From contig CAMNOU010000001.1 in assembly GCA_946546945.1 (NCBI GenBank), positions 1 through 64,000 on the forward strand: DNA of 64,000 bases, read 5' to 3'. Source of the stretch: an uncultured Lachnospiraceae bacterium (GTDB taxonomy: Bacteria; Bacillota; Clostridia; Lachnospirales; Lachnospiraceae). The notes beneath the pieces are model-generated. The model was not told the origin of the DNA, ran no database searches, and saw only the letters and a program-made list of their open reading frames with translations. How positions within the stretch are numbered: position 1 is the stretch's first letter; the number at the start of each line of letters is the position of its first letter. Below are positions 1-64,000 of the stretch, piece after piece. Position numbers and translations under genes: made by a program.

Positions 1-151
1 AATCAAGGTTTTGTAACAATAAAACAGGTAGTAAAGTTGACACTACCTGAAAGAATCGGGAGGAATGAATATGATGAATAATAATTCAGGAAACCCCAAA
101 AAGGAAAAAACATGACTGGGGAACAAAAGTGAAAAAGAGAACTCCGCTGAT

Positions 152-655
152 ATGCTTGACCAGATCCTGAGCGGAGAAATGAAAGCCCCTGCTCCAGAGA
201 TGGTGAGAGAAGCAATTCGTGCCCAGTCAGAGAAAACAGAAGAGTTTACATTGGGGGAGGAGGCTTTGGAATTTCATGAAAATCTGGCATATAATATGGG
301 AAAAAGATATACGATAGATGACTATTACAAACTGCCGGATGTGATGATCATATGTAACCGTGATAAGATTCATCCGAAAAGAATCGAAGGCGCTCCGGAT
401 TTCATCTGTGAGGTGGTTTCTCCGTCTACGGCATCAAATGATTACTTAAAAAAGGCTGCAAAATATAAGGTTGCTGGAGTCAGGGAGTACTGGATTATTG
501 ACCCGGCACAGAGGAAGCTTACCCTGTATGAATATCAGAAAGATGATATCCCACAGGTTCACAGTCTGCAGGGAAGCGTGGGCGTAAAGATATATCAGGA
601 TGAGCTGAAAATAGATTTGGATGAAGTGGCGGCGATTGTACAAAGGGGATTCTGA
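152..655 (+). CDS. Uma2 family endonuclease-like protein (DUF820), apparently internally deleted
   Basis: Motifs VMIICNRDKI, GAPDFICEVVSPST and KYKVAGVREYWIIDP are typical of Uma2; the usual segment between the IDDYYKLPD and PDVMI regions is missing. Confidence 0.75.
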   Translation: MLDQILSGEMKAPAPEMVREAIRAQSEKTEEFTLGEEALEFHENLAYNMGKRYTIDDYYKLPDVMIICNRDKIHPKRIEGAPDFICEVVSPSTASNDYLKKAAKYKVAGVREYWIIDPAQRKLTLYEYQKDDIPQVHSLQGSVGVKIYQDELKIDLDEVAAIVQRGF

Positions 656-678
656 ATAGATGAATTCCTCCTTTTTTT

Positions 679-1443
679 TTACAGTTCGCTCCTCCACAGA
701 ATAAATTTCCGGTCGATCCATTTGATGACGGCCACTCCGATGATGGCGATCAATGTGAGAATCAGGACGGTGGCGAATACGGCCGGGCCGTCCATCCTAG
801 TGATCATCAGCTTGCTGTAATACCCCAGGCCTTCGGTCGCACCGAGCCATTCTGCGATTGCCGCGCCAATGACTGCCCAGGGAAAGGTGATCTTCAGAGA
901 TGTGAGAAAGTCAGGAAGAGCAGTGGGGACCTTCAGGCGCCAGAACAGATTCCATTTTCCGGCGCCGTAGGTCTGAAGAAGTTCCACGTTTTCCTTTCGG
1001 ATCCGTCGGAACCCGTCAAAAGTATTGATGGTGATCGTAAAAAATGTGGACAGGACGATGGAAATCAGCCGTGCCTGGAGCGTATAGCCGAACCAAAGCA
1101 CGAACAGAGGGGCGATACACATGATCGGGACCGTCTGGGTGACCACGAGGACTGGATAAAACATGGCCTCAAGTTTAGGAGAAATGTCCATCAGGACAGC
1201 AAGGGAAGTCCCGATGGCGATTGCGAGCAGAAAGCCTGTGATCACCGCAGTAAATGTCACCGGAAGGTGAGTGATGAATAATATTTTTTTCAGCTCCCAC
1301 AGTCTTTTTATGACACTGAACGGTCCCGGCAGGATGTGCGGAGTATGTATGATTACCGCCAGCATCTGCCACAGTGCAAGAAGTATGAGTCCGGTGATGA
1401 CCGGAAGCCTGTTTTTTTTCCATGAATGATCTCTTGCCTGCAT
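679..1443 (-). CDS. ABC transporter permease (NMT1/SsuC-type, probable thiamin precursor uptake)
   Basis: Binding-protein-dependent permease with EAA-like region (YGAGKWNLFWRLKVPTALPDFLTSLK); adjacent to NMT1-like SBP and TPP-riboswitch-controlled tenA. Confidence 0.85.
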   Translation of the reverse strand: MQARDHSWKKNRLPVITGLILLALWQMLAVIIHTPHILPGPFSVIKRLWELKKILFITHLPVTFTAVITGFLLAIAIGTSLAVLMDISPKLEAMFYPVLVVTQTVPIMCIAPLFVLWFGYTLQARLISIVLSTFFTITINTFDGFRRIRKENVELLQTYGAGKWNLFWRLKVPTALPDFLTSLKITFPWAVIGAAIAEWLGATEGLGYYSKLMITRMDGPAVFATVLILTLIAIIGVAVIKWIDRKFILWRSEL

Positions 1444-1477
1444 TTCTTTACTCTCACATGATTACGTCTGTCTGTTT

Positions 1478-2545
1478 TTATTCCGCAGTGGTGAATTCAC
1501 CCGCGTCTACGGAATTTTCCAATAATCCGTTTTCCAGCATCCATGCGATATCTGTGTTCCAGACATCTTTGCTCATGGACAGGAAGGGAACGCCCGATTC
1601 TTTCTCAATGTTCAGAAGAATGTCTAGGGATTCTGTTTCCATGGTGCGGTCCAGAGCGTAGTTCTCTGCGTCTTCATGGGCAAAGAGAACATCCAGGCCG
1701 GCTTCCGGATCATTCTTTACATCTTCAAAGCCCTTTTTGCAGGCATTTAAGAAGCCTTCATAGAGGGCGGGATCTGCCTCATAAGAGGATTTGTTTACGA
1801 CGATGAGGATGTCATATTCTCTGGGAACGCCGTAGTCTTCCAGGCTCCAGTAGTCGATCTCATATCCGGCATTCCGAAGCTCCACGACTTCATTGTTGAT
1901 CATTCCGCCGGCGACAGCATCTACTGTGCCGGTCGTGACAGCCGTTTCAATATCGAAGCCCACATCGATGAGTTCGAAATCATCTTCGGAAAGTCCGGCC
2001 TGTTTTGCGGTCGTCAGAAGCTTCTGCTTCAGTGCCTCTCCGCCGGAGTAGCCGATTTTCTTGCCGGCAAAATCAGCGGGGGAAGTGACCTGTTTGTCTT
2101 TTAATGCGATCATGCAGCTTAAGGTCTCCTGGGTAACGGCGCCGATCACTTCGACGTCCATGTCCTCATCGGCATAGCCGATGGCTGCATCATTCATGTA
2201 GTAGAGTCCGGCTTGTGCTTTCCCGGCAGCGGGGAAAGTAAGGCCGTCCGAATATCCTGCCGGAGCCGTGAGGGTGACATTCAGACCTTCCTCGGCAAAA
2301 TATCCCTTTTCCTGTGCCACATACAGGAAGGAGTGGATGGCATTCGGGTACCAGTCCAGGATAATATTAAAATCCTGTAAGTCTTCTCCGGCTGTCTTCG
2401 CGGGCTCTTCGGTTTCGGCGGAGGAGCCGGCCTGGTTGTTGGCATTTCCGGAAGAATCTGCGGAAGGAGCGGATGCATTGCCGCATCCTGCCAGAATTCC
2501 TGTGGCCAGAAGGCCTGTTAAAAGCAATGATATGATTTTTTTCAT
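1478..2545 (-). CDS. NMT1/THI5-like ABC transporter substrate-binding lipoprotein
   Basis: Lipobox LLATGILAGCGN; ILDWYPNAIHSFLYVAQEKGYFAEEGL is typical of NMT1/THI5 proteins. Confidence 0.9.
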   Translation of the reverse strand: MKKIISLLLTGLLATGILAGCGNASAPSADSSGNANNQAGSSAETEEPAKTAGEDLQDFNIILDWYPNAIHSFLYVAQEKGYFAEEGLNVTLTAPAGYSDGLTFPAAGKAQAGLYYMNDAAIGYADEDMDVEVIGAVTQETLSCMIALKDKQVTSPADFAGKKIGYSGGEALKQKLLTTAKQAGLSEDDFELIDVGFDIETAVTTGTVDAVAGGMINNEVVELRNAGYEIDYWSLEDYGVPREYDILIVVNKSSYEADPALYEGFLNACKKGFEDVKNDPEAGLDVLFAHEDAENYALDRTMETESLDILLNIEKESGVPFLSMSKDVWNTDIAWMLENGLLENSVDAGEFTTAE

Positions 2546-2578
2546 TATTTTTCCTTTCCGACGGGAATATCGTTCCCG

Positions 2579-3337
2579 TCATTTCCATGTGATTATTTTT
2601 TTCTCAACAAATTTGATGATTCCAGTGATAACAAGCGCTGTTACGGAGATGATGACCAGCGGCGCGATCAGGCCGGCCGTATCGAGGCTCATCATGCGCT
2701 GACGGCTGTAATTTCCCAGTCCTCCCGGCGCGCCGAACCATTCCGCTACCGCTGCCGCAACGACCGCCCAGGGGAGGGAGGATTTCAGCGCCGTGAAGAA
2801 ATAGGGCAGGGCGGTGGGGATTTTCAGTAATAAAAACTGTTGTACACCGGATGCTCCGTAGGTCTGCAAAAGTTCCATACTTTCCTTCGGAACGGATTGA
2901 AAACCGTCAAATACATTGACCGTAATGGAAAAGAAGGTCATCAGGATGACCATAATCACGCGCATTCTGACCGAATAGCCGAACCAAAGAATAAAAATGG
3001 GGGCCAGGCACATCGTCGGGATGGTCTGCGATATGGTAAGAATCGGGTAGACCGCCTTTTCCAGAGCCCTGCTCAGTGTCATCAGGATGGCAAAACCCAG
3101 GCCCAGTGCGATAGAGATCACACCACCCAGAAGGACCACCTGCATGGTCATGGGAAAATGTACGGTTATCAGCTCATGAAAGTTTTTGATCATATGACCG
3201 GCTACGCTGACCGGGGAAGGCAGGATATAGGACGCGCGGATCAGCATGGCCAGGAGCTGCCACAAAATCAGCAGGAACAGACCAAATGCAATTCCCGGCA
3301 GTTTGTTTTTTTTACTTGCTTTCATAAGTCGCATCAT
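2579..3337 (-). CDS. ABC transporter permease (second permease of the same system)
   Basis: Paralogous to 679..1443 (LPWAVVAAAVAEWFGAPGGLGNYS versus FPWAVIGAAIAEWLGATEGLGYYS). Confidence 0.85.
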   Translation of the reverse strand: MMRLMKASKKNKLPGIAFGLFLLILWQLLAMLIRASYILPSPVSVAGHMIKNFHELITVHFPMTMQVVLLGGVISIALGLGFAILMTLSRALEKAVYPILTISQTIPTMCLAPIFILWFGYSVRMRVIMVILMTFFSITVNVFDGFQSVPKESMELLQTYGASGVQQFLLLKIPTALPYFFTALKSSLPWAVVAAAVAEWFGAPGGLGNYSRQRMMSLDTAGLIAPLVIISVTALVITGIIKFVEKKIITWK

Positions 3338-4082
3338 CCTTTTTTAAGGCCAGTTTCTGAATAAGATCTGCCTTTAAGTTCATGATATACGGATCGCTCA
3401 GCATTTGTCTTGTCCTCGGATAATCCGAAGGGACCCGGCAGATCTCAAGCGTATGAATCGGGTTTTCGGTGACGACATAAATTTTCTGCGAGAGAAACAG
3501 GGCTTCTTCTACATCATGTGTGATGAACAGAATGGTCTTTTTCAGGTTCAGCCATTGCTGCATGAGCCACTCCTGCAGGGAGATGCGCGTGATGTAATCC
3601 AGTGCCGAAAAGGGCTCATCCAGAAGCAGCAGGTCGGGCCCGGCACAGAGTGTACGGGCAAAGGCCGCGCGCTGCCGCATGCCGCCGGAGAGTTCCCTTG
3701 GATATTTTTTTGCATAGTCAGACAGACCTACCAGACCGAGCATTTTTTCGGCAGCAGATTTCTGTTCGGATTTTGCAATCTTTTGAACCTTCATGGGAAG
3801 ACAGACATTCTGTTCCACTGTAAGCCAGGGAAGCAAAAGATCCTTCTGCGGCATGTAGGAGCTGTAATTGCGAAGCTCACGGATGTTTTTTCCGTTCAGC
3901 GTTATTTCTCCGCCCCGGATCTCTTCCAGCCCGTTCAGCAGACGGAAAATCGTGGATTTTCCGCATCCGCTGGGGCCGATGATCGAAACAAAGCTTTTGT
4001 CTTCTACCTGAAAAGACAGGTCTGATATAATGGGCGCTTCCGCCTGTGCATATTGAAAATCAACATGATGAAATTCGAGCAT
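3312..4082 (-). CDS. ABC transporter ATP-binding protein
   Basis: Walker A GPSGCGKST, signature LSGGMRQR, Walker B LLLLDEPFSALD. Confidence 0.95.
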   Translation of the reverse strand: MLEFHHVDFQYAQAEAPIISDLSFQVEDKSFVSIIGPSGCGKSTIFRLLNGLEEIRGGEITLNGKNIRELRNYSSYMPQKDLLLPWLTVEQNVCLPMKVQKIAKSEQKSAAEKMLGLVGLSDYAKKYPRELSGGMRQRAAFARTLCAGPDLLLLDEPFSALDYITRISLQEWLMQQWLNLKKTILFITHDVEEALFLSQKIYVVTENPIHTLEICRVPSDYPRTRQMLSDPYIMNLKADLIQKLALKKDDATYESK

Positions 4083-4113
4083 GATGAATTACTCCCTGAT
4101 GGCAGATGACTTG

Positions 4114-4170
4114 ATCTCAGTGGGGCCCCCCACTGAGATAAACGCTCCGCGAGGATGCGCAGGAATTCGG
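4114..4170 (+). repeat. Palindromic element, partial copy (hairpin A + linker)
   Basis: ATCTCAGTGGGGCCCCCCACTGAGATAAACGCTCCGCGAGGATGCGCAGGAATTCGG. Confidence 0.9.
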
Positions 4171-4177
4171 GTCATCG

Positions 4178-4858
4178 TCATTTGCCGTTGTATGCCATGT
4201 CCCAGAAACCGAGCTCAAAACGGCTGCTTTCCAGGAAAATTTCCCTGTATCTCTTTTTTTCCTTTTCTGTGGAATCTTTTGTAATGATATTGCACAGATC
4301 GCAGGATCTGTCGTAGACATTCTTATAACTCTCACCGCTGTATTCATCGATCCAGCCGCGGAAGTAATTGTTCTCAAGGGTTCCCTTTTCTGCTGCTTTC
4401 TGAAGACACCGGCAGCCGATGTGATAATAGCTTAAGGCGCAGGGAAGAACGCTCATGATTCCGTCTTCCATGGTTCCCTCGGATGCGGTGCGAAGCATGA
4501 AGTTGATGTAATCGCGGCATCCGGGAAGCTGCCTGCATCGAAGTGCTTCTTCTTCAGTGTAACCGAACTCCTTCAGATACTGAATGTGCATCATGTCTTC
4601 CTCGGAGTGGATCAGACTCATATCCACAAAGATCCGGCGCATGACAGGCACATCCTTTGCTTTGATAAAGGCGTGTGCGTACGCTTTCGCGTAATCGATC
4701 AGGTACAGAGTATCCTGAATCAAATAAAGGCAGAACTTCTCCCTGTCAAGAATACCGTCAATCATTTCTGTGATGAACGGATGGGTATAGTAGTCCTGCC
4801 AGATTTCCTGTGAGCAGGAAATCAGCTCTTCTGCAAATGTCATAGTACCTACCTCCAA
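4178..4858 (-). CDS. tenA: TenA family protein (aminopyrimidine aminohydrolase / thiaminase II)
   Basis: TenA-like sequence (FITEMIDGILDREKFCLYLIQDTLYLIDYAKAYAHA); thiamin context. Confidence 0.9.
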   Translation of the reverse strand: MEVGTMTFAEELISCSQEIWQDYYTHPFITEMIDGILDREKFCLYLIQDTLYLIDYAKAYAHAFIKAKDVPVMRRIFVDMSLIHSEEDMMHIQYLKEFGYTEEEALRCRQLPGCRDYINFMLRTASEGTMEDGIMSVLPCALSYYHIGCRCLQKAAEKGTLENNYFRGWIDEYSGESYKNVYDRSCDLCNIITKDSTEKEKKRYREIFLESSRFELGFWDMAYNGK

Positions 4859-4961
4859 AAATCTCAGGCTGCGGGAAGCCTTTGGTCAAGTCTCGCTCGC
4901 GAGACTTCCCGTTTTGTAAGGCGGCAGAGAGTGGTGCTCCCGGTCTGCCGCAGATGGAACA

Positions 4962-5091
4962 AAGAGTTTCGCTTGCGAAACTCTCGCGCGGTGCGCGGTC
5001 GGTTTAGCGACATAATTCCTTTTACGCGCACCTGCGCATCCTTAGCGGAGCGCATTTTTGTGTCATAGAAAATCGATATTTCCTATGACAT
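4962..5091 (-). repeat. Palindromic element, full-architecture copy in minus orientation
   Basis: Minus strand: TGTCATAG...CTATGACA, GCGCTCCGCTAAGGATGCGCAGG, GGTGCGCG...GTCGCTAAACCGAC...CGCGCACC, AGAGTTTCGCAAGCGAAACTCT. Confidence 0.8.
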
Positions 5092-5122
5092 AAAAAACGG
5101 AGATACCAGCGAAGGTATCTCC
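5092..5122 (-). terminator. Intrinsic terminator downstream of the minus-strand TPP riboswitch
   Basis: Minus strand GGAGATACCTTCGCTGGTATCTCCGTTTTTT. Confidence 0.85.
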
Positions 5123-5137
5123 GATAATGATTGTCGT

Positions 5138-5222
5138 GAATCCCTACGTTGGCATTATCCAAATCAGGTATATCAGGTCGGGACTTGTCCATTCCCCTCT
5201 CAGCCGGTCTACCAGCTCCCTG
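5138..5222 (-). promoter_or_regulatory. TPP riboswitch (THI element), minus strand
   Basis: Reverse complement carries CTGAGAGG and ACCTGATTTGGATAATGCCAACGTAGGGA; located upstream of tenA/ABC. Confidence 0.93.
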
Positions 5223-5351
5223 TCGATAATGATTTTAACGCAATTTTCTATAGAATGCAATAGAAATATGAATAACTCGTATGTGTGAAAAAATATTTCA
5301 GATTATCTTGAAAGGCATTCCGGGTTGGTGTAAAATAAAAGGCAATTGAAA

Positions 5352-5441
5352 AGAGGGGAGCTGGCTGAAGCCGGCTGAGAGGAGACTGACTTGTCTCGAC
5401 CCGTAACCTGATTTGGATAATGCCAACGTAGGGAAATCATT
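5352..5441 (+). promoter_or_regulatory. TPP riboswitch (THI element), plus strand
   Basis: GGGGAGCTGGCTGAAGCCGGCTGAGAGG...CCGTAACCTGATTTGGATAATGCCAACGTAGGGAA; located upstream of thiF. Confidence 0.95.
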
Positions 5442-5450
5442 TGAAAGCGC

Positions 5451-5477
5451 AGGCATACCGGACAGGTATGCCTTTTC
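5451..5477 (+). terminator. Intrinsic terminator downstream of the plus-strand TPP riboswitch
   Basis: AGGCATACCGGACAGGTATGCCTTTTCT. Confidence 0.85.
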
Positions 5478-5548
5478 TATATCATATGTGAGAACAATCT
5501 CCCATATGATATATATGCTCCGCGAGGATTGAGCAGATGGGAGTACAA
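5477..5548 (+). repeat. Palindromic element, partial copy
   Basis: ATATCATATGTGAGAACAATCTCCCATATGATATATATGCTCCGCGAGGATTGAGCAGATGGGAGTACAA. Confidence 0.8.
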
Positions 5549-5554
5549 TAGTTT

Positions 5555-6397
5555 ATGATGAAGAGAGAAACGGTTTTTCAGACAGAGCGCTATGCCCGTC
5601 AGATGATCATGCCCGAAGTGGGACTTTCCGGCCAGCAGAAACTGCATGACGCGAAGGTGCTGATCGTCGGGGCCGGAGGACTCGGCAGCCCGGCCGCCAT
5701 GTATCTTGCCGGTGCCGGCATCGGGACCATCGGCCTTGCGGACGCGGATGAGGTGAGCCTGACCAATCTGCACAGGCAGGTAATCCATGCGGAAAAAAAT
5801 ACAGGCATGAATAAAGCGGAATCCGCGAAGGAAGGGCTGGGGCGTCTGAACGGGGAAGTGAAAGTGGTGACGTATCCTTATTTTCTGACACCGGAGAATA
5901 TTTCGGACATTATTGAGAAATATGATTTTGTGATCGATGCAGTGGACAACTTTGAAACGAAGTTTCTTATCAATGATGCCTGTGTGATTGCCAAAAAGCC
6001 TTTCTGCCATGCGGGAATTCTCCGGTTTCAGGGACAGGTGCTGACCTATGTGCCGGGCAAAGGACCGTGTTACCGGTGCATATTTGAGGAAATCCCGGAG
6101 CGCGGGAGTGTCCCGAACTGTTCGAAGGTTGGCGTCATGGGCCCTGCAGTCGGGGTGATCGGCTGCATACAGGCGCTGGAGGCGATCAAATATATTCTGG
6201 GTGCAGGAGAACTGCTGACAGGAAAAATGTTTGTGTTCGATGCTCTGACCATGAGCTGCCGGATCGCAAAATTTCCGAAAAGTTCAAAGACCTGCAGAGT
6301 GTGCGGTCCGGACCGGAATATTGTGAGTGTAAAAGCGAATACGGAAGAATACGCGAATCATAAAGAGTACGATGAAGAAAAGGAGGCGGAAGAATGA
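5555..6397 (+). CDS. thiF: ThiF/MoeB/HesA-type adenylyltransferase
   Basis: GAGGLGSPAAMYLAGAGIG nucleotide-binding motif, CxxC pairs (CYRCIFEE, CRVCG), thi operon context. Confidence 0.93.
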   Translation: MMKRETVFQTERYARQMIMPEVGLSGQQKLHDAKVLIVGAGGLGSPAAMYLAGAGIGTIGLADADEVSLTNLHRQVIHAEKNTGMNKAESAKEGLGRLNGEVKVVTYPYFLTPENISDIIEKYDFVIDAVDNFETKFLINDACVIAKKPFCHAGILRFQGQVLTYVPGKGPCYRCIFEEIPERGSVPNCSKVGVMGPAVGVIGCIQALEAIKYILGAGELLTGKMFVFDALTMSCRIAKFPKSSKTCRVCGPDRNIVSVKANTEEYANHKEYDEEKEAEE

Positions 6398-6588
6398 TAA
6401 AAATCAATGGACAGCAGATTGATAAAGAAGAGCTTTCTTTGTATTCCTGGCTGAAAGAAAACGGATATCCCGCCGGCAGGATCGCCGTGGAATGCAATGA
6501 AGAGATTGTGCCGAAATCACAGTATGAATCCTTCATACTGCATTCGGGCGATGTCGTAGAGATCGTCAGCTTTGTCGGAGGAGGCTGA
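6394..6588 (+). CDS. thiS: Sulfur carrier protein ThiS
   Basis: Small protein with C-terminal VSFVGGG; between thiF and thiG. Confidence 0.93.
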   Translation: MIKINGQQIDKEELSLYSWLKENGYPAGRIAVECNEEIVPKSQYESFILHSGDVVEIVSFVGGG

Positions 6589-6642
6589 GGACAGCGGCCG
6601 GCTGTAAAAAACTTATATTAAACAGGAAAGGGAGAATACCAC

Positions 6643-7413
6643 ATGAAGAAAGATACATTTACGTTAGGGGGAAAAGAATTTACATCCCGGTTTATCCTCG
6701 GTTCCGGAAAATATTCCATGGAGCTGATCAAAGCGGCCGTGGAGAATGCCGGCGCCGAGATCATTACGCTGGCGGTACGCCGCACAAATACAAAGGAGAC
6801 GGAGAACATTCTCGACTTTATTCCAAAGAATGTCACGCTGCTGCCGAATACTTCCGGTGCGAGAAATGCAAAGGAAGCGGTGCGGATCGCCCGCATGGCA
6901 AGAGAACTTGGCTGCGGTGATTTTGTGAAAATCGAGATCATGCGCGACAGCAAATATCTGCTGCCGGATAACGAAGAGACAGTGAAGGCGACACAGATCC
7001 TCGCGGATGAGGGGTTTGTTGTACTTCCTTACATGTATCCGGATCTGAATATTGCCAGAGACCTGCAGAATGCGGGAGCAGCGGCGGTCATGCCGCTGGC
7101 GTCTCCGATTGGTTCCAATAAGGGACTGGCAACAAAGGAGTTCATCCAGATCCTGATTGACGAGATCGACCTGCCGATCATCGTGGATGCCGGAATCGGC
7201 AAGCCGTCCCAGGCATGTGAGGCAATGGAGATGGGAGCCGCAGCCATCATGTCGAACACGGCAATCGCTACAGCCAGAGACATACCGGCCATGGCCGGCG
7301 CATTTAAGAGCGCCATCGAGGCGGGAAGAGCAGCTTATCTGGCGGGCCTCGGACGCGTGCTTGAGCGCGGGGCAAGTGCATCGGATCCTCTCACAGGATT
7401 CCTGAGAGATTAA
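6643..7413 (+). CDS. thiG: Thiazole synthase ThiG
   Basis: [12 protein letters not shown] and [29 protein letters not shown] motifs. Confidence 0.96.
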
Positions 7414-7444
7414 GCCGGGCAGACTTTTATAAGGAGAAGAACAA

Positions 7445-8698
7445 ATGGCACAAAATCAGTTTTTTATAGATTCTGAGAAGCTGGACGGGAAGGCTTTGGA
7501 GAAAAAACACAGAATTGAGCAGGATCCTTCTTTTCGCACCAATCATATGGAATACATGGAAGGTATGGAGCAGATTAAATCTGATGTCATGGACAAAGTG
7601 CTCGCACAGATGAATTCCTATGACTATGACCGTTATACAGCGACTGATGTGCGCCGTGCCCTTGCGGCGGAAACCTGTTCCGTGGAGGATTTCAAGGCGC
7701 TTCTGTCCCCGGCCGCGGAGCCTTTTCTGGAGCAGATTGCGCAGAAAGCCAAAATCGAGACGAGCAAGCATTTCGGGAACACGGTGTATATTTTTACCCC
7801 GCTTTATATAGCGAATTACTGTGAGAATTACTGCGTATACTGCGGATTTAACTGTTACAATGATATCAGCCGCAAGAAACTGAATGCAGAAGAGATCGAG
7901 CGCGAGATGAAGGTCATCGCGGACTCCGGCATTGAGGAGATCCTGATGCTGACCGGGGAAAGCCGCGCAATGAGCGATGTGAAGTACATCGGCGAGGCCT
8001 GCAAACTGGCACAGAAATATTTCAAAAACGTTGGACTGGAGATTTATCCGGTCAACACCGATGAGTACCGGTATCTGCATGAGTGCGGGGCGGACTATAT
8101 CACCGTTTTCCAGGAGACTTATGATTCCGACAAGTACGAAACGCTGCATCTGATGGGGCACAAGCGTGTCTTCCCCTATCGTTTCGAGACGCAGGAGAGA
8201 GCTCTGCTGGGCGGCATGCGGGGAGTAGGCTTTTCGGCGCTTCTCGGACTCTCCGATTTCAGAAAAGATGCGCTGGCGACAGGGCTGCATGTGTATTACC
8301 TGCAGCGGAAATACCCGCATGCGGAATTTTCCCTTTCCTGTCCGAGACTGCGCCCGATCATCAACAATGACAAGATCAATCCGCTGGATGTGCATGAGCG
8401 GCAGCTGTGCCAGATCATCTGTGCATACCGGATTTTCCTGCCCTTTGCCGGCATCACCGTATCCTCCCGGGAGGAAAAACATTTCCGCGACGGCATCGTA
8501 AAAATTGCAGCGACCAAGGTGTCCGCCGGTGTTTCCACCGGAATCGGAGATCATGAGAGCAAATATACAGGAAAAGAAGAAGAAGACAGCGGAGACGAGC
8601 AGTTCGAGATTGCGGACGGAAGAAGTTTTACGCAGATGTACCGGGACATTGAGTCAGAGGGTCTGCAGCCGGTGCTGAACGATTATGTCTACATTTAA
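7445..8698 (+). CDS. thiH: 2-iminoacetate synthase ThiH (radical SAM)
   Basis: CENYCVYCGF radical SAM CxxxCxxC motif; thi operon context. Confidence 0.95.
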   Translation: MAQNQFFIDSEKLDGKALEKKHRIEQDPSFRTNHMEYMEGMEQIKSDVMDKVLAQMNSYDYDRYTATDVRRALAAETCSVEDFKALLSPAAEPFLEQIAQKAKIETSKHFGNTVYIFTPLYIANYCENYCVYCGFNCYNDISRKKLNAEEIEREMKVIADSGIEEILMLTGESRAMSDVKYIGEACKLAQKYFKNVGLEIYPVNTDEYRYLHECGADYITVFQETYDSDKYETLHLMGHKRVFPYRFETQERALLGGMRGVGFSALLGLSDFRKDALATGLHVYYLQRKYPHAEFSLSCPRLRPIINNDKINPLDVHERQLCQIICAYRIFLPFAGITVSSREEKHFRDGIVKIAATKVSAGVSTGIGDHESKYTGKEEEDSGDEQFEIADGRSFTQMYRDIESEGLQPVLNDYVYI

Positions 8699-9260
8699 AA
8701 AAATCTGCATCACAAACCGTCATCTGGCGGAAGGTGATTTGGTAGAGCGGATGGCCCGGCTCGTGAAACAGGAAATCGATCTGTTCATTCTGCGGGAAAA
8801 AGACATGCCGGAATCAGAATACGAAAAACTTGCGGCCCGGATCATACCTGTCTGTGCGGCGGAAGGAAAAACACTGATGCTTCATACCTTCACAGGGGTG
8901 GCGAAACGTCTGGGACATCCGTTCATTCATCTGACAATGGCAGATTTCCGGAAACTTTCCGATGAAGAACTTCGCTGGTTTCAGGCTGTCGGAGTGTCTA
9001 CCCATACGGTGGAAGAGGCCGTGGAGTGTGAAAAAAGGGGGGCATCCTATGTGACAGCCAGCCATATTTTCCCGACGGACTGCAAGCCCGGAATAAAACC
9101 GCGGGGGCTGGACTATCTGCGCGATGTATGCCGGGCAGTCAGCAGGACAGAAGTGTATGCCCTGGGAGGGATCTGTGAAGATAACCAGATGCTCTGTCTC
9201 GATGTGGGGGCAGATGGTGTGTGTATGATGTCGGGATACATGAGAGGAAAAGATGAGTAA
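8685..9260 (+). CDS. Thiamin phosphate synthase-like / TenI-like protein
   Basis: ThiE/TenI-like (FILREKDMPESEYEKLA, GASYVTASHIFPTDCKPG, YALGGICEDN); next to a full ThiE. Confidence 0.85.
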   Translation: MSTFKKICITNRHLAEGDLVERMARLVKQEIDLFILREKDMPESEYEKLAARIIPVCAAEGKTLMLHTFTGVAKRLGHPFIHLTMADFRKLSDEELRWFQAVGVSTHTVEEAVECEKRGASYVTASHIFPTDCKPGIKPRGLDYLRDVCRAVSRTEVYALGGICEDNQMLCLDVGADGVCMMSGYMRGKDE

Positions 9261-9906
9261 TATAAAGAAAGAAGACATGCTTCTGTATGCGGTGACAGAC
9301 AGAAGCTGGCTGAACGGAGAAACTTTATATGAGCAGGTGGAGCAGGCGCTTATGGGCGGTGTGACACTGGTGCAGCTGCGGGAGAAAAACCTGGGTGAAG
9401 AGGAATTTCTGCAAGAAGCGGCTGCGATCCGGGATCTTTGCCGGAAATACGGTGTTCCGTTTATCATCAATGATAACGTTGAGATTGCTCTTCGCTGCGG
9501 CGCAGATGGCGTTCATGTGGGGCAGGAGGATATGGCGGCCGGTACCGTGCGTCAAAAACTCGGACCGGATAAAATCATTGGTGTTTCCGCTCACAATGTG
9601 GAAGAAGCACTGGAGGCTGAAAAAAACGGAGCAGATTATCTCGGGGCCGGCGCCGTATTCGGAAGCAGTACGAAAACCAACGCGAACACCCTGGATCACG
9701 CTGTCTTAAAAGAAATCTGCAGTGCGGTTGCTATTCCTGTTGTGGCAATCGGCGGTGTGAATGAAAAGAATATCTTACAGCTTGCCGGCACCGGAATTGA
9801 CGGTGCCGCCGTTGTGAGTGCGATTTTTGCAAAGGAAGATAAGAAAGCTGCGGCAGAAACTCTGCGGGGGCTTGCAGAGCAGATCTGCCGGCAGCAGACA
9901 ACATAG
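9253..9906 (+). CDS. thiE: Thiamin phosphate synthase ThiE
   Basis: VQLREKNLGEEEF, GADGVHVGQEDM, GAGAVFGSSTKTNA, VVAIGGV. Confidence 0.95.
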   Translation: MSNIKKEDMLLYAVTDRSWLNGETLYEQVEQALMGGVTLVQLREKNLGEEEFLQEAAAIRDLCRKYGVPFIINDNVEIALRCGADGVHVGQEDMAAGTVRQKLGPDKIIGVSAHNVEEALEAEKNGADYLGAGAVFGSSTKTNANTLDHAVLKEICSAVAIPVVAIGGVNEKNILQLAGTGIDGAAVVSAIFAKEDKKAAAETLRGLAEQICRQQTT

Positions 9907-9948
9907 AGATCTTCGCTGCCGGAAACAGGATGGAAGGAGAAGAAGGTT

Positions 9949-10752
9949 ATGAAAACAGCATTGACCATAGCGGGAAGTGATTCCAGCGGAGGCGCCGGAA
10001 TTCAGGCGGATATTAAGACCATGATGGCAAACGGGGTCTATGCGATGAGCGCCATTACGGCTCTGACTGCGCAGAATACCATGGGAGTCGACGGGATTTT
10101 TGAAGTGACTCCGGAATTCTTAGGGAAACAGATGGACTGTGTCTTTACGGACATCCGGCCGGACGCGGTCAAAATCGGTATGGTCGCGTCTGCTGATCTG
10201 ATCCGGATGATTGCCGGAAAGCTGAGAGAATACAAGGCGGACAACATCGTAGTGGATCCGGTCATGGTCGCGACCAGCGGCGCAAAACTGATCAGTGACG
10301 ATGCAATCGCGGTTCTCAAAGAGGAACTGCTTCCGCTGGCCTGTGTGCTGACACCGAACATTCCTGAAGCAGAGGAATTATCCGGAATGCGTATTTCAAC
10401 CACAGAGGATATGATCCGGGCGGCAGAGCAGATTGGAAAAACTTACGGCTGCGCAGTCCTTTTAAAAGGCGGACACATGATTAACGATGCCAATGATTAT
10501 CTGTACGGGGAAGGAATCGGGCGCTGGTTTTTTGGAAAACGGATCGACAATCCGAATACTCATGGGACCGGATGCACCCTTTCAAGCGCGATTGCTTCCA
10601 ATCTGTCGAAAGGATACGAACTGGAAGAGGCCGTAAAAAATGCAAAAGAGTATCTTTCCGGTGCACTTGCGGCGATGCTTGATCTGGGAAAAGGACGGGG
10701 CCCGATGAACCATGGGTTTATGATTGCGGAAAACAGCCCCCGGTTCCTGTGA
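9949..10752 (+). CDS. thiD: Bifunctional hydroxymethylpyrimidine kinase/phosphomethylpyrimidine kinase ThiD
   Basis: TIAGSDSSGGAGIQADIKT, VLTPNIPEAEEL, NTHGTGCTLSSAIASNL. Confidence 0.96.
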   Translation: MKTALTIAGSDSSGGAGIQADIKTMMANGVYAMSAITALTAQNTMGVDGIFEVTPEFLGKQMDCVFTDIRPDAVKIGMVASADLIRMIAGKLREYKADNIVVDPVMVATSGAKLISDDAIAVLKEELLPLACVLTPNIPEAEELSGMRISTTEDMIRAAEQIGKTYGCAVLLKGGHMINDANDYLYGEGIGRWFFGKRIDNPNTHGTGCTLSSAIASNLSKGYELEEAVKNAKEYLSGALAAMLDLGKGRGPMNHGFMIAENSPRFL

Positions 10753-10912
10753 GCGCATTATAATCTGCGGTCAGGTGCCGGAGCCTGAATAAAAGATTCT
10801 CTACCCATCAGGAGCATTTTCATGTATAATAAAGACAGCGGCCGGACAGAGAACGAATCGTCTGCCGGCTGCCCGGTAAAATAAGAATGCTTTAGATAAA
10901 GGAAGGGTAGAA

Positions 10913-12328
10913 ATGTCTCTTAAACTGGAAGTTACGCAAAAGCAGACGACTTCGCAGCATATGATTCAGTCTATGGAGATCCTTCAGATGAATACACAGG
11001 AACTGGAGGAGTATATCGAGAATCTTGCGCTGGAAAATCCGCTGATCGAGCTGCCGGATATCGGGTCTTCCAAGACGGATATGCAGCAGGAAGACGCACA
11101 GCGCAAACTGGACTGGCTGGAGTCTACTGATTTACAGAATAGAGTTTACTATCAGCAGGAACGGGATGCCGATAATATGGAGCAGAACTGGCATGACAAG
11201 CGGGATCTTGAGGTAGAGCTGAAGGATTTTCTGATGTCTCAGCTTCTGATAGCGGACTATACTTCAAAGGAAAGGGAAATCATAGAGTTCCTGATCGAGT
11301 CTCTGGATTCGAGGGGATATCTGGTTGATGACATTTTTTCAATTGCAAAGATGTTTTCTGTGTCCGAAGAGGTGGTCTTAAAGCTTCTGAAGGATATCCA
11401 GAGTCTGGATCCGGCCGGAGTCGGAGCCAGAGATCTGCCGGAATGCCTGCTTCTGCAGCTGGAGAGAAAACCGGAGGCTTCCGAGGCGGCAAAGGCAATT
11501 GCGAAAGAGTATCTGGACGACCTTGCCAGAAATCATCTTCCGAATATCGCAAAGAAGCTTCAGATTTCCATCGATGAAGTGCTGGATGCCTGTGAGGAAA
11601 TCCGTGCCCTGAACCCGAAGCCGGGCAATTCTTTCAGTGACCGCGAGCAGCTGCGCTATATCAGCCCGGATGCGATCGTTGTGAAGCTGGAAAACAGGTT
11701 TGAGATCCTGGTCAATGAGTACCAGTACCCGAACTTTACATTAAATACGTACTATATGGATCTGCTGAAGACGACAAAAGATGAAGAGACGAAAAAATAT
11801 CTGCAGACCAAGGCAGCGCAGGCTGAGTGGGTCAAAAACTGTATCGCCGGGCGCACATCTACGCTTTCCCGTGTATTGCATGTACTGGTTGAAAAGCAGA
11901 ATGATTTCTTCCTGTATGGTTCTGCCTATAAACATCCTCTGAAGCTGAGTGATATCGCACAGGAGCTGGACATCCATGAGTCGACGGTCAGCCGTACGCT
12001 CCGGGGCAAATATCTGCAGTGCTCATGGGGAGTATTTCCGCTGAATTATTTCCTGGCATCCGCGGCAGCAAAGGGACCGGCGAAAAAGCAGCCGGGCACA
12101 GCCGGCCGGCCAATGACCGGTGCGGAGGAAGAAAAGACGCCGGATCAGGTGAAGGCGCTGATTCAGAAGATTGTGGACGAAGAGGATAAAAAGAAGCCGT
12201 TGAGCGACCAGAAGATCTGTGAACAGCTGGAGGCGCTTGGCATACAGATTTCCCGCCGCACCGTCAACAAGTATCGCACCGAGATGGGGATACCGGATAA
12301 AAGCGGGCGGAAGAGCTGGGCAGAATAA
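10913..12328 (+). CDS. rpoN: RNA polymerase sigma-54 factor
   Basis: N-terminal LEVTQKQTTSQHMIQSMEILQMNTQEL; C-terminal RpoN-box-like SRRTVNKYR. Confidence 0.93.
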   Translation: MSLKLEVTQKQTTSQHMIQSMEILQMNTQELEEYIENLALENPLIELPDIGSSKTDMQQEDAQRKLDWLESTDLQNRVYYQQERDADNMEQNWHDKRDLEVELKDFLMSQLLIADYTSKEREIIEFLIESLDSRGYLVDDIFSIAKMFSVSEEVVLKLLKDIQSLDPAGVGARDLPECLLLQLERKPEASEAAKAIAKEYLDDLARNHLPNIAKKLQISIDEVLDACEEIRALNPKPGNSFSDREQLRYISPDAIVVKLENRFEILVNEYQYPNFTLNTYYMDLLKTTKDEETKKYLQTKAAQAEWVKNCIAGRTSTLSRVLHVLVEKQNDFFLYGSAYKHPLKLSDIAQELDIHESTVSRTLRGKYLQCSWGVFPLNYFLASAAAKGPAKKQPGTAGRPMTGAEEEKTPDQVKALIQKIVDEEDKKKPLSDQKICEQLEALGIQISRRTVNKYRTEMGIPDKSGRKSWAE

Positions 12329-12376
12329 GAAATACAAAAGAGTTCGAGTGTGTATTACGATTGCAGGAGGAGTATT

Positions 12377-13030
12377 ATGAATTGTTTAGCACCGTCAATC
12401 CTTTCCGCTGATTTTTCAAAACTGGGAGAACAGCTGAAACAGCTGGATCAGGCAGGCGCGCAGTACGTGCATATCGATGTGATGGATGGGGCCTTTGTGC
12501 CGAGTATTTCTTTTGGAATGCCGGTCATCAAATCGATCCGGAAGTGCACAGAAAGAATTTTTGACGTACATCTGATGATTGATGATCCCATTCGGTATAT
12601 TGATGATTTTGTGGATGCCGGAGCTGATCTGATCACAGTGCATGCCGAGGCATGCAGACATCTGGATCGTACGATCCGTGCCATAAAGAACAGAGGAGCG
12701 CTTGCCGCAGTATCACTGAATCCTTCCACCCCGCTTTCCGAACTTGAATACATCCTTCCGGAACTGGATATGGTTCTTCTGATGTGTGTAAATCCGGGAT
12801 TTGGCGGGCAGAAATACATTCCATATATGACACAGAAGATCCGTGATCTGAAAAAAATGATCGATCAGAAGGGCTGCCGGACGGATATCGAAGTGGACGG
12901 CGGCGTTACCCTTGAGAATGTCGGTGAGATCCTCAGCGCAGGCGCCAATATCATAGTGGCGGGAAGCGCTGTCTTCAAGGGTGATATCGAAGAAAATGTT
13001 ACAGCATTTTTAAATATTATGGGTGAGTAA
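12377..13030 (+). CDS. rpe: Ribulose-phosphate 3-epimerase
   Basis: LAPSILSADFSKLGEQL, HIDVMDGAFVPSISFG, VNPGFGGQKYI; start placed at the internal ATG after the AGGAGG SD. Confidence 0.95.
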   Translation: MNCLAPSILSADFSKLGEQLKQLDQAGAQYVHIDVMDGAFVPSISFGMPVIKSIRKCTERIFDVHLMIDDPIRYIDDFVDAGADLITVHAEACRHLDRTIRAIKNRGALAAVSLNPSTPLSELEYILPELDMVLLMCVNPGFGGQKYIPYMTQKIRDLKKMIDQKGCRTDIEVDGGVTLENVGEILSAGANIIVAGSAVFKGDIEENVTAFLNIMGE

Positions 13031-13059
13031 TTCAAGTATCGCTCGCGAGACTTGAATTA
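13028..13059. repeat. Hairpin C module alone, overlapping the rpe stop codon
   Basis: TAATTCAAGTATCGCTCGCGAGACTTGAATTA. Confidence 0.75.
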
Positions 13060-13093
13060 TGAATGATCTTCCGGACACGGAGACCCGGATTTC

Positions 13094-13681
13094 CTATCGG
13101 TCAAGGTCATAAAAAATATCACCCAGAGTCATAGAGATATTGGGAAAACGGCGGAGTGTGATGAGTGTATCGGCATCATACTCCGTATTTTCAGGGTCAT
13201 CATCCAGAATATAAGAAGCATGCAGCTCATATTCTTTGTCTGTCAGATAGTAGATTTCCAGAGATTTGCCGTTCGGCTCCACGATCCAAAATTCATCTGC
13301 CCCGATCAGGGCATATTTTTTCTTTTTTATATGGCGGTCCCTTTGTACAGAAGATGGGCTGATGGTTTCGACAACAAATTTCGGTATCCCATGGTAAGTT
13401 CCTGCTTTTATTTGACTTCGGTCACACACGATCATGATATCGGGGACAACCCATTCATCTTCGGAAATCTTAAGATCCAGATTCTCCATAAACACATTGC
13501 ACAAACTTCCCCTTAACTGGTTATAGATACTGTTGTATATGTTCCCGTTTACAATGCCGTGACGGTAATTTGCAGATGGGGACATATCATAGATGATGCC
13601 ATCCATTTTTTCGATTTTGCGGCGGCCGTCCAGACTTGGCATATCCTTATACCTCCATGCTGCGAAACTCTCATGAATCAT
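13094..13681 (-). CDS. Uma2 family endonuclease-like protein
   Basis: IIYDMSPSANYRH, VVPDIMIVCDRSQI, FVVETISPSS, ALIGADEFWIVEP. Confidence 0.85.
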   Translation of the reverse strand: MIHESFAAWRYKDMPSLDGRRKIEKMDGIIYDMSPSANYRHGIVNGNIYNSIYNQLRGSLCNVFMENLDLKISEDEWVVPDIMIVCDRSQIKAGTYHGIPKFVVETISPSSVQRDRHIKKKKYALIGADEFWIVEPNGKSLEIYYLTDKEYELHASYILDDDPENTEYDADTLITLRRFPNISMTLGDIFYDLDR

Positions 13682-13684
13682 TTC

Positions 13685-13775
13685 TTTTACCTCCTTAAAA
13701 ATGTTTGCAGGAGAATCTGACCGTTCATCGGATTCCCTGCTTTTGTGAATGGATTAAAAAGCAAAGAGTCTTTGA
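13685..13775 (-). promoter_or_regulatory. Shared 5' leader with hairpin upstream of the Uma2 gene
   Basis: Minus strand GCTTTTTAATCCATTCACAAAAGCAGGGAATCCGATGAACGGTCAGATTCTCCTGCAAACATTTTTAAGGAGGT. Confidence 0.55.
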
Positions 13776-13942
13776 TGAAAAAAGAATAATTGACAGTCAG
13801 ATCACAAACAAAAGCTTTCTGGAAGCTGTGTTTATATAAAAGAAACTTGCTTTTGCTAGAGCATAACATAAAAAGGAAGATACGTCAATATGGTTAAAAC
13901 TATGTAATTACACAAATATAGTGTTCCTCATGAGTTAAAATA

Positions 13943-14131
13943 ATATCAGATGGGAGATGACTCCCACTTCAAATGTGTAGAGCATTAAGTGGAAGCAACA
14001 ATTTCGTATCAGTGGGAGTACAATCTCCCATCTGATATACGCTCCGCGAGGATGTGCAGGGATTCGGATTGGAATTATGTCCGCTAAAGCGGACCCGAAT
14101 CCCGCACCAATACTCGCAGACGCGAGTATTG
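13943..14131 (+). repeat. Palindromic element, long copy
   Basis: ATATCAGATGGGAGAT...ATCTCCCATCTGATAT, GCTCCGCGAGGATGTGCAGG, GGGATTCGG...GTCCGCTAAAGCGGAC...CCGAATCCC, CAATACTCGCAGACGCGAGTATTG. Confidence 0.92.
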
Positions 14132-14133
14132 AA

Positions 14134-15120
14134 TTACAAATGGTCTACCGGGGATTCATGCAGCGCATAGGGACGCATCTTCTCCAATATTCCTACCGCG
14201 CAAAGGCTGATCTGATTTAAGGCGTCCATGCGATCCGTATCCATCTCTTTGACCATGCGCTGAAACTCTTTAAATTCATAGGTGAGACGGTGGACTTTTT
14301 CGGTAAAGTCCATCGTTTTTATTAATTTTCCTGATTGATCAAGAAGGTCAAACGAGGAAATCTTATTCATTGGCATCCGGATCTGGATGCACCCGGCTGT
14401 CCCCTGGATGGTGGAGTTTGTCGGAGCCTGGCAGTCCTTTGCTGCAATGGCGGCCGCCTGAAAGCCCGGGTAGTGCAGGATGAGTATTCCGCTGGTGTCA
14501 ACGCCGCGTTCCATGTTCGGGAAATATTCCGCATTTTCCGGAGCGCCGAACAGGCCCAGGATGGCGTGAATATTATAGATGTTCAGGTCCATCAGTGCGC
14601 CGCCGCCCTGTGCCGGGTCAAAGGCTGGCGCGATCACTCCCTGTTTGAATTTGTCATAGCGTGAGGAATACTGGCAGAACTGAAAGTTTACCAGTTTGAT
14701 ATCGCCAAGATCCCGGATACATTCTTTCATCGCCTGATAGGCGGGAGCGAAGTGCAGGCTCATGGCTTCCACCAAAATCAGGCGGCGCGCTCCGGCGGTT
14801 GAAATCAGATCCCTCAGCTGTGAAGACACCAATGTTGCAGGCTTTTCAAGAAGGACATGTTTGCCGGCCTGAAGAGCCTTCTTTGCATAGGCGTAATGCA
14901 GGTGATTCGGAAGAGCTGTATATACCGCGTCAATATCTGTGTTCAGAAGTTCTTCATAGTCAAGATAATAACTGTCCAGCTGCCAGGTTCTGCAGAGTTT
15001 TTCTGCCCGGTCCCGGGAACGTTCCGTTCCCAGAAGATATATTTTTTCAAAATTCAGGGAAGCCATCATGGGAAGAATCTCCTGGACGATCTTTCCGGTT
15101 CCCAGTATACCCAGTTTCAT
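14134..15120 (-). CDS. Gfo/Idh/MocA family oxidoreductase
   Basis: N-terminal Rossmann LGILGTGKI; VYTALPNHLHYAYAKKALQAGKHVLLEKP. Confidence 0.9.
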   Translation of the reverse strand: MKLGILGTGKIVQEILPMMASLNFEKIYLLGTERSRDRAEKLCRTWQLDSYYLDYEELLNTDIDAVYTALPNHLHYAYAKKALQAGKHVLLEKPATLVSSQLRDLISTAGARRLILVEAMSLHFAPAYQAMKECIRDLGDIKLVNFQFCQYSSRYDKFKQGVIAPAFDPAQGGGALMDLNIYNIHAILGLFGAPENAEYFPNMERGVDTSGILILHYPGFQAAAIAAKDCQAPTNSTIQGTAGCIQIRMPMNKISSFDLLDQSGKLIKTMDFTEKVHRLTYEFKEFQRMVKEMDTDRMDALNQISLCAVGILEKMRPYALHESPVDHL

Positions 15121-15759
15121 TTAATGCTCTCCTTTTGATTGATGGAATGGAAAAACCAGCTTCGGGATGTCAGGTTTCGAAACAGTACACACAGAAATGA
15201 TATGTCCGCTTTCGAGCTGATACTGTGAGAAACAAAAGCCGGGTTCGGAACAGATGATTTTCATCGGATCGCAGGACAGATCAAAGGTAAAAGAGAAGCT
15301 GCTAAGCGGCATGGTCAGTCCGGCCCCGTTTTGTTTGATATAGCTTTCCTTCAGAGTCCAGAAGCGTAAGAACCATTCCACGCGCAGTTCCTCTGTCTTT
15401 GCCATGTCATCAAAAAAAGCGCGCTCCTCATCCGTAAACAGCCGGCGGAAAACACTCTCAGGGCATCGGCGTGTTTTTTCCGCGTCGACTCCGATGGGGT
15501 CTTTATCGAGAGCACAGACGACAAGCCCGTCACAGTTGCTGATATTAAAGTGGATATCCGGATATTCGTCAAGGAAGGGCTTGCCAAGTTTTTCGGTCTG
15601 GATATGATCACTGATCTCGTCTGCGGGTATGGAGATCTGAAACAGATCCTGTAACCCGTAAGAGAGAAGTTCGAGCCCGATCCGGTGCTCCATCCGATGC
15701 TGATCACCGGGTGCGCCGGCTTTTGCGGTATCGTAGTACTTCAAATATAAGGTGGCCAT
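15121..15759 (-). CDS. 4'-phosphopantetheinyl transferase superfamily protein
   Basis: PIGVDAEKTRR and FWTLKESYIKQNGAGL are Sfp-type signatures. Confidence 0.88.
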   Translation of the reverse strand: MATLYLKYYDTAKAGAPGDQHRMEHRIGLELLSYGLQDLFQISIPADEISDHIQTEKLGKPFLDEYPDIHFNISNCDGLVVCALDKDPIGVDAEKTRRCPESVFRRLFTDEERAFFDDMAKTEELRVEWFLRFWTLKESYIKQNGAGLTMPLSSFSFTFDLSCDPMKIICSEPGFCFSQYQLESGHIISVCTVSKPDIPKLVFPFHQSKGEH

Positions 15760-15771
15760 CTTTTCTATTTC

Positions 15772-16357
15772 CTATTCTAAATCCAGCCCGGAAAAATCGA
15801 TTTCCAGGTCATCATAAATTCCTGCCGGAACCGTATCCCGGAAGGTATGTTCTTCCATTGTGTTTGTCTCGAAATGATATACCAGAATGCGGTCCATGCT
15901 CTGGTCAACGATCCAGTACTCCCGGACTCCGGCTGTCCGATATTTGAACAGCTTCAGCATGTAATCCAGGTTTTTGCTGGAAGAGGATACAATTTCGATG
16001 ACCCAGTCTGGCGCACCTTTACATCCTTTTTTTTGTCGGCTTCGATGGATCACATATGACACACAGATCCGGTTCTACATAGGTGGTTTCATCATTGGTC
16101 AGAAAAACGGAAAATGGAGCCGCGTAAACTTCACATTTCCCTCCTTTGGCATCAATGTAATTCGCAATGATCTGATGAAGCTTCCAGCTGATCTTCTGAT
16201 GCGATCTGTTGGGAGGGGCCATCAGGTACATGTGTCCGTCAATGAGTTCCGCCCGCTTGCCATCCGGCAGACGATAGATGTCGTCGATGGTATAGGATAT
16301 ATTCTCTTCTGAACGCGGCATGGCATACCTCCGGGTTTTCTTTGCTGTGTTTTGCAT
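15772..16357 (-). pseudogene. Uma2 family gene split by a frameshift
   Basis: ORF 16019..16357 supplies the Uma2 N-terminus (ELIDGHMYLMAPP, VEPDLCVICDPSK) and ORF 15772..16062 the C-terminus (GAPDWVIEIVSSSSKNLDYMLKLFKYRTAGVREYWIVDQ); the frame changes at an 8-T run near 16027-16034. Confidence 0.85.
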
Positions 16358-16364
16358 GTTCTTT

Positions 16365-16460
16365 TTACCTCCTTCGCATTTGTAACGCAGGAGAATCTGA
16401 TTTTCCAGTCAGGATTCTTCTGCTTCTTTGATGAATCAAAAGCAAGAATCTTTGGAAAAT
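16365..16460 (-). promoter_or_regulatory. Shared 5' leader with hairpin upstream of the Uma2 gene (see findings)
   Basis: Minus strand GCTTTTGATTCATCAAAGAAGCAGAAGAATCCTGACTGGAAAATCAGATTCTCCTGCGTTACAAATGCGAAGGAGGT. Confidence 0.55.
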
Positions 16461-16639
16461 ACAGAAATCAGAAAATCAGATATGTAAAAGAATCGTTGCT
16501 TTCCTTAAAAAGTATAACACAGGGGAAGAAAATCCGTCAAACTTCCCGGTTGACAAAACGAATACAGGATGGTAAAAACAGAAAAAAAGGGTGATTTTAT
16601 GGAAGATTATGACAGAAGAGACAGGGTCCGGATAGAAAT

Positions 16640-17298
16640 TCTGGATCAAAAAATACAGCAAGGACTCGGAGGTGGGAGGCTGCGGCATGCACGGTTATGT
16701 ACAGGCGATTGATGCAAAATCCTCCTATATCCGCCAGTTTTATTAGAGAAGGCTTGAGCTGGGAAAACATCTGGCAGAGCCGGATTTTATCTCCATCTAT
16801 ATTTATGCCTATGATGCGGTCTGGACAGGAGAAGGATTTTTAAGCAGAAGAGCCTCCGATCCGCTGTTCGTAAAGCATGCGCTGGCGAATCTCAGGGAAG
16901 ACATACGTGCGGCCGGCATGTCAGACAAAAAGGTCTATGTGACAGAGTGGAACCTGACCGTATCGGACCGGAATTATATCAATGACAGCTGCTTTAAAGG
17001 GGCCTATATTGTAAAAAATTATATTAACAGCTATAGGGACACCGACATGATGGCTTATTTTCACGGAAGTGACCGTATTGCTGAATATTTTGATACCGAT
17101 TACATGCTCTATGGAGGAAGCGGACTGATCACCCGGGACGGAATTTTTAAACCGGCGGCTTTTGCCTTTGAATTTCTGAACCGTCTGTACCGGTATTATA
17201 TTTCCGGCAAAGATTCGTATATCGCAACGACGGATGGAAGAGGGAATTACGGGATTGTCTGCCATAACTGTAAGGCGCTCAATTACAATTATTATTAG
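16640..17298 (+). pseudogene. Remnant of an AraC-GH39 fusion protein (GH39-like C-terminal part only)
   Basis: KVYVTEWNLTVSDRNYINDSCFKGAYIVKNYI matches the C-terminal region of 19308..21704; in-frame TAG near 16746; N-terminal domains absent. Confidence 0.75.
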
Positions 17299-17653
17299 CT
17301 TCTCATTCCCGATTCCGATGGCGATGGTTCCGGATGCGATCAACTACCAGGAGGACCGGACGGGAATCCGCTCCGATGGAATCTCATATGCGACGGTATC
17401 TCTGTCCACCAAGATTAGAAATGCCATCGGCGTTGCAGTCGCTCTGATGATCATGGGCGCAATGGGATATGTCGGCACCGCACAGGAGCAGACGGCACAG
17501 GCCATGACCGGCATCAACATTGTGGTCAACCTGATCTTCGGAATCCTGTACCTTTGCTGCCTGATCCCGCTGTTCCTCTATCCGCTGAATGAGAAGAAGA
17601 TGGATGAAGTACTGGCAAGTCTGGAGCAAAAGAGACAGGCTGCGGAACAGTAA
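17299..17653 (+). pseudogene. Remnant C-terminus of a GPH-family sugar symporter
   Basis: GIRSDGISYATVSLSTKIRNAIGVAVALMIMGAMGYV...QAMTGINIVVNLI matches the C-termini of 21892..23253 and 35954..37330; 5' part deleted. Confidence 0.8.
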
Positions 17654-17712
17654 AAGGCGAAATATTGAAAAGAAAACCGAAGAAAAATCTGGTATCATAA
17701 TAGAAGATTAAC

Positions 17713-18180
17713 TTGAACTTAAAGAAAAGGAAAGGGGATTACGATATGGGATTCGCAATGCGGATGAACCTGAACGGGGAAATCGTGAAAAAAGATTCTT
17801 TTAGAAACATTTACATTAACGGAGACAGGAACGGGTTTGAATTTGACGTGCAGCTCGGATATTACAGAGGACATTATCTCTCTGATATTGATTCGCTGGA
17901 AGTATATCTGGACGGAGAAAAGATGCCGCAGGAGGCGGTAACGTTTGAACTGAATGGAAAAGAGATGCCGGTTTACAAGCTCTCCTGGGCAGTAACCGAG
18001 TTCTGGAGCCAGGTGGTGCCGGCAAAGATCCGTGTGATCAGAAAGGGCGGCGTCGCTGACGGAGAGCATGAACTGGATTTTCGCCTGATGATGCGTGTAC
18101 CTTATATGGAGATCGGACCGGATCACACCTTCATGCCTTTGGACAGCGGTGAAAAAGTAACAGTGAACGTGGCAGAGTAA
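17713..18180 (+). CDS. C-glycoside deglycosidase beta-subunit-like protein (DUF6379 type)
   Basis: Small protein resembling 24305..24697 and 38534..38926 (FQ/ELGYYRGHYLSDIDSLEVYLDG...); directly 5' of a sugar isomerase/epimerase-like partner. Confidence 0.7.
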   Translation: MNLKKRKGDYDMGFAMRMNLNGEIVKKDSFRNIYINGDRNGFEFDVQLGYYRGHYLSDIDSLEVYLDGEKMPQEAVTFELNGKEMPVYKLSWAVTEFWSQVVPAKIRVIRKGGVADGEHELDFRLMMRVPYMEIGPDHTFMPLDSGEKVTVNVAE

Positions 18181-18194
18181 AGGAGAGAACGAAA

Positions 18195-19178
18195 ATGGGA
18201 AATGTAAAACTTGGCGCAACACTGTTCTGCTATGGTACAGAGTATGCGAGATATCAGTATGATTTTGAAGAATGTGTAAAACAGGCTGCACTGGCAGGAG
18301 CGACCGGATATGAAATCGTGGGAACACAGATGATCCCTTCCTATCCGAACGTAAGTGATGAGTTCCTGGGGATGGTGGAAGATCTGAAAAAGAAATATGG
18401 AATCGGACCGGTCGGATATGGTGCAAACAACGACAAGGGCATGCGCCCGGACCGCAACCTGACCGATGACGAGATGCTGGCGGACGCAATTATCGACTTA
18501 AAGGCGGCAAATAAGCTCGGCTGCAAGGTCATGCGCGTACAGTATATGATGTCGCCGGAAGCGTTCCGCCGTCTGGCTCCCTATGCGGAACTGTTTGACG
18601 TGCGCTGCGGTATTGAGATCCATAACCCTGAGACACCCGGATCACCAACGATGCAGGCATATTTAAAGGTCATTAAAGAGACCGGATCCAAATATCTGGG
18701 ATTCGTTCCGGACTTTGGCTTCCTTTCCGTGGCACCGAATAAGCCGCACTGGATGAAGGCACTCAAGGCCGGTGTAAAAGAAGAGCATCTGGAGATGGCG
18801 GCGCAGATGAGAAGAGACGGTGTACCGCAGGAGGAAGCTGCAAAGGAACTGATGGAAGCAGGCGCAAATCCCGCCATCATGGCAACCCTGGCCGGCATGT
18901 ACGGATTTGTACAGTTCCATGACAGAAAAGATCTGCCGGCTCTGATGCAGGAGTTTAAGGATATTATCCCCTACAGTTTTGAGATGCACGGCAAGTTCCA
19001 TTATCTCAGCGAAGACTGTGTGGAGCCGAGTATTCCGTACGAAGACATCCTGCCGGTATTGAGAGACTCCGGATTCGACGGATATCTGATCTGTGAGTAT
19101 GAGGATGAGCTCTACTGCGGCGGATACGAGTACACACGCAGACAGCTTGCGATGGAGAAGCGGATCCTCGGTCTGTAA
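18195..19178 (+). CDS. Sugar phosphate isomerase/epimerase-like TIM barrel, probable C-glycoside deglycosidase alpha subunit
   Basis: AP-endonuclease-2-type TIM barrel with candidate metal ligands (CGIEIHNP, FVPDFGF, MHGKFH, ICEYEDE); paired with the beta-like gene. Confidence 0.75.
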   Translation: MGNVKLGATLFCYGTEYARYQYDFEECVKQAALAGATGYEIVGTQMIPSYPNVSDEFLGMVEDLKKKYGIGPVGYGANNDKGMRPDRNLTDDEMLADAIIDLKAANKLGCKVMRVQYMMSPEAFRRLAPYAELFDVRCGIEIHNPETPGSPTMQAYLKVIKETGSKYLGFVPDFGFLSVAPNKPHWMKALKAGVKEEHLEMAAQMRRDGVPQEEAAKELMEAGANPAIMATLAGMYGFVQFHDRKDLPALMQEFKDIIPYSFEMHGKFHYLSEDCVEPSIPYEDILPVLRDSGFDGYLICEYEDELYCGGYEYTRRQLAMEKRILGL

Positions 19179-19191
19179 CAGATGGGAATAG

Positions 19192-19238
19192 AAAAGCTGT
19201 TGTATGAAACCGCGTTTCGTACAACAGCTTTTTTTGTT
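19192..19238 (+). terminator. Intrinsic terminator
   Basis: AAAAGCTGTTGTATGAAACCGCGTTTCGTACAACAGCTTTTTTT. Confidence 0.85.
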
Positions 19239-19307
19239 CTGAAAAAACAATTTCTCCGGTTCCTTCTTCGCGGGCTATCGGCTATAATAAAACAAAGGGG
19301 GAAAAGA

Positions 19308-21704
19308 ATGAATCGGGATATGGAATTTGAGATTACCAGAGATATGACAGAGGGGCAGCATTTTCATTCGGAGCTGGAAGTCCTGTTTGTGATCGAGGGG
19401 GAAGTGTCTGTTCACATGAAAGAGACAGTTTTTCATCTTAAGAATGAAGATGTGATCGTGTTTAACTCCGGGATCCTTCATGAAGTGAAAAACGATCATC
19501 AGGCGATCGTGTGCACGGTGAAATATGATTATGCTCTGATTGCGGAGATTCTGAAAAATCAAAACAGTATTTTTGTCTGCAACAGTTTGATTGACAATGA
19601 GAGAGATTACGGGAAGGTCAGAGATGTTTTTCACAGGCTGATTTACCAGTATATCCGCCAGTCGGACAGAAATATCTGTCTTCCCCGAAGCCTGATGTAT
19701 CTTCTCCTGGATTCGCTCATTGAGGATTTCAGAATGCCGGATGCTGCGGAGGCGATGAAGGAAGCGGAGGACGATGTGCGGCTGCAGCAGATCCTGCAGT
19801 ATGTCAGCGGTCATTTCCGTACCGGCATCAGTTTAAAGGAACTGGCGGATTCGCTGTTTGTATCTGCATCGACACTGTCACGTTTTTTCAAAAGACAGAC
19901 GGGCATTTATTTTGCAGATTATGTGAATCAGATGAAATGCAGGTATGCCGCTCATGATCTGGTGTTTACAAAAAACAATATTACAAAAGTGGCGGTGGAT
20001 GCAGGGTTTTCCAATCCTTCGGTGTTCAATAAAGTATTTCGGGAAATCTATGAAATGACGCCGGGCGAGTATCGCGGCCTGTGGCAGAAAGAACAAAAAA
20101 AGGAGAGCGGGGATCAGAAACTTGCAGAAAAACTGCGTCTGGAACTGCGTGAGCGGGAACCGGAGCTGAACCCCTCTCTGCGCAGAGGGAATGAAATAGC
20201 GGTGTCCGCCGATGCCGGACAGGCAGTTCCCTGTCAGAAGTTCTGGAACCGGGTAATCAATATGGGATCTGTGTATAGTCTGACGCTGGCAAATGTGCAG
20301 TACCATACGGTCTACCTGGCGGAACACCTGGGAATTTCACATGTCAGACTGTGGAGCGTGTTTTCACAGAAGCTGATGATTACGGATGGTATTCATATCA
20401 GCAATTATAATTATGATATTCTGGACAGTGTTCTGGATTTTCTGGTGACGCATCATATCCATCCCTTTTTTGATTTCGGCAGACGGCCGGATGCGGTGCT
20501 GAAATCGGAAAACCAGCCGGTTTTTTATGGTGTGGAGTGTGTGGAGTTTCAAACGCAGAGAGCGTGGGAGGCGATGTTTGAGGATTTTGTACGGCATGTG
20601 GTAAAACGGTATGGCAGGGAAGAGGTGAACCAGTGGATCTTTGAGATATCTTTTGATTTGATGCATGAATCCTCCAGCCGCTATTATGAGGGTGAGAATT
20701 ACAGTGCCGCAGATGTCTTTCTTCACGCATACCGGACGGTCAAAAGTTATTGCCCGAAGGCCCTGGTTGGAGGACCGGGGGCGATTATTGACTGCCGGCC
20801 GGACTTTATGCTGGAGTTTGGAAGGCAGGTAAAAAAGCGGGGAACGGTTCCGGATTTTGTATCCTTTTTGCTTTTTCCGTATCACTCACAGCTGGAGAAT
20901 GACCGGTTCGTGAATTACCGGGTGACGAAAGAAAGCTATGAGCCGGACAGTGTGAAGGACATGCACAGTCTGATGGAAAAAGCGGGGCTGGAAGAGTGCC
21001 CGCTGTATGTAACGGAATGGAATCTTACCCTCTCCAACCGGAACTATCTCAACGACAGCTGTTTTCGAGGCGCCTATGTGGTAAAAAAGATATCGGAGCT
21101 CTGGGGGCAGACGGATCTTCTCGGCATATGGACGGGCTCTGACTGGCTGAGCAGTTACTATGATACCAACAGTATTGCAAATGGAGGAAACGGGCTTCTG
21201 ACGAAGGACAGCATCCGAAAACCTGCGTATTTTGCCCTTCGCTTCCTGAACGATCTGGGGGAAGAGCTGATTGAAAAGGGAGATCATTACATCATAACAA
21301 AGAAAGGACAGAATTATTCGATCCTCTGCTACAATTTCAAGTGGTACAGTGTGCGGTATTTCATGAATGAAGAGGGGATGGATGCCCCGGACAGGATGGA
21401 AGATATCTTTGAGAACCGGGATCCGGTGGAGCTGAAGGTGACCCTTCAGAATATGCCGGAGAACATGCGATATGTCATTAAGAGCCGGACCGTAAACGAA
21501 GAGTGCGGGAGCCTCCTGAATGAATGGCAGAAGTTCCAGTATGATCACCGGTTGACCAGCCAGGACGTAAAATATATCCGTCAAAGCTGTTTTCCCCGCA
21601 TGCGGATGGAGCGGCAGACGGTGAAACAGGGGAAACTGACAGTACAGAAAACTCTTTTGCCGCATGAGATTACCATTATTCATATCAATGAGGATGATTT
21701 GTGA
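19308..21704 (+). CDS. AraC-family regulator fused to a GH39-like domain
   Basis: Cupin N-terminus (FHSELEVLFVIEGEVSVHMKE), AraC HTH (SLKELADSLFVSASTLSRFFKRQTG...VFREIYEMTPGEYR), GH39-like C-terminus with YVTEWNLTLSNRNY. Start placed at the internal ATG (MNRDMEFE). Confidence 0.88.
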   Translation: MNRDMEFEITRDMTEGQHFHSELEVLFVIEGEVSVHMKETVFHLKNEDVIVFNSGILHEVKNDHQAIVCTVKYDYALIAEILKNQNSIFVCNSLIDNERDYGKVRDVFHRLIYQYIRQSDRNICLPRSLMYLLLDSLIEDFRMPDAAEAMKEAEDDVRLQQILQYVSGHFRTGISLKELADSLFVSASTLSRFFKRQTGIYFADYVNQMKCRYAAHDLVFTKNNITKVAVDAGFSNPSVFNKVFREIYEMTPGEYRGLWQKEQKKESGDQKLAEKLRLELREREPELNPSLRRGNEIAVSADAGQAVPCQKFWNRVINMGSVYSLTLANVQYHTVYLAEHLGISHVRLWSVFSQKLMITDGIHISNYNYDILDSVLDFLVTHHIHPFFDFGRRPDAVLKSENQPVFYGVECVEFQTQRAWEAMFEDFVRHVVKRYGREEVNQWIFEISFDLMHESSSRYYEGENYSAADVFLHAYRTVKSYCPKALVGGPGAIIDCRPDFMLEFGRQVKKRGTVPDFVSFLLFPYHSQLENDRFVNYRVTKESYEPDSVKDMHSLMEKAGLEECPLYVTEWNLTLSNRNYLNDSCFRGAYVVKKISELWGQTDLLGIWTGSDWLSSYYDTNSIANGGNGLLTKDSIRKPAYFALRFLNDLGEELIEKGDHYIITKKGQNYSILCYNFKWYSVRYFMNEEGMDAPDRMEDIFENRDPVELKVTLQNMPENMRYVIKSRTVNEECGSLLNEWQKFQYDHRLTSQDVKYIRQSCFPRMRMERQTVKQGKLTVQKTLLPHEITIIHINEDDL

Positions 21705-21737
21705 TAAAAAGCTTTAGCAGAGAGTTATCATCTATGC

Positions 21738-21783
21738 ACAACAGCGCAACAAATGATATATGTTTGTTGCGCTTCTTTTTTTC
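21738..21783 (+). terminator. Intrinsic terminator
   Basis: ACAGCGCAACAAATGATATATGTTTGTTGCGCTTCTTTTTTT. Confidence 0.8.
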
Positions 21784-21891
21784 GTCAAATAATCTTGCAA
21801 AAAAAATGAATCAGGATGGAATCTAAGAAAAGCCGGAGAGGGAAACGGCAGGTATAGTATAGACAGTAAAAGATGAAAGGGAGTTAAAGGA

Positions 21892-23253
21892 ATGGAAAAG
21901 AAAAAGTTAGCTTCAAGAGCAGCTGTCATATGCTACAGCTTCGGTGATCTCGCGTCCCAGTTCGTGTGGACATTTGTGGGATCCTATCTGACATTGTTCT
22001 ATTCGGATGTTGTTGGTCTTGCTCCGGCCGTTATTTCTGCAATTATGCTGATTTCGCGAATCTGGGATGCTGTCAATGACCCGATGATGGGCGCGATCTG
22101 CGAGCGCACAAGGTCAAGATGGGGACGTTTCCGCCCCTGGATCGCGTTCGGGTGTCCGTTTCTGGTCATTCTGAGTGTACTGACCTTTACGAATCCGTTC
22201 GGAGGCGGAAGTAAAGCGGGGATCATGTGGGCTGCAATCACCTATATTGCCGCAAGCATGCTGTATACACTGGTTAATATTCCGTATTCTTCTCTGTCCG
22301 GCGTCATGACCGAAGACGCACAGCAGAGAAATCAGATCAACACTTCCAGAAATATTGGTATGAATCTGGGAATGGTGATCGTGAATGCCTGCTCCGCAGG
22401 TCTGGCGCTGAAATTCTCCGGCGCGGGCGCGGAAGTGGCGACCGGTCACGGTTACATGATGACCGCTGTCGTATACGGTATCATCGCCATCCCGCTGTTC
22501 CTGATCGTGTTCTTTACGTCAAGAGAACACGTAAAACCGATGGAGGGCTCGCAGGCGAAGTTTTCCATCAAAGACACCATCGGAAACCTTGTAAAAAATA
22601 AATATCTCATGATCGTTACGCTGATCATGCTGATTCAGATGACGGCCTTTATGGGAAGAATCGCGGTGACCGCATTCTATGTCATCTATTGCCTCGGTTC
22701 CTTCCAGATGATCGCCGTGATCATGACGATTCCTTCCGTGTGCTCGATCATCGGCTCCTTCTTTGTACCGTTTTTTGCAAAGAAATTCGGTAAGAGAAAT
22801 GTGTTGATGTTCTCCATGATCATCCAGGCAGTCGGACTGCTCATCATGTTCCTGGCACCGTTTGACAACATGAAGATGGTCATTGCCGGTGATGTAGTCT
22901 TCGGACTGTTCAATGTGGGATTCCCGATGACGCTGTCAATGGTGGCCGACTCCGTCGATTATATGGAGTTAAAGACCGGTGTGAGAACAGACGGAACAGC
23001 TTATGCCACCTACGGACTTGCTACCAAGATCGGAAATGCCATCGGAGCTTCGGTCGGCGTGATGCTGTTATCCGCGTTCGGTTATGTCGCAAACCAGCAG
23101 CAGACTCCGCAGGCCATGACGGGCATCAATGCGGTCGTCAACCTGATTCCGGCAATCCTCTTTGTGATCGCTGCCATCTGCTGTCTGCTGTGGAAGCTCT
23201 CCGACAAGGATGCAGATGATATCCGCGCACAGATCAAAGCAAAACAGTCATAA
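21892..23253 (+). CDS. GPH-family (glycoside-pentoside-hexuronide) cation symporter
   Basis: CYSFGDLASQFVWTFVGSYLTLFYSDVVGLAPAVI, WDAVNDPMMGAICERTRSRWGRFRPWI. Confidence 0.93.
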   Translation: MEKKKLASRAAVICYSFGDLASQFVWTFVGSYLTLFYSDVVGLAPAVISAIMLISRIWDAVNDPMMGAICERTRSRWGRFRPWIAFGCPFLVILSVLTFTNPFGGGSKAGIMWAAITYIAASMLYTLVNIPYSSLSGVMTEDAQQRNQINTSRNIGMNLGMVIVNACSAGLALKFSGAGAEVATGHGYMMTAVVYGIIAIPLFLIVFFTSREHVKPMEGSQAKFSIKDTIGNLVKNKYLMIVTLIMLIQMTAFMGRIAVTAFYVIYCLGSFQMIAVIMTIPSVCSIIGSFFVPFFAKKFGKRNVLMFSMIIQAVGLLIMFLAPFDNMKMVIAGDVVFGLFNVGFPMTLSMVADSVDYMELKTGVRTDGTAYATYGLATKIGNAIGASVGVMLLSAFGYVANQQQTPQAMTGINAVVNLIPAILFVIAAICCLLWKLSDKDADDIRAQIKAKQS

Positions 23254-23282
23254 ACAAATAATATAAGGAGAAAAAAGAAAAT

Positions 23283-24293
23283 ATGTCACAGATCAAAACA
23301 TGTGTGAGCCTTTACAGCTTGCAGAATGAGTATTTAGTTAAGAACATGACGCTGGCGGATATTATGCATTTCGTCAAAGAGCATCATGCGGAGGGCATTG
23401 AAATTCTGCCGGACCAGATGCTGAAGGGAGCTCCGGATGTATCGGATGAAACGGTTGCGGAGTGGAAGGCTCTTCTGGATGAGACCGGGCTGGATCCGGT
23501 GTGCGCAGATGTATTCCTGAACACCAACCTGTACAAGAACAGAACGCTTACCAGAAAAGAAAGCATCGCCCTGCTGATCAGAGAAATCAAACAGGCACAC
23601 AGACTGGGCATCCATCTGATCCGTCTGGTATCCATGGTACCGTACTGGGTATGTGAGCCTCTGCTTCCTTACTGTGAGAAATATGATGTGGCCATCGCCC
23701 TTGAGGTGCATGCCGGCATGGCCTTTGATATTCCGGAAACAAAAGCCTTTATCGAAGAGATGAAGCGTCTGAATTCCCCGTACGTCGGACTGGTCATCGA
23801 CACAGGTATCTTCTGCCGCAGATTCCCGAGAAGAGTGCGCGCTTATGAGACTTTGAACGGGACAAGCCCGGAGGTATTTGACTATATCGACACACTCTTT
23901 GAAAGAGGAACAGATCTGCATGCAGTCCTTGTGGAAAACAATTACCAGTATCCGCCTGAGCTTGCGGCAGCATGCAAGTCAGAGCACGACAAGATGTTTG
24001 TGCCGCTTTGTGACGGATATGAAAACTACCAATTCGAGGCTCTGGATGACCTGCTTCCCTACATTAAGCACTTCCACCTGAAGATGTTCGAAATGACCGA
24101 AGAGGGACCGGAGTACTCCATGGATTACAAAGCACTTCTGCAGTATCTTCATGATCATGACTGGAGCGGCTATGTATCAACGGAGTATGAAGGAAACCGA
24201 TTCACACTGCCGGGCGATCCGTTCGTGGAGAAAGAACAGGTGGCTGCAAATCAGGCATATGTTCAGGCCTGCTTAAAGGAAATTCAGGGATAG
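23283..24293 (+). CDS. Sugar phosphate isomerase/epimerase-like TIM barrel, probable C-glycoside deglycosidase alpha subunit
   Basis: TIM barrel with candidate ligands (IALEVHAG, VIDTGIF, KHFHLKMF, VSTEYEGN); adjacent beta-like gene. Confidence 0.78.
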   Translation: MSQIKTCVSLYSLQNEYLVKNMTLADIMHFVKEHHAEGIEILPDQMLKGAPDVSDETVAEWKALLDETGLDPVCADVFLNTNLYKNRTLTRKESIALLIREIKQAHRLGIHLIRLVSMVPYWVCEPLLPYCEKYDVAIALEVHAGMAFDIPETKAFIEEMKRLNSPYVGLVIDTGIFCRRFPRRVRAYETLNGTSPEVFDYIDTLFERGTDLHAVLVENNYQYPPELAAACKSEHDKMFVPLCDGYENYQFEALDDLLPYIKHFHLKMFEMTEEGPEYSMDYKALLQYLHDHDWSGYVSTEYEGNRFTLPGDPFVEKEQVAANQAYVQACLKEIQG

Positions 24294-24304
24294 GAGGAGA
24301 AAAA

Positions 24305-24697
24305 ATGTTTGATAATAATGTATTTCTTGAAAATACCTGCAGAAATTTTGAGGAAAACGGTGAGATTGCCGGGTTTGAGCTGCAGACCAATATCACCTAT
24401 TACCGCGGGATTCCGATGTCCATGATTGAATATGTACACGTGGCGGCAGACGGCACACAGGAGCCGGATGAGAATATCCGGATTTCCATCGACCAGGAGG
24501 ACTGGTTCACTTTAAAAGAGGCGGAGACTGTGGTCGATTACAAATGGGAATACGGCGATCCGCTCTATATCAGAGTCATGAAGGCCGGCGGACTCTCAAA
24601 AGGTGAGCATAAGGTGAAGCTGACCGTTGCAACCAGAACCGCATACATCCCGGTTCCGCTTGAAGGAATCAAAGAGCGTACAGTCATCATTGACTGA
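24305..24697 (+). CDS. C-glycoside deglycosidase beta-subunit-like protein (DUF6379 type)
   Basis: EIAGFELQTNITYYRGIPMSMIEYVHVAADG...MKAGGLSKGEHKVKLTV; paired with the alpha-like gene. Confidence 0.75.
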   Translation: MFDNNVFLENTCRNFEENGEIAGFELQTNITYYRGIPMSMIEYVHVAADGTQEPDENIRISIDQEDWFTLKEAETVVDYKWEYGDPLYIRVMKAGGLSKGEHKVKLTVATRTAYIPVPLEGIKERTVIID

Positions 24698-24769
24698 TCT
24701 CAGTCATTGGGTTATCATAGAAGACTGACGGCAGGCGATCAGCGTCTGCCGTTTTATGGAGGAATGTAA

Positions 24770-25732
24770 ATGGAGAAGAAAAAAGTACTGGGCCTTTCTT
24801 TTGGAAGAAAGATGGCCAATACAGATGTGATGATTAAAACGGCTTTGATGGAGTGTGAAAAAGCCGGATGCGAAGTGAAATTCATCCGTGTAGATGATCT
24901 GGATATCAAGCCTTGCACCGGCTGTATCTCCTGTGTTGTCGGTATGACTGCGGGATTCGGCAAGGGCGGCTGCCCGATTAAAGACGATTTTCACATTCTG
25001 GATGAAGCTTTGATGGAGTGTGATGCGGTAATCGCAGGTTCACCGACCTACGTGCTGAGCCCGACCGGCCGGTTCAAAACCGTATGCGACCGGATCGGAC
25101 CTTCCCACGACATCACCTTTCGAAAGGCAGCTTATGAGGAAGGACTGGCAGCAGGCAAGAGTGCCGATCAGCTTCCGGATCCGAGGAGTTTCAAGAAACG
25201 GGTAGCTGCCCTCATTTCCGTTGGAGGGGCCATGACTGAGAACTGGCTAGATTTCATGCTTCCGGTGATGTATGAGTTCACCATGTCTATGGGCATTGAT
25301 GTGATCGATATGAATCAGTATTACGGTGCCATGGCGCATGAGCATGTTCTTGGAAATGAAGAGCAGATGGAACGCATGAAAGAGGTCGGCAAAAACATCG
25401 TGGAAGCCCTGCAGGCTGAGACGGAAGAAGAGCGCACAAAGTGGCGCGGCAAAAAGAAAGGCGTCTGTCCGGTATGTCACTGCAATATGCTGACAATCCC
25501 GGAGGATGGCAGCACAACAGTAGAATGCCCTGTCTGCGGAATCTACGGAGAACTCGTCATCAAAGACGGGAAAATCACCGTGGAATTCTCCGAAAAGCAG
25601 CAGAAACGTTCCCGCCTTCGCTGGGACGGCAAGCTGGAGCATTCGACAGAAATCAAGACAAAAGCCGTCGGACCGGGCCAGATTCCAAACCTGAAGGAAC
25701 TGAAAAAACCGTATATCGGGTATGCAGAGTAA
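24770..25732 (+). CDS. Iron-sulfur-flavoprotein-like NAD(P)H-FMN reductase family protein with C-terminal Zn-ribbon
   Basis: Flavodoxin-like N-terminus with CTGCISCVVGMTAGFGKGGC; AGSPTYVLSPTGRFKTVCDR; C-terminal CPVCHCNML...CPVCGIYGEL. Confidence 0.8.
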   Translation: MEKKKVLGLSFGRKMANTDVMIKTALMECEKAGCEVKFIRVDDLDIKPCTGCISCVVGMTAGFGKGGCPIKDDFHILDEALMECDAVIAGSPTYVLSPTGRFKTVCDRIGPSHDITFRKAAYEEGLAAGKSADQLPDPRSFKKRVAALISVGGAMTENWLDFMLPVMYEFTMSMGIDVIDMNQYYGAMAHEHVLGNEEQMERMKEVGKNIVEALQAETEEERTKWRGKKKGVCPVCHCNMLTIPEDGSTTVECPVCGIYGELVIKDGKITVEFSEKQQKRSRLRWDGKLEHSTEIKTKAVGPGQIPNLKELKKPYIGYAE

Positions 25733-25742
25733 AACCTTCCGC

Positions 25743-25770
25743 CAGATGGGAGTCATCTCCCATCTGATAT
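25743..25770. repeat. Hairpin A module alone, after the flavoprotein gene
   Basis: CAGATGGGAGTCATCTCCCATCTG. Confidence 0.8.
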
Positions 25771-25919
25771 CAAATCCTTACAGTAACAATAGTTTTAGTT
25801 GAAAAATAAGAAAAATAGAATTGCACCTGCTTAAAAAGTATGCTATTATGAGGTTCATAAAAGCATACTTTTCTTTTGATCTATGAATTCAATATTCTGA
25901 TTTTTTCTGTGAAAATTCA

Positions 25920-26005
25920 TGCTTTTAGATTCAAAGAAAAACAAAAAAGCAGGGGTTTTTACCGGGAACTGGCAGAAGTACTCCTGCAAATACACGAAAG
26001 GAGGA
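25920..26005 (+). promoter_or_regulatory. Shared 5' leader with hairpin upstream of the Rpn-like gene
   Basis: GCTTTTAGATTCAAAGAAAAACAAAAAAGCAGGGGTTTTTACCGGGAACTGGCAGAAGTACTCCTGCAAATACACGAAAGGAGG. Confidence 0.55.
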
Positions 26006-26136
26006 AAGATGTCAGGGAAAACTGGCAGAATATTGTGGCACTCAGGTTTCCGGGACGGCATAAAGGTCACGTTCCGCAAAGTAAGGAACCGGCTTTCCGT
26101 CATCCCGGAGCATCAATTGAGCAAAGAGGCGATACG

Positions 26137-26271
26137 GATGGAAATATCAGATGGGAGTATAATCTCCCATCTGATATTTCCATCCGCGAGGATGTGCAGG
26201 GATTCGGATATGAATGATGTCCGCTGAAGCGGACCCGAATCCCGCACCAAGTCTCGCTGGAGCGAGACTTG
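26137..26271 (+). repeat. Palindromic element inside the Rpn-like gene (copy 1)
   Basis: 21-bp perfect inverted repeat 26137..26157/26164..26184, then CCGCGAGGATGTGCAGG, GGGATTCGG...GTCCGCTGAAGCGGAC...CCGAATCCC, CAAGTCTCGCTGGAGCGAGACTTG. Confidence 0.93.
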
Positions 26272-26537
26272 AATGATAAAAAAGACCCTGAGCAGGATAT
26301 TCCGGACATACAATGAATGTAATAGAATACAAAAGCCCGGACGATAATCTGAGCATCGATGACTTTTTCAAGACTCTTGCATACGCCTGTCTTTATAAAG
26401 GGCTTGGGAAGTCGGTGAATCAGATTCCCGGTGATGAGATCACGGTCTCGATCTTCCGGTACCGATATCCGCAGAAACTGTTTTTGGAGCTGGAAAAACT
26501 TGGAGCAAAGATCGAGAAAATGGACAGCGGTATTTTA

Positions 26538-26712
26538 CCTCAGTGTGAGAAGACCCCCACTTCTGAAGTGTCGTATTATGACAAACTCGTCTCAGTGGGG
26601 GTCCAATCTCCCACTGAGATAAACGCTCCGCGAGGATGCGCAGGAATTCGGTTTGGAAGATGTCAGCTGACGCTGACCCGAATTCCGCGCCAAGTCTCGC
26701 AAGCGAGACTTG
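26538..26712 (+). repeat. Palindromic element inside the Rpn-like gene (copy 2, read through in frame)
   Basis: CTCAGTGTGAGA...TCTCCCACTGAG, CGCTCCGCGAGGATGCGCAGG, GGAATTCGG...GTCAGCTGACGCTGAC...CCGAATTCC, CAAGTCTCGCAAGCGAGACTTG. Confidence 0.93.
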
Positions 26713-26984
26713 TATATGTGAGAGGAATCATTTATTTCCCGACGCAGGTCATAGTCATGAAGGATCTGAAGGGCAAGGAATATGCTGCGCTTCGAATACT
26801 GACCAGGAACGCAAAAAAAGAGGACATCCGTGAATTTATCCGTCAGGCGCGGAAGTTCAAAGAACCCGGAGACCGGAACAACGCGGATACGGTCTTTCAG
26901 GTCAGCGCAACCGCAAATATGCAGCTGTATGAGGAAATAAGGAAGGAGGACTCTATGTGTGAAGCATTACGTTATTTGATGAGA

Positions 26985-27185
26985 GATGAGATAGCAGCAG
27001 AAAGAGAAGCTGCAGAAAAGGCTGCAGAGAAGGCATTACAGGCAGAGAAGGAAGCCGCAGATAAAGCCTTAAAGGCAGAGAGGGAAGCTGCAGAGAAGGC
27101 ACTGCAGGCAGAGAGAGAAGCTGCAGAAAAGGCTGCAGAGAGGGCACTGCAGGCGGAGAGAGAAGCCGTAGAGAAGGCGCGGGAA
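26985..27185 (+). repeat. In-gene repetitive tract encoding an (AEKALQAEREAA)n-type coiled coil
   Basis: Repeated gcagagaaggca/ctgcaggcagagagagaagc units. Confidence 0.85.
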
Positions 27186-27349
27186 GCGTCTGTATGTACC
27201 AGCATCCGGAATATCATGAAGACATTGAAGTTAACGGCAGAACAGGCTATGGATGCTCTTCTGATTCCGGCAGAGGAACGTGTAAAGTATATTTCCAGGC
27301 TATAGGGAAGGGCTTGTCAAGTAAAGTGTGTAAGTTTTTTTATTATTTA

Positions 27350-27384
27350 AGGTGGCCGAGCAAGATCGGCCACCTTCTGCTTTA
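27350..27384 (+). terminator. Intrinsic terminator-like hairpin
   Basis: AAGGTGGCCGAGCAAGATCGGCCACCTTCTGCTTT. Confidence 0.7.
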
Positions 27385-27423
27385 CTAAGATACTTTCCGT
27401 TTAAGTGCGTTTTCCTTATGTGC

Positions 27424-27807
27424 TTACTCTATGGAATCTACCCAATATCCATGTATATTGTCAAGTGCTTCCTGATAAGCCTTGTAGTATAATACGGTTC
27501 TTGTGATGGCAGATGTGCTGATTGCCATCGCAATAATAACGATACAGATGACTAGTGTCCGCAAAAGTTTTGTGCGCTTTATGCGTGTAATAATATCCTC
27601 CGTATCCATGATAGAATAATATTCTCTGACAACATCTTCAGGCCTGTCAAAATTTTCATATAGATTTTCCGGGGATTCTACCTGATTGTCTTCGCAATAA
27701 TCTTTCACCTGAACAGCCATTTTATTGAGATAATCTTTTTCCGGTTTGTCCATCAACGGGAATAGCATTTTGATCTGTTCTGTGTATTGTTGGTAAACGG
27801 GTTTCAT
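27424..27807 (-). CDS. Small single-TM protein cotranscribed with a PadR regulator
   Basis: Soluble helical N-terminus then a TM segment (LLRTLVICIVIIAMAISTSAI); immediately downstream of PadR. Confidence 0.7.
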   Translation of the reverse strand: MKPVYQQYTEQIKMLFPLMDKPEKDYLNKMAVQVKDYCEDNQVESPENLYENFDRPEDVVREYYSIMDTEDIITRIKRTKLLRTLVICIVIIAMAISTSAITRTVLYYKAYQEALDNIHGYWVDSIE

Positions 27808-27808
27808 C

Positions 27809-28168
27809 TTAAAGCTCCTCCTCTACACCTGACAGTTTCTTAAGCACAAGATTAGTTCCTTTCATGGTATTCCTATATGTTTCGTATAGCTCATTTAAAT
27901 ATTGCTTCCCTTTTTCCTCCAGATGATAATAAACTCTTGTCCTCTTTTTTCCCGCTTGCCGAGTATATTCGCTGATATATCCATTGCTACCTAATTTATA
28001 AATGGCGGTATAGACAGTATTGTTTGATAAGTTTAAGAATCCATCTGATAATAGGTTTATTTGTTTTGCAATGTCATATACATGAGCATCTTCTTTTTGT
28101 AAAACGGACAGAATCAGCAAGTCTGTATTTCCCGTAATAAATATATTTTTGACTGCCATAATGTGCAA
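27809..28168 (-). CDS. PadR family transcriptional regulator
   Basis: LILSVLQKEDAHVYDIAKQI...LSNNTVYTAIYKLGSNGYISEYTRQAGKKRTRVYYHLEEKGKQYL. Confidence 0.88.
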   Translation of the reverse strand: MHIMAVKNIFITGNTDLLILSVLQKEDAHVYDIAKQINLLSDGFLNLSNNTVYTAIYKLGSNGYISEYTRQAGKKRTRVYYHLEEKGKQYLNELYETYRNTMKGTNLVLKKLSGVEEEL

Positions 28169-28687
28169 CCTTAAATTGGAAAGAATGAGTGGTTTTGATA
28201 AACATAATAATACAATATTTGAGAGAGGATATTGGTTTATAATAAAAATAATTGTTTGTCAATAGTTGATAGTAAAAAATATAGTTGACAAAAATATTTG
28301 CATATAGTAATTTATTATAAGAAAGAATATTTTTTTAGTTGTTGATAATTAGACTATGTTAGTGAACTCATGGTTAGAAAACATTGTTCCTGATAAGAAA
28401 ACAGGCTTAAACACAAGCCTTCGGCCAGGGATACATGAATTATACACAGGAGGTGAATCCGTTGTTTCGTTTCTATCTATATAGCGATATATAACATGTG
28501 TTTGATTCTAATACAGAAGGCAATATTTGGAGAACATCAATATTAGACAAAATAAAAAGAGAATGAAGCTACATACAGTGGGATTTTATGATATAAGATT
28601 CTATTATGTGCAGCATGGATGATTTCACGCTTAGAAATGATGAAAAATATAAACACCTTACTATGTAAAGTTATAAGGAGAACAGCT

Positions 28688-29071
28688 ATGAAAAAACGAA
28701 TGATTTCAATTATTTTTTCAGCAACACTGGTATTAAGTTCTGTACTAGCAGTTAACGCCGCAACATCTGCTAGTGTTACTTTAAAAAAGAATCAATATTC
28801 TGCAACGTCACCTGTTGTAGGAGATTCTGCAAGTGTATCGGTATATGCTAGCAATAAAAACACTTCAGCTCATAATGTAAAGGCTTCTACTTATGCAGCG
28901 GCTGCAGGTTCTCAGTTTTATCAAGCAGATGCTGTAACAATGGGCCCGGGAACAACGATGCGAACAAAGGTAGTTAAGGGTCCATCGTCATCATCATCCT
29001 ATTATCTTTATCTGAATCCCACCGCTGCTTTTAAAAACTGTGAAGCAAATGGAACAATAAGATGTAAATAG
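28688..29071 (+). CDS. Small secreted protein of unknown function
   Basis: Signal peptide MKKRMISIIFSATLVLSSVLAVNAA; mature Ser/Thr/Ala-rich chain of about 100 aa; SD AAGGAG upstream. Confidence 0.75.
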   Translation: MKKRMISIIFSATLVLSSVLAVNAATSASVTLKKNQYSATSPVVGDSASVSVYASNKNTSAHNVKASTYAAAAGSQFYQADAVTMGPGTTMRTKVVKGPSSSSSYYLYLNPTAAFKNCEANGTIRCK

Positions 29072-29202
29072 TAATTGAGATGCCACATTTATATTGAATG
29101 ATGATGTGTTGATTTAGTAAAGTAACACGTCCTTTTCCATAGATATATTTTTTAATATTATAAAATTATGATAAACCAATAAAATCAATACGGAGGACTG
29201 CC

Positions 29203-31254
29203 ATGAGATTACTGTATTATGAGCTGAAGGATAAAGCAGACAGAAAATACATCTTTCCTGTATATCTGCTGATGCTCATCATACTGGTTGTTTATCATGC
29301 GCGTCAGTATCATTCGGAGCCGGCCGTTTATCTTCAGAGTTTTCAGGGGATGCAAAAGTCGGCTCTTTTTCTCCTTGTGTGCATGACTTTTCTTGCCTAT
29401 GAAATTTTCTGCGATTTCCAGAAACGGGAGTGGCGCGAGATTTTACGTTTCAAATCAAATGGAATATTAAAAACTGTTCTGGTAAAAAATGTTCTTCTTG
29501 TTTTACTTGTTGTTATTGCATTTTTGAGTATTCTGTTCATAGAATACCTGAAGCTGATGCGGGGAAATATGGGCAATGATTTTCCGTTTTGGGATAATAT
29601 GCGGCGGGTCCTGGTGCTCAATGATCTGGTGCTTCCGCTCGTCGGAACGATGATCGGGGAGACAGCGGCCCTGGTATCCCGGAAAAGATGGAGTGGGTAT
29701 ATCGGGATTCTGGTCATTCTCCTTTTGGTAAGCGGGTTGTTTGAACGAATGAATACGGCTCTTTATATGACGGTCGGTATCAATCTCGACCTGGTTTTTC
29801 GTTTCTTCCAGTTTGAGCAGCCAAACAGCCGCTGGGTAGTGGACGACCTATATCTTGTTCCCGCTGAGGATTATCGGTTTTTCCTGTTTGGAACCTGGAT
29901 TGCCGGCTGCCTCGGAATCATTTCCTTTGTGTCTTTAAAGAAAAAATCAATTCAGGTTTCCGTGTTCTCCGCTTTTGCACTGTTAAGTGTCTTTTGGGGG
30001 ATCCGGACTGCACATCCCGGAAATATTGTTAACTATAATATGAATGTCGGATCCGCTGCAGCGAAACAGACAGAATTTGAGAATGATTTGCCGGAAGAAG
30101 AAAGAAAAGCAGACTTTACAGTCGAAAAATACAGCATGGATCTGCAGATTGAGGATGAATTGGAAGCGGATGTTGTGATGGAGCTGGGAACACAGAATCT
30201 GCATAAATGGCGCTTCACCCTGTACCGCGGGTATCAGATTACGGAAATTACCGATGAAAATGAAAACAGTCTTACTTATGACCGGGAGAATGATTATATA
30301 ACCGTTTATTCGTCAGAGAAGATCAGGGAAATACATATGCGATATCACGGTTATCAACAGTCCTTTTACAGTAATCGTTTCGGAGTGATGCTTCCGGGGT
30401 ATTTCCCCTATTATCCCCAGCCGGGATTCCGGAAGGTGTTCCGGAATGAAACCGTTCAGACTTACCTGTATTACGGATTCAATACAGAAACAGAATCTTT
30501 GCAGGAAGCAGACTATGAAGTGAGAGTCAGCTGCAATGGAGGTGCGGTTTCGAACCTGGAAAAGAAAAATAATGTTTTTTTTGGGAAAACAGCTGCCCCT
30601 ACAATTATGGGAGGCTTTGTCTCAGAAGATTTCCGGGAGGATGGCCATTATATTTTCCCGGAAATGGTTGATTTGTCCGAAGTTTCCATGAAGATTCTTA
30701 AAAGAGATCTGCGGAAATACTGTGAGGTACTGGGATTGGATCCGGCTCCCTTCGACAGCCTGAAGCACGTGATAACGGTTCCCTCTTCAGTATATATCGG
30801 GAACTCCTGGGGAAAGCATGTGATCGTCGGGGACTGCCTGTTCCTTGGGACGGATGATGTTGGCGATGCAGATTTGAATGGACTGTCACAGGAAATCGTA
30901 AAACAATATATGAATGTGGTTGGTGAAAGGGATGTTTTATTAAATGTGCTGTTTTCCTATTTGGGTGATGACATGTATTTACGCGACTTGAAGCCCATGG
31001 ATAAGGAACAGTTTTTCTCCGTCGTGTATGATGAAAATGATGTGAGTTCGGAGGATTATTGGGAAATGATTAGCGAGATGGTTCCGGACAGGATGTTTCT
31101 GACTTTAATGAGTGAGTATGAAAGCAGAGAGGAGTATGTGGTCCAAAGAACAGTACAGTATCTGATGGAGCCGGATTCCTCAGAAAATTCAGCTGAGTTC
31201 ATGCAAAATTTATATAATGAGCTGGAGGAGCAAAATGGACTTAAGAGTGAATGA
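29203..31254 (+). CDS. ABC transporter-associated multi-TM membrane protein with large C-terminal extracytoplasmic region
   Basis: Six or so N-terminal TM segments followed by about 400 aa of soluble sequence; overlaps an ABC ATPase gene. Confidence 0.7.
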   Translation: MRLLYYELKDKADRKYIFPVYLLMLIILVVYHARQYHSEPAVYLQSFQGMQKSALFLLVCMTFLAYEIFCDFQKREWREILRFKSNGILKTVLVKNVLLVLLVVIAFLSILFIEYLKLMRGNMGNDFPFWDNMRRVLVLNDLVLPLVGTMIGETAALVSRKRWSGYIGILVILLLVSGLFERMNTALYMTVGINLDLVFRFFQFEQPNSRWVVDDLYLVPAEDYRFFLFGTWIAGCLGIISFVSLKKKSIQVSVFSAFALLSVFWGIRTAHPGNIVNYNMNVGSAAAKQTEFENDLPEEERKADFTVEKYSMDLQIEDELEADVVMELGTQNLHKWRFTLYRGYQITEITDENENSLTYDRENDYITVYSSEKIREIHMRYHGYQQSFYSNRFGVMLPGYFPYYPQPGFRKVFRNETVQTYLYYGFNTETESLQEADYEVRVSCNGGAVSNLEKKNNVFFGKTAAPTIMGGFVSEDFREDGHYIFPEMVDLSEVSMKILKRDLRKYCEVLGLDPAPFDSLKHVITVPSSVYIGNSWGKHVIVGDCLFLGTDDVGDADLNGLSQEIVKQYMNVVGERDVLLNVLFSYLGDDMYLRDLKPMDKEQFFSVVYDENDVSSEDYWEMISEMVPDRMFLTLMSEYESREEYVVQRTVQYLMEPDSSENSAEFMQNLYNELEEQNGLKSE

Positions 31255-31978
31255 TGTATCTGTTTCTTTCAGGAAAAAGAAGGTCCTGAGCAATATCTGC
31301 TTTTCTGTAAGCCCCGGCATTTATGGCATCGTGGGGGAAAACGGAGCGGGAAAGACAACCTTATTCCGTTCAATTCTGGGGCTGCAGACATATTCCGGAA
31401 CGATTGAAAAAAATGGTATTTTTCATGTGGGATATGTTCCACAGAAGTTTGACAGTCTGCCGGGACTGAGCCTGGAAGATACCCTGCAGTATTTTGGGTG
31501 TTTACAGGGAATTCCCAAAAATGAGAGAAAAAGCATGGCGGAAGCCTTGCTGGAAAAGGTAAATCTGTCAGAGGAAAAAAACAAAAAGGTTCGTGAATTA
31601 TCAGGAGGCATGCTTCGCAGACTGGGGATTGCGCAGGCACTGATCGGGGATCCTCAGCTATTGATCATGGATGAGCCCACTGTGGGATTGGATCCGGCGG
31701 AGCGGATCCGGTTCCGGAACATACTGAAAAAAATCCGGGAAGAGAGAATTATTTTAATTTCTTCGCATGAGATAAAAGAACTGGAGCATTTCTGCGACCT
31801 GTTTATCTTCTTGCATCAGGGCAGGATTGCTGCAATGGATTCGGCAAAGCACCTGCAGGAACACTTCGGTATCTCGGATATGGAAGAAATTTATTTTAAT
31901 GTAATAGGAGGCATGCTTCATGGAGAGGGAGAGGCTCCTGCAGCTTCGGATCTGGGGATGGCAGACAAAAAATCATAA
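31235..31978 (+). CDS. ABC transporter ATP-binding protein
   Basis: GENGAGKTT, LSGGMLRRLGIAQAL, LLIMDEPTVGLDP. Confidence 0.95.
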   Translation: MDLRVNDVSVSFRKKKVLSNICFSVSPGIYGIVGENGAGKTTLFRSILGLQTYSGTIEKNGIFHVGYVPQKFDSLPGLSLEDTLQYFGCLQGIPKNERKSMAEALLEKVNLSEEKNKKVRELSGGMLRRLGIAQALIGDPQLLIMDEPTVGLDPAERIRFRNILKKIREERIILISSHEIKELEHFCDLFIFLHQGRIAAMDSAKHLQEHFGISDMEEIYFNVIGGMLHGEGEAPAASDLGMADKKS

Positions 31979-32597
31979 AAAGATTTATATGGGGATGGCA
32001 ATTCTCTGCCTGGTTGTGCTGCCTGGCATCGGATTTTTATTTTCCCTGAAAACCCTGCCGGATGACTGCCGGATCGTCTATGGATATTTTTTTTACATTG
32101 TGCAGACTCTTGTTTTCGGTATTGGATGTATACCGGTTTTGATGACCATGCATATGATCTGCCACATGGAAGTTGGTGACTGTATTGTTCTGTCGCCGGA
32201 ATGGAATCAGAGGAAACAGTGCTTGATCAGTTTTGCTTTTTCAGCAGTTTTATTTTTTATACTGATGACAGGACTGGCGGCCGAATTCAGGAAAGGGGTT
32301 TCGGCTGCATCCGTTTTTAAGGATGCGGCAAGTCTGATTGTGGTGCTGTGGGTCTTGGTTTCTGTCTGCATGGCACTGTCTTTTTTCTTCCGAAATGTCT
32401 ATCTTGCACTTATTCTTGTCGAATTGTATGGAGTGCTGTTCTGCAATATGGCGGTTCACCCGAACGCGGTCTGGAATCTTTTTTCTATAACAGGGGAACA
32501 GGGGATTCTGTGGATCATACGGGTTGTCCTGTATCTGGCATTTGGCTTTCTGATCCAGGAAATCTTGACGAATGCATCAGATAAGCGTATCCTGTAA
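31920..32597 (+). CDS. Membrane protein (likely ABC-2 type permease partner)
   Basis: Multiple hydrophobic segments; overlaps the ATPase gene. Confidence 0.65.
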   Translation: MERERLLQLRIWGWQTKNHKKIYMGMAILCLVVLPGIGFLFSLKTLPDDCRIVYGYFFYIVQTLVFGIGCIPVLMTMHMICHMEVGDCIVLSPEWNQRKQCLISFAFSAVLFFILMTGLAAEFRKGVSAASVFKDAASLIVVLWVLVSVCMALSFFFRNVYLALILVELYGVLFCNMAVHPNAVWNLFSITGEQGILWIIRVVLYLAFGFLIQEILTNASDKRIL

Positions 32598-32616
32598 AAC
32601 CAGAGAAAGGATAATC

Positions 32617-32643
32617 ATCAAGTACGTCACCGGCGTACTTGAT
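32617..32643. repeat. Hairpin C-like module downstream of the ABC genes
   Basis: ATCAAGTACGTCACCGGCGTACTTGAT. Confidence 0.55.
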
Positions 32644-32667
32644 TTGTGAGTTTTAACAGGGAAAAAG

Positions 32668-33393
32668 ATGGAACAGAATGAACAAAAAAGAAACGGATAT
32701 CTGGAATGTGAGAAGCGCTGGGTCTATATCCTTCTGATTATGTCGGCGGGGTATCTGGGCGCTTTTACGTATAATCTGCGCGGCGGTGTTTTCTGTAATG
32801 CCCAGACGGGGAACCTGCTTTTGATGGCGATTGCCCTCGGCAAGACCAACTGGATGCAGGCAATTTATTATCTGATTCCGCTGTGTGCATACATCGCGGG
32901 GGCCGTGATATCGGAATGGCTGCCGGAAAAGGTTAACCGGCTGCATATGCTCAGATGGGATACAATACTGATTTCGGTGGAAATCGCCGCAATCTTTCTC
33001 CTCGGCCTTTTGCCCGAGAGCGCTCCTTTCCAGATCGCGCAGGTAACGATCAATTTTATATGTTCCATGCAGTATAACACATTTCGCCAGGCACAGCACG
33101 TTCCCATGGCGACAACGTTCTGCACGAATCATGTGCGCCAGATCGGAATTCATCTTGTAAAGTGGCGGTCAGACAGGACGGACACTGCAAGCCGGAACCG
33201 GATATTCATCCATGTGTCCATGCTGGCAGCCTTTGTTGCCGGGGGCATCGCCTCCACCGCCATTGGGAAAGTATTGTATGGAAAATCCGTCTGGGGAGCC
33301 TGCGTGCTGCTGGGAATCATCCTGATCGCCCTGATTCATGCGGATCTGACGACAGAGAAGAATCAGATGGACCGGAAACCGGCAGGGCATTAA
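32668..33393 (+). CDS. DUF1275 / YoaK family membrane protein
   Basis: GYLGAFTYNLRGGVFCNAQTGNLLLMAIALG and NTFRQAQHVPMATTFCTNHVRQIG are DUF1275-like. Confidence 0.85.
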   Translation: MEQNEQKRNGYLECEKRWVYILLIMSAGYLGAFTYNLRGGVFCNAQTGNLLLMAIALGKTNWMQAIYYLIPLCAYIAGAVISEWLPEKVNRLHMLRWDTILISVEIAAIFLLGLLPESAPFQIAQVTINFICSMQYNTFRQAQHVPMATTFCTNHVRQIGIHLVKWRSDRTDTASRNRIFIHVSMLAAFVAGGIASTAIGKVLYGKSVWGACVLLGIILIALIHADLTTEKNQMDRKPAGH

Positions 33394-33411
33394 AATGGAA
33401 AGAGGCCGTTT

Positions 33412-35796
33412 ATGTACAGATATATGAATCTTGAGGTGACAAGAAGTTATGGCAGCGGCTGGCAGTTTCATCCGGAACTGGAGGTTTTGTTTGTCATAGA
33501 GGGGGATGTCTGCGTGAAGATGAATGACGCAGAGTATTTTCTTCAGCGTGAGGATGTCATTGCGATTAACTGCGGAGTCCCGCATGAGGTCACGCACGAA
33601 CAGGATGCGATTCTTTGTATTGCAAAATATGATTATGAGCTTCTGGTTGATGTGCTGGAAAACAGAGAAGGAATTTTTCTGTGCAGCAGCGCTTCTGATG
33701 GCAGAGGGGATTACCGGAAAGTCCGGGAGGATTTTCATGAGCTGATTTATCAGTATATCCGCCGTCAGAATAAGACGGTCTGTCTGCAGAACAGCCTGAT
33801 GTTCCGGCTTCTGGATCATTTGATCGGGGAGTTTCTGGTATCCGATACCATTACGGCGGCGAAGGAAAATGAGGATGACAGAAGACTTCGGAATATTTAT
33901 CAGTATGTCAGTGAAAATTACAGATCGGGAATCAGCCTGACACAGCTGGCAGAATCACTGTTTGTATCGGCTTCGACTCTTTCCCGTTTTTTCAAAAAGC
34001 AGACGGGCATGTATTTTGTGGATTATGTCAATCAGATGAAGTGCCGGTATGCGGCCCGGAACCTGCTGTATACAAAGATGAATATTACAAAACTGGCCGT
34101 CGACTGCGGGTTTTCCAATCCTTCTGCACTCAATAAGGTGTTCCGCGAAGTATACGGGATGACGCCTACGGAATACAGGAATTTAAAACGCGGTACAGAC
34201 GAGAGGAAGGAGATGGATGCAAAGCTGCGGCTGGAGCTGAAACAGAAGGAAAAAGATCTGAATCCCTCTTTTCAGAAACCGTATTCGTCGCACATCAGTG
34301 TGGATGTGACGCAGACCGAACCATATGAAAAATGCTGGGGGCGCGCCATTAACATGGGCTCGGTATACAGCCTGACGCTGGCGAATGTGCAAGCCCATGC
34401 ACTCTATCTGACGGAACATCTGGGATTCACGCACCTGAGACTCTGGAGTGTGTTCTCACAGAAACTGATGATCACGGACGGTGTGCAGATCGGCAATTAT
34501 AATTATGATATCCTGGACAGTGTGCTGGATTTCCTGACAGAACATCACATTCGTCCGTTCCTGGATTTCGGGATACGCCCGGATTCTGTGCTCAAGGCAG
34601 AGAACCAGCCGGTTTTCTACGGGACAGAATCTGTTGAGTTTCAGTCGAAGAGAGCTTGGGAGGCAATGTTCGAAGATTTCATCGGGCATGTGGTCAGACG
34701 TTACGGAAAAGAGGAAGTGGAAAACTGGATTTTTGAGATTTCTTTTTATGAAATTCATAAAACCTCCGGGCATTATTATCAGGGAGAAGACTATGATTCC
34801 ATGGAAGTCTTTGCGCATGCGTTTCATACGGTCAAACGTGTCTGTCCGAATGCGAAAGTCGGCGGACCGGGTGCCATAGCCAACTGGAACCGGGACTATT
34901 TCCGGGATTTTGGAGAACAAATGCAGCACAGGGGTATCCGCCCGGATTTCGTTTCGTTTCTTCTGTACCCCTATACGACCAGGATGGAGGATGGACAGGT
35001 CACACACGATCGCTCGCCCGAGAGGATGTATGAACCGGAAATGGTAAAAGAAATGCGCCGACTCATGAAACAAAGCGGCCTGGACAAAAGTCTTCTTTTT
35101 ATCACGGAGTGGAATCATACCCTTTCAAGCCGGGATTATCTGAATGACAGCTGTTTTCGGGGCGCTTATATCGTAAAGAAAATCACGGAGATGTGGAAGC
35201 AGGCCGATCTGCTCTGCCTTCGAAGCGGCTCGGACTGGATCAGCAATTATTATGATACGAAAAGCATTGCGAATGGGGCAGACGGGCTGCTGACAAAGGA
35301 CAGCATACGAAAGCCGGCTTATTTTGCGCTTCGGTTCCTGAATGAACTGGGGGATGAGCTGATTGCAAAAGGAGATCATTATATCATCACAAAAGAGAGG
35401 CAGAACTACTATATTCTGTGTTTCAACTTTAAATGGTACGGGCTTCCCTTTTTTGTCAATGAGGAGCGTGGGTATTCACCGGAAGCCCCGGAATCATTTT
35501 TTGAAGATAAGGCGGCTTTTGATCTGGAAATTATCCTGCAGTCAATGCCGGAAAATGTGCCGTATGTGATCAAGAGCAGGACGGTCAATGGGCAAAACGG
35601 AAGTCTCCTGGATGAATGGAAGAAGTTTCAATATGATAAGCGTCTGACGAAACAGGATATCAAATATATCAGAGAGAACTGTTTTGCACGGATGATGATG
35701 GAAAGGCAGATTGTCAAACAGGGAAAGCTCTCTGTCAGAAGAACATTGATGCCGCATGAAATCACTTTCATACAGATTTATGAAGATGAACTTTAA
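33412..35796 (+). CDS. AraC-family regulator fused to a GH39-like domain
   Basis: Close paralogue of 19308..21704; cupin, AraC HTH and GH39-like region with FITEWNHTLSSRDYLNDSCFRGAYIVKKI. Confidence 0.9.
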   Translation: MYRYMNLEVTRSYGSGWQFHPELEVLFVIEGDVCVKMNDAEYFLQREDVIAINCGVPHEVTHEQDAILCIAKYDYELLVDVLENREGIFLCSSASDGRGDYRKVREDFHELIYQYIRRQNKTVCLQNSLMFRLLDHLIGEFLVSDTITAAKENEDDRRLRNIYQYVSENYRSGISLTQLAESLFVSASTLSRFFKKQTGMYFVDYVNQMKCRYAARNLLYTKMNITKLAVDCGFSNPSALNKVFREVYGMTPTEYRNLKRGTDERKEMDAKLRLELKQKEKDLNPSFQKPYSSHISVDVTQTEPYEKCWGRAINMGSVYSLTLANVQAHALYLTEHLGFTHLRLWSVFSQKLMITDGVQIGNYNYDILDSVLDFLTEHHIRPFLDFGIRPDSVLKAENQPVFYGTESVEFQSKRAWEAMFEDFIGHVVRRYGKEEVENWIFEISFYEIHKTSGHYYQGEDYDSMEVFAHAFHTVKRVCPNAKVGGPGAIANWNRDYFRDFGEQMQHRGIRPDFVSFLLYPYTTRMEDGQVTHDRSPERMYEPEMVKEMRRLMKQSGLDKSLLFITEWNHTLSSRDYLNDSCFRGAYIVKKITEMWKQADLLCLRSGSDWISNYYDTKSIANGADGLLTKDSIRKPAYFALRFLNELGDELIAKGDHYIITKERQNYYILCFNFKWYGLPFFVNEERGYSPEAPESFFEDKAAFDLEIILQSMPENVPYVIKSRTVNGQNGSLLDEWKKFQYDKRLTKQDIKYIRENCFARMMMERQIVKQGKLSVRRTLMPHEITFIQIYEDEL

Positions 35797-35800
35797 CAGG

Positions 35801-35848
35801 AAGCTGCGCAACGTTTTACATAAAATGTTGCGCGGTTTCTTTTTTTAA
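35801..35848 (+). terminator. Intrinsic terminator
   Basis: GCTGCGCAACGTTTTACATAAAATGTTGCGCGGTTTCTTTTTTT. Confidence 0.8.
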
Positions 35849-35953
35849 ATATTTTTTGCAATAAACAGAAACCCACATGAAATATCGGAAAAGTGCCGAT
35901 CCCAAAAATCAGGTATTGTTTATCTCATCAAGAAGAAATGAGGAGATGAAGTT

Positions 35954-37330
35954 ATGGAAAACAAAAAGCTTGCTTCGAAAGCGGCAGTCATCTGTTACAG
36001 TTTCGGAGATATCGCGTCCCAGTTTGTGTGGACGTTCATGGGATCTTATCTGACCGTCTTTTACTCGGATGTGGTTGGGCTTGCACCGGTCGTGATCTCT
36101 ACGATCATGCTTCTTGCAAGAATATGGGATGCAATCAACGATCCGATGATGGGAGCCATTTGTGAAAGGTCAAGATCAAAGTGGGGGCGTTTCCGTCCCT
36201 GGATCGCATTTGGATGTCCGATTCTGGCTATCGTGAGTGTCCTGACATTTACGAATCCGTTTGGGGGCAGCAGTACGGCCGGAATCATGTGGGCGGCAAT
36301 CACATACGTTGCGTCCGGGATGCTGTTCACTCTGGTGAACATCCCGTATTCCTCTCTGGCCGGAGTCATGACAGAGGATGCCCAGCAGAGAAACAAAATC
36401 AATACGTCCAGAAATATCGGAATGAATCTTGGTATGATTATTGTAAATGCGCTGTCAGCCGGTCTGGCGCTGCGCTTTTCCGGGCCCGGTGTCGAGGTGG
36501 CAAACGGACATGGCTACATGATGACAGCGATTATCTATGGAGTCATCTCCATCCCGATGTTTCTGATTGTATTTTTTACAGCGAGAGAGCATGTAAAACC
36601 GGTCGCAGGAGAGCGTGCCCGTTTTTCTGTAAAAGAGACCGTTGGGAACCTGGTAAAGAATAAATATTTAATGATCATAACACTGGTCATGCTGGTTACG
36701 ATGACAGCGTTTATGGGCAGAATCGCGGTTGCGCCGTTCTATGTTATTTACTGCCTCGGATCCTTTCAGATGATTGCAGTAATCATGACCATACCATCGG
36801 TCTGCTCAATCATTGGTTCCCTGTTTGTCCCGTTTTTTGCCAGAAAATTCGGCAAGCGGAACGTCCTGGCAGTCTCAGCGGTGATTCAGGCAGTCGGACT
36901 GATGATCATGTTCCTTGCGCCGTTTGACAATCTGAAGATGGTGATTGTCGGAGATGTCATCTTCGGACTGTTCAATGTCGGATTTCCGATGTCGCTTTCC
37001 ATGGTGGCAGATTCTGTTGACTATATGGAGCTGAAGTCCGGCATCAGAACAGACGGAACAGCTTATGCGACTTATGGACTGGCCACAAAGGTCGGAAATG
37101 CGATCGGAGGATCGGTAGGAGTGCTGCTTCTGTCCGCGTTTGGCTATGTGGCAAATCAGCAGCAGTCACCGCAGACGATGACCGGCATCAACGTGGTGGT
37201 CAACTTGATTCCGGCAATTCTGTTTGTTGTCGCAGCTCTTTGCTGTCTGCTCTGGAAGATGTCCGATCAGGATGCCGATGAGATTCGCGCGAAGCTGAGA
37301 GCAAAAAGAGAAGGTAAGGAAACAGCATAG
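35954..37330 (+). CDS. GPH-family cation symporter
   Basis: Close paralogue of 21892..23253. Confidence 0.93.
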   Translation: MENKKLASKAAVICYSFGDIASQFVWTFMGSYLTVFYSDVVGLAPVVISTIMLLARIWDAINDPMMGAICERSRSKWGRFRPWIAFGCPILAIVSVLTFTNPFGGSSTAGIMWAAITYVASGMLFTLVNIPYSSLAGVMTEDAQQRNKINTSRNIGMNLGMIIVNALSAGLALRFSGPGVEVANGHGYMMTAIIYGVISIPMFLIVFFTAREHVKPVAGERARFSVKETVGNLVKNKYLMIITLVMLVTMTAFMGRIAVAPFYVIYCLGSFQMIAVIMTIPSVCSIIGSLFVPFFARKFGKRNVLAVSAVIQAVGLMIMFLAPFDNLKMVIVGDVIFGLFNVGFPMSLSMVADSVDYMELKSGIRTDGTAYATYGLATKVGNAIGGSVGVLLLSAFGYVANQQQSPQTMTGINVVVNLIPAILFVVAALCCLLWKMSDQDADEIRAKLRAKREGKETA

Positions 37331-37356
37331 ATCAGACTGGAAGCGGAGAGGATTGT

Positions 37357-38328
37357 ATGGAGAAAAAGAAAGTACTCGGACTGTCATTCGGCAGAAAAAT
37401 GTCGAATACAGAAGTAATGATAAAGACAGCCCTGATGGAATGCGAAAAGGCCGGATGTGAAGTAAAATTCATCCGGGTGGATGATATGGATATCAAACCG
37501 TGTACAGGATGCGTATCCTGCGTGGTCGGAATGGTGGCGGGATTCGGGAAAGGAGGCTGCCCGATTAAGGACGAATTTTACATCCTGGATGAGGCATTGA
37601 TGGAATGCGATGCTCTGATCGCCGGTTCGCCTACGTATGTTTTGAGTCCGACCGGCCGCTTCAAGACGGTTTGTGACCGCATCGGGCCGTCCCATGATAT
37701 CACATTTCGCAGGGCGGCTTATGATGAGGGCGTGGCTGCGGGCAAGCCCAAAGATCAGCTCCCGGACCCCAGAAGCTTCAAAAAGCGTGTGGGCGCACTG
37801 ATTTCCGTGGGCGGCGCGATGACAGAGAACTGGCTTGATTTCATGCTGCCGGTCATGTATGAAATTACAATGTCCATGGGGATTGATGTGATTGACATGA
37901 ACCAGTATTTCGGCGCGATGGCTTATGAACATGTGCTGGGAAATGAAGCGCAGATGAACCGGATGAAAGAAATCGGGCAGAATATTGCGGCGGCTCTGAA
38001 TGCGCAGACCGAAGAAGAACGAACCCGGTGGCGGGGCAAAAAAGAAGGCGTCTGTCCGGTTTGCCACTGCAATATGCTGACGATTCCGGAGAACGGGGAT
38101 ACGACGGTGGAGTGTCCGGTCTGCGGGATCTATGGGGAACTGACTCTGAAGGATGGAAAGATTCATGTGGAGTTTTCTGAAAAGCAGCAGAACCGTTCCC
38201 GCCTGCGCTGGGACGGGAAACTGGAACATTCGACCGAGATCAAGACGCAGGCAGTCGGACCGGGGCAGATTCCGGATCTGAAGGAGCGGAAAGCGCCATA
38301 CATCGGATATGCAGAAGAAAAAAGATAA
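37357..38328 (+). CDS. Isf-like flavoprotein with C-terminal Zn-ribbon
   Basis: Close paralogue of 24770..25732 (CTGCVSCVVGMVAGFGKGGC; CPVCHCNML...CPVCGIYGEL). Confidence 0.8.
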   Translation: MEKKKVLGLSFGRKMSNTEVMIKTALMECEKAGCEVKFIRVDDMDIKPCTGCVSCVVGMVAGFGKGGCPIKDEFYILDEALMECDALIAGSPTYVLSPTGRFKTVCDRIGPSHDITFRRAAYDEGVAAGKPKDQLPDPRSFKKRVGALISVGGAMTENWLDFMLPVMYEITMSMGIDVIDMNQYFGAMAYEHVLGNEAQMNRMKEIGQNIAAALNAQTEEERTRWRGKKEGVCPVCHCNMLTIPENGDTTVECPVCGIYGELTLKDGKIHVEFSEKQQNRSRLRWDGKLEHSTEIKTQAVGPGQIPDLKERKAPYIGYAEEKR

Positions 38329-38387
38329 TGAGAACAGGCAAATCATAAAATAATAACTAAATTCTATTCATTTTAATCTAAAATATT

Positions 38388-38430
38388 AAAAAAACCGTGA
38401 AAAGATTAATTTTTTACGGTTTTTTTATTC
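38388..38430 (+). terminator. Intrinsic terminator
   Basis: AAAAAACCGTGAAAAGATTAATTTTTTACGGTTTTTTTATT. Confidence 0.75.
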
Positions 38431-38533
38431 AAAATGATTGGTTATATGGTGGAAAAATACATGGGAAAACTGGTAAAGTAGATACAATAGATGGCATCTA
38501 TGCCTATGTGAAAAGGAAGAAGGAGGTAGCAGC

Positions 38534-38926
38534 ATGGCTGGCAGACAGATTTATAATCCGGATGGATTCAAAAACACGCAGACGGACGGGACGATTACCG
38601 GGTATGAGTTTCAGTTCAAGGCACAGTATTACAGGGGGTTTACTTTGTCGATCCTGCGTGACATTCAGGTAAACATGGACGGGGAAGATGTCCCGCGTGA
38701 GGATGTGCGCATTACTGTGAACGGAAGTACATTTACTCTGGAAGAGGCCCGCACCGTGATCGATCCGGAACTGCGCTGGGAGTTCGGAGAGTTCGCGACG
38801 ATTTCCGTAGTCAAAGAAGGCGGACTGAAACCCGGAAAACATCATATTTGCGCGAAGCAGATCATCGCACCTTCCTACATGCCGTTTGTGACTGAGGCAG
38901 TATGTGAAGCGGATTTTGAAATTTAA
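38534..38926 (+). CDS. C-glycoside deglycosidase beta-subunit-like protein (DUF6379 type)
   Basis: TITGYEFQFKAQYYRGFTLSILRDIQVNMDGEDVPREDVRITVNG...VKEGGLKPGKHHICAKQ; paired with the alpha-like gene. Confidence 0.75.
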   Translation: MAGRQIYNPDGFKNTQTDGTITGYEFQFKAQYYRGFTLSILRDIQVNMDGEDVPREDVRITVNGSTFTLEEARTVIDPELRWEFGEFATISVVKEGGLKPGKHHICAKQIIAPSYMPFVTEAVCEADFEI

Positions 38927-38950
38927 TGGAAGTATGAAGGAGGGACTATT

Positions 38951-40009
38951 ATGAGCCACAATATAAAGAGAAGTGTTTCCCTGTACAGTTATCAGGATGA
39001 GTATTATGATGGAAAACTGGATCTGGAAGGATGCCTGCGCGAGACGGCGAAGGCCGGAGCGACGGGTGTGGAGCTTCTGGCAGAGCAGATGATCAAGAAG
39101 TTCCCGCTGCCGATCGAGACACAGGAATTCCGTGATCAGTGGTTTTTCTGGCTTCACAAATACGGCCTGGAGCCGTCCTGTTATGACGCCTTTTTAGAGA
39201 ATCATATTTATGACAACCGTACCTTAACGTTAAAAGAACAGATCAACATGATGTGCCGTGATATCCGTCTGGCATCTCTGCTCGGATTCAAGAATCTCCG
39301 GACACTGGTATCCACCCCGATGGATGTCATTGAGGGAAGTCTTGACTATGCTGCGAAGATGGATGTGAAGATCGGAATCGAGGTTCACGCACCATTTTCT
39401 CTGAACTCCGGATGGGCGGACGGATATATGGAGATGATCTTACGGACCGGAACCCGTCACTTCGGCTTCATTCCGGATATGGGTATCTTCTGCAGAAACA
39501 TCCCGGATGTGCTTCGCGACAAGGCCAGAAGAATGGGCGCGAAAGAGGAGTGCATCAAGATCGTGGATGATGCTTACGCACAGAGAATCGAGAAGGGATT
39601 TGTCAAGATCAAATATGATCTGGATCTCGGCAAGGCAAATATGGAATACCGTATGGCGAACGGCATGAAGGAAATGATGGAAGCGGTTGAGAAAGCCGGA
39701 GGCGGTCCTGCCGACATGATGTATGCCGGATCATCCTTTACATATTCCTGGTCCGAGCCGCAGGATATCATTGACAATATTAAATACATTTATCATACAC
39801 ATGCCAAATTCTACAATGTCAGCGAAGACTATGTGGAGACGGCGGTAGCGATTCCTGAGGTGATTGAGGCTTATAAGAAGGCCGGTTACCAGGGCTTCTT
39901 AAGTTCCGAATATGAAGGCGGAGAACATCTGCGTTATCACGGGCCGGTGGACAGCATTGAGCAGGTACGCCGTCATCAGGAAGCAATGAGAAGAGCGATC
40001 GAAGGTTAA
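38951..40009 (+). CDS. Sugar phosphate isomerase/epimerase-like TIM barrel, probable C-glycoside deglycosidase alpha subunit
   Basis: TIM barrel with candidate ligands (IGIEVHAP, FIPDMGIF, HTHAKFYN, SSEYEGG). Confidence 0.78.
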   Translation: MSHNIKRSVSLYSYQDEYYDGKLDLEGCLRETAKAGATGVELLAEQMIKKFPLPIETQEFRDQWFFWLHKYGLEPSCYDAFLENHIYDNRTLTLKEQINMMCRDIRLASLLGFKNLRTLVSTPMDVIEGSLDYAAKMDVKIGIEVHAPFSLNSGWADGYMEMILRTGTRHFGFIPDMGIFCRNIPDVLRDKARRMGAKEECIKIVDDAYAQRIEKGFVKIKYDLDLGKANMEYRMANGMKEMMEAVEKAGGGPADMMYAGSSFTYSWSEPQDIIDNIKYIYHTHAKFYNVSEDYVETAVAIPEVIEAYKKAGYQGFLSSEYEGGEHLRYHGPVDSIEQVRRHQEAMRRAIEG

Positions 40010-40021
40010 GAAACATAAAAA

Positions 40022-41002
40022 ATGATGGAGGGTAAGAAGTTGAAAGTATTAGGTATTTCTATGGGCCGCAAAAATGAACGCAGTGATATCTACTGCAAGC
40101 AGGCTCTGATGGGTGTGGAAGCTGCGGCAAAAGCATCCGGAAAAGACATCGAGGTAGAATTTATCAACACGGTAACCATGAATATCGGACAGTGCCGCGG
40201 CTGCGGGGCCTGCAGCAAGGCTCCGGACGGAATCATTAAGTGTATCATTCCGGATGACTACCTTACGCTGGAAGAGAAGGTGCTGGATGCGGACGGAATC
40301 ATCATTGCCGCTCCGGTTTACTCGGTCGGCATCGTTGGCCAGCTGAAGAACTTCCTGGATCGTTTTGGCGCAGCACATGACCGCGCGTCTATGCTTGAGG
40401 AGCAGAAGGCCCGTGAAAAAGAAGGGCGCCCGCTTTTGGATGCGCGTTACTTCAAAGACCGCTACTGCAGTTATGTAGCTGTCGGCGGAGCGTGGACAGA
40501 AGACTGGACAAGCTTTGGTCTTCCGATGATGCATCTGTTCAGCTGTTCACAGGCGATGAAGGTCGTTGGACAGATCAATGCCAATGATCAGGGCCGCAAG
40601 ACAAGTCCTTTCCTGGATCCGCCTATGATGGAAGATGTATTTAAGATGGGAGAGAACCTTGCGAACAATCTGGGCGTTCCCTATGATGAGACAACCTGGT
40701 TCGGCAAAGAAGGTACCTGCCCGGTCTGCCATCTGGATTTCCTGATGGTAAACGGCACGAACAAGGTGACCTGTCCGGTCTGCGGTATCCACGGACTGGT
40801 GGAGATCGATGGTGAGAAGATGAAAGTGACCTTCCCCGAAGAGCAGATCAAGCGTGCCCGCAACACCATCCCCGGATTGTATGAGCATCACAATGAGATC
40901 GCGGAGATGATGCGGATCTGCATTCCGCTGCTTCAGGAGAAAAAAGAGTTCCTGGATGAAAAGAAAAAAGAGTATATGGCTTACAAACCGAAGTGGTCAT
41001 AA
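40022..41002 (+). CDS. Isf-like flavoprotein with C-terminal Zn-ribbon (divergent paralogue)
   Basis: CRGCGACSKAPDGIIKC; AAPVYSVGIVGQLKNFLDRFG; CPVCHLDFLMVNGTNKVTCPVCGIHG. Confidence 0.8.
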   Translation: MMEGKKLKVLGISMGRKNERSDIYCKQALMGVEAAAKASGKDIEVEFINTVTMNIGQCRGCGACSKAPDGIIKCIIPDDYLTLEEKVLDADGIIIAAPVYSVGIVGQLKNFLDRFGAAHDRASMLEEQKAREKEGRPLLDARYFKDRYCSYVAVGGAWTEDWTSFGLPMMHLFSCSQAMKVVGQINANDQGRKTSPFLDPPMMEDVFKMGENLANNLGVPYDETTWFGKEGTCPVCHLDFLMVNGTNKVTCPVCGIHGLVEIDGEKMKVTFPEEQIKRARNTIPGLYEHHNEIAEMMRICIPLLQEKKEFLDEKKKEYMAYKPKWS

Positions 41003-41074
41003 AATAAGCCGATAAAAAGGGGCTTCCGTGATCCGGAGGCCCTTTAATAATTAAAGTTTGTTTTGGGTGGAAGA

Positions 41075-42304
41075 ATGAAACGATACAATTTCGGGCGGAA
41101 GCACTGGACCATCATTATCATATGCTTTTTCTTATTCCTGCTGACCAATGCCTGTACATCGGACGGTGAGAACGTCATCCTGCCAAAGCTGGCAGCCTTT
41201 CACGGCTGGGATTACTCCCGGATGCTGGTGCTGGCGACTGCTGCGGGATGCTTAAGCATATTCGGATCCCTGATCATCGGAAGGATCTGCGAAAAAAAGG
41301 GCGCGAAGTTTACCATTATACTGGGACTTTTCTTAAGCGCGGGGTTTGTGTTCCTGTATGGAGCGGCGCCGACGATGTGGGCTTACGCAATCGGGCTGTT
41401 CGGCGCGATCTGCGCGGGACAGGGAATCTCCTATTTCGGCGCAAATGCGCTGATCGCAAATTGGTTTCCCTTAAAAAAAGGCCTTGCCATGGGAATCGTT
41501 TCGGTCGGCCCGCCGGTATCCACAATCATCATGGTCTCCGTGCTCACCTTTCTGATCAATTCCTTTGGACTGATCCCGGGCGTGCTGACCATCAGCGCGG
41601 TCCTGATCGTCATGGCTGTCATCTGCGGCATTTTCATCTGCGATACGCCGGAAATGTGCGGGGAGACACCGGACAACATGCCGAAGGAAGAACTGGAACA
41701 ATTTGCGGTGCAGGAAGAGCAGACACAGAGTCTGAAGCTGGCTGATCTGGTGAAAATCAGGGAATTCTGGTTTATCATCATCATCATCGGCGTGTGCAGT
41801 CTTTCCCAGACCGGAGTTATGGCGCAGTTTATTGTGCGGTATACGGACAGCGGATTTGCGGAGAACACGGCCATCCTGATGATGTCGGTGTGTGCGGCGG
41901 TCGGGATATTCGGGAGCGTTCTCGTCGGCTATGTGGAAAACCGGCTCGGAACGAAGAAAGCATATGCGGTGTTTGCGGTGGTCTTCGCCGCGGCACTCAT
42001 TCTGAATTTTACCAACATCCGGGCGCTGATGGTTGTATCGATCCCGATGTTCGGGTGCGTGATCACACTGCTGCAGATTTTTCTCCCATCCTTCGAAATT
42101 ACAGTGTTTGGAAGAAAGAATTTCAAAGCGGCAAATGGGATTATCTTTCCCATTGTCAGTATGGCAGGGCAGCTGACCTTTCTGCTGATCTCGGTATGCT
42201 TACGGGTATTTGGCCAGGTGCGGTATGCCTATCCGGTTTTCGCGGCGCTCCTGCTGGTCACCCTGATTTTTAATGCCGGGATGCCAAAGGAAGAGCAGCG
42301 TTAA
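41075..42304 (+). CDS. MFS transporter, OFA-like
   Basis: 12-TM-like; GAICAGQGISYFGANALIANWFPLKKGLAMGIVSVGPPVST. Confidence 0.85.
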   Translation: MKRYNFGRKHWTIIIICFFLFLLTNACTSDGENVILPKLAAFHGWDYSRMLVLATAAGCLSIFGSLIIGRICEKKGAKFTIILGLFLSAGFVFLYGAAPTMWAYAIGLFGAICAGQGISYFGANALIANWFPLKKGLAMGIVSVGPPVSTIIMVSVLTFLINSFGLIPGVLTISAVLIVMAVICGIFICDTPEMCGETPDNMPKEELEQFAVQEEQTQSLKLADLVKIREFWFIIIIIGVCSLSQTGVMAQFIVRYTDSGFAENTAILMMSVCAAVGIFGSVLVGYVENRLGTKKAYAVFAVVFAAALILNFTNIRALMVVSIPMFGCVITLLQIFLPSFEITVFGRKNFKAANGIIFPIVSMAGQLTFLLISVCLRVFGQVRYAYPVFAALLLVTLIFNAGMPKEEQR

Positions 42305-42381
42305 GGCCGGACTGATTGTTTTTCCGGCATGGATTATACAAAAATAAACAGTATCATAATTGTGAAAAAGGAGGTCTGAAC

Positions 42382-43386
42382 ATGAGTATACTGGACCAGA
42401 TTTATGAAAAGGCCAGACAGAATCCTCAGAGGGTAGCGTTCCCGGAAGCATTGAATGAAAAAATGATGCAGGCTGCCTATGAGACAGGGAAGGATCAATA
42501 TATTATCCCTGTTCTGGTCGGCGATGCGGATGAAATCAGAAAAGCCGCATCGGAGCGGGGGTATGATCCGGATGTATTCGAGATCGTTGACATCAATGAA
42601 GAGACCTATAAGAAGGAACTGATCGACCGCTACGTGGCAATCCCGACGACTCTGTTAAAAGAGAAACCGCTGAACCGCCGTATGCAGAATCCGCTGTTTT
42701 ATGCGATGGTCATGCAGGCTGTCGGCGATGCGGATGTAACCTTTGCGGGCATTGACAACACGACGGGAGACGTGCTTCTGGCAGGACAGACCATCATCGG
42801 TCTGAAGCCGGGCATCAGCACCATCTCCAGTATCGGACTCTGCGACATCCCGGGATATGAAGGAAGCGAAGGATCCCTTCTGGCGGTCGGAGACAGTGCG
42901 GTATGCACGAACCCGAACCCGGAGCAGCTGGCGAGCATCGCGATTTCCGCTTGTGATACGGTATCGACTCTTCTGAAATGGGAGCCGAGATGCGCCATGA
43001 TCAGTTATTCGACACTGGGAAGCGGCGAGGGAGAGCTGATCGACAAGGTAAAAGAAGCTTTGAAAATTGCCAATGAGCTCCGTCCGGATCTCGATATCGA
43101 CGGCGAGTTCCAGCTGGATGCGGCGATCAAGCCGGAAGTAGCTGCAAAGAAGGTAAACCGTGAGAGCAAAGTGGCGGGAAAGGCAAATGTGCTGATCTGG
43201 CCGGATCTGAACGTTGGAAACACAGCCGTGAAGCTGATCCAGACCTTTGGACATGCAGATGCTTACGGGCCCATGCTTCAGGGATTCAACAAAGTGGTCT
43301 GTGACTGCTCCAGAGGGGCGCCTGTTTCAGAGATTAAGGGGAACATAGTGATTTCTGCCGTTCGCGCGGCAGCAGAGAAAGAGTAG
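42382..43386 (+). CDS. Phosphate acyltransferase (phosphotransacetylase/phosphotransbutyrylase family)
   Basis: RVAFPEALNEKMMQAA...GQTIIGLKPGISTISSIGLCDIPG...LIQTFGHADAYGPMLQGFNKVVCDCSRG; followed by a butyrate kinase. Confidence 0.88.
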   Translation: MSILDQIYEKARQNPQRVAFPEALNEKMMQAAYETGKDQYIIPVLVGDADEIRKAASERGYDPDVFEIVDINEETYKKELIDRYVAIPTTLLKEKPLNRRMQNPLFYAMVMQAVGDADVTFAGIDNTTGDVLLAGQTIIGLKPGISTISSIGLCDIPGYEGSEGSLLAVGDSAVCTNPNPEQLASIAISACDTVSTLLKWEPRCAMISYSTLGSGEGELIDKVKEALKIANELRPDLDIDGEFQLDAAIKPEVAAKKVNRESKVAGKANVLIWPDLNVGNTAVKLIQTFGHADAYGPMLQGFNKVVCDCSRGAPVSEIKGNIVISAVRAAAEKE

Positions 43387-43394
43387 GAACCGAT

Positions 43395-44501
43395 ATGAAA
43401 AAATATAGAGTATTTGCGATCAATCCGGGCTCAACGTCTACCAAGATTGCCCTGATTGAAAACGAAGAAGTCCTGTTCTCTAAAAACGTTTCCCATGAGG
43501 CTTCAAAGCTGGCGGAATTTCAGGAGATTTCCGATCAGATGCCTTACCGGAAAGAAACGATCCTCGGCCTTTTGAAGGAGAGCGGAGTTTCCCTCGACGG
43601 GATCGATGCCTGCGTCGGACGCGGCGGCGGACTGCTCGCCATGGAAGGCGGCACCTACGAGATCGATGATCTGCTTTTGGACCATGCGGTAAGAGGCGCG
43701 AACGGGGTGCGGCATCCGGCTCAGTTAGGGCCCCAGCTGGCAAAAGAATTTGCAAAAGAGTATGGCTGCCCGGCCTTTGTTGTGAATCCGCCGGATGTTG
43801 ATGAACTGCAGGACCTGGCGAGACTGACGGGAATCAAGGGCGTCAACCGCATCATCCACCTGCATGCGCTGAATCTGAAGGAGACGGCAATCCGCCATGC
43901 GGCATCGCAGGGCAAAAAATACGAAGAGCAGAATTATATCGTCTGCCATATCGGCGGCGGCATTTCCGTATCGGCGCACAGAAGAGGAAAGATGGTCGAC
44001 GGATATGATATCGTGGGCGGTGAGGGGCCTATGGCGCCCACCAGAAGCGGCTCCGTATCGGTTGCCGATCTGCTTGCCTATGCCAAAGACAGGGATCTTT
44101 CGGAAGTCAAAAAAGTCTGCACAAAGACCGGCGGACTGGTCAGCCATCTGGGAACGTCGGATGCGCTCGAAGTCAGCAACCGGGCTGCGGCGGGAGATCC
44201 CTATGCGAAAATGGTGTGGGACACCATGATTTATCAGATCTGCAAATGTATCGGATCGATGGCAGCGGTCCTTCACGGAGACGTTCAGGGGATTCTGCTT
44301 GGCGGCGGCATGGTGTACAATGACAATCTGGTCGCACAGATCAGGGAAGCATGTGAGTGGATTTCTCCGGTTTATCCGTATCCGGGTGAATTTGAGATGG
44401 AAGCCATGGCTTCCGGGGCGATCCGCGTGCTGACCGGCGAAGAGAAGGTAAAGAAATATACCGGAAAACTGGTCTGGGACGGATTTGATTTTGAGAAGTA
44501 G
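43395..44501 (+). CDS. buk: Butyrate kinase family acyl kinase
   Basis: INPGSTSTKIALIENEEVLFSKNVSHEASKL; VCHIGGGISVSAHRRGKMVDG. Confidence 0.93.
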   Translation: MKKYRVFAINPGSTSTKIALIENEEVLFSKNVSHEASKLAEFQEISDQMPYRKETILGLLKESGVSLDGIDACVGRGGGLLAMEGGTYEIDDLLLDHAVRGANGVRHPAQLGPQLAKEFAKEYGCPAFVVNPPDVDELQDLARLTGIKGVNRIIHLHALNLKETAIRHAASQGKKYEEQNYIVCHIGGGISVSAHRRGKMVDGYDIVGGEGPMAPTRSGSVSVADLLAYAKDRDLSEVKKVCTKTGGLVSHLGTSDALEVSNRAAAGDPYAKMVWDTMIYQICKCIGSMAAVLHGDVQGILLGGGMVYNDNLVAQIREACEWISPVYPYPGEFEMEAMASGAIRVLTGEEKVKKYTGKLVWDGFDFEK

Positions 44502-44626
44502 TTATTACAGAAATGTTATAACGGACGAGCGAATCTGTATTAGAAATTGATAAGAGATAAAGCTATAATAAAGCTATCAAAGAAATGGGGATAACCCGGA
44601 AAAACTATCAGACGGAGGTTTTTATT

Positions 44627-44866
44627 ATGTCAAGAGAAGAAGTATTAAAGAACATGATCGAGTTTGCGGCAATGGCTTTCAAGAAGGATGCTTCTGCCAT
44701 CACAGAGAACACCGATATCGCAGAGGAGCTGGGCGTTACCTCTATGCAGCGTGTAGCGATGAGCGCTTCCATCGAGAATGAGTATGATGTCATGATCCCT
44801 GTTGCAAAATTCGGAAACTTCAAGACCATCGGCGATCTTGTTGATTACGTGATGGACGAGATGTAA
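44627..44866 (+). CDS. Acyl carrier protein
   Basis: Small acidic helical protein; EELGVTSMQRVAMSASIENEYDVMIPVAKFGNFKTIGDLVDYV with Ser in the TSM context. Confidence 0.85.
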   Translation: MSREEVLKNMIEFAAMAFKKDASAITENTDIAEELGVTSMQRVAMSASIENEYDVMIPVAKFGNFKTIGDLVDYVMDEM

Positions 44867-44892
44867 GACAGCCAGAGTAAAAGGAGAATGAC

Positions 44893-46185
44893 ATGGTACA
44901 CAACGTAAAACTTGGAAAAAACATGAGAGGTGTTTCCATCGTCGGAATCGGTGCGACCCCGTTCTTCAGCGCGGTTGAGCCCGGTTCCCCCTATGCCGGC
45001 CTGACACACGGGGAGCTGTTTGGCTATGCGGCTCTGGATGCCATGAAAGATGCCGGTGTTGAGCCGAGGGATGTACAGTATTTCTTCCATGGAGCTGCCA
45101 ACCCGGGTATTCTGGAAAAATGTATTACACCAAACCTTCAGGTAGCAGACTGGTTCGGTATGAGAGGAAAGGGATCTCTCTCCCATTCCGAGGGATGCTG
45201 TACCGGTTATATCGCGCTGGAGGAAGCTGTTTTTGCAGTAGCCAGCGGAGCGTATGATATCGTACTGACGGGTTCCTGTGACATGGGAACCGGCATGCCG
45301 GACGGCAATACTCCCGCACACATGAGAGTGCCGCTGACATCAGAAGTGCTCTTCCCGGATCTGGATTCCATTTTTGACCGTGCCTACGGCAGATACTTAG
45401 GCGGCGGCCCGGGCATGAACCATGATGACTGGATCAACTATTACGCAAAAGAGAATGGCCTGACTGCGGATCAGGTGGATGACGTACTGAACCATCAGGC
45501 TTATCATTTCCGCCGCGCCGGAGCTCTCTGCCCGCGCGCAATTCGCCGCAAGACCTTTGATGAACTTGCTGCGGAGGCCGGTTATGATGATGTATGGGAA
45601 TACATGAAATCCCCTTACAACCCGAAGATGTCCCAGTACTTAAGAACATCCAGCGATTCCTGCGTAGCCGACGGCGCTGCGGCATGCATCGTTGTCCCGA
45701 CTGAGATTGCGCATCAGTTCAACGCGAAACCGGTCGAGGTGCTCGGCACAGGCGCATCCGTACTGGATGCGATCGTTCCTCATCTGGAAAAGAAAGCGAC
45801 TGCTGAGGCAGCCCGTCAGGTCTATGAACTGACCGGACTGACCCCGGACGATATCGATCTTTTGTTTGTCAATGACTTTATCGGCTCTTCCGCATTCCTT
45901 GTGGCTGAGGAAGTGGGCTATCTTCCGAAGGGAGAGGGCTGGAAATACGCATTAGACGGCAGACTTGCCTACGACGGAGACAAACCGATGAACACCAACG
46001 GAGGAAGGACCTCCTATGGCCACGCATTCGGAGCTTCCGGAATGGCGGATGTCTTTGAAGCAGTTACACAGATGCGCGGCGAAGCCGGAGAGCGTCAGGT
46101 AAAGAAATTACCGAAACGCACGTTCTTAAGAGGATTCGGCGGAGCACAGAATGTCCGTGCGATGATTCTGGAATCGAAGTTTTAA
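44893..46185 (+). CDS. Thiolase family protein (SCP-x / PhlC-like)
   Basis: VSIVGIGATPFF, GCCTGYIALEEAVFAVASGAYDIVLTGSCDMG, C-terminal NTNGGRTSYGHAFGASGMADVFEAVTQMRGEAGERQV. Confidence 0.85.
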   Translation: MVHNVKLGKNMRGVSIVGIGATPFFSAVEPGSPYAGLTHGELFGYAALDAMKDAGVEPRDVQYFFHGAANPGILEKCITPNLQVADWFGMRGKGSLSHSEGCCTGYIALEEAVFAVASGAYDIVLTGSCDMGTGMPDGNTPAHMRVPLTSEVLFPDLDSIFDRAYGRYLGGGPGMNHDDWINYYAKENGLTADQVDDVLNHQAYHFRRAGALCPRAIRRKTFDELAAEAGYDDVWEYMKSPYNPKMSQYLRTSSDSCVADGAAACIVVPTEIAHQFNAKPVEVLGTGASVLDAIVPHLEKKATAEAARQVYELTGLTPDDIDLLFVNDFIGSSAFLVAEEVGYLPKGEGWKYALDGRLAYDGDKPMNTNGGRTSYGHAFGASGMADVFEAVTQMRGEAGERQVKKLPKRTFLRGFGGAQNVRAMILESKF

Positions 46186-46198
46186 GGAGGCATAAGAC

Positions 46199-46639
46199 AT
46201 GAGTACACAGACGATCAGTACAATCGATTTCTGGAACAGAGAGCATATTGTTGAGAAGTTCTGGAACGGTTTAAAAGATGGCGTAATCTACGCCAGAAAA
46301 TGTACAGAGTGCGGCGCCATCGAATTCCCGCCGCATCTGGCATGCAATACCTGCGGTTACCACGAGACAGAGTGGACGACCCTGAAAGGGACCGGCGTAT
46401 TAAAGAGCTTTGTATTTACCGGCATCCTCAATGCGCGAATGGAACTGGAAGACAGAAACTTAAAATATGTCTGCGGTGAAGTACAGTTCGACGAAGGCCC
46501 TTCCATCAATGCCATCATTCTCGGAATCAACAAGAGAAAAGGCAGAGAAATCGAGAACAAGCTTCCGGTGAGAGTAAAGCCGGTGTTCTACGATATGGGA
46601 AGATATACGACATTATTCTTTGAACTGGATGAAGAGTAA
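46199..46639 (+). CDS. DUF35 Zn-ribbon/OB-fold protein (thiolase partner, PhlB/ChsH2-like)
   Basis: YARKCTECGAIEFPPHLACNTCGYHETEWTTLKGTGVLKSFVFT. Confidence 0.9.
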   Translation: MSTQTISTIDFWNREHIVEKFWNGLKDGVIYARKCTECGAIEFPPHLACNTCGYHETEWTTLKGTGVLKSFVFTGILNARMELEDRNLKYVCGEVQFDEGPSINAIILGINKRKGREIENKLPVRVKPVFYDMGRYTTLFFELDEE

Positions 46640-46746
46640 TCCGTAATATATGTGAATCGAAACAGCAGATTTGATGACGAATCATAAAAAGGATGGCGGC
46701 GAGCTATCCTTTTTGTTATAATGACCAGTAAAAGGGGTGATATCGT

Positions 46747-48130
46747 ATGGGCATGTATCTGAATCCGGGGAATCATGGATTTGAAGAGATCCTGAACAAT
46801 AAATATGTAGATAAAACAGGGATGATCCGATACATCAATCGGACGATCAGTACGACACAGAAGCTGACTTGCATAAGCCGGCCGAGGAGATTCGGGAAAT
46901 CTCTTGCCGCGCAGATGTTATGCGCATATTATGACGCCTCCTGTGATTCCCATGCGCTCTTTGATCATCTGGAGATCAGCAGAACAGATGACTATGAAAA
47001 ACATCTGAATCAATATAATGTGATCTATCTTGATATTTCAGGTTTCATCTCAAATGTATTCAGGAGCGGAAAAAATCTTTGTGATGTTCCTGACATGATA
47101 CTGCAGGCGATTCAGTCGGAACTGAAGGCGGACTGTGAACAGCTGCAGCCGGAAGCATCCCTGTCGGAAAACCTGATTGCATACGTGAAAAGAACCGGGA
47201 AAAAATTTGTTTTTATTATAGATGAGTGGGATGCGATCATCCGGGAAGCAAAAAATGATCCGATTTCACAAAAAAGGTATTTCAGTTTCCTGCGGGAGCT
47301 GTTTAAAAATGGTAATTTTACACCTCAGGTCGTTGCGGCTGCGTATATGACGGGGATTTTACCGATAAAAAAAGACGGATCGCAGTCTGCGATTTCAGAT
47401 TTTCAGGAATATACGATTCTGGACCCGGTATTTTTTGCAGAATTTACAGGTTTCACGGAAGCGGAAGTGTATGACCTGTGCATTTCTTTTGGCATGGATT
47501 TTTCAGAGGCAAAAGCCTGGTATGACGGATATTCTTTTGAACGTGCGGGTTCTATCTATAATCCTTATTCGGTCATGACAGCGATGCAGAGAGGAAGGTA
47601 TCAGTCCTATTGGCAGAAAACATCTGCTTCAGAAGCGCTCATGACTTACATCAATATGAATTTTGAAGGACTGCAGGAGGACATTCTGCGTTTGATCGCC
47701 GGTGAGGAACTGGAAGTGTATACGGGTGGTTTTGAGAATGATTTTGAAACATTCAAGAGCAGAGACGATGTGCTGACACTTTTGATTCACCTGGGCTATC
47801 TGGCTTATGACCAGACGGAAGGTCTTGTCCGGATTCCGAATGAAGAAATCCGCAGTGAGTTAAAAAAATTGATTCAGAATGAGCAGGGGACAAAATTAGC
47901 CGGATTGATACAGGCCTCCCGGCAATTACTTCAGGACACATTATCCGGCGATGATTGTGGAGCTGAAATGGAACAAGACGGCTGCAGCTGCATTGGAGCA
48001 GATCCGGGACCGTAAGTACCCGGAACTGCTGCTGGATTACTAAGGCGATATCGTTCTGGCAGGCATCAGCTACGATGAGATTACGAAAAAGCACGAGTGC
48101 CGTATTGAACGGCTAAAAAAACAGACATGA
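46747..48130 (+). pseudogene. AAA-ATPase-like / PD-(D/E)XK nuclease gene, degraded at the 3' end
   Basis: CISRPRRFGKSLAAQML and FVFIIDEWD; after about 47930 the nuclease end continues in another frame (YPAMIVELKWNKTAAAALEQIRDRKYPELLLDY*GDIVLAGISYDEITKKHECRIERLKKQT*). Confidence 0.8.
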
Positions 48131-48139
48131 CAGGAGAGG

Positions 48140-48922
48140 GTGAATGATATGAATGTACTCCAGAATCTGATTGAATTATATAATAGTCTTCCGCTCGACA
48201 GTACCTACCGTATTGTAATCAAGGGGATTCTGGAAAATCTGGATAAAATGCAGAATGTCACCATCTATGATGTGGCAGAGATGACGAATTCCTCGCGCAC
48301 CACCGTCTGGAGGGCGATACAGAAGATGGGATATGAAAATTTTACGGAATTTCGTCACGCCCTGCAAAGCGCAGTCAAAGACTATACTTATTATAACCGG
48401 ATGATTCCAAGGAAACACTGTAAGGATTCAGAGAGCATTCTGAAAAAAACAAAGGACAGCATGAGAGAAGTCAGCCGGCTTCTGGACGAGATTTGCACAG
48501 AAGAATTTCTGAATGATCTGACGGGAGAAATCCATGAGGCAGAAAGGATTCATTTCTTCCTCCCCTTTCAGCTTCCGCAGATTGCTTCCTTTCAGCAGAA
48601 CCTTGCCATGTCCGGCAAAGATACTGCGTACTTTTCGCTCCTTCCGGATCTTTTAGAAGACGCAAAGACGCTTGACGAAAAAAGCATAGTGATTCTGTCT
48701 ACGATCGAGCATGCGGAAACATTGAGCATAAGACCTGTCATGGAGGAACTGGGAAAACGGAAAGCGACCATCTGGCTTTTGGGAGACTCCGGATCCCGCT
48801 ACAGTGATTACGCAGGCAGGATACTGACAGACGAAAGCCTGTCTCCGGCAGGCAGCATGTTTCTGTATCAGGCACTGTTTCTGGCACTAAGTGAGCATTA
48901 CAGAGCTCTGTATATTGACTAA
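48140..48922 (+). CDS. MurR/RpiR family transcriptional regulator
   Basis: TIYDVAEMTNSSRTTVWRAIQKMGYENFTEFRHAL; SIS-like C-terminus. Confidence 0.82.
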   Translation: MNDMNVLQNLIELYNSLPLDSTYRIVIKGILENLDKMQNVTIYDVAEMTNSSRTTVWRAIQKMGYENFTEFRHALQSAVKDYTYYNRMIPRKHCKDSESILKKTKDSMREVSRLLDEICTEEFLNDLTGEIHEAERIHFFLPFQLPQIASFQQNLAMSGKDTAYFSLLPDLLEDAKTLDEKSIVILSTIEHAETLSIRPVMEELGKRKATIWLLGDSGSRYSDYAGRILTDESLSPAGSMFLYQALFLALSEHYRALYID

Positions 48923-48984
48923 TTTCATAGATTTCAGATTACATTTCTGGCGCTGCATTCTGCGGCGCCTTTTCTGCGTCATAA

Positions 48985-49225
48985 ACCGGAGAGACAATCC
49001 CCGGGATTTTGGGTCCTAGCCTAGGAAATCCTTGAAAAGAACCCAGAAGAGAAGACGCGGCCGGGTCCTGAAAGAGAAAAGCAAGTGAAAAGACCCAAAG
49101 CGGAGAGGAAGCACCTGGGATTTTGGGCCCTTGCGTGGGAAATCCTTGAAAAGAACCCAGAGTGTGAGACGCGGCCGGGTCCTGAAAGAGAAAAGCAAGT
49201 GAAAAAAACCCAAACCGGAGAGACA
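48985..49225. repeat. Tandem duplication, 2 copies, period 114 bp
   Basis: GGAAATCCTTGAAAAGAACCCAGA starts at 49024 and again at 49138; ACGCGGCCGGGTCCTGAAAGAGAAAAGCAAGTGAAA is also present twice. Confidence 0.9.
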
Positions 49226-49346
49226 GGAGGCATTTGGTTTCAATTTTGAAACCAAATGCCCCCTGTAAGGAATATTAGCAACCAGAAAGGAACCGGAGTG
49301 CCTGATGCCGCACGCATCCCGTCTGTGATTCTTTTACAATAGGATC

Positions 49347-49471
49347 ATCTCAGTGGGGGGGTCAATCTCCCACTGAGATAAACGCTCCGCGAGGATGCGC
49401 AGGAATTCGGTTTGGAAGATGTCAGCTGGCGCTGACCCGAATTCCGCGCCAAGTCTCGCAAGCGAGACTTG
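49347..49471 (+). repeat. Palindromic element, full-architecture copy
   Basis: ATCTCAGTGGGGGGGTCAATCTCCCACTGAGAT, CGCTCCGCGAGGATGCGCAGG, GGAATTCGG...GTCAGCTGGCGCTGAC...CCGAATTCC, CAAGTCTCGCAAGCGAGACTTG. Confidence 0.93.
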
Positions 49472-49509
49472 AAAAGATAAAGAAAAGCAAGACGAAAGGG
49501 GTAGCAATC

Positions 49510-50286
49510 ATGAATTACAGCATGTGTGCGGACATTATGTTTGTAGGAGTTGGCGAGCACGGACCGGTGTGGCCGGATACGGACGGCATCATCGCGGCGA
49601 TGGAGCTTGCGAAGAAAAACGGAATTAATGGAATTGAATTCTTTGACTGGGAGAACCGTGATATTGAGAAGATTGCAGCAAAGAGTAAAGAGCTGGGCAT
49701 AGGAATCCAGGCGTTCTGCTCTAAGGGAGGAGAGTTTCTCGGCAATCCTGCAAAGATGGATGCCATGGTCAGTGGGTTTGAACAGAGCATCGAAGCAGCA
49801 AAGGTTCTGGATTGTAAGAATCTGATCTTCAACGGCAACGCATATGCGCAGGACATCTCCAGAGAAGAAGTTCATGCGGCAATGGTGGAAGGTCTCAAAA
49901 AGGTTGCTCCGCTCGCGGAGGCAAATGATGTCATTGTTCTGGTAGAGCCGGTGTCCGGCGGATATTTTACGGATTCGGCGGAGGCTTTTGGAATTATCGA
50001 AGAGGTCGGCAGTAAAAACGTGGTTCTGCTCTACGATATTTTCCATTATCAGATCATGGAAGGAAATATCTGCAATACCATTAAAGAACATCTGCCGCTG
50101 ATCGGTCATATTCACGGAGCCGGCGCACCGATGCGCTGTGAGCTGACTGTCGGCGAACTGAATTATACCTATATTCTGAACTTTCTGAGGGAAATCGGAT
50201 ATGACAAATGTTTTGGCCTGGAGTTCTTTACCTTTGAAAACAGAGAAGAGAAAGTAGCGGCATCCTGCGGCATACTTCCAAGATAA
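49510..50286 (+). CDS. Hydroxypyruvate isomerase-like TIM barrel (sugar isomerase/epimerase family)
   Basis: GINGIEFFDWENRDIEKIA, VLVEPVSGGYFTDSAEAFGIIEEVGSKNVVLLYDIFHYQIMEG, GHIHGAGAP, FGLEFFT. Confidence 0.85.
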   Translation: MNYSMCADIMFVGVGEHGPVWPDTDGIIAAMELAKKNGINGIEFFDWENRDIEKIAAKSKELGIGIQAFCSKGGEFLGNPAKMDAMVSGFEQSIEAAKVLDCKNLIFNGNAYAQDISREEVHAAMVEGLKKVAPLAEANDVIVLVEPVSGGYFTDSAEAFGIIEEVGSKNVVLLYDIFHYQIMEGNICNTIKEHLPLIGHIHGAGAPMRCELTVGELNYTYILNFLREIGYDKCFGLEFFTFENREEKVAASCGILPR

Positions 50287-50358
50287 AAAAAATAAAGCAC
50301 AATCAGATTTAATAAACAACCGAAAAAAAAGAATCAAAAAGTTGAAAGGAGAATAATA

Positions 50359-51426
50359 ATGGCAAAATTAAGAGTTGGAGTAATCGGTATTGGTGAGATC
50401 GGAACGACAAAGCATCTGACACAGCTGGTGCGTCACGCAGATGAGGTGGAGGTGACAGCGCTGTGCGATATCATTCCGGAGCGCTGTGAGAAGGCAAACG
50501 AGCAGTTTGGATTGAACGCAAAAATCTATACAGATTACAAAGAAATCTGCGAGGATGAGAACGTGGATGTGATCCATGTGTGTACCCCCAATCCGTTGCA
50601 CTGTGAGATGACACTGAAGGCATTTGAGTGCGGAAAACATGTTTACTGCGAGAAACCGCTTGCCTGCACATGGGCAGATGCGCAGAAGATGCTGGAGGCG
50701 TACAAGGCAGCCGGAAAGAAGATGACCAGCGGTACACAGTGGAGATATAACACGGCTCCGATGGCAATGAAGAAAATGTACGAAAACGGGGAACTCGGAG
50801 ATGTATTTTATATCCGTTCCAGCCAGCTTCGTCCCCGCCGTCTGCCGGCTTATGGTGTTTATACCAGCAAAGAATTAAACGGCGGCGGTGTGCTGATGGA
50901 TGGCGGCCCTCACTCAATCGATCTTCCGATGTGGCTGACCAACAACTTTGATGTTGCGACCGTTCGTGGTGTGACTTTCGACAAGATGAAAGACTATCCG
51001 GAAGGGAATGATCTTGGTCCCTGGGATCCGGACAACTTCGATGTGGAAGATACCGCTATGGCGATGATCACCATGAAGAACGGTGCCATGTTCTACGTTG
51101 AGACAGCATGGGTTTCCAATATGCAGCAGGAAGCGCCGGGAATCATCGCTTCCATCTCCGGAACCAAGGCAGGCGTTGATATGGTCGGCCCCGGTTTTGA
51201 GACGGCAGTCCGTGTGACAAAGATGGTTGACGGCAAACTCACCACAGAGACCATCATTCCGGAAGAAAAATATGATATGTGGGCCTATGACATGGACAAA
51301 TGGGTAGAGGCAATCCTGGAGGATAAAGATCCGGCGACGCTTCCGGAGGAGGGTGCGATTGTTACCCGTGTCATCGAGGCCATCTACGAGTCCCAGGCTA
51401 CCGGAAAGACGATTGTATTTGATTAA
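50359..51426 (+). CDS. Gfo/Idh/MocA family oxidoreductase
   Basis: RVGVIGIGEIGTTKHL; DVIHVCTPNPLHCEMTLKAFECGKHVYCEKPLACT; GGVLMDGGPHSID. Confidence 0.93.
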   Translation: MAKLRVGVIGIGEIGTTKHLTQLVRHADEVEVTALCDIIPERCEKANEQFGLNAKIYTDYKEICEDENVDVIHVCTPNPLHCEMTLKAFECGKHVYCEKPLACTWADAQKMLEAYKAAGKKMTSGTQWRYNTAPMAMKKMYENGELGDVFYIRSSQLRPRRLPAYGVYTSKELNGGGVLMDGGPHSIDLPMWLTNNFDVATVRGVTFDKMKDYPEGNDLGPWDPDNFDVEDTAMAMITMKNGAMFYVETAWVSNMQQEAPGIIASISGTKAGVDMVGPGFETAVRVTKMVDGKLTTETIIPEEKYDMWAYDMDKWVEAILEDKDPATLPEEGAIVTRVIEAIYESQATGKTIVFD

Positions 51427-51466
51427 GAATACTTATAAAAAACAACGAAAGGATGGAGTGGAAAAG

Positions 51467-53056
51467 ATGAAGATGAAAAAGATTGCTGTGCTCGGTATCG
51501 CCGGCATGATGGCAGCATCTCTTCTGACTGCATGCGGTTCCGGTGCAACTACAGAGGAAGGCGGCAACGCAGCTGGCACTGACGGGTCTGCGGCACAGAC
51601 AGAAACTGCTTCAACAGACACCAGATTTGATGAACTGCAGACCATCGAAGGATATGGAATGTCCTTCTACGGTGATGCCGGTTGGGCGGAAGTGCAGGAT
51701 GCTATTAATGAGATCACAGAGGAAGCCATCAATGTCCGGATCAATTATCATCCGATGGATGTGGCCAGCTATATGGAGCAGATCGGTCTGATGCTCTCCG
51801 GCGGCGAGTCATTTGATCTGGTGATGTGCACGGCTATTCCGGTTGTATCTTTCAGCACCATGCAGTCTCAGAGTGAGCTGATGGATATCACAGACTATCT
51901 GGATGAATATGCCCCGGAACTGGTGCAGACGGTTGGAAAATACATGGAGGCAACAACCGTAGAGGATAAGGTTTATGCCGTTCCGAACTTCAAAATGGAT
52001 AACAGCAAGTATTATATTTTTATGAGAAAAGACGTGCTGGATTATCTGGAACTGACCGAGAAGGCCCGCAGCTGTGACAGCTGGACAGAGGTGGAAGAAA
52101 TTCTGTATGCTGTAAAGGATGCTCAGGAGACACTTCCGGAAGAACTCCGCACAAACGCGATCATCAGTAACTCGGATGCCCAGGGATGCGTGATCTGTGA
52201 CTGCGCATGGGATTCCGCACCGGAAAACTTTGCGGACGGCCATGGAATGGATATCCTGGCAAATGCTTCCAAACTGGTCTATATCGATGAGAGTGATAAT
52301 CAGGTAAAGAACTGGTTCGCGACGGAAGATTATAAGACGATTGTGGAAAGAGCGCAGAAATGGCATCAGGATGGACTGGTGTACAAAGATGCGGCCACCA
52401 GTGATGAAACAGGCGATACCCTGATGGCTAACGGCATCACATTCTCCTACATGTGTGCGGCAGAGATGGGGGCTGAGGTTGCAAAGACAAACACAACCGG
52501 CCACGAGGTCGTTGCGGTAGAGTACGGCGCAATCCCGGTACAGACATACAACGTAAACTGCTGGGCATGGGCGGTGCCGAGTACATCTGAAAATCCGGAG
52601 GCGGCTGTGGCTTTTCTGAACCAGATGTATACCAATCCGGACATCGAGAATCTGTTTGTTTATGGTCTGGAAGGACGTGATTATGAGCTGAATGAGAATG
52701 GAGAGGCAGTTCGCAAAGACGATGCAGCATATCGCTGTGAGGACTTCCTGTTCGGCAATCAGTTCAACGCTTATCCGCCGGCAGGTATGGGCTCTGATTT
52801 CCGTGAGCTGAGCCTGAAGGACTTTGAGGAAGCAGAGATGTCCCCTTACTATGGTATGACCGTGAACACAGACCCGATTGCAAATGAGCTGACAGCTGTA
52901 AATAATGTTCTCGTGAAATACGAGCGTGGTCTGGAGAGCGGAACCACAGATATTTCAAGCCTGGACAGCATGCTGAGTGAGCTGGATGGCGCAGGATTAC
53001 AGACCGTCATCGATTATTACCAGCAGTGTCTGGATGAGTGGCTGGCAGAACAATAG
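51467..53056 (+). CDS. Extracellular solute-binding lipoprotein (family 1, DUF3502-like)
   Basis: Lipobox MAASLLTACGSG; MSFYGDAGWAEVQDAINEITEEAINVRINYHPMDVASYMEQIGLML; start moved to the internal ATG. Confidence 0.88.
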   Translation: MKMKKIAVLGIAGMMAASLLTACGSGATTEEGGNAAGTDGSAAQTETASTDTRFDELQTIEGYGMSFYGDAGWAEVQDAINEITEEAINVRINYHPMDVASYMEQIGLMLSGGESFDLVMCTAIPVVSFSTMQSQSELMDITDYLDEYAPELVQTVGKYMEATTVEDKVYAVPNFKMDNSKYYIFMRKDVLDYLELTEKARSCDSWTEVEEILYAVKDAQETLPEELRTNAIISNSDAQGCVICDCAWDSAPENFADGHGMDILANASKLVYIDESDNQVKNWFATEDYKTIVERAQKWHQDGLVYKDAATSDETGDTLMANGITFSYMCAAEMGAEVAKTNTTGHEVVAVEYGAIPVQTYNVNCWAWAVPSTSENPEAAVAFLNQMYTNPDIENLFVYGLEGRDYELNENGEAVRKDDAAYRCEDFLFGNQFNAYPPAGMGSDFRELSLKDFEEAEMSPYYGMTVNTDPIANELTAVNNVLVKYERGLESGTTDISSLDSMLSELDGAGLQTVIDYYQQCLDEWLAEQ

Positions 53057-53138
53057 GATAAATACCCCCTTAAAAATAAGTCGAAACGATAATCAACTCC
53101 TGATTGCATGTGATAGAATATTTAAGAATGTGAAAACA

Positions 53139-53176
53139 CCAGGGAAGCCGTCCAAAAGGCACCCTGGTGTTTTTGT
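53139..53176 (+). terminator. Intrinsic terminator
   Basis: CACCAGGGAAGCCGTCCAAAAGGCACCCTGGTGTTTTTG. Confidence 0.8.
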
Positions 53177-53228
53177 CTTATATTTGAAATTTTTTCTGAT
53201 CTTTTGTAACATATAGAAAAGATCTTTT

Positions 53229-55586
53229 TTGAGGAGGATCGTTATGTCTGAACAATTGAATCTTCTGCTCTGTGCGGATAATGTTCGTAGAGAGCACAGA
53301 CATCAGGACGTAGAATTGATCTATGTTCTGCAGGGAAACCTGATGATTTTTATAGACCGGCAGGGTTTTGCGGCATCTGCAGGAGATATTCTGGTCATTA
53401 ATTCTGATTGCCTGCATTCGTGGAAGAGTCACAGCCAGGTGCTGATTTTTCAGATAAAGATAGATTATTTTTACCTGAAAAAGATCTTTCCGAATGAATC
53501 GGTCGTTTTTTGCTGCAACAGTGTACAGGAACCGGACAGCGATTACGGAAGAATCACATACCTGCTTGATAAAATGATAGAGAGCTGCAGTCTGAAAGAC
53601 AGGACACTTTATCTTCGCAGCATCTATTTTGCGCTGTGGCAGAGCATAACAGACAAGTATCGGATTAGAGCAAAGCAGAAAGAGCGGGATGAACGTATTC
53701 TGGGCATTCTGGAAGATATCCATACAAATTATCAGCAAACCATCCCGCTTTCCGTCATGGCCGGCCGGTGGTATATGTCAGAATCATCCTTTTCTCGTTT
53801 TTTCAAAAAGCATACGGGAAGTCATTATAGTGAATATTTGAGGAATGTCCGTCTGGAGCATGTCTGCGATGCATTGCTGCATACGAGGCTGACGATTACG
53901 GAAATAGCCGGCCGATGCGGATTTGCAAATGAATCGGTGCTGAACAAAAATTTTCGGAAACGCTTTCAGATGTCGCCGAAAGAATACCGGGTGAACCACG
54001 CCCCGGATGCCGAATCTCCGGATAGCCGGCCGATGGAAAAACAACTGGACAAATTTCTGGAAGAAACGCTCAATAAGAGCAGGGGAGCAGTTCAGGAGGC
54101 GGGCAGGGACAGGATCGTATACATGGATGATAAACAACTCCGGCAGGATGTAGAACTTTTGTGCATGAACGCCGGACTGGCTTCCGACCTTCTGACGGGC
54201 AAGATGCAGGAGCATGTGCGGATCATTACGGAAAACCTTGGCGTGAAATATCTGCGGGTCGTGAATCTGTTCGATGAGAGGATGAGCGTATGGTCCGGGA
54301 GGGATCCGTCGAAGCCGAATTTTGAGTTGATTGACCATGTTCTGGATTTCATCCTGGGATTGGGAACTATCCCCATTCTGGAATTGCCTGAAAATCCCAG
54401 AAAGATGATATATCGGATCGGCAACGATGCGGCGGGAGTGCAAAAAAGCTGCATCTATGATCTGCAGCAGTGGCTTTTTTTGCTGGATGCATTTTTGCGT
54501 CATCTGGTCGGACGATATACGCTGCGGGTTGTGGAAACCTGGCGAATCGAGCTTCGGGATGATCCGGAACAGGAAGTGTTCGGCAGTATCCCGTATCTGT
54601 TGTTTTATGAACAATCATACAGGATCATCCGCAGATACTTACCGGATAGTTCTATTGGTGCCTGCGGACTGAATCCGGACATGCTTCCGGAACGCCTGAA
54701 ACAGTATCTCGTTTACTGGAAACAGAATGAGAATCGGCCGCAGTATCTGACTATGATTACTTATCCCTACCGAGTCAGGCAGGAAATGGGCAAATATGAA
54801 CTTCTAAATATTGAGTCGGATACGGATTTTGTAAAAAAGGCGGTAGACAGATACAGAGTGTTTTTGCTGGATAACGAATACCCGGAGACCCCAATATGGG
54901 TGACGGAATGGAATACCTCTTTGTCGGAACGTAACATTTATAATGACAGCTGCGCAAAGGCATGTCATATGCTGATGCAGATGGCTTCCCTGGCGGGAGA
55001 TGAAACAGTGATGAGCTATAGTAATCTCAGCGATTACAGATCCATGTTTTTTGAGGCGGAGCTTCCGCTGAAAGGGGCGACCGGGATGCTTTCGAAAGAC
55101 GGACTGTATAAACCGGCTTATTATGCCATGGAATTCTGGATGATGCAGGGGAAGTATCTGCTGGGATATGGTGAGAATTATGTGGTCACGGCAGAAGAGG
55201 ATGGCAGTATCTGTATTCTTGCCTTTCATCCGCAGACGTTCAATTACAGTTATTATATGAAACCAGAAGATGAGTGGACAGTAAAGGACCTGCCCTATCT
55301 GTTTGATGACACAAAGGAACGCAGGCTGTCATTTCTGATCAGAAATATGAAAAACGGGAGGAAAAAAATCCGAAGATACCGCGTGAGGGCGGAGGAGGGA
55401 TCGGTCTTGTCTGAGTGGGCAAAGCTGGGGTATGAAAAAAACCTCTTTTCGAAAGAGATTTCCTATCTTCAGAATTTGTGTACGCCGAGGCTTGAGATAG
55501 AGCGGCTGGAGGTATCTCAGGAAGAGGGAAGGATCGAGTTCTCAGTGGAACCGAATGAAATGACGCTGATTACGATAACAGAATAA
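53229..55586 (+). CDS. AraC-family regulator fused to a GH39-like domain (divergent member)
   Basis: Cupin N-terminus, AraC HTH (SVMAGRWYMSESSFSRFFKKHTG...NFRKRFQMSPKEYR), GH39-like region with IWVTEWNTSLSERNIYNDSCAKA. Confidence 0.87.
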   Translation: MRRIVMSEQLNLLLCADNVRREHRHQDVELIYVLQGNLMIFIDRQGFAASAGDILVINSDCLHSWKSHSQVLIFQIKIDYFYLKKIFPNESVVFCCNSVQEPDSDYGRITYLLDKMIESCSLKDRTLYLRSIYFALWQSITDKYRIRAKQKERDERILGILEDIHTNYQQTIPLSVMAGRWYMSESSFSRFFKKHTGSHYSEYLRNVRLEHVCDALLHTRLTITEIAGRCGFANESVLNKNFRKRFQMSPKEYRVNHAPDAESPDSRPMEKQLDKFLEETLNKSRGAVQEAGRDRIVYMDDKQLRQDVELLCMNAGLASDLLTGKMQEHVRIITENLGVKYLRVVNLFDERMSVWSGRDPSKPNFELIDHVLDFILGLGTIPILELPENPRKMIYRIGNDAAGVQKSCIYDLQQWLFLLDAFLRHLVGRYTLRVVETWRIELRDDPEQEVFGSIPYLLFYEQSYRIIRRYLPDSSIGACGLNPDMLPERLKQYLVYWKQNENRPQYLTMITYPYRVRQEMGKYELLNIESDTDFVKKAVDRYRVFLLDNEYPETPIWVTEWNTSLSERNIYNDSCAKACHMLMQMASLAGDETVMSYSNLSDYRSMFFEAELPLKGATGMLSKDGLYKPAYYAMEFWMMQGKYLLGYGENYVVTAEEDGSICILAFHPQTFNYSYYMKPEDEWTVKDLPYLFDDTKERRLSFLIRNMKNGRKKIRRYRVRAEEGSVLSEWAKLGYEKNLFSKEISYLQNLCTPRLEIERLEVSQEEGRIEFSVEPNEMTLITITE

Positions 55587-55766
55587 CAGGTTTATAAAAG
55601 AAATGTGCAAGAAAAGACTGAAAAACAGTGTTATCTTGCGCATTTCCTTGTCTGGAAGAGATAATCACAAAGGTGGAATGGGATTATGAAAGAGAATTTA
55701 TTTTTTCATGCACATACTTCTGATACACTCAGATTATAAAAGCAATAGATGGAAGGAGGCATGTGA

Positions 55767-57104
55767 ATGACACAGATCAGGACGGAATATGGTCTGGTGC
55801 AGGGATGTGAAGAGGATGGATACACGGTATATAAAGGGATTCCGTACGCAAAACCTCCTTGCGGAGATCTCCGATGGCGAAAGCCGCAGGAAGTGGATCC
55901 CTGGGATGGCGTTTTTCATGCAGATACATTTGGAAACATGTGTGTGCAGGAGCTGCCAAAAGCAGATAATCCGATCACAGGAAGATTCTTAAAGGAATTT
56001 TACAGCAATCCGGATTTTGCCCCGGGGATGAGTGAGGACTGCCTGTATCTGAATATCTGGACTCCGAACGATGCGGCAGGAAAGAAACTGCCGGTCGCAT
56101 TCTGGATTCACGGAGGCGGGTTCGGAGGTGGATACGGAAGTGAACTGGAGTTTGACGGAGAAGCTTTCTGCAAAAAAAATGTGATTCTGGTAACTATTAA
56201 TTATCGTCTGAATGTCTTTGGCTTTCTGGCACACCCGTGGTTGAGTGCGGAAAGTGAAAACGGAGTTTCCGGAAATTATGGATGTCTGGATCAGATCGCG
56301 GCGCTGAAGTGGGTGTATCGTAACATTGAAGCATTCGGGGGAGATCCGGAAAATATCACCATCTTCGGACAGTCGGCCGGAAGCATGAGTACACAGGTAC
56401 TGATCTCCAGTGAACTGACAGAAGACATTCCGGCAAAGGCAATCATGCAAAGCGGGATGACCTGTGAGGCAGATTTTCTGTATACACCTACACTGAAAGA
56501 AGAGGAAGAAGTTGGCTGCCGTATTGTTGAGATTGCCGGGGCAAACAGCCTGGAAGAGCTCAGAAAACTCCCGGCTGAAGTGCTTTTCGCGGCGAAGAGT
56601 GCGTTTGATGCGGAATCATGGAAGCTGGGAAAGGGATTGATGGTTGTGCCAAATGCTGACGGCTATCTGCTCAAAGAAACGGTCAGAGAAATATGGCGGC
56701 ACGGGAAAATGAAGCAGATTCCATACATGATCGGCAGTGTCACAGATGATCTTGGAGCGGTACCGAAAGATGTGAAAGCGGATCGGCCGGGGATTTTGCA
56801 GGAAGAAGCCATCCGTTTCAGCCTGAAGGCAGAAGAAACATATGGCATGCCGGCGTATCTGTATTTCTTTTCCCGCCGGCTTCCCGGAGACGACTGGGGA
56901 GCATTTCACTGTGCGGAAATCTGGTACATGATGGGGACATTAAAGCGGTGCTGGCGTCCGATGACAGAACAGGATGAACAGCTGAGTGATCAGATGGTCA
57001 CTTACTGGACAAATTTCATGAAATACGGAAATCCGGAAACAGCTGAGACCGAAGAATGGAAGCCGTATTCAAAAGCGGAGCATTTCGTAAAACAATTTCT
57101 CTAA
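55767..57104 (+). CDS. Carboxylesterase type B family protein
   Basis: VYKGIPYAKPP, SEDCLYLNIWTP, FWIHGGGFGGGYG, ITIFGQSAGSMS nucleophile elbow. Confidence 0.93.
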   Translation: MTQIRTEYGLVQGCEEDGYTVYKGIPYAKPPCGDLRWRKPQEVDPWDGVFHADTFGNMCVQELPKADNPITGRFLKEFYSNPDFAPGMSEDCLYLNIWTPNDAAGKKLPVAFWIHGGGFGGGYGSELEFDGEAFCKKNVILVTINYRLNVFGFLAHPWLSAESENGVSGNYGCLDQIAALKWVYRNIEAFGGDPENITIFGQSAGSMSTQVLISSELTEDIPAKAIMQSGMTCEADFLYTPTLKEEEEVGCRIVEIAGANSLEELRKLPAEVLFAAKSAFDAESWKLGKGLMVVPNADGYLLKETVREIWRHGKMKQIPYMIGSVTDDLGAVPKDVKADRPGILQEEAIRFSLKAEETYGMPAYLYFFSRRLPGDDWGAFHCAEIWYMMGTLKRCWRPMTEQDEQLSDQMVTYWTNFMKYGNPETAETEEWKPYSKAEHFVKQFL

Positions 57105-57129
57105 AGAGAAGGAAGGAAAGGAGCAGAAA

Positions 57130-58716
57130 ATGAAAGCAACAAAAATAATTGCCATGCTGCTGACCGGGGCATTGGGATGCAGTTTATTTGCCGGATGCGG
57201 GGCAGCCACAGAGAGTGAGGAGCAGACACAGAATATTGCCAGTGCTGCAGAAGAGACAGCGCAAGAGAGTACCTTTGAGGGATTCGATACGTTACAGACC
57301 ATAGATATGTATGGTATGTCCTTTTTCGGTGACGATGGCCTGACCGAAGTAATGGATGAAATCAACGCAATTTCCGAGGAACAGATCAATGTGCATGTAA
57401 ATTATAACCCTCTGGATATCGCTTCCTATATGCAGCAGGTCGGTCTGATGTTATCCGGCGGAGAAGCGTATGATCTGACATTGGTAACATCCATTCCGGT
57501 CGTATCGTTTTCAACCATGACAGCGCAGAACGAGCTGATGGATATCACGGATTATATTGACGAGTATGCGCCTCAGCTGAAAGAGAAACTGGGTTTTTAT
57601 ATGGATGCAACTACGTTGAACGATTCTGTTTACGCAGTTCCGTGTTACCGTCAGTATAATTCTTCACTCTATATTTTCATGAGAGAAGATATTCTGGATG
57701 AACTGGGGCTCACCGAGCAGGCAAGAGCGATTCAGAGCTGGTCCGACTATGAAGCAATTATGATGGCAGTAAAAGAGGCGCAGGATAACGGACAGCTTCC
57801 GGAAGAAATGAAAGTAAACGCCATGATCTGCAACGCGGATTCACAGGGAACAGTCATTAATTCCGGCTATTGTAATACCGGGGCGGAACAGCTGGCAGAC
57901 ACACATGGATATGATGGACTGGGCGACAACAACAAGATCATCTATGTGGATGAAAACGGAAAAGTCGGAAACTACTTTGAGACAGAAGATTACAGAGCAT
58001 CGGTAGAACGTGTGAACAGATGGTACAACGAAGGTCTGGTATATAAGGATGCGGCAACTTCCGCGGATGGATCCGATGCGCTGATGATGTCCGGTACGAC
58101 CTTTTCCTTTGTCGGACAGGCGGAATATGGAGCAGAGGCGGTCAAAGAAATGCAGTGTCAGAAACCGCTCGTAGCTGTTAAGGTGTGCGATATCCCGGTT
58201 CAGACGGCGAACGGCAACAGCTGGGGCTGGGCGGTGCCGACCACTTCTCAGAAACCGGAGGCGGCAGTGGCATTCCTGAATCTGATGTACAATAACCCCG
58301 AAGTGGAAAACCTTTTCGTCTATGGTATCGAAGGCCGTGATTATGAGGTGAATGAAGAAGGAGAAGCTGTCATTCTGGAGGATCATAAGTATCAGTGCAG
58401 TGATTTCTTCTTCGGTGATCAATTCCTGGCATATCCGAGTGAGGGGAATGGAGGAAGCTTCCGAGAGGATTCTCTGGCAGATCTGAAAGCGGCAGAGGTA
58501 TCTCCCTATTACGGATGTGTGGTCAATACGGACAGTGTTGCAAACGAACTGACAGCATTGCTGGCTGTATTAAAGAAATATGAGCCGGGATTAGAGAGCG
58601 GAAGTGCGGATCCGGCAACAATCGATGCGATGAATGCGGAATTAAAAGACAGCGGGCTTCAGGCAGTACTGGATACTTATCAGGAACAGCTGGATGCATG
58701 GCTCGCACAGCAGTAA
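57130..58716 (+). CDS. Extracellular solute-binding lipoprotein (family 1, DUF3502-like)
   Basis: Lipobox CSLFAGCGA; paralogue of 51467..53056. Confidence 0.88.
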   Translation: MKATKIIAMLLTGALGCSLFAGCGAATESEEQTQNIASAAEETAQESTFEGFDTLQTIDMYGMSFFGDDGLTEVMDEINAISEEQINVHVNYNPLDIASYMQQVGLMLSGGEAYDLTLVTSIPVVSFSTMTAQNELMDITDYIDEYAPQLKEKLGFYMDATTLNDSVYAVPCYRQYNSSLYIFMREDILDELGLTEQARAIQSWSDYEAIMMAVKEAQDNGQLPEEMKVNAMICNADSQGTVINSGYCNTGAEQLADTHGYDGLGDNNKIIYVDENGKVGNYFETEDYRASVERVNRWYNEGLVYKDAATSADGSDALMMSGTTFSFVGQAEYGAEAVKEMQCQKPLVAVKVCDIPVQTANGNSWGWAVPTTSQKPEAAVAFLNLMYNNPEVENLFVYGIEGRDYEVNEEGEAVILEDHKYQCSDFFFGDQFLAYPSEGNGGSFREDSLADLKAAEVSPYYGCVVNTDSVANELTALLAVLKKYEPGLESGSADPATIDAMNAELKDSGLQAVLDTYQEQLDAWLAQQ

Positions 58717-58780
58717 TTATTGATACCCTTCTATAAGTGTTAAAAAGTTCTCCCCAAGAAATGATAAGAATGTTGATTTT

Positions 58781-58817
58781 CGGAGCTGCTGCACACGGTG
58801 CGGCAGCTCCTTTTTTG
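58781..58817 (+). terminator. Intrinsic terminator
   Basis: GGAGCTGCTGCACACGGTGCGGCAGCTCCTTTTTTG. Confidence 0.8.
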
Positions 58818-58911
58818 ATTCCTTAAAAAGAACCCAAAGACAGGATTCCCAATCGTATAAAAGATGTGTTATGATGAATAAAATAAAGAGGAGTACAGAG
58901 AAGGAGGAAGC

Positions 58912-59442
58912 ATGATGAGAGAGACCTTGCATGACTTAAAGAACAGACGCAGTGTGAAGGAGTACAAAAAAGATCAGATTAAAGACGAAGAGCTTCAGGA
59001 AATACTGGAAGCCGGCATGAATGCACCCTCGGGCGGCAACCGGCAGTCTGCGATTTTTATTGTTGTTCAGAAGAAAGAGTGGATCGATAAACTCTGCCGT
59101 CTCAACGCACAGATTGCGGGAGCGCCGGAGGGCTTCGACGTATTTTACGGGGCGCCGACCGTGATTGTGGTGGCAGCTTCCACTTCGACTCCGGATGCGA
59201 TCAAAGACGGATCCTTATGTATCGGGAATATGCTGAATGCGGCCTATGCGATGGGGCTTGGCGGAAGATGGATCAACCGTGCGGACGGCATGCTGGAAGA
59301 TGAACTCGGAAAAGAACTTCTGAAGGAAGCGGGATACGAAGGAGAATACATTGGGGTGGGCAATGTGATCCTCGGATACCCGGCCGGGGATTATCCGGCG
59401 CCGATTGAGCACAAGAAGGATTATTACCGGATTATCCGGTAG
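58912..59442 (+). CDS. Nitroreductase family protein
   Basis: RRSVKEYKKDQIKDEELQEILEAGMNAPSGGNRQS; VGNVILGYPAGDYPAP. Confidence 0.92.
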   Translation: MMRETLHDLKNRRSVKEYKKDQIKDEELQEILEAGMNAPSGGNRQSAIFIVVQKKEWIDKLCRLNAQIAGAPEGFDVFYGAPTVIVVAASTSTPDAIKDGSLCIGNMLNAAYAMGLGGRWINRADGMLEDELGKELLKEAGYEGEYIGVGNVILGYPAGDYPAPIEHKKDYYRIIR

Positions 59443-59468
59443 GAACACAGAAACGAGGTCAGGAAGCT

Positions 59469-60350
59469 CTAGTCGCTGCGCTTCAGCGCATTCAGATAAT
59501 CCCTGACATACGGATTCTGGCATTTCTCGGGATCCCAGAGAGCATAATAATCCGTAAACAGAGGCAGAGGAATCGTGCGGTAGTCTGAAGAACTGACATC
59601 CGTATGCCATCCGGTACAGATGGTGAAGCATTCATTGGAACGCAGAAACAGGGATACGGAGTCGACACTGTCCAGATAGATCACTTCCTTTGGGCCTCTC
59701 CCAAACAGCTTTTGCGCGGTCTGATTCAACAGATCGCGCATTTTTTGCGGGAGCATTTTGGGAAGGAAAAGGGTGGTGTCGGCGATGGCGTTCAGCTGCA
59801 CATTCTGCGGATCCGCAAAGGCCCGGTGTTTTTTGGATGCTACGATATAATATGGAACGGATGTCTGTGTCATCCGGATCGACTCATACTGTTTGCCTAA
59901 AGGGCGCAGTTCTTTTGCACAGATCAGGATTTCTCCGCGGTTCAGAACTTTTTCAAAATCTTCACACTCTATAAAATTTGCAAAGTGTTTAAAAGAAGGA
60001 TGTTCAGCCATGAATGTTGTCGTGGAAGAAATGAAGGAATCCGGAAATGTAGTTCCACGCATCAGGTTGACCAGAACCAGAGATTCTTCCATATGCAGCT
60101 GTACGGTGTGCAGTGTCTGCTGATAGATGTCCTCGCATTGTTTCAGTCCATTGTAGAAAATTTCCCCGATCTCGGTCAGCTGGATCTGCCTCCGGACAGA
60201 CCGGTCGACCAGCGAGCCGCCGATTTCCTGTTCCAGAGACGCGATGTGTCTGCTGACGGCCGGCTGAGAGATATACATGGAGGCGGCTGTTTTTGTGTAG
60301 CTTAAGGTTTCCGCAAGTTTCAAAAAGCATGTAATGTCCTGAATGGTCAT
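59469..60350 (-). CDS. LysR family transcriptional regulator
   Basis: DITCFLKLAETLSYTKTAASMYISQPAVSRHIASLEQEIGGSLVDR. Confidence 0.92.
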   Translation of the reverse strand: MTIQDITCFLKLAETLSYTKTAASMYISQPAVSRHIASLEQEIGGSLVDRSVRRQIQLTEIGEIFYNGLKQCEDIYQQTLHTVQLHMEESLVLVNLMRGTTFPDSFISSTTTFMAEHPSFKHFANFIECEDFEKVLNRGEILICAKELRPLGKQYESIRMTQTSVPYYIVASKKHRAFADPQNVQLNAIADTTLFLPKMLPQKMRDLLNQTAQKLFGRGPKEVIYLDSVDSVSLFLRSNECFTICTGWHTDVSSSDYRTIPLPLFTDYYALWDPEKCQNPYVRDYLNALKRSD

Positions 60351-60477
60351 AAGAGAACTCCTTATTATTACACTATCGTTATAAGTAAATCATAAGCAGG
60401 GGAAAAGGAAAAGTCAATTGTATTTCAGGGGCATATCACGTATAATGGAAAAAAAGTTCCGTCAAAGGAGGATTCGG

Positions 60478-62415
60478 ATGAAGGAGTTGGCGCTGCATGC
60501 GAGGCAGAAAAGGCTGTTATCGATTTTGAATATCAGTCACGGTATTGAGACCGGCAAGGCTCTGGCGGAGAAAGTAGGTGCATCGGAACGCACGGTACGC
60601 AGTGATATCCGCGAGATCAATGAGCAGCTGAAACCTTATGATATCCGGATCGTGCCCCTGCATGGAAAGGGATATACCCTGTCGATTCCGGACCGGGCAC
60701 TGTTCCTGAAACTTCTGTCGAAACAGGAAACGTACCTGACGCGGGAAGACCGGCTTCGGGCACTGATGTTTTATCTGCTTCGTGAAAATGAGTGGGCGCA
60801 GCTGGGGCATCTGGAGGATGAAATGTATATCAGCCGGACGACGCTGGAAGGAGATTTGAAGGCGATCCGTAAGCGGATCAGCTCCCGGCATCCGTATCTG
60901 AAGATGCAAAGACAGGGCAGTGCCGTGAAACTGGAGGCAGATGAAAAGAAGCGCAGAGATCTGCTGATCCGTCTTTATGCGGAAAACTGGGATTATGATT
61001 CCCGGGATGGAATCGTGCTGAAGGAAGATGAATTCGGGAAGGAAATCCTGGAGGAAATCCGTGCTGTTGTCAAAAAATATCTGCAGGGCTATGCATTCAA
61101 TCTGGATGATTTCAGCCTGATTTACCTGACCCTTGCCATTGCCGTCATGTATTACCGCATTCAGGATGGAAATGCGCTGTCCTGTGAAGCGGAAGAAAGC
61201 CGGAAGGATCAGGCAGGGGACGCGGCCCGGGATATTCTGAATGAACTGGGCGAACTCTGGAAACTGACGTTTGAAGAGGGTGAGTATTGCTGGTTTTCGG
61301 ATATCCTCAGGAAAATTCAGGTGTTAAATAATCATACTTATAATAAAAACCAGATTCTGGAATGCACGGATGTGCAGTGCCATCAGATCGTCAATCAGGT
61401 GTTGAAAAGCATTGAAGATGATTACGGGATGGATTTTACCTCCGACGACAGATTGTTCGTGGATATGGTCATTCATGTACAGGCGCTTTTTTGCGGAATC
61501 GTGGCCGTTCAGATGCAGAACCACATGCTGGGGGATGAATTGCGCAAGAGATATCCGTTTCTGGGAGAGATCGCGCATGGAATGCGGCTGCAGCTGGCCA
61601 GACTGTGCGGTATGGATCTGGACAGCGGAGAGGAGGATTATCTTCTGCCGTTTTTGATTTCCGCTCAGAGGACCAGTTACAGGCGGAAACGGGGAAAGGG
61701 TATCCGCGCGGTTGTGATCAGCCACCTGAATGCCAGCCTGACGCATTATCTGATTGAGCAGCTTTTGCGCCGTTACGGGAAAGTGCTGGATCTGAACGGA
61801 CCGCTCCCTGTCTATGCCCGCGAATATTCAGAGGGACTGGATCCGCAGCTTTTGATTACGACTGTTCGCCTGCAGGACTTTAAAAACATTTTTCAGGTTC
61901 CGGTGGTCACGGTATCGGCTCTTCTGGAGGAGAGTGACTGCAATAGGATTGATGAACAGCTGACACTGATCAGGAACCGGCTGCTCTATCCGGGACTTCC
62001 GGTCAATGCGGAGCATTATTTTAAAGAATCGCAAATGTACGGTCTCGATAACGGAGAAAGCATGCAGACGGCTGTCCGCCGGATTCAGCAGCGGATGTAT
62101 GAAGACATGGATGAAATCGATGCCCGGCTGCTGGATCTGAACAGGGATTATTATTCTATCCGCAGAAACGGACTGGTATTTTTCTGCCAGACGGACGAGC
62201 GTGTGGACGAATCCCGCGCGGCGCTGGTCTATCTGAAGAACCGGATTTACTGGAACTATACGCGCAATGTTGAATATGTATTTTATCTGGTCCTGACGCC
62301 AAAGGAACGGCGCTATCTGGGATGGTTCTATTATCTGGCGGATGTTTTTGCGGAACATCCTGACAGGCTGAGGGAGAATATTGAGAAAAAGAAACTGAAT
62401 CCGATTGAGTTGTGA
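60478..62415 (+). CDS. BglG/LicR-like HTH-PRD transcriptional regulator
   Basis: LLSILNISHGIETGKALAEKVGASERTVRSDIREINEQLKPYDIRI; PRD-like and EIIB-like regions. Confidence 0.75.
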   Translation: MKELALHARQKRLLSILNISHGIETGKALAEKVGASERTVRSDIREINEQLKPYDIRIVPLHGKGYTLSIPDRALFLKLLSKQETYLTREDRLRALMFYLLRENEWAQLGHLEDEMYISRTTLEGDLKAIRKRISSRHPYLKMQRQGSAVKLEADEKKRRDLLIRLYAENWDYDSRDGIVLKEDEFGKEILEEIRAVVKKYLQGYAFNLDDFSLIYLTLAIAVMYYRIQDGNALSCEAEESRKDQAGDAARDILNELGELWKLTFEEGEYCWFSDILRKIQVLNNHTYNKNQILECTDVQCHQIVNQVLKSIEDDYGMDFTSDDRLFVDMVIHVQALFCGIVAVQMQNHMLGDELRKRYPFLGEIAHGMRLQLARLCGMDLDSGEEDYLLPFLISAQRTSYRRKRGKGIRAVVISHLNASLTHYLIEQLLRRYGKVLDLNGPLPVYAREYSEGLDPQLLITTVRLQDFKNIFQVPVVTVSALLEESDCNRIDEQLTLIRNRLLYPGLPVNAEHYFKESQMYGLDNGESMQTAVRRIQQRMYEDMDEIDARLLDLNRDYYSIRRNGLVFFCQTDERVDESRAALVYLKNRIYWNYTRNVEYVFYLVLTPKERRYLGWFYYLADVFAEHPDRLRENIEKKKLNPIEL

Positions 62416-62436
62416 TGAGAAAGGAAGATAACATTT

Positions 62437-64000
62437 ATGGCAGTAGATAAATATGATATCGCCGTGGAGGCCGGCAAAAAGGATGTGCAGAACCGTGCGG
62501 CAAAAGGGGAGCCGACAGAACTGCCTGTCTTGGATCACATCCTTGCAGATGTAGAAATCAGCGGAGAGTTTCCGCTGGGCCTGATCGATATCCCGCTGGA
62601 GCTGATTGCAGGGACGAAGACCGACGGGCGTGCCAATGCCTTCGCGCCGAACTTTATGCCGCTTTTGGGCAAAGGCTCCGAGTTCGCGATGAAGTGGAGT
62701 TCGCTCTGCGAGGCGCATCTGAGGGAGGGGATCCATGATCCGATCAAGGCCTATGAATACATGAACCGGTATTATGTACTGGAAGGGAATAAGCGCGTCA
62801 GCGTAATGAAGTATTTTGGCGCTGAGAGCATCACCGGGTATGTCACCCGTATCGTACCCGTAAGGGAAGATACGAAGGAGAGCCGCCTTTATTATGAATT
62901 TCTGGATTTTTACCAGGATACGAACATCAATTACCTTATTTTTACCGAAGAAGGCAGTTACGCAAAGCTGAGCCGGATTCTGGGACACGCGAAACATACC
63001 CGGTGGAGCCTGGAAGAGCGGTACGAATTCCATTCCTGTTATAACCGGTTTTCTGAAAGTTATGAAGAACTGGGAGGAAAAGACCTGCCGCTCACGACCG
63101 GCGATGCCATGCTTGCCTATATTGAATTATTCGGCTATGAGGACATGAAAGATGCCGGGCCGGAAGAGATCCGCACAAATTTGCAGAAAATGTGGGATGA
63201 TATGACCGGCTCTTATATCGATCCGGTGCATGCGGTACAGTATGAACCGGCTCCAGGACAGAAGAAACGGATTCTTTCCCGGATCCTTTCCGCGAAAGAC
63301 GGCAAAATCACAAAAGTGGCTTTTGTGTATGGAGAGACTGCCGAAACCTCTGCGTGGTCCTATGCGCATGAACTTGGCCGGCTGTATCTGCAGGATGTTT
63401 TCGGCGAAAGTATACAGACCTCCGTGTATGATGGAATCAAGCGCTTCGAAGATGTGGAAGACGTCATTGAACGGGCGGTCGCAGATGGGAATGAGATGAT
63501 TTTTACGACGAAGCCGGAATTTTTGCCGGCAAGCCTGAAGGCGGCAGTCAATCATCCGGACGTGAAGATCTTGAATTGCTCCCTGAATGCATCGCACAAC
63601 AGCGTGCGGCCTTATTTTGGCAGAATGTTCGAGGCAAAATTCCTGTCCGGAGCGCTGGCGGGCATCATGACGGATACGGACAAAATCGGATATATCACAA
63701 ATTGTCCCATTCATGGGATGACGGCGGAAATCAACGCATTTGCGCGCGGGGTCAAGATGGTAAACCCGAAAGCAAAGGTATATCTGGAGTGGACCGCGGC
63801 CTTGAAAAATCAGGGAGTGGATCTGCTGGAACACTTCCTTTCCCTTGGGGCGACCTACATTTCCGCTCAGGACATCGCAGACCCCAGGTCAACCTCCAGA
63901 CAGTACGGCCTGTTCCGGGTCAATGGGGAGAAACCGGTGAACCTGGCGCTGCCGGTGTGGAACTGGGGAAAATACTATGAACTCATCATCCGAAGCGTCC
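62437..64000 (+). CDS. BMP (Med/PnrA)-family substrate-binding-like protein with ParB-like N-terminal segment, 3' truncated by window end
   Basis: Open frame from ATG 62437 to the window edge (absent from the ORF track because it has no stop); YVLEGNKRVSVMKYFGAESI resembles ParB-type domains; FGRMFEAKFLSGALAGIMTDTDKIGYI is BMP-like. Confidence 0.8.
   Translation, partial: MAVDKYDIAVEAGKKDVQNRAAKGEPTELPVLDHILADVEISGEFPLGLIDIPLELIAGTKTDGRANAFAPNFMPLLGKGSEFAMKWSSLCEAHLREGIHDPIKAYEYMNRYYVLEGNKRVSVMKYFGAESITGYVTRIVPVREDTKESRLYYEFLDFYQDTNINYLIFTEEGSYAKLSRILGHAKHTRWSLEERYEFHSCYNRFSESYEELGGKDLPLTTGDAMLAYIELFGYEDMKDAGPEEIRTNLQKMWDDMTGSYIDPVHAVQYEPAPGQKKRILSRILSAKDGKITKVAFVYGETAETSAWSYAHELGRLYLQDVFGESIQTSVYDGIKRFEDVEDVIERAVADGNEMIFTTKPEFLPASLKAAVNHPDVKILNCSLNASHNSVRPYFGRMFEAKFLSGALAGIMTDTDKIGYITNCPIHGMTAEINAFARGVKMVNPKAKVYLEWTAALKNQGVDLLEHFLSLGATYISAQDIADPRSTSRQYGLFRVNGEKPVNLALPVWNWGKYYELIIRSV

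Follow-up and report, generated by a model that had tools for sequence, protein, structure and literature searches.

What reaction would be carried out by a thiolase, an acyl carrier protein (ACP), a phosphotransacylase and an acyl kinase that are encoded one after another, directly downstream of a C-deglycosylase cassette? The question is raised by the window, a stretch of 64,000 nucleotides from an uncultured Lachnospiraceae bacterium, in which the following features are of importance.

15121 to 15759, minus strand: Sfp-type phosphopantetheinyl transferase (PF01648, 60 bits)
38534 to 38926, plus strand: C-deglycosylase beta subunit (DgpB/DfgB, DUF6379; PDB 9m3a_B at 2e-17, 7bvs_B, 7bvr_B)
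38951 to 40009, plus strand: C-deglycosylase alpha subunit (DgpC/DfgA; PDB 8qvc_A at 3.9e-67, 7bvs_A at 7e-41, also 7bvr)
40022 to 41002, plus strand: NADPH-dependent FMN reductase family protein (PF03358, 50.6 bits)
41017 to 41045, plus strand: 12-bp hairpin between cassette and module, a possible terminator or attenuator with a weak U-run
41075 to 42304, plus strand: MFS transporter, OFA/monocarboxylate-like (Pfam MFS_1, E 1.5e-25; frame open from TTG 41063)
42382 to 43386, plus strand: phosphotransacylase, Pta-like member of PTA_PTB (PF01515, 289 bits; frame open from 42316)
43395 to 44501, plus strand: butyrate kinase family acyl kinase (TIGR02707, 392 bits, cut-off 289)
44541 to 44569, plus strand: promoter-like site before the ACP, thiolase and DUF35 genes (TAGAAA-17-TATAAT, 10/12 matches, from a consensus scan only)
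44627 to 44866, plus strand: dedicated ACP with a pantetheine Ser and no DSL Asp (GVTSMQ; PF00550 PP-binding, 39.5 bits; frame from 44585)
44893 to 46185, plus strand: SCP2/PhlC-type thiolase-fold acyltransferase (Thiolase_C_1, 113 bits; C102 and H377 invariant)
46199 to 46639, plus strand: DUF35 partner subunit, Zn-ribbon and OB (PF12172 zf-ChsH2, 30.5 bits; OB_ChsH2_C below cut-off)
46684 to 46716, plus strand: hairpin with a 14-bp stem and U-rich tail, the likely module terminator
60418 to 62415, plus strand: PRD/BglG-type regulator, of a kind that neighbours the module elsewhere

The six genes from transporter to DUF35, called with codon-usage scoring, all lie on the plus strand with good coding scores, much as a first-pass annotation had described them, and the hairpin that follows them has a folding energy of −22.8 kcal/mol for a 91-nt stretch (z −2.6). 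Some of the names need adjustment. The supposed OFA transporter is indeed an MFS_1 member, but is only OFA/MCT-like, since it reaches 55 bits with the OFA model TIGR00890 (cut-off 375) and 106 bits with the L-lactate MFS model NF049980 (cut-off 320). Similarly, the phosphotransacylase, which starts at an ATG at 42382 with a ribosome-binding site, belongs to PTA_PTB as proposed, but is closer to Pta models (243–271 bits, below their cut-offs) than to Ptb models (67–76 bits), and it is no Ptb equivalog, scoring 67 bits with TIGR02706, the cut-off of which is 410. The kinase, on the other hand, scores above the equivalog cut-off for the butyrate kinase of the Ptb-Buk pathway, such that enzymes able to conserve an acyl thioester as ATP are present in the form of a Pta-like protein and a butyrate kinase homologue.

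These genes form a real and recurrent module with a widespread layout, and their assortment is beyond chance. Six-frame HMM searches around 48 non-redundant thiolase loci place a DUF35 gene adjacent to the thiolase, on the same strand and within 1.5 kb, in every case (48/48), and an ACP gene within the same distance and on the same strand in 44, which are distributed across the principal branches of the thiolase tree. The thiolase has a phosphotransacylase gene no more than 5 kb away in 25/48 loci and a butyrate kinase gene at such a distance in 21/48, and MFS genes related to that of the window lie near the thiolase in loci L047, L061, L066 and L085. Cultured carriers include Catenibacillus scindens, Extibacter muris, Faecalicatena contorta and orotica, Pseudobutyrivibrio, Agathobacter ruminis and Collinsella phocaeensis. 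A search of the literature for this combination of genes returned nothing relevant, and no description of it was found in the searchable literature, in line with the first-pass annotation, which could not name this exact combination as one already described.

The ACP is dedicated to the module, as had been suggested from the window. The pantetheine Ser is conserved in 68/68 module ACPs, none of which (0/68) has the Asp preceding it in the DSL pantetheinylation motif of fatty-acid-synthesis ACPs; two other ACPs of the window's genome carry DADSLD. The module ACPs are predicted to be phosphopantetheinylated, the missing Asp speaking against it. In 11/48 loci a homologue of phosphopantetheinyl transferase is encoded no more than 5 kb from the thiolase, the gene at 15121 to 15759 being the only PF01648 match found in the window's assembly, and acyl-ACP thioesterases (PF01643 with PF20791) stand beside paralogous modules, two in the window's genome among them. 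Moreover, in one thiolase clade DUF35 is fused to two ACP domains (DUF35-ACP-ACP). Given this retention of the ACP, its fusion, and the provision of a transferase or thioesterase of their own in some loci, a predicted acyl-ACP intermediate is well supported, with the ACP as the putative acyl acceptor.

Thiolases usually have a second catalytic Cys, held in an HDCF motif in SCP2 enzymes and in a CxG motif in classical thiolases. In the module family both are absent: N327-D328-F329 occupies the HDCF position and F/Y415-G-G the CxG position. The designation 'SCP-x thiolase' is justified by fold, but the window's thiolase has NDFI in place of the SCP2 HDCF motif. The nucleophilic C102 and the GH histidine H377 are invariant in 89/89 full-length homologues. 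An AF2 model (pLDDT 88.9) matches SCP2 thiolases in Foldseek, and the top fold and sequence or profile matches are DUF35-type thiolases and acyltransferases. The proposed likeness to the PhlC/PhlB pair is borne out, in that C102 and H377 align with Cys88 and His347 of PhlC, the catalytic roles of which have been described (PMC6392133), within the Friedel-Crafts acyltransferase PhlABC of Pseudomonas protegens (PDB 5m3k), which also has a DUF35 partner (PhlB) and performs C-acyl chemistry via an acyl-Cys (PMC6392133). In contrast to PhlABC, the module adds a dedicated ACP and acyl-phosphate/ATP enzymes, and has no PhlA (HMGCS-like) subunit in its operon; no gene for one was found among the annotated genes around the module or in the recurrent neighbour families examined.

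Upstream of the module, both subunits of the cassette are homologous to solved C-deglycosylases, and the cassette is a homologue of the DgpABC and DfgABCDE systems of Lachnospiraceae, in the accessible portion of whose description (PMC10539306) a thiolase/ACP/kinase module is not mentioned. The linkage claimed from the window, in the same orientation, holds far beyond it: 8/10 thiolase-bearing genomes also have C-deglycosylase genes, where 0.64 would be expected (p = 2e-9), and the two are no more than 20 kb apart in 14/28 genomes (expected 0.9), on the same strand in 14/14. In locus L160 the order CGDb-CGDa-thiolase-DUF35-ACP-BUK-MFS-PTA forms a single array in which no gap exceeds about 90 bp, and proteins of the FMN_red family stand beside the module in L075 and further loci as well. 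Coriobacteriia loci have the same five-gene array with no C-deglycosylase beta gene nearby, and thus the module is not restricted to C-glycosides. Within the window, co-transcription of cassette and module is uncertain, because a stable hairpin (−21.8 kcal/mol for a 60-nt stretch, z −3.75) stands between them at 41017 to 41045.

From this arrangement we infer the direction, acceptor, substrate and ATP yield of the reaction, and hold, with somewhat more confidence than doubt, that the module is a catabolic retro-Claisen system operating in the breakdown of glycosides or polyphenols. Cys102 of the putative thiolase/DUF35 complex, helped by His377, would attack a beta-dicarbonyl or equivalent C-acyl group, formed as the glycosides on which the linked 3-keto/C-deglycosylase enzymes act are broken down, with breakage of the C–C bond. 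The resulting acyl-Cys would be handed to the phosphopantetheine thiol of the dedicated ACP, either in place of CoA or ahead of it. Thioester would then be exchanged for phosphate by the Pta-like enzyme, either directly or following transfer to CoA, and the butyrate kinase homologue would yield ATP and the free acid. The final logic, from thioester to acyl phosphate to ATP, is common to Ptb-Buk and Pta-Ack, from which the module differs in joining an ACP-linked C–C lyase to these steps in one cluster, with a Pta-like phosphotransacylase. Only about half of the loci have phosphotransacylase and kinase genes close to the thiolase, and so ATP might not be formed by all of these modules, or might depend on genes located elsewhere.

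With respect to substrate, the flanking genes of the window's thiolase subtype point to the sugar half of the glycoside at least as much as to the aglycone. The subtype is flanked by Fe-ADH, class II aldolase, 2-hydroxyacid dehydrogenase, FGGY kinase and ThuA genes, and just past the window, after the PRD/BglG regulator, there follow an FGGY kinase, OYE, Fe-ADH, class II aldolase, 2-hydroxyacid dehydrogenase and ThuA. A sugar-derived dicarbonyl would be somewhat likelier for this subtype than an aglycone. It is conceivable, though less likely than not, that the ACP-dependent thiolase splits a dicarbonyl stemming from the sugar half of C-/O-glycosides, either the 'hexose enediolone' or the 3-oxo-glucose left by the C-deglycosylase, to acyl-ACP and thence ATP. 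PMC10539306 describes the fate of the hexose enediolone after C-deglycosylation as unresolved.

The first-pass annotation had instead favoured the aglycone or a ring-cleavage product such as a diketo acid from phloroglucinol, and a phenolic substrate is conceivable but doubtful. In that case phloretin or another C-acylphenol, or a dione derived from phloroglucinol, would be cleaved thiolytically, and the enzyme would be the energy-saving equivalent of phloretin hydrolase or triacetate lyase. Such a substrate would suit the PhlC-like Cys/His centre, and a paralogous thiolase subtype does occur in phenolic surroundings, genes of the DAPG/phloretin-hydrolase family (PF18089) adjoining a module in C18 of the window's own genome and lying between two modules in G230. 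Genes of this family are also next to the module in L064/L069; the family co-occurs with the thiolase in 6/10 genomes against 0.67 expected (p = 7e-6), and vinylphenol-reductase-like flavoproteins neighbour other modules. For the window's subtype, several points speak against a phenolic substrate. PF18089 and the BKACE family, which holds the triacetate acetoacetate-lyase, are both missing from most genomes with this subtype, such that phloroglucinol or triacetate is rejected as a general substrate; the window's genome already has seven PF18089 and three BKACE genes elsewhere; the genes around the subtype are of the sugar type; and His56, essential in PhlC, aligns with A69, a conserved H66 being three residues away. 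The phloroglucinol pathway of Clostridium scatologenes (PGR-DPGC-TfD-TAL) is similar to the module in its anaerobic beta-diketone cleavage and later ATP formation via kinases, but there the cleavage is by a Zn-dependent BKACE lyase, with no DUF35 or ACP in the accessible portion of its description (PMC10470551).

A reversal of the flow is unlikely. Kinase and phosphotransacylase reactions are reversible, and the two enzymes could make acyl-ACP from an acid for the thiolase/DUF35 pair to C-acylate an acceptor, like PhlABC or MucABC; the acyltransferases PhlC and MucABC are among the fold matches, and biosynthesis, too, makes use of a KS-like enzyme together with ACP, phosphopantetheinyl transferase and acyl-ACP thioesterase. 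The module, however, is surrounded by catabolic genes, namely C-deglycosylases, hydrolases and transporters of the uptake type (MFS and ABC); genes for tailoring or export do not recur as a set, and the linkage to glycoside breakdown is strong.

Equally improbable is a CoA-dependent beta-ketoacyl thiolase of the ordinary kind, whose ACP, as a leftover or a structural element, takes no part in catalysis. The nearest solved relatives do use CoA. The archaeal DUF35 thiolase complex (AACT/HMGCS) and the furiosus thiolase 7yvy are the closest fold and profile matches. The complex shares the Zn-ribbon/OB partner, but uses CoA in mevalonate synthesis; HDCF/HDAF stands where the module has NDF, and there is no ACP. 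Benzoylsuccinyl-CoA thiolase BbsAB (7pxp, 7pyt) is catabolic and two-subunit, with an integrated Zn-finger subunit and, like the module thiolase, no second Cys at the aligned position; its substrate and acceptor are CoA species, and it has no ACP, kinase or phosphotransacylase. Against such a role are the retention of the ACP with its invariant Ser, the DUF35 fusion and the accompanying transferase or thioesterase in several loci. An ordinary fatty-acid thiolase is rejected, as the recurrent neighbour families examined include no beta-oxidation genes, acyl-CoA dehydrogenases, hydratases and acyl-CoA ligases being absent from them. Least probable by far is a retro-aldolase of the Ltp2/Sal type, which has the same fold and DUF35 pairing (9myr, 6ok1) but carries its catalytic Tyr in a YDHF/YDCY motif, with Gly replacing the nucleophilic Cys in Sal (PMC12329534), and which is rejected on residues, the module family having NDF and an invariant Cys.

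The retro-Claisen steps known from the anaerobic breakdown of polyphenols and glycosides are hydrolyses or reactions of BKACE lyases, and ACPs are usually biosynthetic. If the catabolic retro-Claisen reading is true, a thiolase that saves the energy of the bond in acyl-ACP and ATP would offer gut anaerobes a new route by which to profit from polyphenols and glycosides, and ACPs would gain a fermentative role. The presence of the module in cultured species makes experiments feasible, and the module renders testable the gap in hexose enediolone metabolism that is set out in PMC10539306. Were the sugar reading true, it would answer what becomes of the sugar after C-deglycosylation, with acyl-ACP used for substrate-level phosphorylation.

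The reading of the module as energy-conserving C-C deacylation, proposed in the first-pass annotation, is the one best supported by its gene anatomy, although its direction, acceptor and substrate are ones that we infer. All six of the genes originally noted are indeed present, in an arrangement whose features are as follows.

38387-38427: 18-bp terminator-like hairpin flanked by A- and U-runs, before the C-deglycosylase cassette
41017-41045: 12-bp hairpin with a weak U-run, between the cassette and the transporter
41075-46639, + strand: MFS transporter, Pta-like phosphotransacylase (PTA), butyrate-kinase homologue (BUK), ACP, thiolase, DUF35
46684-46716: strong hairpin with a U-run, 3' of DUF35

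The transporter, first labelled OFA, is no more than OFA/monocarboxylate-like, and the phosphotransacylase is nearer to Pta than to Ptb. Upstream, in the same orientation, lie an FMN-reductase-family gene and two C-deglycosylase genes with homology to DgpC/DgpB and DfgA/DfgB, ahead of which the first hairpin is probably a bidirectional terminator. Given the hairpin at 41017-41045 and a promoter-like site before the ACP, a transcript shared by module and cassette is at most possible. Directly past the module's probable terminator is an AAA-ATPase_like gene (PF09820, 46747-48015), by family unrelated to the module.

Scanning species genomes yielded 77 thiolase loci, mostly from gut and rumen Lachnospiraceae, the more distant loci belonging to Atopobiaceae, Coriobacteriaceae, Clostridium, Erysipelotrichaceae, Oscillospiraceae and Anaerolineales; only 10 of 299 sampled same-family genomes hold a close homologue. 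C102 and H377, invariant in 89 full-length homologues, align with Cys88 and His347 of PhlC, residues that in PhlABC form the acyl-enzyme and support it (PMC6392133). The homologues have F or Y at the CxG cysteine position, and N-D-F in place of the SCP2 HDCF motif. The predicted structure (pLDDT 88.9) is closest to the P. furiosus thiolase 7yvy, the archaeal thiolase/HMGCS complex, PhlC-type acyltransferases and BbsB. Since BbsB, a genuine thiolase, likewise has no second Cys when aligned, the absence of this residue is no bar to thiolysis. A retro-aldol mechanism of the Ltp2/Sal type is unlikely, as a tyrosine motif serves in those enzymes and the nucleophile is missing from Sal (PMC12329534), whereas the window thiolase has N-D-F and the invariant nucleophile C102.

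Across 48 non-redundant thiolase loci that extend 5 kb to either side, DUF35 (48/48) and ACP (44/48) lie within 1.5 kb of the thiolase, always on its strand, while PTA (25/48), BUK (21/48) and, on either strand, a phosphopantetheinyl transferase (11/48) occur within 5 kb. The pantetheine serine is kept in 68/68 module ACPs, none of which has the Asp of the usual DSL motif before it; two other ACPs of the window's genome have DADSLD. The transferase in the window at 15121-15759 is the sole PF01648 one found in the assembly, which is 92% complete. One well-supported clade has DUF35 fused to two ACP domains; the window's genome carries two such DUF35-ACP-ACP copies, with an acyl-ACP thioesterase gene after each. 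Acyl-ACP is a credible intermediate in view of these fusions and of the neighbouring transferases and thioesterases.

C-deglycosylase beta genes occur in 19/299 genomes but in 8/10 with the thiolase (p = 2e-9), and hydrolases of PF18089, the DAPG/phloretin hydrolase family, in 20/299 and 6/10 respectively (p = 7e-6), in both cases by a test that ignores genome relatedness. Of 28 genomes carrying both a thiolase and an orthologue of the window's C-deglycosylase beta gene, 14 have the orthologue no more than 20 kb from a thiolase, always on its strand, against 0.9 expected under uniform placement. At one locus (L160) the beta and alpha C-deglycosylases, thiolase, DUF35, ACP, BUK, MFS and PTA form a single tight array.

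The window's genome has six C-deglycosylase beta matches in total, and 17713-25732 holds paralogous C-deglycosylase-type genes (two beta paralogues, TIM-barrel isomerase, GPH symporter, FMN reductase). For 2.8 Mb, its seven DAPG/phloretin-hydrolase family genes and three of BKACE, the family containing triacetate acetoacetate-lyase, are many. In three proteins a GH39-like domain (PF01229) is joined to an AraC-type sensor/HTH, and two of the three adjoin C-deglycosylase-type genes:

19182-21704: AraC-GH39-like fusion
33412-35796: AraC-GH39-like fusion
53229-55586: AraC-GH39-like fusion

The high GH39 counts reported for Catenibacillus (PMC11170127) may in part be regulators of this kind, not xylosidases.

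In other Lachnospiraceae the genes around the window's subtype encode an OYE-family reductase, Fe-ADH, class II aldolase, 2-hydroxyacid dehydrogenase, FGGY kinase, ThuA-like protein, MFS and BglG-type regulator; in the window's genome the same set starts with the regulator at 60418 and reaches roughly 73 kb along the contig. In Coriobacteriia a thiolase-DUF35-ACP-PTA-BUK array adjoins fumarate-reductase-like flavoproteins, NuoG/GltD-like and NuoF-like proteins and FMN reductases. A paralogous cluster on another contig of the window's genome (locus L144, which is C18:20001-40000, at 2483-18884 of that locus) comprises ferredoxin, SDH-like flavoprotein, FeFe-hydrogenase, PucR-type regulator, thiolase, DUF35-ACP-ACP, acyl-ACP thioesterase, UROD-like protein, a DAPG/phloretin-hydrolase-like gene, PTA, BUK and MFS, and contig C17 of another genome, G230, carries a similar one. 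At L064 (2140-6354) and L069, next after the module come a metallo-beta-lactamase-fold gene, BUK, two divergent DAPG_hydrolase genes and a SnoaL-like gene.

Two readings of the substrate remain. A sugar-derived one accords with the sugar-type enzymes flanking the window's subtype, and with the absence of both PF18089 and BKACE from most genomes with that subtype, which therefore have neither the known phloretin hydrolase step nor that of triacetate lyase. Open-form 3-oxo-glucose is a 1,3-dicarbonyl, and so conceivable, on chemical reasoning, as a retro-Claisen substrate. C-deglycosylases release a hexose enediolone, for which PMC10539306 describes the next step as unidentified and 3-oxo-glucose as the product to be expected. 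A phenolic substrate accords instead with the PhlC-like centre of the thiolase, and with the phloretin-hydrolase-family genes adjoining modules at L064/L069, on C18 and in G230. We lean slightly towards sugar for the window's copy and, again slightly, towards phenolic for the DUF35-ACP-ACP subtype.

The searchable literature, which covers a minority of subscription journals, yielded no description of this gene combination; what would set it apart is a DUF35-type thiolase system with an ACP of its own and a link to acyl-phosphate chemistry.
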